Assembly (NCBI GenBank): GCA_013288745.1
Contig: JABDBG010000024.1
Location: 1 to 34,106 of the forward strand
Reading direction: 5' to 3'
Source: Bacteroidota bacterium
GTDB taxonomy: Bacteria; Bacteroidota; Bacteroidia; Chitinophagales; Chitinophagaceae
Length of the DNA stretch: 34,106 bases
Shown: positions 1 through 34,106 of the stretch, in pieces
How positions within the stretch are numbered: the stretch's first letter is position 1
How the letters are laid out: each line of letters starts with the position of its first letter
Translations under genes and position numbers: made by a program
The notes under the pieces: generated by a model
The model's database searches: none
What the model saw: the letters and a program-made list of their open reading frames with translations, nothing else
What the model was told of the DNA's origin: nothing

Positions 1-479
1 GATGGCAGTACCAGATCAGGAACGATATCATTTTAGATTACCAGATCAATTACGAAAAGAAAATATTGGCTTATAGAAATAACTTTTTATTGAACGGTGC
101 ATCTGAACTTAGAGTAGGAACGCATTCTGATAAACTAACAGCTGGTTTCAATTTTATGGTAGGGAATTTCAATAACAGGTTTTTATCAGTTGCGGCAACA
201 AGGCCGATCAGAAAAAAAGTACAATACTATTTATACGGACAATTAGTAGGCGGTGTTATTGGCTATGACGCAACCTTACAAGGCGGATTGTTTAACAGAA
301 CCAGCCCTTATACTATATCATCAAACGATATTAGCCGTTTTACGGTACAAGCCGATTATGGCATTGTAGTCTGTTTTAGAAAACTATATCTTGAATATTG
401 TCAATCCTATCTATCACAAGAGTTCAACACTGGGCACTATCATCGCTGGGGTGGTATCAGAATAGGGTTTACCATCTAG
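1..479 (+). CDS. LpxR-like lipid A deacylase family protein (DUF2219), C-terminal part
   Basis: The reading frame is open from the left edge (first full codon at position 3) to the TAG at 477-479, so only the C-terminal ~158 residues are visible and the start is outside the window. An internal TTG at 66 is not a credible start because the protein pattern continues upstream of it. The sequence alternates short amphipathic strands, as expected for an outer-membrane beta-barrel, and ends in the aromatic pattern HRWGGIRIGFTI, suitable for barrel insertion. The segment LEYCQSYLSQEF...HRWGG resembles the last strands of the LpxR/DUF2219 family, which removes the 3'-acyloxyacyl chain of lipid A at the outer membrane. 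The active-site region would lie upstream of the window. The family call is from recalled pattern only; another barrel family is possible. Confidence 0.6.
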   Translation, partial: WQYQIRNDIILDYQINYEKKILAYRNNFLLNGASELRVGTHSDKLTAGFNFMVGNFNNRFLSVAATRPIRKKVQYYLYGQLVGGVIGYDATLQGGLFNRTSPYTISSNDISRFTVQADYGIVVCFRKLYLEYCQSYLSQEFNTGHYHRWGGIRIGFTI

Positions 480-561
480 TAATTAGGTTAATCTTAACAA
501 AAGAAAGCAATCTATTTAGCCTGTTTTATCGTTTATCAAGTAATAAAATCAATCATATATT

Positions 562-1074
562 ATGCGCCATTTTAAACCTTTTATCTTCATGAGTATTGTA
601 TTTTTATCGTTACAAGCTTGTGCACAACAAAAACCTGTAGTAGATTATGATCATTCAAAAAATCCATATTATTCGCATACCAGTCAAACTCCTGTAACTG
701 CCAGTAACGATTTTTGGGTAAAAATACTACCGCCGGAAGTTTACCAGATCGCACGTGAGCAGGGAACAGAGCAACCTTTCACCGGCAAATATTGGGATAA
801 CCATAAAAAAGGTATTTATTATTGTGCTATTTGTGGTAATCCTTTATATAGTTCTGATGCAAAATTTGAAAGTGGTACAGGGTGGCCAAGCTTTTACCAG
901 GTATTGGACCCCGCAAGTGTTTTTCTAAAAGCTGATGCTGATGGAGAACGTACTGAAGTTGAATGTAAAAGATGCCACTCACATTTAGGACATGTATTCG
1001 ATGATGGCCCTGCTCCTACTTACAAACGCTTTTGCATGGACGGCGATGTATTGGATTTTGTCCCAACTAAATAA
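562..1074 (+). CDS. msrB: Peptide-methionine (R)-S-oxide reductase MsrB, lipoprotein form
   Basis: Reduces the R-epimer of methionine sulfoxide in proteins. The 170-residue product has a lipoprotein signal (hydrophobic run, then SLQAC with the lipidated Cys at residue 20), so it probably acts on envelope proteins from a membrane anchor. The MsrB domain covers about residues 48-168. Zinc ligands are two CxxC pairs (Cys88/Cys91 and Cys135/Cys138). The family motif GTGWPSF is at 105-111, HSHLGHVFDDGP follows, and the resolving/catalytic Cys158 sits in RFCMDG, where many homologues read RYCINS or similar. The length fits a single-domain MsrB plus a signal peptide. ATG at 562 is chosen because it gives a complete signal peptide. 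It has its own terminator at 1104-1130. The lipoprotein localisation is inferred from the lipobox; the enzyme call is secure. Confidence 0.95.
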   Translation: MRHFKPFIFMSIVFLSLQACAQQKPVVDYDHSKNPYYSHTSQTPVTASNDFWVKILPPEVYQIAREQGTEQPFTGKYWDNHKKGIYYCAICGNPLYSSDAKFESGTGWPSFYQVLDPASVFLKADADGERTEVECKRCHSHLGHVFDDGPAPTYKRFCMDGDVLDFVPTK

Positions 1075-1103
1075 CAATAGTTCCTATTTTATACTTTTCA
1101 CAT

Positions 1104-1130
1104 GAGCGAAGTCAACACACTTCGCTCTTT
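1104..1130 (+). terminator. Rho-independent terminator after msrB
   Basis: A 9-bp perfect stem GAGCGAAGT / ACTTCGCTC with a 6-nt loop is followed by TTTTAATTT on the plus strand, 30 nt after the msrB stop. Confidence 0.85.
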
Positions 1131-1257
1131 TAATTTGCGCACGGATATTAACAGTGTTCCCACCTGTATAAAGATTTCCCCAATAAGACAGTTTTTACCA
1201 ATCGGATAGCCTCCGGAAAAATGGTTCGGGATTTGAATAGTATTAGTAAACTCATCA

Positions 1258-1791
1258 ATGATTATGAAAAGAATAATGATATTTAGTGCATTAGCACTTT
1301 TAATTTGTAGTACATCCTGCAAAAAGATCGACCAGCTTCTTACATTCACTATTTCGAATGAAGACTCTATAACGATACCGGCTTCAAGTCCGCTTAATTT
1401 GCCGATTGATTTTTTGACTCCGAATAATACAACCAATTCATCCGAGGCTTTTTCTAGTAATAACACAGATGCAAATCATGTTAAAAACATCTACCTTAAA
1501 AGCCTTGTATTAACTATTACGAACCCGTCAAATCAGAATTTTAATTTTCTGAAATCTATCAATATCTATATTTCAACAGATTCTTCAAATGAGATATTGT
1601 TGGCTTCTCTTAATACGATCCCGCAAAATGTTAATTCGATTGCACTTATTCCAACATCGGCTGCATTAGATACCTATGTAAAGGCATCGAGTTATAATTT
1701 AAGAACTCAAATAACTACGGATCAGAATTTATCGCAGGATGTTACTGTTAAAGCAGATTCAAAATTTCAGGTAACGGCTAAGGTATTATAG
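1258..1791 (+). CDS. Unrecognised small lipoprotein
   Basis: A 177-residue protein with a clear lipoprotein signal: hydrophobic stretch at residues 5-18 and lipobox CSTSC with Cys21, followed by KK. Lysines after the lipidated Cys rather than the Ser-Asp-rich surface-export signal described in some Bacteroidota suggest, weakly, periplasmic retention. The mature part is rich in Asn, Ser and Thr and looks all-beta, with strands such as KSLVLTITNPS and KSINIYIST, and ends with DVTVKADSKFQVTAKVL. This gives the impression of a single immunoglobulin-like or LEA-like beta sandwich, but I do not recognise a family. ATG at 1258 and ATG at 1264 are both possible starts; either leaves an intact signal. 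It is convergent with the GH87-like gene and separated from it by a shared terminator. Confidence 0.8.
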   Translation: MIMKRIMIFSALALLICSTSCKKIDQLLTFTISNEDSITIPASSPLNLPIDFLTPNNTTNSSEAFSSNNTDANHVKNIYLKSLVLTITNPSNQNFNFLKSINIYISTDSSNEILLASLNTIPQNVNSIALIPTSAALDTYVKASSYNLRTQITTDQNLSQDVTVKADSKFQVTAKVL

Positions 1792-1807
1792 CTGTATCTA
1801 TCTAATA

Positions 1808-1838
1808 AAAAGCCTTGTAAATATTTTACAAGGCTTTT
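1808..1838. terminator. Bidirectional terminator between convergent genes
   Basis: A perfect 14-bp stem (AAAAGCCTTGTAAA / TTTACAAGGCTTTT) with a 3-nt loop. Its A/T flanks act as T-tracts on both strands, so it can serve both the lipoprotein gene on the left and the minus-strand glucanase gene on the right. Confidence 0.88.
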
Positions 1839-1859
1839 GTGTTTACTGCAAATAGCGTT

Positions 1860-3584
1860 CTATTTAATTATCATGAAATTGCCTGATTCATTTTTAATGT
1901 CAGCAATAACAGAATTTTTAATAGTTAGACTTCCGTGTGCCCCACTCGAAATATACAAACTATGTTTATCTTTTGTGCCGATGCCAGAATTTGTAATGTT
2001 TAGATTTTGTAAGGTAACATTTGATAACACACCAATTTTATCAGCTTCGTTTTTAGCAATCACGCTTAATCCGTTTGATAAACTATTTTCGATATTTATA
2101 TTCTTGATCTCAACTCCCGAGATATTGCGTTTATCAAGACAGATCTCAAAAGATGCGCGCCAGGCCCAGTCGTGATCAAAACCGCCGCTTCTTCTAATGG
2201 TACAATCTTCAATAATTGTTGTGCCGCTAAAATTATTATCGATATGCGCATTTTTATCATCTGTAGGAAAAGTTGTGCTGATAAGAATAGCAGCTCCCTG
2301 AGAAATATCAGTAAATAGACAATTTTTAATGGCATTGCTATTCGCCCCATAAATAGCAGCGCCGTTTGCCAGATAGGGCAACTCTGCAGTACAATGAGCA
2401 ATAAGATTAAATCCTGGTAAAAATTGTTCCTTTCCACGTACTGTTGGCCAGATAGCAAAACAATCGTCGCCAGTACCTCTTGCAGTACAATTGTCTATCG
2501 TTGATTCTGCCATGCCATTACAAAAATTTATTCCGTCGGCCATTGTATTGCGCATGCGGCAGCCTGCAATTTTTAACTTGCTTGAGTTCTCGATCCACAT
2601 GCCGACTTTTGTATGCTCGATCCAGATACGCGAAATAGTTGAGTTTATTCCGTAAGTGCCTACGATGCCATCATTGTCTTCATCATCGTTTCTGTAATTC
2701 AGTTTGCCATCGATCGCAAAATCGGCAATATGTATATTATTGCCAGTACCTTTCAATCTCACTCTTCTGCTGGCATCAGTATATAATTTTTCATCCCCAA
2801 CAAAGGTTGTATACCACATTCCTGCGCCTTGAACTGTTATGTTTGGCGGTAAAATTATATCACCTGTAATTTTAAAAGTCCCGGCAGGAATAAAAACTAT
2901 TTTTCCTGTCTCTGTTGCTTTTGCAATACATTTTTTGAAGGCTTCTGTATAATCATCAGAAGAATCGCTTCCGCGAAAAGCATTATCAGTAATTGACAGA
3001 GAATTCAATGGAGCAATTACCGGCGGAGCTACATTTTCAAGATCAACAAGATCGATAATACAATAGCTGGCACTATCTTCTGCCTGGTCATTACGTTGTA
3101 TGCGGATGATATCGCCTTTTTTTATTACAAGATCCTTTATACGTATCTCATCGTAAAAATGCCTTGGAACCCCTGCAGAAGGGTCATTGGTAAAAGGATA
3201 CTTACCATACATCCAGGAATTGCGTGATGAAATAGGATGTTGTTGTTGCAGCGTATCATTTTTATAAATAGCTAAAGTAGAACGTAGGCCTCCACCTTGT
3301 TTGCTATCAGGCAGGTTGAATCTGATCACCATACTATTGGCTATAGCAGATGAAGTAAATTCAATAAATTGTTTGTTGGAACTAAGTCGCACACATTTTT
3401 GTCCTGATGATTCCGTTTCAACCTGGTAGGGGTCATATTTTGGGCCCATAACAGTTCCTGTCGTATTCATATTCTCTGCTTCATAGGTTATCCAGGGTAT
3501 AATGGCGCCGCATTTTTGTTGGGCCGAGCATAGCAAACTGCTAAAAGCTAAAAAGATCAGCATGCATTGTTGTTTCACATTCAT
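1860..3584 (-). CDS. Secreted GH87-like alpha-1,3-glucanase / mycodextranase
   Basis: A 574-residue exported protein (signal peptide about 1-21, ending CSAQQ). The N-terminal region (~30-185), with TYEAE, RFNLPDS, RHFYDE and GDIIRIQ, resembles the CBM6/35/36-like beta-sandwich that precedes GH87 catalytic domains. From ~190 to the end is a right-handed parallel beta-helix of the pectate-lyase-3 type, with IVFIPAGTFKITGDI and GAGMWYTTFVGD. GH87 enzymes hydrolyse alpha-1,3 or mixed alpha-1,3/1,4-glucans and use three Asp residues. Candidates here are Asp350 in ADGIN and Asp373-Asp374 in GTGDDCFAIWP; the 23/24-residue spacing matches the spacing I recall for characterised GH87 enzymes. This is shorter than many GH87 enzymes, which carry extra binding modules. 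It is monocistronic and ends in the terminator at 1808-1838. The substrate is inferred; another beta-helix polysaccharidase is the main alternative. Confidence 0.82.
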   Translation of the reverse strand: MNVKQQCMLIFLAFSSLLCSAQQKCGAIIPWITYEAENMNTTGTVMGPKYDPYQVETESSGQKCVRLSSNKQFIEFTSSAIANSMVIRFNLPDSKQGGGLRSTLAIYKNDTLQQQHPISSRNSWMYGKYPFTNDPSAGVPRHFYDEIRIKDLVIKKGDIIRIQRNDQAEDSASYCIIDLVDLENVAPPVIAPLNSLSITDNAFRGSDSSDDYTEAFKKCIAKATETGKIVFIPAGTFKITGDIILPPNITVQGAGMWYTTFVGDEKLYTDASRRVRLKGTGNNIHIADFAIDGKLNYRNDDEDNDGIVGTYGINSTISRIWIEHTKVGMWIENSSKLKIAGCRMRNTMADGINFCNGMAESTIDNCTARGTGDDCFAIWPTVRGKEQFLPGFNLIAHCTAELPYLANGAAIYGANSNAIKNCLFTDISQGAAILISTTFPTDDKNAHIDNNFSGTTIIEDCTIRRSGGFDHDWAWRASFEICLDKRNISGVEIKNINIENSLSNGLSVIAKNEADKIGVLSNVTLQNLNITNSGIGTKDKHSLYISSGAHGSLTIKNSVIADIKNESGNFMIIK

Positions 3585-3616
3585 GATTTTGACAAATTAA
3601 AAGGGTAAAAATAAAA

Positions 3617-3648
3617 ATGGAAACTCTTAATAAATTAAAAGCTTCCAT
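3617..3648 (-). terminator. Probable displaced terminator of the original tRNA-Lys
   Basis: On the minus strand ATGGAA (3648-3643) pairs with TTCCAT (3622-3617), followed by a T-rich run TTTTATTTTT. It lies just outside the left attachment repeat, where the downstream end of an uninterrupted tRNA-Lys gene would be. The stem is short, so the call relies partly on position. Confidence 0.5.
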
Positions 3649-3651
3649 CTG

Positions 3652-3665
3652 GTGACCCCTCAGGG
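3652..3665 (-). repeat. Left attachment-site core (tRNA-derived direct repeat)
   Basis: GTGACCCCTCAGGG, identical and in the same orientation to 10159-10172. To its right the sequence no longer matches a tRNA, so this is a copy of the tRNA 3' end only. To its left, read on the minus strand, the repeat continues as CCA and then the old terminator, marking the chromosomal side. Confidence 0.88.
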
Positions 3666-3703
3666 TTTAATTTTATCCAGTACACATAAGCATTACGCTA
3701 TAG

Positions 3704-3712
3704 TGTAAATAC
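3704..3712 (+). repeat. Single TGTAAATAC motif inside the left end (candidate integrase arm site)
   Basis: Same 9-mer and orientation as the three copies at 10014-10043, 39 bp inside the left core repeat and directly against the stop codon of the leftmost element gene. Presence at both ends fits an arm-type binding site; one copy alone could be chance. Confidence 0.45.
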
Positions 3713-3713
3713 A

Positions 3714-4016
3714 TTATGATTGGTTAATAATCGCTTGTTTTAATCTCTCCAAAGACGCTTGTTTAAAGAGTATTTGATTGCCGTATTTCACGTAATCAAC
3801 TCCTTTAAAAAGATACATATTAACATCACTTATTCCGGTTACACTATCTTTCAATCTTTCCTGAATCCATGTGCGGCTTCTTATTAATATCACTTGCGCT
3901 TCTTCATAAGTAACAAGTTTATCCTCTGCATTAGCCGCGTGAATTTTCAACAGCTTTTTTATGTTGCTGTTTAGCTCGTACATCATTCTGATATCGTCAC
4001 GTGTTGGAAGTGCCAT
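3714..4016 (-). CDS. Small HTH protein, candidate excisionase/directionality factor
   Basis: A 100-residue protein with a central MerR/HTH_17-like segment: VTYEEAQVILIRSRTWIQERL (roughly 35-56) reads as a helix-turn-helix, and YVKYGNQILFKQASLERLKQAI (74-96) is a wing followed by a helix, the layout of excisionase-type DNA-binding proteins in Bacteroidota islands. The N-terminal 30 residues look helical. It begins 1 nt after the stop of the upstream minus-strand regulator, so the two are probably co-transcribed. Its position at the element end opposite the integrase, with a candidate arm site abutting its stop, suggests a role in recombination. That role is inference; a plain transcription factor is equally possible. 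Confidence 0.7.
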   Translation of the reverse strand: MALPTRDDIRMMYELNSNIKKLLKIHAANAEDKLVTYEEAQVILIRSRTWIQERLKDSVTGISDVNMYLFKGVDYVKYGNQILFKQASLERLKQAIINQS

Positions 4017-4017
4017 T

Positions 4018-4239
4018 TTAGTTTGATGATCCGGGATTAATTACTGCACGGATTTTAGCAAGAGTTTCAGGTTTACAAGAACCGGCATTTACTATAACAT
4101 GAAGTTGCTGCCTGCTAATTCCTATTGCTGTCGCAGCATCTATCATAGTGCCTTGTTTTGCAATAAAAGCTTTCAGGAGCCTTTTCTCGCCGCTTATCAT
4201 CTTTTCGCTGTTTTTGCGCCTTAATATTGTTTTTTCCAT
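4018..4239 (-). CDS. Small helix-turn-helix regulator
   Basis: A 73-residue basic protein. Residues ~20-68 form a short HTH unit: LLKAFIAKQGTMIDAATAIG then ISRQQLHVIVNAGSCKPETLAKI, in which AATAIGISRQQLHVIVNA is the helix-turn-helix and KPETLAKI the following helix typical of XRE/Cro-like proteins. There is no dimerisation or sensor domain. ATG at 4239 is preceded by a matching -7 box at 4269-4276, and the presumed -33 region overlaps AGAGCAAAA repeats, so it may regulate itself and the divergent gene at 4355. It heads a two-gene minus-strand operon with the candidate excisionase. Recognised as HTH by pattern only. Confidence 0.75.
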   Translation of the reverse strand: MEKTILRRKNSEKMISGEKRLLKAFIAKQGTMIDAATAIGISRQQLHVIVNAGSCKPETLAKIRAVINPGSSN

Positions 4240-4268
4240 AAATAGACTTTACATTTGTCTTGACAGTG

Positions 4269-4276
4269 CAAACATA
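4269..4276 (-). promoter_or_regulatory. Promoter -7 box for the leftward HTH operon
   Basis: TATGTTTG on the minus strand matches the Bacteroidota consensus TAnnTTTG and is followed by C. The start codon at 4239 is 29 nt downstream. A TTG that could act as the -33 element is at 4301-4299, 22 nt upstream, slightly longer than the usual spacing. Confidence 0.6.
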
Positions 4277-4290
4277 AGAACAAAAAGATT

Positions 4291-4312
4291 AAATAGAGCA
4301 AAAAGAGCAATT
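4291..4312 (+). promoter_or_regulatory. Tandem AGAGCAA repeats, candidate operator
   Basis: Two adjacent A-rich copies of AGAGCAA (4295-4301 and 4304-4310) overlap the presumed -33 element of the leftward HTH operon. A third copy in the same orientation lies at 5071-5077, just before the GTG start of the repressor-like gene at 5089. Repetition in front of two regulator genes of the same element suggests a shared operator. Confidence 0.4.
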
Positions 4313-4317
4313 AATTT

Positions 4318-4335
4318 TATTAACATATGTTAATA
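4318..4335. promoter_or_regulatory. 18-bp perfect palindrome, candidate operator
   Basis: TATTAACATATGTTAATA is its own reverse complement and lies 20 bp upstream of the ATG at 4355, in the divergent region between regulator and rightward operon. A dimeric repressor site is the natural reading; no T-tract follows, so a terminator is unlikely. Confidence 0.55.
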
Positions 4336-4354
4336 TTGTGATTTACAATTAGAT

Positions 4355-5044
4355 ATGGAGAATGATTCGTTAAATAAATCTTTGTTGTATTTGTATGAAA
4401 ACAAGAATAAAGAGTTTAATTCAGATGGATTGAGCTATATGCCAAATGAAAGAATTGGTAGGGATGAATCTAAAAGGTTATTTCATACATTAGTCAATAG
4501 TAAGTTAGTAGATCAGCGAACATCGCTAAGACAAGGAGTTCAGGGACCTTATCATGAAACTGTTTATCAGATAAGTTCTTATGGGATTGATTTTATTGAA
4601 ACAGCACCTCCTGAATATAAAGGGCGTGAATATTTTTATCATCTATTCTTAATAATTGATGAAAAATATACGCAAAATAGAAAGGAATCTTTAGAGGCTG
4701 AGCATACATTTTCTGTAATAAAAGCAAACGATTCTATTGTTGAACTCAATACAGAAACGAAAAAGTACTATAAAAATCAAGAAGAAATAAATGAATCAAT
4801 AGTTGAATTAAACAAAACGACGAGGAATGCTACATATGTTATTGCGTTAGCCGCAATAGTATCTGCTGTTTTTACAGCGATACCGTATGTTTATCCTAGG
4901 GCCAATTATGAATTAAAGCCAAAAAGCATATTGTCACAAGAAAAAAAGACCCTGATACCAAGAGACAAAACATTGCAATATCAAACAAGGATTGACTCAC
5001 TTTATTTGATAACGGAAAACGATTCTTTAATAATTTTTCCATGA
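4355..5044 (+). CDS. Winged-helix, coiled-coil, single-TM protein of unknown function
   Basis: A 229-residue protein I cannot assign to a family. Residues ~1-85 look like a winged helix: ESKRLFHTLVNSKLVDQR resembles the helical part and ETVYQISSYGIDFIE the wing strand and next helix. Residues ~100-158 are strongly helical and contain a repeat, NDSIVELNTETK (125-136) and NESIVELNKTTR (146-157), exactly 21 residues (three heptads) apart, so a coiled coil is likely. One transmembrane helix covers ~159-180, followed by a ~50-residue basic-to-acidic tail. No signal peptide is visible; the winged helix is probably cytoplasmic and the tail outside. The layout suggests a membrane-tethered sensor or DNA-binding protein. 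It is the first gene of the rightward run, behind the 18-bp palindrome. Confidence 0.7.
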   Translation: MENDSLNKSLLYLYENKNKEFNSDGLSYMPNERIGRDESKRLFHTLVNSKLVDQRTSLRQGVQGPYHETVYQISSYGIDFIETAPPEYKGREYFYHLFLIIDEKYTQNRKESLEAEHTFSVIKANDSIVELNTETKKYYKNQEEINESIVELNKTTRNATYVIALAAIVSAVFTAIPYVYPRANYELKPKSILSQEKKTLIPRDKTLQYQTRIDSLYLITENDSLIIFP

Positions 5045-5088
5045 TGTTTTTTACAAAAATAAGGATAAAAAGAGCAAAATAAACAATA

Positions 5089-5508
5089 GTGAATAGGTTA
5101 CAACTTAGAGAAGCTATCGAGATATTGAATAAAAAAGGATATAGCAATGGCGCTATAAGCGAAGGCGTTGGCATTACTATAGGTCATTTATCAAGAATGC
5201 TAACGGATAAAGAAGCTGGTAGAAAAGCCATTACCAAAAAATTTATATCATCTTTTCAAAGGCAATTTGGTAAGTTTTTGCCAATAGAATTATTTGATGA
5301 TGAAATAATAGTTAAAACAGATCCAGGCACCATAATAGAGAAGCAGATACAGCATGAAGCATGGCTTAACGTTTTGGAGGGGATGATCGTTTCTTTGGTT
5401 CACGATAAGACTGATCGGTCAATAGTTTCGATAATCTCTCAACTAAAGAAAGAGAAGGCGATGGAGGCCGACAGGATTTCGGACGAACTACGCCGGAAAA
5501 AGAAATAG
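5089..5508 (+). CDS. Repressor-like HTH transcriptional regulator
   Basis: A 139-residue protein starting at GTG 5089; no ATG in frame gives a complete HTH. The N-terminal ~45 residues form a helix-turn-helix, REAIEILNKKGYSNGAISEG then VGITIGHLSRMLTDKEAGRK, followed by ITKKFISSFQRQFGKFLP, the pattern of Bacteroidota phage or island XRE-like repressors. The rest (75-139) is helical and highly charged and ends DELRRKKK, plausibly oligomerising. It lies 44 nt after the upstream gene, and an AGAGCAA copy (5071-5077) lies just before its start, which suggests autoregulation. No signal peptide or membrane segment is seen. Confidence 0.78.
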   Translation: MNRLQLREAIEILNKKGYSNGAISEGVGITIGHLSRMLTDKEAGRKAITKKFISSFQRQFGKFLPIELFDDEIIVKTDPGTIIEKQIQHEAWLNVLEGMIVSLVHDKTDRSIVSIISQLKKEKAMEADRISDELRRKKK

Positions 5509-5687
5509 TTTTTTTCAAAATAGCATTGTTTAAGTGGGGTTATCAAAGATTGAGGACAAACATACACACTTATAAATGACTATCAACATTACTAAAATCA
5601 ATGTATATATGAAAAATTTATATTTTAACAAATAGACAACTATACCTATAAGAAAAACCTCATAAATAAAAGTTTAAACACCGGATT

Positions 5688-6044
5688 ATGAAAAAAATAT
5701 TTACAATTATAGCTGCTGCAGTATTATTTACATCATGCAAAAAAGCATCTATATCAAACAAAGGATTGGGAACACTTTATATAACGGCAACTGCGCAAAG
5801 CGGAGGAGGAAATACCGAAGTCAGGTTTGCAATACTTGATAAAAACAGACAACCTATATCTTCTCCAGCGGATATAACCATTATTGCCTCTGTTCCATTG
5901 AATGGTGGTAATATTTTAGATACAGCGATGATTCTATCAAATTACAGCTATGTATATAGCCAATTGAATGGATCTGTAGGTAATACAGTAGAATGCCATA
6001 TTGTAAATGCTACTGCCACTGGGTATACTTTTACTTATCAATAA
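5688..6044 (+). CDS. Small lipoprotein of the element
   Basis: A 118-residue protein with signal MKKIFTIIAAAVLFTSC; the lipobox Cys is residue 17 and is followed by KK. The mature ~100 residues are Gly/Ser/Thr-rich and look all-beta (GTLYITATAQSGGG, EVRFAILDKNRQP, ADITIIASVPL, VECHIVNATATGYTFTYQ), suggesting a small beta-sandwich. No family recognised. It starts a rightward cluster of three exported products after a 179-bp gap in which I see no convincing promoter or RNA. A short shared string, CCGGATTAT, occurs just before its ATG (5681-5689) and before the next gene (6058-6066). Confidence 0.75.
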   Translation: MKKIFTIIAAAVLFTSCKKASISNKGLGTLYITATAQSGGGNTEVRFAILDKNRQPISSPADITIIASVPLNGGNILDTAMILSNYSYVYSQLNGSVGNTVECHIVNATATGYTFTYQ

Positions 6045-6085
6045 CAAAATCAATTAACCGGATTATAAAAATTAAAACAAACCAT

Positions 6086-6505
6086 ATGAAAAAAATATTA
6101 TTAGGCTTTTTACTACTACCCCTTTTCCCTAAAGCTCAACAAATAGACAGTTTGGCTTTGAGTAGACTTTTAGATAATCAAAACGTTTTGCAAAGACGTA
6201 TGGACGAAAGCGGCAAGGAAATTATTAAATACCGCGTTCTTTCTAGCGTTGGTAACGGATTAGAAGGATTGGGTGCGATAGGGGTAGTAGTATCAACAGT
6301 TAGTATAGCTGACCTTTCAAGTCAAAACAATGGATATATAGGAGATGACAATAAAAGTAAAATAAGCACTTATAAATCAATAATTGGAGTTAGCGCCGGT
6401 GTTGCTATTGTTGGCTTTGTTATTCATGCAATTGGATTGGATCACTTAAATAGAGCGGCGCTTAAATTACAAGGCACCTCCATTGTAATGCCATTTGGTA
6501 AATAA
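6086..6505 (+). CDS. Exported two-TM small protein, paralogue of the next gene
   Basis: A 139-residue product starting at ATG 6086; an open frame upstream to 5993 adds a cysteine- and aromatic-rich stretch that overlaps the preceding gene and lacks signal character, so I reject it. An N-terminal signal (MKKILLGFLLLPLFPKAQQ) precedes a helical segment and two hydrophobic Gly-rich stretches (about 60-78 and 98-118) separated by a polar, Asn/Asp-rich loop. The last ~22 residues, DHLNRAALKLQGTSIVMPFG, align without gaps to the end of the next gene's product. Function unknown; probably inner-membrane or periplasmic. It is 41 nt after the lipoprotein gene and 16 nt before its paralogue, so the three are likely one operon. 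Confidence 0.75.
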   Translation: MKKILLGFLLLPLFPKAQQIDSLALSRLLDNQNVLQRRMDESGKEIIKYRVLSSVGNGLEGLGAIGVVVSTVSIADLSSQNNGYIGDDNKSKISTYKSIIGVSAGVAIVGFVIHAIGLDHLNRAALKLQGTSIVMPFGK

Positions 6506-6521
6506 CTAAAATATATATTAT

Positions 6522-6935
6522 ATGAAAAAAGTAATTTTTATCCTATTGCTTGCTCCGTGTATTTGCAAAGCCCAAATGGACACAACAATAACAATAACAG
6601 ATCGATCTTTTGAAAGAAACAAGATTGTTCAGCATGATATACGCCAGTACAAGGCTATTGCGTATACCGGGTCAATACTTACGGGAGTAGGCTTAATTTC
6701 TGCCTTCATCGGTGCTACTTCTATGGAGAAAGAGTATAAATACGATGAGAATATCGGTGTTCCTGGAATTGGAAATGACGACGATCCCAAGATAGATAAA
6801 GACAGGTATTTTTTATATGGAGGAATAGCGCTTAGCGTAGTAGGTTTAATATTTGACCTAGCATCCATCCATCATATTGGAAAATTAAAAATGGATTTAA
6901 AGGGCTCATCTATTACAATACCATTGAATAAGTAG
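6522..6935 (+). CDS. Exported two-TM small protein, paralogue of the previous gene
   Basis: A 137-residue product with a signal peptide (MKKVIFILLLAPCICKAQ), a polar segment, a hydrophobic Gly-rich stretch (about 48-66), an acidic loop (NIGVPGIGNDDDPKIDKDR) and a second hydrophobic stretch (about 95-115). The tail HHIGKLKMDLKGSSITIPLN matches the tail of the upstream product in position and character, although overall identity is low, so the pair look like an old duplication. No catalytic motif is seen. Function unknown. Confidence 0.75.
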   Translation: MKKVIFILLLAPCICKAQMDTTITITDRSFERNKIVQHDIRQYKAIAYTGSILTGVGLISAFIGATSMEKEYKYDENIGVPGIGNDDDPKIDKDRYFLYGGIALSVVGLIFDLASIHHIGKLKMDLKGSSITIPLNK

Positions 6936-6972
6936 TACTATCAAAAATATACAATAATATATAATTCTGATA

Positions 6973-7287
6973 ATGCCGAGATTAAAACTGCACGACCAAA
7001 GAATGATATCATTAATGGAGTGTATCGTTAATGATAAAGCGCATAAGGCTATTAGCAGCGAACTAGCGTTCTTAAAATCAATAGGCTTGGTGCATATGAA
7101 TAACTTCTACGCTATAAAAAGAGGTGATCGGTCATTTAGCCTGGAGCATTTTATTAAGGCCATAGAAAAATATAGTGTTAGCGCTGATTTCTTTTTCTAT
7201 AAGTCAGCGCCTTTGAGCTTTCATAAGAAAGAAACAAGCGTGTCTGATTTGCTGAGATCCGCTCTCCTATTAATTGATAAAAAATAA
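6973..7287 (+). CDS. Degenerate XRE-like HTH protein
   Basis: A 104-residue cytoplasmic protein. The middle, AIKRGDRSFSLEHFIKAIEKYSVSADFFF (about 47-75), follows the second half of an XRE HTH domain (turn, last helices, then the 'vs.d.l' ending), but the first half is poorly conserved. The N-terminus (LHDQRMISLMECIVNDKAHK) is helical. It is likely a small regulator of the element or a decayed repressor. It lies 37 nt after the exported pair and 9 nt before the next gene, on the same strand. Confidence 0.65.
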   Translation: MPRLKLHDQRMISLMECIVNDKAHKAISSELAFLKSIGLVHMNNFYAIKRGDRSFSLEHFIKAIEKYSVSADFFFYKSAPLSFHKKETSVSDLLRSALLLIDKK

Positions 7288-7296
7288 AGAAATTAT

Positions 7297-7509
7297 ATGT
7301 TAGTAGCATTTAAATATAATGGCACCACTCATAAATCAACAAATTTTGAGCGTGCTATAAGACGCGACCGTTGCACCAAGCTCATGGAGTTATTTGAACA
7401 GCAGTATACAGAAGATGAAATAACACAAGCATTCGCAGATGGATTTTTCTTTATTATTAATGGTGATTCAGACACTCTAGAAGTAGAAAAAAGGCAATTA
7501 CACTTTTAG
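7297..7509 (+). CDS. Small hypothetical protein
   Basis: A 70-residue protein with no signal peptide or membrane segment. It has a short basic segment (FERAIRRDRCTKLMELFEQQ) and an acidic one (YTEDEITQAFADGF), then a hydrophobic strand (FFIING). No family recognised. The ATG is 9 nt after the preceding stop, and it is the last gene of the rightward run. It faces the minus-strand membrane gene across 43 nt. Confidence 0.6.
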   Translation: MLVAFKYNGTTHKSTNFERAIRRDRCTKLMELFEQQYTEDEITQAFADGFFFIINGDSDTLEVEKRQLHF

Positions 7510-7552
7510 TTGTTGAGTGTTTAAGGACCAATCCCGGCATTCAGCTAATGGA

Positions 7553-8017
7553 TTATTCAGGTTTATCAGCAGTATCGTTATCTAATTCAATAAGAATATC
7601 AAACATTGCCATTCCGGTATCACGCAGTATTTCTAATGCAAAAGTGAAGTTGAAGATAAGTATAACATCAAATATATAAAGCAGCTTTCCTGTTATGTAC
7701 GGATGAAGCGTTTTGCTTTGTTCAATAGTTAACACTACTATTGAAATAATAATTAAAATTATTTGCTCAAATATTGATTTCTTTATTTCTAGGTAAGTGG
7801 TTTTAAAACTTGTTTTATATTGATTACCGATATCCTGTAATTTAGAAACTATAAAACTATTGGTAGCGGTATTAATAGCCATTAATGTAATAAGTATTTC
7901 TACTATCTTATTGCCGAGGAAATCAACGATATAATCACTCTCTATAAATACGCATATAGACTTAATTGCTATAGCTAAAACAAACACACAGAATATTTTT
8001 TTTATATCAGGTTTCAC
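7553..8017 (-). CDS. Four-helix membrane protein, second gene of a two-gene module
   Basis: A 154-residue protein starting at GTG 8017. Four hydrophobic segments lie at about 8-25, 33-52, 82-98 and 111-129. The loop between helices 2 and 3 (~30 residues, QDIGNQYKTSFKTTYLEIKK) is basic, suggesting it faces the cytoplasm, as would both termini. The C-terminus is acidic. No enzymatic motif, so a pore or membrane anchor is more likely than an enzyme. Its GTG overlaps the TGA of the upstream soluble gene by 4 nt (GTGA), so translation is probably coupled. Family not recognised. A soluble partner coupled to a small multi-TM effector inside a mobile element is typical of anti-phage modules, but that is inference. 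Confidence 0.72.
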   Translation of the reverse strand: MKPDIKKIFCVFVLAIAIKSICVFIESDYIVDFLGNKIVEILITLMAINTATNSFIVSKLQDIGNQYKTSFKTTYLEIKKSIFEQIILIIISIVVLTIEQSKTLHPYITGKLLYIFDVILIFNFTFALEILRDTGMAMFDILIELDNDTADKPE

Positions 8018-8871
8018 TTTATTTTTTTATCAAGTATTTTTATTAAATCATCTGCGCTGCCGGTAAAGCTATCTAAAATAAATGTTATTTCCGATTCGGA
8101 TGTTTTAATATAATGCCGTAAGCCTGTTATTTTAATTTCAGGTGGTGGTCCTCCTCCCTCTTTTTGATAGTCAACAAGATTGTTAATTTCTTGATCATCT
8201 TCATTCAGATTTTCCAAAACACCTCTTGCTGGAGCCTTTAATAACAGATCTGTTTTATGGGAATTAAGTTTGTCTTTCAATATTCTAATACTACTAACAG
8301 CTGATTGTGATATATTAGACATATTCGGCTTGATAAACTCAAACTTTAATTCTCTTATAGATCCTTCATATGTTTTAATGGTTTCCCAAAACTCCTTGCT
8401 ATCAAATTTTTTTTCTATGTAAATAGCTAGATTGTCGACAGATAGTTTTCTTTTTAAAGTAGTCGCAAGAATATTGGCTACCGCCTTCGTTTCGGTAAAA
8501 GCGTCCGAATTACTTTGAATTAAAATGTATTGTTTTTCAGGCTCATTGTTGATGTAAATATAAATGTTGGGATAATCTTTTATTTTTTCTTTTACAAAGT
8601 TTGAATTATCTACTTCTTTGCTTTTTTCAACACCCATTCTCAATAAAATGGAGTTCTTTTTTGCAGCTTCTATTTTTGTTATAACTGGATATCCTCGACC
8701 GGTATATTTTGTATTTTCATTTTTTATTATCTCATCAAAAAATGTATTTTTCTTTGCAATTAAATCTTCATAAGAAGAATAGCGTTGAAATAGTTCTGAT
8801 TGAATTACCGTAGAAAGTGGAACTAATTGATATCTGTAGATTGAAAATAGGATTTTTTTTTGCTTTTTCAT
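8014..8871 (-). CDS. Soluble protein of unknown family, first gene of a two-gene module
   Basis: A 285-residue cytoplasmic protein with no signal peptide or membrane helix. The N-terminus alternates strands and helices (ILFSIYRYQLVPLSTVIQSELF). Residues 101-120 (PNIYIYINNEPEKQYILIQS) form two strong strands. Residues 159-184 carry the most distinctive pattern: a KEFWETIKTYEG helix, a strand RELKFEF, then KPNM. Residues ~235-245 (YQKEGGGPPPE) form a flexible Gly/Pro break before a final strand-helix unit. No nuclease, ATPase or protease motif can be seen. It is translationally coupled to the downstream membrane protein; a 17-bp palindrome lies 39 nt upstream of its ATG, between it and the integrase. 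Candidate sensor half of a defence or exclusion module; function unknown. Confidence 0.72.
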   Translation of the reverse strand: MKKQKKILFSIYRYQLVPLSTVIQSELFQRYSSYEDLIAKKNTFFDEIIKNENTKYTGRGYPVITKIEAAKKNSILLRMGVEKSKEVDNSNFVKEKIKDYPNIYIYINNEPEKQYILIQSNSDAFTETKAVANILATTLKRKLSVDNLAIYIEKKFDSKEFWETIKTYEGSIRELKFEFIKPNMSNISQSAVSSIRILKDKLNSHKTDLLLKAPARGVLENLNEDDQEINNLVDYQKEGGGPPPEIKITGLRHYIKTSESEITFILDSFTGSADDLIKILDKKIK

Positions 8872-8909
8872 AGAATATGATATGTAGGTATTAGAGATTC
8901 GCTTCCAAG

Positions 8910-8926
8910 ATACATAATTTATGTAT
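8910..8926. promoter_or_regulatory. 17-bp palindrome upstream of the two-gene module
   Basis: ATACATAA / TTATGTAT arms with one central base. It sits in the 60-bp gap between the integrase stop and the module's ATG, a natural place for an operator controlling the module. It lacks a GC-rich stem, so it is a poor candidate for an integrase terminator. Confidence 0.45.
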
Positions 8927-8931
8927 TCAAA

Positions 8932-10011
8932 CTAAAGTGTTCTTAATATTGCTGCTTGCCTGGTAATATCAGTGCCGGCAAGATGGTAATATACTTTTAC
9001 AACTCTTTCCGAAATTCCCATGAGTGCGGCCGTTGTACTTTCTGGTAAGCCATTAGAAGCGCACATATAACCAAACGAATGCCGGCCGGTATGTGTAGTA
9101 ATTTCTTTTGAGATCCCGGCTTTATCTGCCAGGCTCTTTAAATACACATTACTTTTTTGGTTTGAAAATGGAGGTGGTAAGGTTTCGATTGATTTAATTA
9201 CTTTCCTGAGCGTAGGCCCGATCGGCAAAACAATATGGTTTTTGTTCTTTGTAGCACGAAATTTCAATTGCCCCTCCTCGATCATGGATTTATTAAACTT
9301 GCTCCAATCACCGTGACGCATGCCGGTGAAGCAGCCAAGTAAAAAGTAGCTTAACGTTATCTTTTGGCTTTTGTTGATCTTCTTATCCAATAGCATTACC
9401 AAGCTTTTCACTTCCTTATCAACTAGGTAAACACGGTCTGTCTGAATATACTTCGGCATCCGGTAATCATCAAAGGGATTTTCTTTGATCAGTTTTTCTT
9501 TGCGAGCCTGGTTAATAATCCGATGAATATATTTAAAGCAGCTATTAACTGTGTTTTGCGAGTATTTTTTTTCAAACATGAAAGCCTCGTATTTGCGCAG
9601 GAACTCCACCGTGATATCAGATATTAAAAGCTGCTCGCCACGGTATTTTTTGATCTGCCCTAATTTAGTGCGATCGTTACGTACTTCCCGGGCGTATAAA
9701 AAGAAGGACTTTGAAACAATATTATTGCCTTTTATTAACTGATTGGATAATTTAACGCCCTGCAGCCCGCTTGTAATAATTCTGCTTTCAACATCTGCTA
9801 TAACCTTGCGAAGTGCAATATTTAAGATCAGTGCATTAGGGTGATCGATCACCTGGCGTAACTCACCATCCCACTGACCTTTACTTACACTATATGGAGT
9901 ATTGATAAAAGTCTGCACCCGGTTAACGGTAACCATTATTTTGATCTTATAAAGCCCTGTTTTGTTCTTCCGATAATCCCAGTGTATTGGCAGTATTGTA
10001 TAATTTTCCAT
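8932..10011 (-). CDS. Tyrosine recombinase (integrase) of the element
   Basis: A 359-residue site-specific recombinase of the Bacteroidota integrase type. Domains in order: N-terminal arm-binding domain (about 1-95, HWDYRKNKTGLYKIKIMVTV), SAM-like core-binding domain (about 110-200), and catalytic domain (about 205-359). The catalytic set is visible: Arg232 in FTGMRHGDW, a Lys-containing strand (FRATKNKNHIVLP), His307 and Arg310 in HTGRHSFG, and Tyr341 or Tyr342 in KVYYHL. ATG at 10011 is chosen; an open frame up to 10128 adds a hydrophobic stretch that crosses repeats and a terminator. Three ATGTAAATAC repeats lie immediately upstream and may bind the integrase. It sits beside the tRNA-Lys 3' end, its presumed target. 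Confidence 0.95.
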   Translation of the reverse strand: MENYTILPIHWDYRKNKTGLYKIKIMVTVNRVQTFINTPYSVSKGQWDGELRQVIDHPNALILNIALRKVIADVESRIITSGLQGVKLSNQLIKGNNIVSKSFFLYAREVRNDRTKLGQIKKYRGEQLLISDITVEFLRKYEAFMFEKKYSQNTVNSCFKYIHRIINQARKEKLIKENPFDDYRMPKYIQTDRVYLVDKEVKSLVMLLDKKINKSQKITLSYFLLGCFTGMRHGDWSKFNKSMIEEGQLKFRATKNKNHIVLPIGPTLRKVIKSIETLPPPFSNQKSNVYLKSLADKAGISKEITTHTGRHSFGYMCASNGLPESTTAALMGISERVVKVYYHLAGTDITRQAAILRTL

Positions 10012-10012
10012 A

Positions 10013-10043
10013 ATGTAAATACATGTAAATACTATGTAAATAC
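10013..10043 (+). repeat. Three phased ATGTAAATAC repeats upstream of the integrase
   Basis: Identical 10-mers at 10013-10022, 10023-10032 and 10034-10043, about one helical turn apart, in front of the integrase start. The 9-base core recurs at 3704-3712 near the other end. Candidate arm-type integrase sites that could also allow autoregulation. Confidence 0.65.
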
Positions 10044-10114
10044 AAATTAACTCAAAAGTGTTGAATATCGTTGAATTATGTTTGTTTGAAATAAGGTAGA
10101 AAACGACACAAAAA

Positions 10115-10149
10115 AGCCTGAAACACAATACAGGCGTGCATTTCAGGCT
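10115..10149 (-). terminator. Terminator between tRNA-Lys and the integrase
   Basis: On the minus strand AGCCTGAAA (10149-10141) pairs with TTTCAGGCT (10123-10115), followed by a run of T. It lies within the element, directly downstream of the tRNA, so it ends the tRNA transcript before the integrase. The 17-nt loop is long. Confidence 0.7.
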
Positions 10150-10158
10150 AAATTTTCC

Positions 10159-10172
10159 GTGACCCCTCAGGG
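10159..10172 (-). repeat. Right attachment-site core (inside the tRNA 3' end)
   Basis: GTGACCCCTCAGGG, identical to 3652-3665. It covers the 3' strand of the acceptor stem, the discriminator base and part of the T stem of tRNA-Lys, so integration leaves the tRNA gene intact. Confidence 0.88.
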
Positions 10173-10233
10173 ACTCGAACCCTGGACCTACTGATTAAGA
10201 GTCAGTAGCTCTAACCAGCTGAGCTAAGGAGTC
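10160..10233 (-). tRNA. tRNA-Lys (anticodon CTT)
   Basis: A 74-nt cloverleaf on the minus strand. Acceptor stem GACTCCT / AGGGGTC (one G-U pair), D stem GCTC/GAGC, anticodon stem ACTGA/TCAGT with loop CTCTTAA (anticodon CTT at 10199-10197), T stem CAGGG/CCCTG with loop TTCGAGT, discriminator A. The bases after the discriminator are CGG, not CCA, because the element has replaced the original trailer. Reads Lys codon AAG. It is the integration target of the adjacent element. Confidence 0.97.
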
Positions 10234-10354
10234 GTAAAGGCGGCAAAGCTATCGAATATTTTAAAATTTTACAGGACTATTTTTTTATATAAAGATAGCA
10301 GCCCAATATCAATAATACAAGGCAACTAATTCATTCTTGCATGCGATTTGCTAT

Positions 10355-10362
10355 TAAATTTG
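10355..10362 (+). promoter_or_regulatory. Promoter -7 box for the PEBP gene
   Basis: TAAATTTG matches the Bacteroidota TAnnTTTG consensus. The ATG is 22 nt downstream of the box. No convincing -33 element at ideal spacing. Confidence 0.5.
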
Positions 10363-10384
10363 TAAACATTAAACAAAAATAACA

Positions 10385-10927
10385 ATGAAAAAGATCGTCG
10401 TAACACTATTAGTAACCGTAGCAATTATCAGCGCTGCAACAGCGCAAACATTTACATTAAAGAGTAATGATCTGGGTGGACAAATGACCCAAAAACAATT
10501 TGCTAATGGCTTTGGTTGTACCGGTGGAAACATGTCTCCTGAACTGCATTGGGAAAACGCTCCGGCAGGAACACAGGCTTTTGCCGTAACCATGTATGAT
10601 AAAGATGCGCCAACGGGAAGTGGCTTTTGGCACTGGGTGGTATATAATATTCCTGCAAATGTAATGTCGTTAAAAGCAGATGCCGGTAATTTCTCCGGTA
10701 AAAATTTACCTGATAGCGCTGTGAACGGCGGTAATGATGGAAATGCTCCGGGCTTTATTGGCGCATGTCCTCCGGTAGGTGATGGCCCTCATCAATATTT
10801 GATCACAGTGTATGCACTTAAATCAAAATTGAAATTAGATAAGAATGCGTCTGCGGCATACATTGGCTTCATGATCCATTTCAATGCACTTGACCAGGCG
10901 TCAATCGTTGCTTACGGTAAAAGATAA
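10385..10927 (+). CDS. Secreted YbhB/YbcL-type PEBP-family protein
   Basis: A 180-residue protein with a signal peptide (about 1-20, ending SAATAQ), so periplasmic or secreted. The mature part is a single phosphatidylethanolamine-binding-protein domain. Family motifs: GCTGGNMSPELHW (about 44-56), AVTMYDKDAPTGSGFWHWVVYNIP (the conserved D-x-D-A-P and HW ligand-pocket segment), and GACPPVGDGPHQYLITVYAL. Bacterial members are called Raf-kinase-inhibitor-like by homology only; the native ligand in bacteria is unclear. Monocistronic: its own -7 box upstream and a strong shared terminator downstream. Confidence 0.93.
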   Translation: MKKIVVTLLVTVAIISAATAQTFTLKSNDLGGQMTQKQFANGFGCTGGNMSPELHWENAPAGTQAFAVTMYDKDAPTGSGFWHWVVYNIPANVMSLKADAGNFSGKNLPDSAVNGGNDGNAPGFIGACPPVGDGPHQYLITVYALKSKLKLDKNASAAYIGFMIHFNALDQASIVAYGKR

Positions 10928-10945
10928 TTGACAAAATATTGTAGC

Positions 10946-10982
10946 ACAAAAAGACCGTAGCGAGAAACTACGGTCTTTTTGT
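10946..10982. terminator. Bidirectional terminator between the PEBP and cytochrome genes
   Basis: A perfect 15-bp stem (ACAAAAAGACCGTAG / CTACGGTCTTTTTGT) with a 7-nt loop. T-runs in both directions serve the convergent genes on either side. Confidence 0.92.
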
Positions 10983-11000
10983 ATTTATATCATCCTGTGA

Positions 11001-11978
11001 TCAACTCTTCGGTTTAAATTTTTCAACCTTATTACTGATGGCGGGAACTGTTCTAAGATAAGTATAGATCGCTGCAAGATCTTTATCAGTCATACCTGCA
11101 TATGCAGTCCAGGGCATTATCGTTTGCATATCGCCGGGCTGTAATTTTCTATGAGCTGTTGCGCTATCGCGGTATTGTTTGAATTGATTGATAAATGCAT
11201 CCCTTCCCCAAAAGCCGATGCCTGTTTCTTCATCAGGTGTTATGTTGGCTGAATAAACAGTTCCGGTAGGCAGTTGAAAAGCCCTTCCTCCAGACATGAA
11301 TTTAGTTTCATCATATTCCCCTTTTTCAAAAGGTGTATGACAATCATGGCATGCAGCTGCAGTGAAAAGATATTTTCCATAAGCAAGGCTATCATCCGGT
11401 GAAGGAATTGTTGTTAAAGCGGCTTTCTTAGGAATGGTATTAATAATAATATTCATCGGAAAATTTGAATGCGGCGGAAGTACTGTATCGTTGATCGCCG
11501 GTAATGTTCTTAAATAAGCGATCACATCTTCTATATCATTTTTATCTAATTTTCCATAAGATTGATAAGGCATTACTGGAAACATCGCATGCCCATCACG
11601 TCCTACACCTGTAGTAATTGCGCGGAATATCTCTCCATCCGTCCAGTTGCCGATACCTGCCGGAGTAATGTTGGCAGCATAATATGTTCCGGGAAACCCC
11701 ATTGTTGTATCAAATTTTTCACCACCCCGACCGATTGTGCCAGGAACAAGTGGCGCGGCAAATTGATCATCATTGCGTGCGCTATGGCAATCCACACAAG
11801 CCAATACATGATTGGCGAGGTAATCACCTCTTTGGATATTTTCGGGTGTGCTGATCACTTTTATATCAGGCGCCAAACCAACATTTGGCAATGATATTTT
11901 TACATAAGATGCAAGCAGGGCTACTGCAATTATGATAAGTAATATAAGAATACCAATAACTTTTATGATTTTTTTCAT
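11001..11978 (-). CDS. Membrane-anchored diheme cytochrome c
   Basis: A 325-residue protein anchored by an uncleaved N-terminal helix (about 5-26), with the rest in the periplasm. Two class I cytochrome c domains: the first heme site CVDCH at 61-65 with candidate axial Met136 in FPVMPYQSYG; the second CHDCH at about 210-214 with candidate Met near 287 in IMPWTAYAG. Each domain repeats the pattern 'ANITP...G.W....F' and ends with a YLRT(L/V)PAI helix, showing an internal duplication. This layout resembles the cytochrome subunit of periplasmic alcohol or sugar dehydrogenases, but no dehydrogenase subunit is adjacent, so the electron donor is unknown. Monocistronic. Confidence 0.9.
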   Translation of the reverse strand: MKKIIKVIGILILLIIIAVALLASYVKISLPNVGLAPDIKVISTPENIQRGDYLANHVLACVDCHSARNDDQFAAPLVPGTIGRGGEKFDTTMGFPGTYYAANITPAGIGNWTDGEIFRAITTGVGRDGHAMFPVMPYQSYGKLDKNDIEDVIAYLRTLPAINDTVLPPHSNFPMNIIINTIPKKAALTTIPSPDDSLAYGKYLFTAAACHDCHTPFEKGEYDETKFMSGGRAFQLPTGTVYSANITPDEETGIGFWGRDAFINQFKQYRDSATAHRKLQPGDMQTIMPWTAYAGMTDKDLAAIYTYLRTVPAISNKVEKFKPKS

Positions 11979-12078
11979 TTGATAGGTTTTGCTAGGTTGC
12001 GCTAAAATAAGGATTCCTTTTTAATTTTCCTTACCCCGATCTGGTCCTAATAACCTTCGTAGAGATCATCTTAATAAA

Positions 12079-12107
12079 AAAAGCCCCAATAAATTATTGG
12101 AGCTTTT
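12079..12107 (-). terminator. Terminator after the DUF4136-like gene
   Basis: Arms AAAAGC-CCAAT and ATTGG-GCTTTT with one internal C/A mismatch, 20 nt past the stop of the minus-strand gene. The A-run reads as a T-tract on the minus strand. Confidence 0.75.
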
Positions 12108-12126
12108 CTATTATTGCAACAGGTAT

Positions 12127-12738
12127 TTATTTTTTTATAAATTTTTCTCTTTTCATTTCAGCATGTACTGCATCACATACGTCTTCAAATAAAGGTACGC
12201 GCCCGCCCGGATCCGTTGTTTCAGTATTAGCAGAAAACACTAATTTATTTGATAGTAAGGAATAAGCATTTACTTGTACCCGCCAGGTTCTTTGTGTTTG
12301 CACATAACCCGGTGTGCCGGGATAATAGCCAACGCCTCCCCATCCATAACCCCAATAGCCTCCCCAGGTTGAATAGTAGCCGGGCATTGTGCCGGGGACA
12401 TAGTATTTGCTTTCATCTACCCCTACTTGTTTCATTACAACAATGCCGTCAAAGCCCAGATCTCTAAGCCTTTGAGTTTCTCCTTTCGTATCGTTGATCA
12501 ATGAATCGCCTAAAATTAAATATGATTGTGTTGCTGTACCCGGGTATAATGACGACATATAATCTTCAATTTCTCTGCGAATATTCTGATCATGCAATAA
12601 AGCCGCAACGACGATCTTATGTAATCTTGGGTTTATTGTTACATTCGGATCGCGCCAGGTATTGACGATCTGTGTTGGTGAAGTACAGGCGAATAATACG
12701 CTGCAAACTATAAAGGCAAAAAGCAATTTCTTTTTCAT
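12127..12738 (-). CDS. DUF4136-like lipoprotein
   Basis: A 203-residue lipoprotein: signal MKKKLLFAFIVCSVLFAC with Cys18. The mature part opens with TQIVNTWRDPN, has an alpha/beta core (KIVVAALLHDQNIRREIEDYMSSLY; LRDLGFDGIVVMKQVG) and ends with a strand and helix pair (NKLVFSANTET, LFEDVCDAVHAEMKREKFI), as in DUF4136-type lipoproteins. A Gly/Tyr/Trp-rich insertion (about 121-147, PGYYSTWGGYWGYGWGG) interrupts the core; such loops are common in this group. It probably faces the periplasm. Role unknown. Start supported by the signal peptide; own terminator downstream. Confidence 0.8.
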   Translation of the reverse strand: MKKKLLFAFIVCSVLFACTSPTQIVNTWRDPNVTINPRLHKIVVAALLHDQNIRREIEDYMSSLYPGTATQSYLILGDSLINDTKGETQRLRDLGFDGIVVMKQVGVDESKYYVPGTMPGYYSTWGGYWGYGWGGVGYYPGTPGYVQTQRTWRVQVNAYSLLSNKLVFSANTETTDPGGRVPLFEDVCDAVHAEMKREKFIKK

Positions 12739-12900
12739 GATCTTAAGTTATTTAAATTTTATGGCAGGCTATTAGATAAAGCGCAAATAACCAGTATTTT
12801 TAGCACCTTTTATAAACTAATAACTAGCAAATACACTTGCTTTACAAGATATTTTATACCTACATTTATTATGCCGATTTTAGTCTGATCTTTATAAAAT

Positions 12901-13509
12901 ATGACCGATACTAAATACCGTTATTTTATTATCAATAAGCCATACAATATGGTATCACAATTTGTGAGCACGCATAATGTAGGTTTGTTGGGCGATCTTG
13001 CATATGATTTTCCTGAAGGAACACATGCCATAGGTAGATTAGATAATAATTCAGAAGGGCTACTTATCCTCACAACAAATAAAAAAGTAACAAAACTATT
13101 ATTTAGCAGTGTAGTTGCGCATAAAAGAACTTATTTAGTGCAGGTAAAAAAAGAAGTATCGCCCGAAAGTTTGCATAAACTACAGACAGGCGTATCTATT
13201 TTTGTAAAAGGAGCAGTAGATTATATCACCACTCCTTGTGAAGTGGCAATAGTTACAAAACCTGCTAACCTGTTTGAATTGCCGGAAGAGAAAATAATAT
13301 ACGGGCAACATACCTGGTTATTGATCACTTTAACGGAAGGAAAATTTCACCAGGTGAGAAAAATGGTGGATGCGGTTGGGCATCGTTGCACACGGTTAAT
13401 AAGAATATCAATTGAAGATCTTTTATTGGGCGATCTGCAACCGGGTTGTATACAGGAATTGGAAGAGGCCGATTTTTTTAAGAAACTGAGAATTGCTGAC
13501 TGGAAATAA
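12901..13509 (+). CDS. rluE: RluE-like rRNA pseudouridine synthase
   Basis: A 202-residue RsuA/RluB/E/F-family pseudouridine synthase without an N-terminal S4 domain, the arrangement of RluE, which in E. coli modifies one uridine of 23S rRNA. The catalytic Asp48 is in GRLDNNSEGLLILT. YFIINKPYNMVSQF (about 8-21) is the family opening, and GKFHQVRKMVDAVGHRCTRLIRI is the conserved RNA-binding strand-helix. RluE is the closest match by domain content; the exact target uridine cannot be shown. A possible promoter is TTG at 12837-12839 with TACATTTA at 12861-12868 (one mismatch to the -7 consensus). It is followed after 4 nt by a glycosyltransferase gene, so they may share a transcript. Confidence 0.88.
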   Translation: MTDTKYRYFIINKPYNMVSQFVSTHNVGLLGDLAYDFPEGTHAIGRLDNNSEGLLILTTNKKVTKLLFSSVVAHKRTYLVQVKKEVSPESLHKLQTGVSIFVKGAVDYITTPCEVAIVTKPANLFELPEEKIIYGQHTWLLITLTEGKFHQVRKMVDAVGHRCTRLIRISIEDLLLGDLQPGCIQELEEADFFKKLRIADWK

Positions 13510-13513
13510 ATTT

Positions 13514-14611
13514 ATGAAATTATACTTCACTGTAACTACCGACTTAACCTATGACCAGCGTATGATCCGCATCTGCACTTCATTAGCACAGAATGGTTAC
13601 GATGTTGTATTGGTAGGCAGAAAACTTAGCAACTCTTTACCAATCACAAAACAACCCTTTAAACAAAAAAGGATCAGCTGCTTTTTTGAAAAAGGTAAAT
13701 CGTTTTATGCTGAATATAATTTCCGTCTATTTTTTTACCTGCTTTTTAAAAAGATGGATTGTGTCTGCGCCATCGATCTTGATACGATCCTCCCCTGTTA
13801 TTTTATCTCAGCCATAAAAAGAATATATCGCGTATATGATGCGCACGAATTGTTTTGTGAGATGAAAGAAGTTGTTACCCGCCCGGCTATCCACCGTATT
13901 TGGAAAAAAATAGAAAGGTTTACGGTTCCGAAATTTACAATGGGATATACGGTCAACCAACCTATTGCTGATGAGTTCACAAAAATGTACGACGTACAAT
14001 ATAAGGTTATTCGGAATATTGCCTTGCTAACAGAACTTACTCATCTGCCAAAAGCAGAAAAATTTATTTTATACCAGGGAGCTGTGAATGAAGGCAGAAG
14101 CTTTGAAACGTTGATCCCTGCTATGCAAAACGTTCCTTGTAAATTGATGATCTGCGGTGATGGAAATTTTATGCAACAGGCTATTCTGTTAGCAAAAAAA
14201 TACGACGTAGAGGATAAGGTTCTATTTAAAGGCAAAGTGTCTCCTGATAAATTAAGAGCTATAACACAACAAGCATTCCTTGGTATTACTCTGTTTGAAA
14301 ATAATGGTTTAAGTAATTACTATTCTTTAGCTAACAGATTCTTTGATTATATACAGGCTGGTATTCCTCAGCTTTGTGTTGATTATCCTGCTTATCAGGA
14401 AATAAATGAGGCTGGTCCGGTTGCTTTATTAATAAAAGATATCAGTACTGAAAATATTGCAGTTCAATTAAATAATTTATTAAATGATGGCACACTATAT
14501 GATACGCTTCAACAAAATTGCCTAAAAGCAAGGACGATTTTTAATTGGCAGCAAGAAGAAAAAAAACTACTTACCTTTTACCAAGAACTGTTTTTAAATA
14601 ATGCCCGATAA
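13514..14611 (+). CDS. GT-B glycosyltransferase
   Basis: A 365-residue GT4-like glycosyltransferase. The N-terminal Rossmann-like half (MKLYFTVTTDLTYDQRMIRI, YDVVLVGRKL, CVCAIDLDTILPCY, RVYDAHELF) is the acceptor half. The C-terminal half carries the donor-site pattern: LYQGAVNEGRSFETLIPAM (about 192-210), KLMICGDGNF, VLFKGKVSPDKL and GITLFENNGLSNYYSLANRFFDYIQAGIP, with the E/GxP loop. No signal peptide or membrane helix: cytoplasmic, making a cell-surface glycan or modifying a lipid-linked sugar. ATG at 13514 is used; the in-frame TTG at 13493 overlaps the previous gene. It overlaps the next glycosyltransferase gene by 11 nt. Sugar specificity unknown. Confidence 0.9.
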   Translation: MKLYFTVTTDLTYDQRMIRICTSLAQNGYDVVLVGRKLSNSLPITKQPFKQKRISCFFEKGKSFYAEYNFRLFFYLLFKKMDCVCAIDLDTILPCYFISAIKRIYRVYDAHELFCEMKEVVTRPAIHRIWKKIERFTVPKFTMGYTVNQPIADEFTKMYDVQYKVIRNIALLTELTHLPKAEKFILYQGAVNEGRSFETLIPAMQNVPCKLMICGDGNFMQQAILLAKKYDVEDKVLFKGKVSPDKLRAITQQAFLGITLFENNGLSNYYSLANRFFDYIQAGIPQLCVDYPAYQEINEAGPVALLIKDISTENIAVQLNNLLNDGTLYDTLQQNCLKARTIFNWQQEEKKLLTFYQELFLNNAR

Positions 14612-15722
14612 ACATTTACATATTGTAAGTCTTGATGTACCATTCCCTGCTGATTATGGCGGGGTGATCGATGTATTTTATAAAATAAAAGCATTACACC
14701 AATTAGGAATAAAGATCCACCTGCATTGTTTTACAAAAGGAAGAAAACCTGCCGAAGAATTAAATAAATATTGCGTTGAAGTAAATTATTATCAACGTAA
14801 AGAAAACCTGAAAGGATTTTCTTTACTACTACCCTACATTGTCGGATCAAGAAAAAGCGACAAATTATTAGCAAATTTGCAAAAAGACAACTACCCTATT
14901 CTTTTAGAAGGCATTCATTGCACCTACCATTTGCAGCTTGATAAATTAAAAGACAGGCAAGTAATCGTTCGCCTGCACAATGTCGAATTTAAGTATTATC
15001 ATAATCTTGCAAAAAATGAACGCAGTCCTTTTAAAAGATTTTATTTTTTGCATGAAAGCAAGCTGCTTAAACTGTATGAGAAAAAATTAGCGAACAGCGG
15101 TTTAATAACCGCTATCAGTAAGCAGGATGTAGAATTATACCAGCAGTTGTTTGATGCAAAGCAGATCCATTTTTTACCTGCCTTTATTCCTTATACTACC
15201 ATTACAAGTAAAAAAGGAATGGGAGAATACTGTTTGTACCAGGGTAATTTATCTATCAATGAAAATGAAGAAGTCGTTATTTGGTTATTGGAAAATGTTT
15301 TCAACGATCTACCAATTCCTTTTGTTATTGCAGGCGCAAACCCTTCGAACAAATTATACCTTGCAGTAGAAAAATATAAAAATGTTTCACTGGTTCCCAA
15401 TCCTTCGGATGCAAAGATGCAGGAACTGATCGCAGATGCACAAGTAAACGTGTTACCTTCTTTCAATAGAACCGGGGTAAAACTAAAATTATTAAATGCT
15501 TTATTTAATGGAAGGCATTGTTTGTCAAATAAGGCAGGAGTGATTGGTAGTGGCGTAGAACACTTTTGCACCATTGCAGAAACTGCCGATGATTTTAAAG
15601 CCTGTATTAACGGTTTATTCCAACATGATTTTGCTCATTTAGAATTACAACAGCGGCAAAATATATTAAAGTATTATAACAATGAATTGAATGCGCAGCA
15701 GCTTATCTCATGGATACATTAG
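14601..15722 (+). CDS. GT-B glycosyltransferase
   Basis: A 373-residue glycosyltransferase starting at ATG 14601 inside the end of the previous gene. The N-terminal half has the family opening HIVSLDVPFPADYGGVIDVFYKIKAL and RLHNVEFKYYHNLAK. The C-terminal half has YQGNLSINENEEVVIWLLENVF, FVIAGANPS, VSLVPNPSDAKMQELIADA and NVLPSFNRTGVKLKLLNALFNGRHCLSN, the nucleotide-sugar-binding half. It is cytoplasmic. Coupling to the upstream gene suggests both act on one glycan, but no polymerase, flippase or chain-length gene is near, so the product is unknown. Its 3' end overlaps the 3' end of ftsE by 20 bp, tail to tail. Confidence 0.88.
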   Translation: MPDKHLHIVSLDVPFPADYGGVIDVFYKIKALHQLGIKIHLHCFTKGRKPAEELNKYCVEVNYYQRKENLKGFSLLLPYIVGSRKSDKLLANLQKDNYPILLEGIHCTYHLQLDKLKDRQVIVRLHNVEFKYYHNLAKNERSPFKRFYFLHESKLLKLYEKKLANSGLITAISKQDVELYQQLFDAKQIHFLPAFIPYTTITSKKGMGEYCLYQGNLSINENEEVVIWLLENVFNDLPIPFVIAGANPSNKLYLAVEKYKNVSLVPNPSDAKMQELIADAQVNVLPSFNRTGVKLKLLNALFNGRHCLSNKAGVIGSGVEHFCTIAETADDFKACINGLFQHDFAHLELQQRQNILKYYNNELNAQQLISWIH

Positions 15723-16401
15723 CAACGCTGGCATTATCGATCACTTTATTATTTTCAGTCTTGATCGTTCTTGCAGGGAACTTATTGATCACTCTATAAT
15801 CATGCGTAGCCATAATGATCGCTGTTCCATAATCTTTAGAAATGTGAAATAGCAATTGCATGATCTCATCACTTGTTTCAGGATCGAGGTTTCCTGTAGG
15901 TTCATCCGCTAATAACAATTTAGGTGAATTTAGCAAAGCCCTTGCGATGTCTACACGTTGTTGTTCACCACCGCTCAATACGAAAGGCATTTTAAATCCT
16001 TTTGATTTCAATCCCACTTTATCCAATACGTCTGCGATTTTCTCATCCATTAATTTCTCGTCTTTCCAACCGGTAGCACGCAACACAAATTTTAAATTAT
16101 CGTTTACGTTACGATCTGTCAGTAATTGAAAATCCTGAAACACTACACCTAGATTACGGCGTAGAAAAGGAACTTTTTTCCAGTTCAATTGTCTTAAATT
16201 ATATCCTACAACCCATCCTTCTCCTTCAGTCAATTCAAGATCGCCATACAATGTTTTCAACAAGCTGCTTTTACCCGTACCTGTTTTACCAACCAGGTAA
16301 ACAAATTCTGCTTTATCAATAGAGATATTTACATCTCCCAAAATAAGGCTGTTACTCTGGTAAATATTTACATTCTTTAATTCTATGATCGATTGCGCCA
16401 T
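15703..16401 (-). CDS. ftsE: FtsE-like cell-division ABC transporter ATPase
   Basis: A 232-residue ATP-binding protein. Walker A GKTGTGKS at 38-45, Q-loop in VVFQDFQLL (~87-94), signature LSGGEQQR at 142-149, Walker B LLLADEP at 162-168, and the switch His in MATHDYRVI. With FtsX, FtsE controls septal peptidoglycan hydrolases at the inner membrane. The length and the [13 protein letters not shown] stretch fit FtsE better than the related LolD, but no ftsX lies next to it here, which leaves some doubt. Own promoter at 16429-16436, between it and purM. The 3' end overlaps the glycosyltransferase gene. Confidence 0.85.
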
Positions 16402-16428
16402 TTCAGTTTGTTGTTTTTAATGCTATTG

Positions 16429-16436
16429 CAAATTTA
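16429..16436 (-). promoter_or_regulatory. Promoter -7 box for ftsE
   Basis: TAAATTTG followed by C on the minus strand, 27 nt before the start codon at 16401. It lies in the short gap after purM, so ftsE need not depend on the purM promoter. Confidence 0.6.
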
Positions 16437-16447
16437 ACCTTTTTTAT

Positions 16448-17620
16448 CTAATAAACAATTGCTTCATTCTTCAGTTTTATGATCAGTTCTTTTTTAACAC
16501 TTTCTTCTACCCTGCCGATGACCTGTGCATCGATATTAAAGCTTTTGGCAGCTGCTATCATTGTTTCCGCATTTGTAGGATCACAGTATATTTCAAGGCG
16601 ACAGCCCATATTAAATACCTCGTACATTTCCTTATTATTGGAGCCGCTGTTCTTTTGTATGATATCAAAAATAACAGGTGGTTCAAACAGGTTATCTTTT
16701 ATAACACGAACTGTGCCGGGGATATATTTCATGCATTTTGTTTGTCCGCCACCGCTGCAATGAATTACACCGTGTAATTTACCGAAATGATTTTCCAATA
16801 ATTCACGCATTACCGGAGCATAAGTTCTTGTAGGACTTAATAATAATTTACCGATGGTTATTCCGGTATGCCCTTTTACTTCAACTGCGTCAGTTAATTT
16901 ATGTTTACCGATATAGACAACTTCTTCGGCCAGCCCTGTATTATAACTTTCCTTAAAATTATCTGCGTAATATTTACTCAACACATCGTGCCTTGCACTT
17001 GTTAATCCGTTGCTTCCTAAGCCACTGTTATAAGCTGTTTCGTAAGTTGATTGTCCGTAACTCGCAAAGCCAACGATCACATCGCCTGCTTTGATCTTTT
17101 CGTTACTGATGATCTTATTCTTTGGCCAACGGCTTGTCATGGTACCATTAACAGCAATTGTTCGTACCACATCTCCCACATCAGCCGTTTCACCACCTAA
17201 ATAATGAATATTGATCCCGAAGGTTTTTAATTCATCGAATAATTGCTGGGAACCATTGATCACCTGGGATAATACTTCACCTGGAATGATAGTTTTATTT
17301 CTATCGATCGTTGAGTTAAAAACGATATTATCATAAATGCCCACACATAAAAGATCGTCTAAATTCATTACGATCGCATCTTGCGCAATGCCTTTCCAAA
17401 CGGTTACATCTCCTGTTTCTTTCCAATATAAATAAGCAAGGATACTTTTAGTGCCTGCACCGTCTGCATGCATTACGCTTACATAATTATCATCGTTCCC
17501 GAAATAATCAGGATAAACCTTACAAAAAGCATGAGGAAACAATCCCTGATCCAAATGTTGTACGGCAGCGTGGACTTCTTCTTTTTGGGCTGAAACCCCT
17601 CTCTTACTATAAAGACTCAT
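16448..17620 (-). CDS. purM: Phosphoribosylformylglycinamidine cyclo-ligase (AIR synthetase)
   Basis: A 390-residue PurM, longer than the ~345-residue E. coli enzyme, as I recall for Bacteroidota. It converts FGAM to aminoimidazole ribonucleotide with ATP in purine synthesis. Visible features: N-terminal YSKRGVSAQKEEVHAAV; the ATP-site region VMHADGAGTKSILAYLYWKE (about 49-68) and AQDAIVMNLDDLLCVGI; HYLGGETADVGDVVRTIAVNGT; VGFASYGQSTYETAYNSGLGSNG (about 188-210); and in the C-terminal half HCSGGGQTKCMKYIPG and EMYEVFNMGCRLEIY. Cytoplasmic. Transcribed divergently from ribF with its own -7 box at 17637-17644. Confidence 0.93.
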   Translation of the reverse strand: MSLYSKRGVSAQKEEVHAAVQHLDQGLFPHAFCKVYPDYFGNDDNYVSVMHADGAGTKSILAYLYWKETGDVTVWKGIAQDAIVMNLDDLLCVGIYDNIVFNSTIDRNKTIIPGEVLSQVINGSQQLFDELKTFGINIHYLGGETADVGDVVRTIAVNGTMTSRWPKNKIISNEKIKAGDVIVGFASYGQSTYETAYNSGLGSNGLTSARHDVLSKYYADNFKESYNTGLAEEVVYIGKHKLTDAVEVKGHTGITIGKLLLSPTRTYAPVMRELLENHFGKLHGVIHCSGGGQTKCMKYIPGTVRVIKDNLFEPPVIFDIIQKNSGSNNKEMYEVFNMGCRLEIYCDPTNAETMIAAAKSFNIDAQVIGRVEESVKKELIIKLKNEAIVY

Positions 17621-17636
17621 ATTTTAATTTGTAGTG

Positions 17637-17644
17637 CAAAACTA
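17637..17644 (-). promoter_or_regulatory. Promoter -7 box for purM
   Basis: TAGTTTTG followed by C on the minus strand (TAnnTTTGC consensus), 16 nt before the start at 17620. Confidence 0.6.
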
Positions 17645-17681
17645 AATTTCAATTCCCAATAAACCATTTTCAATTATCAAC

Positions 17682-17689
17682 TACATTTG
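17682..17689 (+). promoter_or_regulatory. Promoter -7 box for ribF
   Basis: TACATTTG followed by C, ending only 11 nt before the ATG at 17701. If it is used, the transcript has almost no 5' leader. Confidence 0.6.
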
Positions 17690-17700
17690 CACCATCAAAA

Positions 17701-18660
17701 ATGACGGTTTACAATAATATAGAACAACTCCCTGCTTTTAAAAATGCCATTCTAACCATTGGTACTTTTGATGGCGTACATACTGGTCATCAGCAAATTA
17801 TACAGCTAATGAAGCAGGAAGCGGCCAAAGTTAAGGGAGAAACGGTGATTATTACCTTTCATCCACACCCACGGATGGTGGTAGCCTCTCACAAGCCAAC
17901 TATTCAGCTGTTAGATACGCTGGAAGAGAAAATACTGCTTTTGCAGGATCAGGGTTTGGATAACCTGGTTATCGTTCCTTTTACGGCAGATTTTGGCAAC
18001 CAGACAGCCGAGGAGTATATAGCGGATTTTTTGGTAAAAAGATTTCATCCTCATACCATCGTTATTGGTCATGATCATCATTTCGGCAAGGGCCGATCGG
18101 GAGATTATGCATTATTAGAACAAAAAGGCCTTGAATTTAATTATAAAGTAGTTGAAATTCCTGCGCATATGTTAGAAGATGTAACAATTAGTTCTACCAA
18201 AATAAGAGAATCGGTCTTAAATGGAGATATCGCGACGGCAAGTAAATATTTAGGCTATCCTTATTTTTTTAGCGGTAAGGTTATCGAAGGAAATAAATTA
18301 GGCAGAACAATTGGCTACCCGACCGCTAATCTGCATATCGAAAATGAACATAAATTAGTACCGGGCAATGGTGTATATGCTGTAGAAATAAAAATAGCTC
18401 ATTCGCTCGAAAATCCTAAACCATCTGCTTTGCATCGTTCCTTAAAAGGCATGATGAATATTGGTGTACGGCCGACTATTGATGGCAGTAAAAAAACGAT
18501 CGAAGTGAATATTTTTGATTTTAATGAAGATATTTACGGACAGACCTTAACCATCACACTAAAAAAATTCCTGCGCAGCGAACAAAAATTTAGTGGCCTG
18601 GATGCTTTGAAAGATCAATTAGCGAAAGATAAACTAGCTGCCCTTGCTGCATTAGGATAG
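17701..18660 (+). CDS. ribF: Bifunctional riboflavin kinase / FAD synthetase
   Basis: A 319-residue RibF. The N-terminal adenylyltransferase domain (about 1-185) carries TIGTFDGVHTGHQQII (about 20-35), the nucleotidyltransferase HxGH motif, TFHPHPRMV, FHPHTIVIGHDHHFGKGRSGD, and ISSTKIRESVLNGD. The C-terminal flavokinase domain starts near 190 with YFFSGKVIEGNKLGRTIGYPTANL and continues MNIGVRPTID and IEVNIFDFNEDIYGQ, with the catalytic Glu in IEVNIF. It phosphorylates riboflavin to FMN and then adenylates it to FAD. Full family length. Divergent from purM; a downstream membrane acyltransferase is on the same strand. Confidence 0.96.
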   Translation: MTVYNNIEQLPAFKNAILTIGTFDGVHTGHQQIIQLMKQEAAKVKGETVIITFHPHPRMVVASHKPTIQLLDTLEEKILLLQDQGLDNLVIVPFTADFGNQTAEEYIADFLVKRFHPHTIVIGHDHHFGKGRSGDYALLEQKGLEFNYKVVEIPAHMLEDVTISSTKIRESVLNGDIATASKYLGYPYFFSGKVIEGNKLGRTIGYPTANLHIENEHKLVPGNGVYAVEIKIAHSLENPKPSALHRSLKGMMNIGVRPTIDGSKKTIEVNIFDFNEDIYGQTLTITLKKFLRSEQKFSGLDALKDQLAKDKLAALAALG

Positions 18661-18725
18661 TTTAATTTCATTATCCTTACATTTATACTATTGATCTTCA
18701 CTAAGAATTATACGTTCCAATTTAT

Positions 18726-19832
18726 ATGAAAAAGAATAGCAGGATAACCATTTTAGACAGCTTCCGTTTTATTGCTATTGTAAGTGTTGTACTTTTTCAT
18801 TATTATTCTCGTTGGGGTTCAAAAGAAAACAAGATCAGTTTGTATCCATACGACAATAAGTATGACTTTTTTACTTACGGATATTTGGGTGTAGAATTCT
18901 TTTTTATAATATCTGGTTTTGTGATTGCTTATACATTATACTCAACAGATACTATTCAGGAATTTTGGAAGAAAAGATTACTAAGACTTTTGCCACCAAT
19001 AGTTATTTGTTCATTGATCACCTTGGTTTTTTGCGTATTATTTGACACCAATAATATTTTCCCTAACGCACATAGTATTAAAAATTTTATTGTAAGTCTT
19101 ACCTTTTTAAACCCCGTACTAATTAATAAGTTTTTTCCATCTTTGGATGTGAATTATTTGAACGGCAGCTATTGGTCATTATGGCCCGAAATACAATTCT
19201 ATTTTATAGCAAGCATAATTTATTTTTATAGGCCGCAAAAGTTTTTAATAAATTTTTCAATTATATCGATTGTATTATTTTTATTGTTTTGGTTTGAAGG
19301 AAACATACACGGAACTAATATATTCCGAATTCAGAAGCAATCTTTTTATACACAACAAGTAGTGTTTACTATCAAAGCATTTACTATCACTCAATATAGT
19401 TTGTGGTTTTTAATGGGTATCTTCTTTTTTAAAATATATACTAAAGAATATAATAAGTATACCATTGTCATACTAGCTATTGCCGGCATATTGTTATTGA
19501 AATATTATTCTTCAGATTGGAATGTAAGAGTATTGTCCCTGCTGATGCTCATTGCATTTGGGATATTTAGTTGTTACCCATCTCTTTTAAATTGGCTAAA
19601 TAATAAGATTATGATCAATATAGGAATAGCCTCCTATACTTTGTACCTCATTCACCAGGAAATAGGCGTTCTATTGATCAATAAATTCGCCGGAAATTTT
19701 GGGAGGTTTGATTTTGTGCTGCCGATAATAATACTGATAGTATTTATATTATTTTCTTTGGCAAGTTACCGGTTCATAGAAAAGCCGGTCAATGTATTTT
19801 TCAAGAAGAAATCGTTTTCAAAAACTGCATAG
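18726..19832 (+). CDS. Acyltransferase-3 family membrane protein (OafA-like)
   Basis: A 368-residue polytopic inner-membrane protein with about ten hydrophobic helices. The family hallmarks are at the N-terminus: ILDSFRFIAIVSVVLFHYYSRWG (candidate catalytic His25) and FGYLGVEFFFIISGFVIAYTL with the membrane-embedded GVEFFFIISGF motif. Further on: WKKRLLRLLPP (the conserved R-x-x-R segment) and LNGSYWSLWPEIQFY. The C-terminal helices end in RFIEKPVN, another family signature. Such proteins O-acylate sugars of surface polysaccharides or peptidoglycan. No SGNH domain is fused. Its stop is immediately next to the convergent holA stop, with no gap. Confidence 0.9.
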   Translation: MKKNSRITILDSFRFIAIVSVVLFHYYSRWGSKENKISLYPYDNKYDFFTYGYLGVEFFFIISGFVIAYTLYSTDTIQEFWKKRLLRLLPPIVICSLITLVFCVLFDTNNIFPNAHSIKNFIVSLTFLNPVLINKFFPSLDVNYLNGSYWSLWPEIQFYFIASIIYFYRPQKFLINFSIISIVLFLLFWFEGNIHGTNIFRIQKQSFYTQQVVFTIKAFTITQYSLWFLMGIFFFKIYTKEYNKYTIVILAIAGILLLKYYSSDWNVRVLSLLMLIAFGIFSCYPSLLNWLNNKIMINIGIASYTLYLIHQEIGVLLINKFAGNFGRFDFVLPIIILIVFILFSLASYRFIEKPVNVFFKKKSFSKTA

Positions 19833-20831
19833 TTACAGCATCATTTTCACTACTAATTCTTTTAATAAAGATACATCGCTTGTACCTGTATCGTTAACAC
19901 CTACGCTTTTTAAATTGTATTGGTGCAATAAAAGTAAGGCTTGCTCTACGCCGCTGTAAGAATATATTTTTGCAGTTTCAATAGCTTGTTTAGCCGCAAA
20001 CGGATTATTATAAAACAATGCTTTTACGCCCGCTTCGCTTCTGTCTACCATGCCGAACATGGTATATATTTTACTAAAATAACCATACAATGCAGGTAGG
20101 ATAAGCTGTATCGGCGCGGCTTTGGGATTGCTTTCAAAATATTGAATAATGCGTATCGCTTTTGCCAGGTTCTTTTTTCCTAAGGCATCCTGTAATTCAA
20201 ACACGTTGTACTCTTTGCTTACGCCAACATATTTTTCAATGTCATCTTCGGTAATGTTCTTTTTTGTACCAAGATTCACTACGATCTTATCGATCTCGTT
20301 AGCGATACGACTCAAATCATTACCAATATGTTCAGCTAATAATATTACTGCTTTTTGCGAAGCAGTAAATCCCTGCGATTGAATATACTCACCTACCCAT
20401 TCTACTAATTTGTATTCCTTTATCTTTTCTGAAGTAAATATTTCTCCCGCCTTCTTGATCGATTTGTATAACGACTTTCTTTTATCAAGGGTTTTCTCTT
20501 TGTGGCTTACAACGAAGATTGTTGAGGCTAAGGGATTGTCCATATAACCTTCCAGCTTTTCCAGGTCGCGCATTTGCTGCGCTTCTTTCAATAGAACAAC
20601 CTGTTTCTCGGCAAACATGGGGTAACGCCTGCAGGCATTAATTACTTCGCTCCAAACGGCATCTTTACCATAAAAAACAGTCAAATTAAAGCTGGCCTCA
20701 CTTTCAGGCAATATTTTATGCTCGGCATAATTGATCGCCTGGTCAATAAAATATTCCTCCTCACCTTCTAACCAATACACCGGTTTGAAGACCTTCTTTT
20801 TCCAATCACTGATAATTTTATCTGCAGACAT
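19833..20831 (-). CDS. holA: DNA polymerase III delta subunit
   Basis: A 332-residue clamp-loader delta subunit, starting at ATG 20831; the in-frame ATG at 20855 adds eight residues (MYYFYTLT) with no family match. Recognised by the opening KIISDWKKKVFKPVYWLEGEEEYFIDQAI (about 3-31), which matches the conserved 'pvyll.GeE.~li..~~~' of delta; FNLTVFYGKDAVWSEVINACRRYPMF; QVVLLKEAQQMRDLEKLEGYM; and LLAEHIGNDLSRIANEIDKIVV with VGVSKEYNVFELQDALGKKN in domain III. Delta opens the beta clamp and contributes to loading. Monocistronic, directly downstream of smc on the same strand but separated by a hairpin. Confidence 0.93.
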   Translation of the reverse strand: MSADKIISDWKKKVFKPVYWLEGEEEYFIDQAINYAEHKILPESEASFNLTVFYGKDAVWSEVINACRRYPMFAEKQVVLLKEAQQMRDLEKLEGYMDNPLASTIFVVSHKEKTLDKRKSLYKSIKKAGEIFTSEKIKEYKLVEWVGEYIQSQGFTASQKAVILLAEHIGNDLSRIANEIDKIVVNLGTKKNITEDDIEKYVGVSKEYNVFELQDALGKKNLAKAIRIIQYFESNPKAAPIQLILPALYGYFSKIYTMFGMVDRSEAGVKALFYNNPFAAKQAIETAKIYSYSGVEQALLLLHQYNLKSVGVNDTGTSDVSLLKELVVKMML

Positions 20832-20866
20832 AGTTAGAGTGTAAAAATAATACAATCGGTTTGTTT

Positions 20867-20980
20867 GAATTAATAATTAAGAATTAATAATTAGTAATTC
20901 CTTCTGATTATAGAATCTATTTATACAATAAGAGCCCTGCAGTGCAAGGCTCATTATCAATTATTAATTTTTAATTACTA
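20867..20980. repeat. AT-rich repeat cluster with a hairpin between holA and smc
   Basis: Holds a tandem duplication (GAATTAATAATTA at 20867-20879 and 20881-20893), a GC-richer hairpin GAGCC...GGCTC (20932-20952), and an AT-rich block (20957-20985) partly inverted relative to the tandem copies. The hairpin lies downstream of the smc stop and can act as its terminator, though the T-tract is weak. Confidence 0.5.
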
Positions 20981-20982
20981 AA

Positions 20983-23900
20983 TTAGTTCAGACTTCTAAA
21001 ATCAACCGGCACCAATTTACTTACACCCGGTTCCTGCATTGTTACACCATAAATAACATCCACGGCACTCATCGTCATTTTATTATGCGTTACGATGATG
21101 AACTGCGAGTTTTGGCTGAACTGCTTGATCATATTGGTGAATTTACCAACGTTGGCATCATCCAGCGGTGCATCAACCTCATCCAGGATACAGAACGGTG
21201 CAGGCTTAATCAGATAGATAGAGAACAATAACGCAGTTGCTGTTAATGTCTTTTCTCCTCCACTTAACTGACCGATACTGCTTGGACGTTTACCTTTTGG
21301 TTTAGCAACGATATCGATGCCCGTTTCCGCTAAATTTTCAGGATCTACCAATACCATGTCAGCCGTATCATCTTCTGTAAATAAGGCTTTAAATACTTTC
21401 TGGAAATTCTCTCTTACTTTATTGAAAGTATCAAGGAACTGTTGGTTGGCCGTTGCTTCCACTTCCTGGATCGTTTGCATCAAACTATCTTTCGCAGTAA
21501 CAAGGTCATTCTTTTGTTCCATGATGAACTCGTAACGTTTTTTCATTTCCGTATACGCTTCAATCGCCGTAGGATTGATCTCTCCGATATTTTCTAAACG
21601 CTTGCGCATTTTTTCGTTACTAGCCTGTAATTCTTCTAAAGGTGTATCGCCAGTCCTCGCTTCATCAATAATTGCATCCAGGTCGATCTTGAACTCAACG
21701 TTCAATCTTTCCTTCATTCCTGCCAGTTGCAATTTCAATTCAGATAATTTATCCTTTATCTCATTTAATATATGATCGATACCTTCTTTAGACTTTTGTT
21801 TGTGGCGAAGCTCACTTTCTTTCTCAGATAAAATATTACGGATATTGTAATAAGCCTGATCCGCTTCGTTCAATTTCAGTTCTTCTACTTCTTTATTTTG
21901 TAACATCGTTACCAATAAAGCTTCTACTTCAGTTAATGCATCAGCGGTTTCAGTAATACTTCCTGATGCTTCGCTTAATTGCGCCGTACTATTTTCAACC
22001 TGAACTTTAAGGTCATTCAATTGATTGCTCTTAAATTCAAATTCCTGTTGTAATGAAGTGATCTTGCTTTGCAGTTTAGTAAATTGTAAGTTGCTATCAT
22101 TGTATGTAGCAGTTGCAAAAGTATATTCCTGTTCTGCCGTAGCATAATCCTGTTCAATCGCTTGTAGCTTATCTCCTAATTCTTCTAATTGTGTATTGAA
22201 TTTTTCCAGTTCATCCCTTGTACTTGATATCGCTTCGCGATTTGTTTCCAATTGATGTTTCAGGTCTTCAATTCTTGCTGTGCTCGTTTCTTCTAAATGA
22301 TATAAATTCTCGATCTTATTTTGTAAAGAGAAAACAAAGTTGGTCAGGTTATTAATATCCTGTTGTGTTTGTTTGATGGCATTGTCTTTCAACCCTTCGT
22401 TAAAAGCAATTACTTCATTCTGGCGCGCTTGTATCGTTTCTTTTAAAGTAGCAACAACAGCTTCCTGCTCAGTAATGCTTTCGATTAATTTTTCTAAGTT
22501 CTTCGCACGGCCGATCTTTTTACCTTCAAACAAACCTACACTACCGCCGGTCAATGAATATTTACCTTTTACGTATTTACCCGTTTTTTCCAAAACAACC
22601 GCGCCATTGCTATTGCGTAATGCTTCTTCATTTTCTGCGATAAAAACATTGCCCAATAAGTGTTTGGCAAGATTAGCATACTTGCTATCGATCTCAACAA
22701 CACTCAATGCAGCAATTGTTCCTGCAGGCTGATGTGTTTCTTCAAAGCCTGTGAATTTATCTTGCAAGAAGAAATTTGCTTTACCTTTTTTGTTATTATC
22801 TAACAGATGAACGGCTTGCAATCCTTCCTCCAGATTATTAACTACATAATAATTCAGGTATGGTTCTAATACATTTTCTACTGCTGCACGATATTCTTCT
22901 TTTACATAAATGATATCACTCAACAAAGGCGCTTCGTGGTTCCAGTCTTTATTTTTATGTAAGAACTTAACACTTTCAGGATACCCTTCCATTGAATCGA
23001 TCAGACTCTTCAATAAAGCGTGCTCGTTCTTTTTGCTATCTAACTTTCTGCTTTCTTCCGCTAATTCACTACGCAGGTTTTCTAACACATTTTGTGTTTG
23101 TAGAATTTGCTCTTTTGTGAATTCATGGTGATCCTGTAATTGTTGCAGGTCTATTTTTCTCTGTTCTAATTCTTCCGTCTTAATTTTTTTCTCAGCTTCT
23201 ACCTGCTGTATTTGTGTTTGACGTTGCGTTTTTTCTTCTTCGATCTGCGCTACTGTCCTTTGTAAATTCTGAATGCTGGTATCTGCTACAGCAACATTTT
23301 TTTCTGCTTCGAACTGTGTACGCTGAATGGCCTGGTTCTCTTTTCTTAATGAATCGATGCTGCTTCTTTTTTCATCAAACACTTTACGCTTATCTTCTAC
23401 CGTATTTTTAAGTTCATCCAGTTTACCTTCAAACTCTTCGAGCTTTACTTCTTCATCTTTTATTTGAATGCTGGTGAATTGAATGCTTTCATCAAGACCG
23501 GTTAACTGTCCGCTTGCTTTTTGCAAAAATTCATTCAGGCTGAATTCTTTTTCTTTAAGGTGTTGTAAACGTTGTGCCGTTAAGCTTTTTTCGCTTTCCT
23601 TATTACGGACAGTGCTCAGCATTTCGTTGAAAGCGTGCTGCATTTGCTGTAAGGCTTTTTCCTTTTCGACAAACTCCAGTTTTTCCTGTTGCAGCGCTGC
23701 ATCTTCTACCGCGATCGCAGTTTCCAATTCGATACGTTTATCAACTTCGGCTTGTTGTTGTTCGTTCAGGTTACGGTATGTGATATTAAAACCTTCCAAA
23801 GAAGCTTTAGCCAATTCTATGCTAACCTCTTTGTATTCTTTCTTTATCTCGAAATATTTTTCTGCTTTTTTAGCCTGACTTTCTAAGCTTTTTAGCTGAT

Positions 23901-24498
23901 TATTGATCTCAAACAATAGATCTTCAATACGGGCAAGATCCTGTTCAGTCGCATCCAGTTTAAGTTTGGCTTCCTTTTTACGTGTTTTGTAGATGGTGAT
24001 GCCGGCAGCCTGTTCTAACATTTTGCGACGGCTATTCTCTTTATCCTTGATGATATCATCTACCATCCCTAATTCAATGATCGCGTAGCTATCTGTGCTA
24101 ACGCCGGTATCCATGAAGAGGTTGTGAATGTCTTTTAAGCGGCAGGCAACATCATTCAAACGATATTCACTTTCTCCGTTCTTGTAGTATTTACGCGTTA
24201 CTGTTACCGTATTAAATTCAGTAGGTAAAAGATTTTTTGTGTTTTCAAAGGTAAGACTCACTTCTGCCAAACCGCTGGCACTACGGGTTTTAGAGCCATT
24301 GAAGACAAGACTCTCTAAATTCTCACTACGTAAATTGCTGATCTTATGCTCACCAATTACCCAGCGGATACTATCGATAATATTGCTTTTACCACAGCCA
24401 TTGGGGCCGATAACACCGGTAATACCTTCATCAAAATTGAGAACGGTTTTATCGGCAAAACTCTTAAATCCTTTAATTTCTAAGCTCTTTAAACGCAC
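20983..24498 (-). CDS. smc: Chromosome segregation ATPase Smc
   Basis: A full-length 1171-residue SMC from a GTG start at 24498, which gives the exact family opening MRLKSLEIKGFKSFAD. N-terminal ATPase half: Walker A GPNGCGKS at 31-38; R-loop LRSENLESLVFNGS; EQAAGI marks entry to the coiled coil (about 167-500). A flexible hinge (about 505-680) with YPESVKFLHKN, LEPYLNYYVVNN and KTGKYVKGKYSLTGGSVGLFEGKK follows. The second coiled coil leads to the C-terminal ATPase half with signature LSGGEKTLTA and Walker B FCILDEVDAPLDDANV, then VTHNKMTMSA. It condenses and segregates the chromosome with ScpA/ScpB, which are not in this window. Promoter at 24523-24530. Confidence 0.98.
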   Translation of the reverse strand: MRLKSLEIKGFKSFADKTVLNFDEGITGVIGPNGCGKSNIIDSIRWVIGEHKISNLRSENLESLVFNGSKTRSASGLAEVSLTFENTKNLLPTEFNTVTVTRKYYKNGESEYRLNDVACRLKDIHNLFMDTGVSTDSYAIIELGMVDDIIKDKENSRRKMLEQAAGITIYKTRKKEAKLKLDATEQDLARIEDLLFEINNQLKSLESQAKKAEKYFEIKKEYKEVSIELAKASLEGFNITYRNLNEQQQAEVDKRIELETAIAVEDAALQQEKLEFVEKEKALQQMQHAFNEMLSTVRNKESEKSLTAQRLQHLKEKEFSLNEFLQKASGQLTGLDESIQFTSIQIKDEEVKLEEFEGKLDELKNTVEDKRKVFDEKRSSIDSLRKENQAIQRTQFEAEKNVAVADTSIQNLQRTVAQIEEEKTQRQTQIQQVEAEKKIKTEELEQRKIDLQQLQDHHEFTKEQILQTQNVLENLRSELAEESRKLDSKKNEHALLKSLIDSMEGYPESVKFLHKNKDWNHEAPLLSDIIYVKEEYRAAVENVLEPYLNYYVVNNLEEGLQAVHLLDNNKKGKANFFLQDKFTGFEETHQPAGTIAALSVVEIDSKYANLAKHLLGNVFIAENEEALRNSNGAVVLEKTGKYVKGKYSLTGGSVGLFEGKKIGRAKNLEKLIESITEQEAVVATLKETIQARQNEVIAFNEGLKDNAIKQTQQDINNLTNFVFSLQNKIENLYHLEETSTARIEDLKHQLETNREAISSTRDELEKFNTQLEELGDKLQAIEQDYATAEQEYTFATATYNDSNLQFTKLQSKITSLQQEFEFKSNQLNDLKVQVENSTAQLSEASGSITETADALTEVEALLVTMLQNKEVEELKLNEADQAYYNIRNILSEKESELRHKQKSKEGIDHILNEIKDKLSELKLQLAGMKERLNVEFKIDLDAIIDEARTGDTPLEELQASNEKMRKRLENIGEINPTAIEAYTEMKKRYEFIMEQKNDLVTAKDSLMQTIQEVEATANQQFLDTFNKVRENFQKVFKALFTEDDTADMVLVDPENLAETGIDIVAKPKGKRPSSIGQLSGGEKTLTATALLFSIYLIKPAPFCILDEVDAPLDDANVGKFTNMIKQFSQNSQFIIVTHNKMTMSAVDVIYGVTMQEPGVSKLVPVDFRSLN

Positions 24499-24522
24499 AG
24501 TAACAATAGTTTAGTAGGATGG

Positions 24523-24530
24523 CAAATATA
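24523..24530 (-). promoter_or_regulatory. Promoter -7 box for smc
   Basis: TATATTTG followed by C on the minus strand, 24 nt before the GTG start of smc. Confidence 0.6.
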
Positions 24531-24580
24531 ATGGAACAAGGTAAAACAAACATTTCATGATGTACACCAAAAAAGCATAG

Positions 24581-24624
24581 TTATTCACACCTTTTTCACA
24601 GGTTTAGCACAGTTTTGTGGATTA
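24581..24624. other. Phased DnaA-box-like 9-mers
   Basis: TTATTCACA (24581-24589), TTTTTCACA (24592-24600) and TTTAGCACA (24603-24611) are spaced exactly 11 bp apart, followed by an opposite-strand TAATCCACA (24624-24616). The first and last each differ by one base from the DnaA consensus TTATCCACA. An AT-rich stretch follows. A DnaA-binding cluster is possible; an origin cannot be claimed from this alone. Confidence 0.35.
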
Positions 24625-24736
24625 AATGTTTCTAGCTTGATTAATAATTTAACCCGGTCCTAAATACTTGTATAGAAATTAATTTTATTACTTTAGCCGT
24701 TCTTATAGTTTAACCAATAATTTTTTACGTATATAA

Positions 24737-26191
24737 ATGCTATTTACTTCATTAAATTTTGCTATTTTTCTTCCAGTAGTTTTTATATTATATTGGTTTG
24801 GAACAAATAAAAATTTATCCCTACAAAACATCTTACTCCTTTTAGCTAGTTATTTTTTTTATGCATCTTGGGATTATAGATTTTTATTTTTACTCATTTT
24901 TTCAACCCTTCTAGATTATTTCACCTCCATACAAATGTTTACCGCTGAAAATCAACAAAAGAAAAAGTTTTGGTTTTGGTTAAGTATAAGTATCAATCTT
25001 GGCTTTCTTGGTTTTTTCAAATATTATAATTTTTTTACTACTTCTTTTGCTGACAGTCTCTCTTTACTAGGAATCCAAGCTAATTTCTGGACTCTAAAAG
25101 TAATTTTACCTGTAGGCATTTCTTTTTATACTTTTCATGGCTTATCTTATGTAATTGATATTTATAAAGGCAGAATTAAGCCAGAAAGAAATTTTATAGA
25201 TTACGCTTTGTTCGTCAGTTTTTTCCCTCTACTTGTTGCGGGCCCTATTGAAAGAGCCACACATCTTTTACCACAAATTCAGAAAAAAAGAGATTTCAAT
25301 TATTCTGCTGCAGTTGATGGAGTGCGCCAAATTTTATGGGGGCTTTTTAAAAAAATAGTAATTGCAGATAATTGCGCCAAGTTTGCCAATACCATTTTCA
25401 ATAATTCAAATAGTTATTCAGGTAGTACACTTGTTTTAGGAGCCTTATTTTTTACATTTCAAATTTATTGTGATTTTTCAGGTTACTCTGATATTGCAAT
25501 AGGAACCGCGAGGCTTTTTGGTATAGATCTGTTAAGAAATTTTGCTTTCCCTTATTTTTCAAGAGATATTGCAGAATTTTGGCGGCGTTGGCATATTTCT
25601 TTATCAACTTGGTTTAGAGACTACTTATACATTCCACTAGGTGGTAGCAAAGGTGGAACATGGATGAAGATCAGAAATACTTTTATTATATTTTTAGTGA
25701 GTGGTTTTTGGCATGGAGCCAACTGGACATTTATCGTATGGGGCTTTTTAAATGCCCTTTATATTATGCCTTCCATTATTTTAAATACTAATAGAAATAA
25801 TCTTTATACTGTTGCATTAGGAAGGCTTATACCATCGGTTAAAGATTTTTTTTCTATTCTCCTTACTTTTTTGTTGACCGTATTTGCTTGGATATTTTTC
25901 AGATCAGAAAATTTACACATGGCAATTAGTTATATAGCCAAAATTTTCACTCCAACGCTATTTAAGCTTCCCTATTTCCCGGGAATTGGGTTAAGTGTTT
26001 CCACTTTTATTTTTACATTCTTGTTTATACTTATTGAATGGATAGGAAGAGAGAGACAATATGCTATACAATTTATAGGTATGAGTTGGCCAAGATCAAT
26101 TAGATGGTCTTTTTATATAACTTTAGGGCTAATTATTTTTTATTTTGCTGTTTCTACGCCTAGTCAACAATTCATCTATTTCCAATTCTAA
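24737..26191 (+). CDS. MBOAT family O-acyltransferase (AlgI/DltB-like)
   Basis: A 484-residue polytopic membrane enzyme with about eleven hydrophobic helices. Family landmarks: FAIFLPVVFILYW (~8-20), LLLASYFFYASWDYRFLFLL (~34-53), PVGISFYTFHGLSYVIDIYKG, SFFPLLVAGPIERA, FQIYCDFSGYSDIAIG and AEFWRRWHISLSTWFRDYLYIPLGG. The active-site His is His326 in VSGFWHGANWTFIVWG. AlgI/DltB-type MBOATs pass an acyl group, usually acetyl, across the membrane to a periplasmic acceptor. The next gene, 2 nt downstream, encodes an SGNH-like protein that probably completes the transfer. Substrate glycan unknown; no alginate or teichoic-acid genes are near. Confidence 0.93.
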   Translation: MLFTSLNFAIFLPVVFILYWFGTNKNLSLQNILLLLASYFFYASWDYRFLFLLIFSTLLDYFTSIQMFTAENQQKKKFWFWLSISINLGFLGFFKYYNFFTTSFADSLSLLGIQANFWTLKVILPVGISFYTFHGLSYVIDIYKGRIKPERNFIDYALFVSFFPLLVAGPIERATHLLPQIQKKRDFNYSAAVDGVRQILWGLFKKIVIADNCAKFANTIFNNSNSYSGSTLVLGALFFTFQIYCDFSGYSDIAIGTARLFGIDLLRNFAFPYFSRDIAEFWRRWHISLSTWFRDYLYIPLGGSKGGTWMKIRNTFIIFLVSGFWHGANWTFIVWGFLNALYIMPSIILNTNRNNLYTVALGRLIPSVKDFFSILLTFLLTVFAWIFFRSENLHMAISYIAKIFTPTLFKLPYFPGIGLSVSTFIFTFLFILIEWIGRERQYAIQFIGMSWPRSIRWSFYITLGLIIFYFAVSTPSQQFIYFQF

Positions 26192-26193
26192 AA

Positions 26194-27126
26194 ATGAAAA
26201 TATTTCTTAAGAAAATAATTGTTTTTTTGGCGCTTTTTTTATTGATAGCCACAATAATTCAAATTGCATTGTCGGTAAAAATAAAAGGCAAGATTATTAG
26301 TGGGCATGACAATCTAGAACAAATAGCAAATGCAGACGTTGTTTTTTTGGGCAGTTCCAGATGTTGGGTACAATTTGACCCCCATTTTTTTGATAAAACA
26401 TTTAAAGTAACAAGTGCTAATATTGGCGTAGATGGTCACTCTGAAATAGCGATGGCAATTGTTAGATTAAAAGATTATTTAGAAAGAAATAAGCCGCCAA
26501 AATTTGCAATTCTAAGTTTTGACCCGCTAATGTCTGCAGGAAGCGAAAAGAATAATACGAATTATGTCCATAAGGATAATTTTGCTCGTTATGCTTTTTA
26601 TCCAAATAGTAAAGATCTGCTATTTGTTAATTATTTTAATTTTACTACTGCTGAAAAATACATTCCACTGTATTCCATTTTTAAATACAATCTCTTATAC
26701 AATGCTATTTTTACAAAAAAAAACGATAGCTATATAACCTACGGATATGAAAAACATGATGAGCAATGGGATACGATCTCAAACCCTATTACAGGGGAAA
26801 TGAAAAATTGTTTTTTTACTGCCCGTGATATTCCTTCGGTAACTAATTCATTAAATGAACTAAATGATTTATGTATTAAAAATAATATCAAATTATTATG
26901 TATTCAAACTCCTGTGTATAAAGTTATACAAGACGATATAGTTTTTTCGTATCCCGCGTCAATAGCAAAAAGCCTCGCTATTCCTTTTATTGATGTCAAC
27001 GTTCCTTCAATCAGAAATAATATAACTTATTTCTATAATTCTGATCACCTTAATACAAGCGGGATAGCACAGATTGATACACTGTTTAAAAGAAGTAATC
27101 TTTTAAACACGTTTCTAAAACAGTAA
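26194..27126 (+). CDS. Membrane-anchored SGNH-like protein, MBOAT partner
   Basis: A 310-residue protein with an N-terminal hydrophobic helix (about 5-28) acting as signal or anchor. The periplasmic part looks like an SGNH hydrolase fold: block I FLGSSRCW with candidate nucleophile Ser55; block II around SANIGVDGHSEIAMA; block V FYNSDHLNTSG near the C-terminus with the Asp/His pair. This is the arrangement of DltD- and AlgJ/AlgX-type partners that hand acyl groups from an MBOAT protein to a polysaccharide. Start 2 nt after the MBOAT stop, so the two are certainly co-transcribed. The role is inferred from motif and neighbour; exact acceptor unknown. Confidence 0.83.
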   Translation: MKIFLKKIIVFLALFLLIATIIQIALSVKIKGKIISGHDNLEQIANADVVFLGSSRCWVQFDPHFFDKTFKVTSANIGVDGHSEIAMAIVRLKDYLERNKPPKFAILSFDPLMSAGSEKNNTNYVHKDNFARYAFYPNSKDLLFVNYFNFTTAEKYIPLYSIFKYNLLYNAIFTKKNDSYITYGYEKHDEQWDTISNPITGEMKNCFFTARDIPSVTNSLNELNDLCIKNNIKLLCIQTPVYKVIQDDIVFSYPASIAKSLAIPFIDVNVPSIRNNITYFYNSDHLNTSGIAQIDTLFKRSNLLNTFLKQ

Positions 27127-27216
27127 ATATCCTTTAATATAAATCTTTCTATTAAAAATTTCAAGAACAACCAATATTTTAATTTTTACTTATTATATTG
27201 CCTAAAACCTTAATTT

Positions 27217-27486
27217 ATGATCTGGAAGAATAGCCTGCTTTTTGTAAAACCACAGGGAAATAGTTACCATTTTAAAATTGAATCGGTATTAGAAGAAACG
27301 TATTGGCGCTTTATTATTACGGATATTACCGAAGACCATGAACCGCTTTTGGAAGCAACTTTATTTATTGATTTCGATCTGAAGAAAGAAACGTTTTCTC
27401 ATTGGCCCACAAATGAATTGTATGCTTCTGTATCTCCCGTAATTGAAAAAGAATTACTGGTACAAAGAAAAGAATGGAAAGCGTAG
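27217..27486 (+). CDS. Small hypothetical protein
   Basis: An 89-residue cytoplasmic protein with no signal or membrane segment. Predicted mostly beta: IWKNSLLFVKPQGNSYHFKIESV, TYWRFIITDITEDHEPLLEATLFIDFDL, then a C-terminal helix with SPVIEKELLVQRKEW. It is acidic in the centre. I do not recognise the family. It is 2 nt from the convergent cyclophilin stop. Confidence 0.7.
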   Translation: MIWKNSLLFVKPQGNSYHFKIESVLEETYWRFIITDITEDHEPLLEATLFIDFDLKKETFSHWPTNELYASVSPVIEKELLVQRKEWKA

Positions 27487-27488
27487 CG

Positions 27489-28070
27489 TTACAATTTTTC
27501 TATTGATGAGATCAATATTTTGCGGATAAAATTATCTCCATCGCTTGGTTGCTCCTGAATTTTTCTTACGATGCTCATCCCATGCACAACTCTGCCGAAG
27601 GCTGCAAAACCTTGTCCGTCGCCCAGCATTTTATTACCGTAATCAAATTGTGTCTGATCGCCGATGCAAATAAAAAATTCCGTATTGGCTGTTCCTATTC
27701 CTGTTCTTGCTAATGAAATTGTTCCATCAGTATGCGACAAGCCGGTTTCTTTCGTTGATTCAAGCATTATCCCCGGCGTATTGATAAGCCGTTTCGGATC
27801 AGTTTGCCAGATTCCTCCTTGTATCAACCCAACATTATCATCCGTTGTTAAACCTTCTGTTAATAACACGCGGTAGAAACTGCTATTATCATAAAACCCC
27901 GAATCTACGTAAGATAAAAAAGCAGCCACAGTTTTTGGCGCCTGTTTAGAAAAAAGCGCTACTTCAATATCTCCGTAATTGCTGTGTATCATAATATGCG
28001 GATCAGCATACTTCGTTTTGCAGCCAACTAAAAAAGATAAAAGAATGATAATAATAAACTTATTCATCAA
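27489..28070 (-). CDS. Cyclophilin-type peptidyl-prolyl isomerase, lipoprotein
   Basis: A 193-residue protein: signal MMNKFIIIILLSFLVGC with a lipobox Cys at 17, so a membrane-anchored periplasmic form. The cyclophilin domain covers about residues 27-190: IMIHSNYGDIEVALFSKQAPKTVAAFLSYVDSGFYDNSSFYRVL with the catalytic-Arg position in FYRV; GLIQGG; EFFICIGDQ; and FAAFGRVVHGMSIVRKI. An insertion after FYRV (LLTEGLTTDDNVGLIQGGIWQTDPKRL) lengthens the loop compared with the short cytoplasmic paralogue at 28132. It folds envelope proteins by cis/trans proline isomerisation. Start at the first of two adjacent ATGs (28070; 28067 is equally possible). Divergent from its paralogue across 61 bp. Confidence 0.88.
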   Translation of the reverse strand: MMNKFIIIILLSFLVGCKTKYADPHIMIHSNYGDIEVALFSKQAPKTVAAFLSYVDSGFYDNSSFYRVLLTEGLTTDDNVGLIQGGIWQTDPKRLINTPGIMLESTKETGLSHTDGTISLARTGIGTANTEFFICIGDQTQFDYGNKMLGDGQGFAAFGRVVHGMSIVRKIQEQPSDGDNFIRKILISSIEKL

Positions 28071-28131
28071 CCAAAATTAGTTATTTATAATTCAACGATA
28101 TTTGCACCTTACTTTAATAAAAAAGGAAATT

Positions 28132-28584
28132 ATGACAGCAGAGATCGTTACAGCAAAAGGTACCATGAAGTTTGACCTATATGAAAAAGAAACACCGATA
28201 ACCGTTCAGAACTTTGCCAAACTGGCAAAGAGTGGCTTTTATGATGGCGTTACATTTCACCGTGTTTTAAAAGGCTTTGTATTACAAGGTGGCGACCCTA
28301 ATACGAAAGTAGGTGCTAAAGGCCAGCCGGGAGCTGGTGGTCCGGGTTATAGCATTAATTGTGAAACAAGTGCTGAAAAACAATACCATGATAGAGGTGT
28401 GCTATCAATGGCACATAGAGGCAAAAATACAGGCGGTTCTCAGTTCTTTGTTTGTATGACACGTGATATGACCAAACATTTGGATGGCGTACACACCTGC
28501 TTTGGAAAAATTACTTCAGGTGAAGAAGTTATTGATGACATTAGAGAAGGCGACATCATAGAAAAAGTGATCGTTCATGATTAA
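28132..28584 (+). CDS. Cytoplasmic cyclophilin-type peptidyl-prolyl isomerase
   Basis: A 150-residue single-domain cyclophilin without a signal peptide. ATG at 28132 is used because [20 protein letters not shown] is the normal family opening; the upstream ATG at 28102 only adds a short extra tail. Catalytic landmarks: [15 protein letters not shown] (Arg in FHRV), GGSQFFVCM, and [12 protein letters not shown]. Its full length equals that of bacterial PpiB-type proteins. Terminated by the strong hairpin at 28591-28626. A partial -7 box (GATATTTGC, about 28097-28105) precedes it. Confidence 0.93.
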
Positions 28585-28590
28585 GTAATA

Positions 28591-28626
28591 AAAGAGGCCA
28601 TTGCGTTTTAACGCGATGGCCTCTTT
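28591..28626. terminator. Bidirectional terminator after the cyclophilin gene
   Basis: A 16-bp stem (AAAGAGGCCATTGCGT / ACGCGATGGCCTCTTT, one T-G pair) with a 4-nt loop, between two convergent genes. Confidence 0.93.
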
Positions 28627-28644
28627 CTCTTTAACTATCAAAAA

Positions 28645-28833
28645 TTATATCTCTATCTTTTCTAAAATTACAAGTGCTTCTTGTAAATTAACCCAGGCGG
28701 TTTGCCATTCTTTTTTAGCATCCTGGATCTTTTTCTTTTCGCTTAGTTCAAGCAAAGGATTAGAATCAACATACTGTTCTAATTTTTCCAATGATTCTTT
28801 GTGCAGATCCATTAATTTATTTTTATGATCCAT
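28645..28833 (-). CDS. Small helical hypothetical protein
   Basis: A 62-residue, highly charged, entirely helical protein (LHKESLEKLEQYVDSNPLLE then SEKKKIQDAKKEWQTAWVNL). It reads as a short helical hairpin. No family recognised. It follows the PA2169-like gene by 37 bp on the same strand and shares the terminator at 28591-28626, so it is probably co-transcribed and may be stress-related like its neighbour. Confidence 0.6.
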   Translation of the reverse strand: MDHKNKLMDLHKESLEKLEQYVDSNPLLELSEKKKIQDAKKEWQTAWVNLQEALVILEKIEI

Positions 28834-28870
28834 AATATTAATTTTTAAGTTTCATAAAATTTAAATGCAG

Positions 28871-29332
28871 TTACGCTGCTTCGTCTCTTAAAGCTTTGAT
28901 CTCATTGTGAGAAGCTTTTAATTTTTGTTGTTGTGTTAAAACGATCGCTTTAATAAAAGCAGGCAATTCTTTTTCTTCTAAAGCAGATTTGTATGCTCTT
29001 TGTGCTGCATCTTCACCTGCTTCGCAGTTAGATAAAACAGCATGACGAGTATGACCTGTAAAAACAGCTTTTACATCCATCCAGGCCCTGTATATTTTAC
29101 CACTGTTGGTAGTTCCGTGTTCGATGTCTCCACCTTGCACTTCTACCTCGGTACCTAAAGTCATTATTAATTGACGACTTTCATCAATCATACTTAAGAA
29201 AAGTGATTTTAAATCATCATCATTTCCTTCCAGTTCTTTTATAGCACGTTCATAACCAATAATTCTATCGTTATTGATCATTATCAGATCGTTTAAAACC
29301 TCTGTTGTTGCGGTTGCTGTGATTGTTTCCAT
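28871..29332 (-). CDS. PA2169-family four-helix-bundle protein (DUF2383-like)
   Basis: A 153-residue protein from ATG 29332; the open frame to 29371 adds MNFTLYFQIKHII, with no family match. Helices in order: ATTEVLNDLIMINNDRIIGYERAIKEL (about 8-34), DDLKSLFLSMIDESRQLIMTLGTEV, RAWMDVKAVFTGHTRHAVLSNCEAGEDAAQRAYKSALEEK, and LPAFIKAIVLTQQQKLKASHNEIKAL. This matches the ferritin-like PA2169/DUF2383 family, whose function is not known. Cytoplasmic. First gene of a two-gene unit with the small helical protein downstream. Confidence 0.85.
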   Translation of the reverse strand: METITATATTEVLNDLIMINNDRIIGYERAIKELEGNDDDLKSLFLSMIDESRQLIMTLGTEVEVQGGDIEHGTTNSGKIYRAWMDVKAVFTGHTRHAVLSNCEAGEDAAQRAYKSALEEKELPAFIKAIVLTQQQKLKASHNEIKALRDEAA

Positions 29333-29515
29333 GATTATGTGTTTTATTTGAAAATATAGAGTAAAATTCATGCCAGTTTACGCTTATTAAAGAATTGATA
29401 ATCGTTAAATAACATTGCGCTGACAGTTCCCCGTCTTGAGGAGTTTTTTTCGCAAGCTAAAAATCGAAACTTATAAGTAATTTCGCCGCACTAACTAACA
29501 ATTTGACAATATATT

Positions 29516-30319
29516 ATGTACAAAGCAGTGTTTATAGATATGGACGGTACCCTTTTGCAAAAGGATCATACTATCAGTGAAACTAACAAACAAGTCATTA
29601 AAAAATTACTAGATAAAGGGGTATTAATTGTCCCGATTTCAGCCCGCCCCCTTCATGGCATATTACCCATTACCACACAATTATTCCCCGATACAATTCC
29701 TGTTGTGAGTCTAAATGGCAGTTATATATTTTTAAATAACGAGATCATCTATCAATCACATGTTCCATTAGAAGACGTGATAAATGTGCAGAAAGAAATT
29801 GCGCCATACGATGTATCTGCCATGTATTATAGCCAGATGGAATGGTATGCAGAAGCAGATAATGCACATATTCAAAAAGAGCAAAAGATCACTGATGTTA
29901 AGATCAAGATCCAGCCTTTTGATGCAACAGTTAAAGAATGGCAAACAAAACATAATGGCCCTAATAAAATACTAATTGCCGGAAATGCTGATCTGATAAA
30001 CGGAATTGAAAAAACATTAATTGATCAGCACGGAGATAAGTTGAATATGTCGAAATCAAAAACTACTTATCTCGAAGTGATGAGTTTAACATCTTCAAAA
30101 ACAAAAGCGATCGAATTTTTATTGGAGAAATACAATATAAAACAAAACGAGATCATTGCTATTGGCGATAATTATAACGACAAAGAAATGATCGAGTTTG
30201 CAGGCGTTGGCGTGGCCATGGGCAATGCTCCCGAAGAAATAAAAAAGGTAGCTGATTACATTACCGATACCAATAATGAAGACGGGGTGGCCAAAGCTTT
30301 ACATCATTTTTTTAAATAA
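29516..30319 (+). CDS. HAD superfamily Cof-type phosphatase
   Basis: A 267-residue cytoplasmic HAD IIB (Cof-type) hydrolase. Motif I DMDGT with nucleophile Asp8 and Asp10; motif II near PISARP (about 40-45); the C2B cap domain spans roughly 85-190; motif III Lys in SSKTKAIEFLLEK; motif IV GDNYNDKEM (about 217-225) followed by GVGVAMGNAPEEIKKVADYIT. Such enzymes dephosphorylate sugar phosphates or other metabolites; the substrate cannot be read from sequence. Followed by a strong terminator at 30335-30357. Confidence 0.95.
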   Translation: MYKAVFIDMDGTLLQKDHTISETNKQVIKKLLDKGVLIVPISARPLHGILPITTQLFPDTIPVVSLNGSYIFLNNEIIYQSHVPLEDVINVQKEIAPYDVSAMYYSQMEWYAEADNAHIQKEQKITDVKIKIQPFDATVKEWQTKHNGPNKILIAGNADLINGIEKTLIDQHGDKLNMSKSKTTYLEVMSLTSSKTKAIEFLLEKYNIKQNEIIAIGDNYNDKEMIEFAGVGVAMGNAPEEIKKVADYITDTNNEDGVAKALHHFFK

Positions 30320-30334
30320 GGTTTATTAATAAAG

Positions 30335-30357
30335 AAAAGAGGCCGCAAGCCTCTTTT
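30335..30357. terminator. Terminator after the HAD phosphatase gene
   Basis: A 9-bp stem AAAAGAGGC / GCCTCTTTT with a 5-nt loop and a T-tract; serves both convergent genes. Confidence 0.9.
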
Positions 30358-30374
30358 TTATTTTTTACATCATT

Positions 30375-30878
30375 TTATTTTGTTGAATCAACACGATTGT
30401 TTGTAGTACTATCATACCCAATATTGTCGTCATTACTATTATTATTGATAGTACTATTGCTAGTTTTGATACTATTAAAATAATCTTTTTGTGCATTAAT
30501 TATTGCCTGATCGCGGTCATGCTCTAACTGCGCTACATATTTTCTTCTTTCACTGCGCGGGATACCTTTGGCATGTTTGGCGTCCCATATCCTTTGCTTG
30601 TAATCATTTTTAATATCCTGTATCTGTAATTCCAATTTACTTGGCATTTGATAGCCGTAGGGATAACCATATGGATACCCGTACGGATAATAGAAAGGAG
30701 AATAAAAATAGGGATAACCAAAACCGATACCAATGCCTGGCCTGTAAAATCCGCCGCCATGATAAAAACCACCACCATGGAAGCCACCTCCTCCACCGTG
30801 AAAACCACCGCCGCCTCTTTGAGCTGAAGCACTAAATGTTATTGCGGCAAATAACAATGCTATAGATAACTTTTTCAT
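30375..30878 (-). CDS. Glycine/tyrosine-rich secreted protein
   Basis: A 167-residue protein with a signal peptide (about 1-19, ending SASAQ). Residues 21-77 are low complexity: repeated GGGGFHGGG and GGGFYHGGGFY blocks, then YPYG repeats. Residues ~80-135 form a charged helix pair (KLELQIQDIKNDYKQRIWDAKHAKG, ERRKYVAQLEHDRDQAIINAQKDYF), followed by an Asn/Ser/Thr-rich tail. No enzymatic motif. The layout suggests a structural or envelope-associated protein; the family is not one I can name. Monocistronic. Confidence 0.75.
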   Translation of the reverse strand: MKKLSIALLFAAITFSASAQRGGGGFHGGGGGFHGGGFYHGGGFYRPGIGIGFGYPYFYSPFYYPYGYPYGYPYGYQMPSKLELQIQDIKNDYKQRIWDAKHAKGIPRSERRKYVAQLEHDRDQAIINAQKDYFNSIKTSNSTINNNSNDDNIGYDSTTNNRVDSTK

Positions 30879-31044
30879 GATCTGTATGTTGTTTTTAAGT
30901 TAGACTCTATAAGAATAAAAAAGATTATCCGATATTGAATCATAACTAATCGATAACAAATTACAAACCATTTACGTAAATACGCAGCGTCAAATTGTTA
31001 AATAACAAACCGCTAATTAAAGAAATGCTTGATAAAAATAAATA

Positions 31045-31734
31045 TTATATTTCTTTAGCAACAAATCGATAACCAACTCCTGATTCAGTAACGATGTATT
31101 TAGGTTTATCAGAATTTTTTTCAATCTTTTTTCTTAGTTGAGCTACAAAAACGCGTAGATATTGAGATTGTGTAATATAATCTGCGCCCCAAATCTCCTT
31201 TAGAATATATTGATGTGTTAGTACTTTCCCTTCATTCTTAACAAATAGCGCCAGTAGTTCATATTGTGTTGCTGTAAATTTTACCGGCTCATTGTTTCTC
31301 TTTATTGTTCGGGTTGAAAAATTGATCTCAAAATCTTCATACCTGATAGCAGGACTATTTTCGGCAACTAAACAATTACGTAATAGGGATCGTATTCTTG
31401 CCAGTAATTCTGCCGTACGGAATGGCTTAATTAAATAATCATTAGCGCCATTATCCAAAGCTGTAACGATATCATCTTCATTATTTTTTACAGAAAGGAT
31501 AATAACAGGTTTTGTATACCATTCCCTCAATTTTTTTAACACCGTGTGGCCATTTTCATCAGGCAATCCCAGATCAAGAATAATAAGATCGGAGGAGGAT
31601 GTTGCCGCTGCCGCCAACCCCTCTTTTGCAGTATTTGCTTTTGCTACTTTATAACCACTGGTCTGCAAAGTGATCTCCAACAATTTTCTCATTTGAATCT
31701 CATCGTCTATCACTAGTATTTCTGCATTGTTCAT
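31045..31734 (-). CDS. OmpR-family response regulator, KdpE-like
   Basis: A 229-residue response regulator. Receiver domain: acidic pair Asp10/Asp11, phospho-acceptor Asp54 in IILDLGLPDENG, Ser/Thr switch in ILSVKNNEDD, and Lys in YLIKPF (~103). The winged-helix DNA-binding domain starts near 130: FEINFSTRTIKRNNEPVKFTATQYELLALFVKNEGKVLTHQYILKEIWG and TESGVGYRF. The opening and the QSQYLRVFVAQLRKKIE recognition segment are of KdpE type, the regulator of high-affinity K+ uptake. The kdpFABC genes are not in this window, so the target is uncertain. Its start is 2 nt after the kinase stop: one operon. Confidence 0.9.
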   Translation of the reverse strand: MNNAEILVIDDEIQMRKLLEITLQTSGYKVAKANTAKEGLAAAATSSSDLIILDLGLPDENGHTVLKKLREWYTKPVIILSVKNNEDDIVTALDNGANDYLIKPFRTAELLARIRSLLRNCLVAENSPAIRYEDFEINFSTRTIKRNNEPVKFTATQYELLALFVKNEGKVLTHQYILKEIWGADYITQSQYLRVFVAQLRKKIEKNSDKPKYIVTESGVGYRFVAKEI

Positions 31735-31736
31735 TT

Positions 31737-32657
31737 TTATGTGGTTTTAAGTAATATAGTTTTAGCGGGTATTTTTATTATAAATTTTGCGCCCCCTGAT
31801 ATACTTTTTTCTAACGTTATGTTTCCATTATGAACTTCTATGAAACCTTTTACTATTGAGAGACCAAGACCTCTTCCTTCAATAGCATTATCTACCCTAT
31901 AAAATTTATCGAATACTTTATTGACCTCCTTTTCTGAAATACCTTTGCCATTATCTTCTACGACCAGTAACAATTGTTCATGCGTATTATTGGCAGTAAT
32001 AGTAATGACTGATTTTGCAGGTGTATATAGTGCGGCGTTGCTTATAAGATTGTACAAGACCTGATCAATTAAGCCTCTATCGATCTTAAATAAAGGAATA
32101 TGCTGTTTAACAGAAATATTTACAACATGATCTTTTAACTGATCGTCGAGTTGATGCGTAACATTGTGTATCAATTCATCAATATCGCACCAATCTTTTT
32201 TAAGTTGTAAGAATCCTGATTGAAGCCTGGAAGTATTGAGCAGATTTTCTACCTGTTGATTTAATTTTAGCGAAGCCGTTGATATTTCCGTTAATAAACC
32301 CTTTTTATCTTCCGGGGATATTGTGGAATTTTCCAGCAGTAAATTATCTGTAGCCCCCATAATTACTGAAATCGGCGTACGCAATTCATGCGAAAGGGCA
32401 TTTAGTAATGTCTCGTATAATTTTAATTTGTTCTCTTTTGCTTCTTTGGTAAAAACAGATTTTTCAAATTGTAACAATATATAAAATAATATCGAAATAC
32501 ATAGTATTGGCAAGAGTAAGCTTATCGATAGTGCTGTGCCTTTGAAAATGTAAAGTGTATACCCTATTATTGATATTGAGCTTATAATCAATGCAATAAT
32601 TAAATATTTATTGCTTTTCCATCTGTGATTTGATAATATAAAGGGATTTATGCTCAT
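31737..32657 (-). CDS. Sensor histidine kinase, KdpD-like core without the sensor domains
   Basis: A 306-residue membrane kinase. Two N-terminal transmembrane helices (about 18-37 and 42-63), then a HisKA dimerisation domain with phospho-acceptor His90 in NALSHELRTPI, then a HATPase domain with N box (DQVLYNLISNAALYTP, ~195), G1 box DNGKGI and G2 box GRGLGLSIVKG. The kinase core resembles KdpD, but the long N-terminal KdpD and Usp domains and two of the usual four membrane helices are absent, so the K+-sensing part is missing or encoded elsewhere. Co-transcribed with the downstream response regulator. No clear -7 box upstream. Confidence 0.88.
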   Translation of the reverse strand: MSINPFILSNHRWKSNKYLIIALIISSISIIGYTLYIFKGTALSISLLLPILCISILFYILLQFEKSVFTKEAKENKLKLYETLLNALSHELRTPISVIMGATDNLLLENSTISPEDKKGLLTEISTASLKLNQQVENLLNTSRLQSGFLQLKKDWCDIDELIHNVTHQLDDQLKDHVVNISVKQHIPLFKIDRGLIDQVLYNLISNAALYTPAKSVITITANNTHEQLLLVVEDNGKGISEKEVNKVFDKFYRVDNAIEGRGLGLSIVKGFIEVHNGNITLEKSISGGAKFIIKIPAKTILLKTT

Positions 32658-32827
32658 TAAATACTATACATATATTAAATTAGTATATAAATATATTCAG
32701 CGATTATTGTAAAATTTTAATAAAAATACAGGAAATATCTAATAAATCTTTATTAAATGAATAAATTGAATGAATTAATATGAAACATTATAAAATCTAT
32801 TATTAAACCCATCAGCTACAAATAAAA

Positions 32828-32857
32828 AAAATGCCATCCGGTTCAGGAAGGCATTTT
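32828..32857 (-). terminator. Terminator after the M1 aminopeptidase
   Basis: AAAATGCC / GGCATTTT stem with an internal A/A mismatch and an extra TCC/GGA pair run. The A-run upstream reads as a T-tract on the minus strand, 18 nt past the stop. Confidence 0.75.
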
Positions 32858-32874
32858 ATTACTTGAACGGTTGT

Positions 32875-34106
32875 TTATTTAGCTTTCCAGCTATTATTAG
32901 AGAAATTCATATCAGGAAATATCTTATCCGGATCAATAACAACAGTTTTTAACTCTTCCGTAGTAGGTAATTTTACATCCCAAACTGATGTATTATTCCA
33001 TACCTCAACAGGTAATTTTACTGTTCCCTTGGTACCCGATTTTGTTTCATAAGCGATCAATACCGGCATTGCCATTTTATCGAGGTTAGCAATAGTAACA
33101 ATAGCGCCATCCTGCGCATCACCATGTTCATACTTCACTTCCATTATTGCCTGATCTAATTTATAATTTTCCAAGAACCATTCTTTCCAAAACCAACCTA
33201 GATCTTCACCCGCTACATTTTCCATTGTTCTGAAAAAATCCCATGGCGTAGGATGCTTATATGCCCAGCGCTGAATATATGTTCTGAAGGCATAATCAAA
33301 CATATCCGGTCCTAATACCTGATCCCGTAATAATTCCAACGCCAACGCAGGTTTATAATATAATGCTACAGATATATTCTTTTCTTTCATCGCGTCGGGA
33401 CTTGTCATTATTGGTTCACTAGTAGGGCTGAATATATAAGGAGCAAATTGTTCCATGTTCTTAGGTTTATGGTAAAATTCTCCATGGTTAAAGTCTATGG
33501 CGGATAAAGAATTAATGAAAGTATTAAACCCTTCATCCATCCATCCATATTTACGTTCGTTACTACCCACGATCATTGGGAACCAGGTATGTCCGAATTC
33601 ATGATCTGCCACTTCAAATAAAACATCTGCTTCAAATTGTGTATTACAAAAAACTATACCGGGGTATTCCATTCCATTAATATTGCACGCGACATTTGTT
33701 GCAACAGGGTAAGGATATTCATACCAGCGTTTGCTATAATTTTCAATACTTCCTTTTATAAATTCAGTAGACCTGCCCCATTTATCTGGCCCTGCTTCTT
33801 CTGCAGGATACACACTCATGGCAAGCGCTTGTTTACCACTTGGTAAATTAATTCTTGCTGCATCCCAAACAAAAGCTTTGGAAGAAGCCCATGACACATC
33901 TCTTGCATTATTCATTTTATAATGCCAGGTAAGTGTAGTGGCTTTGGGTCTTGATGAAGGATCAGTCACTTCATCTTCTGATCTTATAGAAACAGTTTTA
34001 TCACTCTTTCTTGCTTCATCTAATCTTTTGATCTGCGTAGCTGTTAATACATCGGACGGATTTTGTAACTCGCCGCTACAAACAACAATATGAGATGCAG
34101 GCGCAG
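32875..34106 (-). CDS. M1-family metallo-aminopeptidase, C-terminal part (runs off right edge)
   Basis: The frame stays open through the right edge; a GTG at 33969 is not the start because coding sequence continues upstream ([15 protein letters not shown]...). About 410 residues are visible. Zinc site HEFGHTWFP with HExxH and the third ligand Glu in WMDEGFNTF, 19 residues after the second His. The substrate-binding segment [10 protein letters not shown] stands in place of the usual GAMEN, as in other Bacteroidota M1-like proteins. The C-terminal part continues as a helical domain ([40 protein letters not shown]) and ends in a beta-sandwich. It cleaves N-terminal residues from peptides; the signal peptide is outside the window. 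Terminator at 32828-32857. Confidence 0.93.

Follow-up and report, generated by a model that had tools for sequence, protein, structure and literature searches.

A 6.5-kb phage-type integrative element in a tRNA-Lys gene of an uncultured Bacteroidota bacterium carries a candidate RexAB-like gene pair

The findings of this analysis support the presence, in the window (the whole 34,106-bp stretch of DNA that was analysed), of an integrated element that occupies a tRNA-Lys gene and has no recognised transfer genes. The element measures 6507 bp from repeat to repeat and 6521 bp when both repeat copies are counted. With moderate confidence, we interpret it as a reduced, phage-derived integrative element that carries a RexAB-like exclusion module and moves passively or with a helper. 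RexAB is used by some dormant phages to stop rival phages.

The ends of the element are marked by an exact 14-mer, GTGACCCCTCAGGG (Table 1). When both strands of the window were searched allowing up to two mismatches, just these two matches were found; shuffled sequences gave an expectation of 0.01. The right copy is the end of an intact tRNA-Lys(CTT) gene, whose 75 bp recur without any difference in seven others of the 93 genus genomes searched, its own being one of the 93. An intact site-specific recombinase adjoins this target, its frame being open and free of stops. Besides this integrase, 11 small ORFs were counted and all 12 ORFs were open. The preliminary description had proposed direct repeats at both ends, one of them in the 3′ end of the tRNA, an integrase next to it and about eleven small genes, all of which was borne out. 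It had also considered the element small, which is correct, but the size lies within the known range (compare the PICMI satellites of Vibrionaceae, which average 6.7 kb; PMC10803314).

Termination signals provided additional evidence. The terminator outside the left repeat (−16.5 kcal/mol, z −7.5) lies one base away from it and is interpreted as the former terminator of tRNA-Lys, moved away when the element inserted. Terminators starting at most 40 nt from tRNA-Lys were present in 11 of 17 genus relatives (six had none), compared with 17 of 500 stretches drawn at random from the window. A second terminator, borne by the element (arms 10115-10123 and 10141-10149, z −3.8), now follows the tRNA gene. 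The displaced terminator and the replacement brought by the element both support insertion, as do the arm-like GTAAATAC sites on both arms, which lie inside the two element ends and are putative integrase arm sites. The anatomy shows that the integrase recombined a 14-bp core common with the tRNA-Lys 3′ end, leaving the tRNA whole and its terminator replaced.

Table 1. Coordinates of the element, its genes and its target in the window.
Feature	Position	Strand	Basis
Intrinsic terminator, 16-pair stem, 4-nt loop, T tract	3615..3650	-	folding
Left att repeat GTGACCCCTCAGGG	3652..3665		14-mer search
Single arm-like site GTAAATAC on the left arm	3705..3712	+	site search; putative function
g1, 100 aa	3714..4016	-	6 predicted phage contigs have a homologue beside the related integrase
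g2, 73 aa, weak HTH (HTH_8, HTH_3), below cut-off	4018..4239	-	family scan
g3, 229 aa, with a single predicted TM segment	4355..5044	+	family scan, hydropathy
g4, 139 aa, PHROG 5736 'transcriptional regulator', E 5e-4	5089..5508	+	PHROGs
g5, 118 aa, probable lipoprotein, weak LPAM_1 below cut-off	5688..6044	+	Pfam
g6, 139 aa, judged exported/membrane by inspection and hydropathy; g7 is its paralogue	6086..6505	+	
g7, 137 aa, judged exported/membrane by inspection and hydropathy; g6 is its paralogue	6522..6935	+	
g8, 104 aa, HTH-like by eye, without family match above cut-off	6973..7287	+	
g9, 70 aa	7297..7509	+	family scan
g10, 154 aa, 4 hydrophobic (TM) segments, GTG start, RexB-like candidate	7553..8017	-	
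g11, 285 aa, soluble, RexA-like candidate sensor	8014..8871	-	fold matches of model
Tyrosine integrase (int), 359 aa, kin to integrases of predicted temperate phages	8932..10011	-	
Three tandem arm-like sites with GTAAATAC, upstream of int	10015..10043	+	putative function
Element-borne terminator, now behind tRNA-Lys	10110..10149	-	
Right att repeat, final 14 nt of tRNA-Lys	10159..10172		tRNA call and 14-mer search
tRNA-Lys(CTT), intact target gene	10159..10233	-	tRNA call

Scans with Pfam, PHROGs, NCBIfam and PADLOC (g5 and g7 with Pfam only) gave nothing above weak sub-threshold level for a relaxase, replication protein, capsid protein or transposase in the element, in agreement with the preliminary description, and no terminase, capsid or tail gene was recognised among its ORFs by family scans. 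The earlier view that most of its gene families are unrecognised needs adjusting because some can now be placed: g1 as an integrase companion, g4 weakly, from its sequence match, as a possible phage-type regulator and g10-g11 as a candidate RexAB-like pair.

The integrase carries Phage_int_SAM_5, Phage_integrase and Arm-DNA-bind_5 domains and is 47-56% identical to those of seven predicted phage contigs (IMG/VR L050-L056); when the prophage-like L045 is included, the identity to these predicted temperate Bacteroidota phages spans 45-56%. A g1 homologue stands beside the integrase in six of the seven contigs, the seventh ending before that place, and these six (L050-L052, L054-L056) combine integrase, repressor-type protein and g1 as the element does. 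g1 is probably an excision factor or regulator. Its assignment as an HTH_17/AlpA excisionase was not confirmed. The AF2 model of g1 was poor (pLDDT 53). In contrast to the element, the phages carry far more genes (four of the seven contigs measure 30-40 kb and three are shorter), present structural-type proteins by eye and, in L054, an ERF recombinase (Pfam-tested), and follow the order int, repressor, g1, whereas in the element g1 occupies the end opposite int. The phage stretches examined (L050-L056, L045) also differ in having neither g11 nor g10.

Relatives of the integrase stood beside a tRNA in all six family relatives inspected (seven fetched), and 14 of 29 integrase loci had a tRNA within the stretch examined. 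Longer stretches were analysed for eight loci, seven of these 14 plus one tRNA-Lys locus. One of them, L109, showed a 14-bp repeat of the tRNA end spanning 7.4 kb, and the remaining seven had no tRNA-end repeat of at least 12 bp within the stretch, which was shorter than 15 kb in three cases. At E <= 1e-70 there were 89 other integrase relatives, the nearest, in the protein collection, being 83% identical and located on a 48-kb contig.

The genes g11 and g10 lie 60 bp behind int on the same strand and constitute a conserved pair, in which the GTG start of g10 overlaps the g11 stop by 4 bp. A g11 profile scan of IMG/VR yielded 13 viral loci, 12 of which kept the pair (a neighbour with at least one TM segment); the 13th contig ends. 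The proteins measure about 280-295 aa and 142-154 aa, the latter with TM segments, and 10 of the 13 loci have a CI/S24 repressor ahead of the pair, on the same strand. Regarding structure, RexA, RdgC, Iml3 and CENP-N/Chl4 chains made up 12 of the 13 best PDB rows for the g11 model, with modest Z values and scores reachable by chance. In six of the nine kinetochore rows, whose titles are silent on this point, we take the chain to be CENP-N/Chl4. A RexA structure paper lists RexA, RdgC, Iml3 and CENP-N as a fold group (PMC11077077). No sequence kinship of g11/g10 to lambda RexA/RexB was detected by hhalign using single lambda sequences as templates. The family corresponded to no Pfam or PADLOC family, its window members had no clear PHROG, and INPHARED phage records contained no g11-type relatives when queried with the L088 member. 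Nine g11-type loci were found in other genomes, the membrane partner being present in some only; certain g11 relatives without a TM partner adjoined HsdM, YhcG nuclease or helicase genes, and in L101 the pair was located inside a type I RM gene cluster.

Judged by layout, fold and known RexAB systems, g11-g10 looks like a RexAB-type exclusion module. The cI-rexA-rexB layout of lambda is matched by the 10 viral loci mentioned above, whereas in the element the pair sits behind int rather than a repressor. In addition, lambda rexA and rexB are 15 bp apart, in contrast to the overlapping g11 and g10. The small multi-pass membrane protein adjacent to RexA has its counterpart in g10. A CI-type repressor ahead of RexAB is described as typical but not kept in every system (PMC11077077). 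RexABpp from Pseudomonas putida prophage 1 comprises a cytosolic DNA-binding protein and a four-TM membrane effector, and is encoded behind a CI-like repressor within a cryptic prophage (PMC12894663). Its likeness to g11-g10 lies in the architecture of a soluble protein with a four-TM partner, and tagged RexApp, at 37.5 kDa, is larger than the 285-aa g11 would be. According to the same source, the RexAB-like systems described by January 2026 numbered only five.

As a rival explanation, g11-g10 could be unrelated to RexAB, namely another sensor and pore of convergent size and layout, which would concern the cargo only and be compatible with any reading of the element. The missing sequence match, the modest Z values and the g11 relatives that adjoin other genes without a TM partner speak for it. 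Since the repressor-first layout, the protein sizes, the presence of TM segments and the combination of fold matches all agree with RexAB, we regard this as a serious but unlikely alternative.

Searches for an empty site showed that none of 17 tRNA-Lys loci of the genus (about 1.5 kb on each side) shared the window flanks; the element itself gave a single weak tblastx match, to L075. The route through a PBP-family neighbour covered 59 genomes, of which 14 matched, own included, and the loci of the 13 relatives (3.3-3.5 kb) contained no tRNA. An integrase more than 47% identical to this one was absent from the other genomes searched, and no further element copies appeared in IMG/VR in scans with g3, g4 and g6 or with g11 alone. 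The recovered genome, about 72% complete, gave no match to the relaxase family PF03432, the one family tried. Similarly, it had no match to Terminase_6N, a negative that is weak because of this completeness and of the single family tried; a resident helper phage was set aside on the same weak ground.

Our proposed model begins with control by the HTH-type regulators g2, g4 and probably g8, which would act together with g1. In the integrated state the element terminator would shield int from tRNA transcripts, and in the circle it would stand between g1 and int, so that int, g11 and g10 are probably expressed from int's own promoter. Because of this terminator (10149-10110), the idea that g2-g1-int-g11-g10 are transcribed as one unit from the circle was given up. 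Cytosolic g11, of the RdgC/RexA fold type, would sense invading phage DNA or replication complexes and switch on g10, a four-helix membrane protein that would breach the inner membrane, resulting in arrest of the infected cell. The g5-g7 products may be lipid-anchored or membrane proteins of the envelope and, speculatively, a second exclusion layer. Since none of its products was recognised as a particle, pilus or replication protein, the element would owe its persistence to the help it gives its host, and it would move only passively (e.g. by transduction) or with a helper. The preliminary description had offered a stable cargo island as one option, which fits this reading, and its cargo can now be partly named as a RexAB-like two-gene module.

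The same description had suggested a satellite with a helper. Such an active phage satellite would excise upon infection or induction of a helper phage, which would replicate and package it, and would protect the host from competing phages, as PICMI satellites do. The resemblance lies in the size class, in the plan of an integrase, small regulators and anti-phage cargo (PMC10803314, PMC11389934), in the phage type of the integrase and in the fact that no helper-independent function was recognised. However, the PICMI model requires a primase or replication gene, and neither this nor a packaging gene was matched in the family libraries. From the int, alpA and prim set the element has int only, with no primase and no AlpA-family match, and its site is tRNA-Lys whereas that of PICMI is fis (PMC10803314). 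A second copy was not seen either, the context of the 83% identical integrase relative being out of view, and the Terminase_6N result argues, weakly, in the same direction. This reading is unlikely, though the part of the earlier suggestion that invokes a phage helper keeps some probability.

We consider it rather improbable that the element is an inert remnant of a temperate phage of about 30-40 kb which lost its replication and structural genes and kept int, regulators, g1 and lysogeny cargo. The joint occurrence of int, repressor-type protein and g1 in six viral contigs is consistent with this, as is the fact that for 26 of the 89 other integrase relatives the longest contig measures 32-48 kb, which matches temperate phages or prophages in size. 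Against it, every ORF is open, both att repeats are exact, the gene order is unlike that of phages, with g1 at the far end, and no fragments of structural or replication genes were recognised. Integrative mobilisable elements commonly have their integrase in a tRNA gene, and movement of this one by a conjugative element was the remaining earlier option. It found no support, since the element has no relaxase match, the recovered genome, 72% complete, gave no match to PF03432 and the integrase relatives are phage-linked; a conjugative origin was judged very unlikely.

If g11-g10 is RexAB-like, it brings this kind of system to Bacteroidota and adds some twenty further loci (13 viral and nine in other genomes), and these g11-family loci would be members open to testing in laboratory strains. 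As a tentative extension, which we hold to be possible but doubtful, the element could be a self-contained, excisable phage-exclusion carrier. With a phage-type core for integration and regulation reduced to 6.5 kb, it would carry a novel and widespread RexAB-like family from one Bacteroidota host to another. In prophages and mini-elements the RexA-fold sensor would work with a membrane effector, and in serine-recombinase islands at tRNA-Arg the same sensor would be coupled to genes for type I restriction or for a nuclease. Altogether, the element illustrates how small a gene set can remain in a phage-type integrative element with protective cargo, and how the target gene is spared because the element supplies a tRNA terminator of its own.

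The preliminary description had placed identical 14-bp direct repeats at both ends of the element, one of them within the 3′ end of tRNA-Lys, enclosing an integrase and about eleven small genes, and all of this was borne out. The 14-mer GTGACCCCTCAGGG occurred only twice in the window, the right copy being the final 14 nt of tRNA-Lys(CTT), and the 12 ORFs between the repeats, the tyrosine integrase gene int and 11 small genes (g1 to g11), were all open. Identical copies of the 75-bp tRNA-Lys sequence were present in seven other genomes of the genus, indicating that the insertion kept the tRNA whole. The repeats, the intact tRNA and the terminators make up a site-specific insertion pattern, accompanied by a phage-type integrase and open genes. 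No relative with the flanks of the window was found, and the element is known from one assembled copy; the window is contig C24, one of 84 in a genome that is about 72% complete. tRNA-Lys may be a recurrent integration target.

Features of the element and of compared loci
Feature	Sequence	Coordinates	Strand	Description
Repeats	window	3652-3665; 10159-10172		copies of the 14-mer
tRNA-Lys(CTT)	window	10233-10159	-	contains the right repeat
Hairpin outside left repeat	window	3650-3615	- (tRNA strand)	16-pair stem and T tract, one base from left repeat
GTAAATAC copies	window			one just inside left end; three in tandem between int and right repeat; three elsewhere
g6/g7	window	6086-6935		export-signal-like N-termini and common C-terminal motif
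Left neighbour	window	1860-3584		alpha-1,3-glucanase-like right-handed beta-helix protein (CatAgl_D1/D2)
Other integrase, genus relative	L075/L114 (G040:C112)	8835-10149		about 700 bp from tRNA-Lys; contig end 10182
Candidate element	L109 (G048:C18)	12112-19555		14-bp repeat of tRNA-Arg end 7.4 kb apart, integrase; HTH_17 excisionase-type protein; 513-aa protein matching PHROG 4756; exported proteins (by eye)
Region upstream of int	L050	9762-10010		tRNA-3′-end-like stretch, terminator, repeated GTTTTACCCA motifs (by eye)
RexAB-like pair	L060	8289-10904		nucleotidyltransferase/HepT-like pair close downstream, one small ORF intervening
g11-g10-type pair	L101	6676-17325		retained, with HsdR on one side and type I restriction-modification genes including HsdM downstream

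The hairpin outside the left repeat (-16.5 kcal/mol, z -7.5) would lie directly 3′ of tRNA-Lys if the insertion were undone. Of 17 tRNA-Lys loci in the genus, 11 have a terminator that begins no more than 40 nt past the tRNA end and six lack one there; random sampling of the window (500 stretches of 90 nt) gave 17 with a terminator. At present, tRNA-Lys is followed by another, element-internal hairpin, AGCCTGAAA...TTTCAGGCT, with a T run. Given the two hairpins and the genus comparison, the most plausible view is that the left flank originally lay downstream of tRNA-Lys, whose terminator was replaced by the element's own. With no empty site at hand, nothing argues more strongly for insertion than this arrangement. 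In addition, GTAAATAC occurred seven times in the window against 1.5 expected, and the four copies near the ends match the pattern of arm-type integrase sites, a putative function. By eye, the GTTTTACCCA, terminator and tRNA-end layout of the predicted phage contig L050 resembles this att design.

Apart from the window's own integrase, the best-scoring one in 98 genomes (own, genus and order) was 30% identical to it (E 5e-24), and in 395 phylum genomes no integrase but the window's reached E 1e-45. The family (394 genomes) yielded seven others at E 1e-40, the best with 47% and 45% identity; the latter (G863) is the same record, with the same integrase, as locus L045. All seven were fetched and six inspected: int adjoined a tRNA in every case (Arg, Arg, Asp, Arg, Arg and Cys), with no tRNA-end repeat of at least 12 bp in stretches of 20 kb (five) or 6.3 kb (one), and no g1 homologue was found in these six or in L045. 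In IMG/VR, seven predicted viral contigs carried integrase relatives of 47-56% identity; four measured 30-40 kb, L054 encoded an ERF recombinase, and long structural-type proteins were recognised by eye. In five contigs int was followed by a repressor-type protein of 139 aa, encoded on the opposite strand, and then by a g1 homologue sharing 31-32% identity with window g1; L055 had the same trio with a longer repressor ORF, and L053 stopped ahead of the g1 position. The phage-contig repressor matched regulator PHROGs different from those of g4, and the two proteins aligned weakly (pairwise E 9e-4 to 6e-3). At E <= 1e-70, a protein collection contained 89 other integrase relatives. The nearest, with 83% identity, lies on a 48-kb contig, and 26 of the 89 have a longest contig of 32-48 kb. 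The window integrase's own cluster held three member sequences and one contig.

Judged on the features tested, the element is neither a complete prophage nor a PICMI (a phage satellite type) nor an integrative mobilisable element. The element had been called small for its kind, a view we do not share, because two reports give a mean of 6.7 kb for PICMIs in Vibrionaceae (PMC10803314) and 6-18 kb for phage satellites (PMC11389934), and the candidate element in tRNA-Arg of a genus relative (L109) measures 7.4 kb.

The cargo pair encodes a 285-aa soluble protein (g11) and a 154-aa 4-TM protein (g10). A first search returned two g11 relatives and a profile 29; of the 30 family members, at most two matched any given Pfam family and at most one any PADLOC family, all weakly. 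Thirteen IMG/VR loci had a g11 relative, followed in 12 by a partner ORF (145-151 aa, one or more hydrophobic segments) that starts at its stop or a few bases from it; in the thirteenth the contig ends at that position. g10 aligned with twelve homologues at 24-53% identity. g11-g10 is a conserved pair. The upstream same-strand ORF, scanned in ten of the 13 loci, encoded a phage-type repressor in all ten (nine Peptidase_S24, one Phage_CI_repr), which include close kin and are not ten independent events. In seven loci the distance from its end to the g11 match was about 85 bp or less, and in three it was 0.6-1.0 kb. By eye, no repressor-type neighbour was seen in L079, L082 and L083. Repressor and pair in the ten scanned loci follow the cI-rexA-rexB order of lambda. 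For g11-g10 as a candidate RexAB system, partner type and protein sizes fit and the modelled g11 fold is suggestive; no sequence link to RexAB was detected, and in this element the pair sits behind int instead of a repressor.

Other genomes carried g11 relatives too, two in the phylum sample and seven in the family sample. G376 (L060) retained the pair, and genes for a nucleotidyltransferase and a HepT-like protein lay no more than about 1.3 kb from it; in G488 (L061) a distant relative lay beside a helicase-type gene (by eye). L106 had a distantly related pair whose 4-TM partner measures 176 aa, no partner was seen on the 4.9-kb contig of L103, and L100, L102, L104 and L105 lacked a TM partner. 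The adjacent gene encoded HsdM in L100, a YhcG nuclease in L102 and a helicase in L104 and L105, the helicase carrying NOV_C in L104 and a PLD domain in L105. In all four a serine recombinase ORF overlapped a tRNA-Arg; Pfam identified the recombinase in L100 and L104, and visual inspection did so in the other two. The g11 relative is divergent from a similar-sized gene (276-280 aa) and the recombinase, and this arrangement is a recurring defence-island type in the family. The membrane partner was kept in two of the seven family relatives and missing in five. The g11-type candidate sensor seems to be combined with varying effectors.

In the element, int would drive excision, perhaps together with g1, and the HTH proteins would hold it quiet. 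The same-strand genes int, g11 and g10, the first two separated by 60 bp, may be transcribed together; the terminator would shield them from the tRNA and also, when the element is circular, from g2-g1. By analogy, g11 might sense phage DNA or replication complexes and trigger g10, which would damage the membrane and halt infection, as proposed for RexAB of Pseudomonas putida prophage 1 (PMC12894663). An envelope role is possible for the diverged tandem paralogues g6 and g7 (23% identity) and for the probable lipoprotein g5. Altogether, the element would resemble, in how it works, a cryptic prophage or satellite that earns its keep through phage exclusion.
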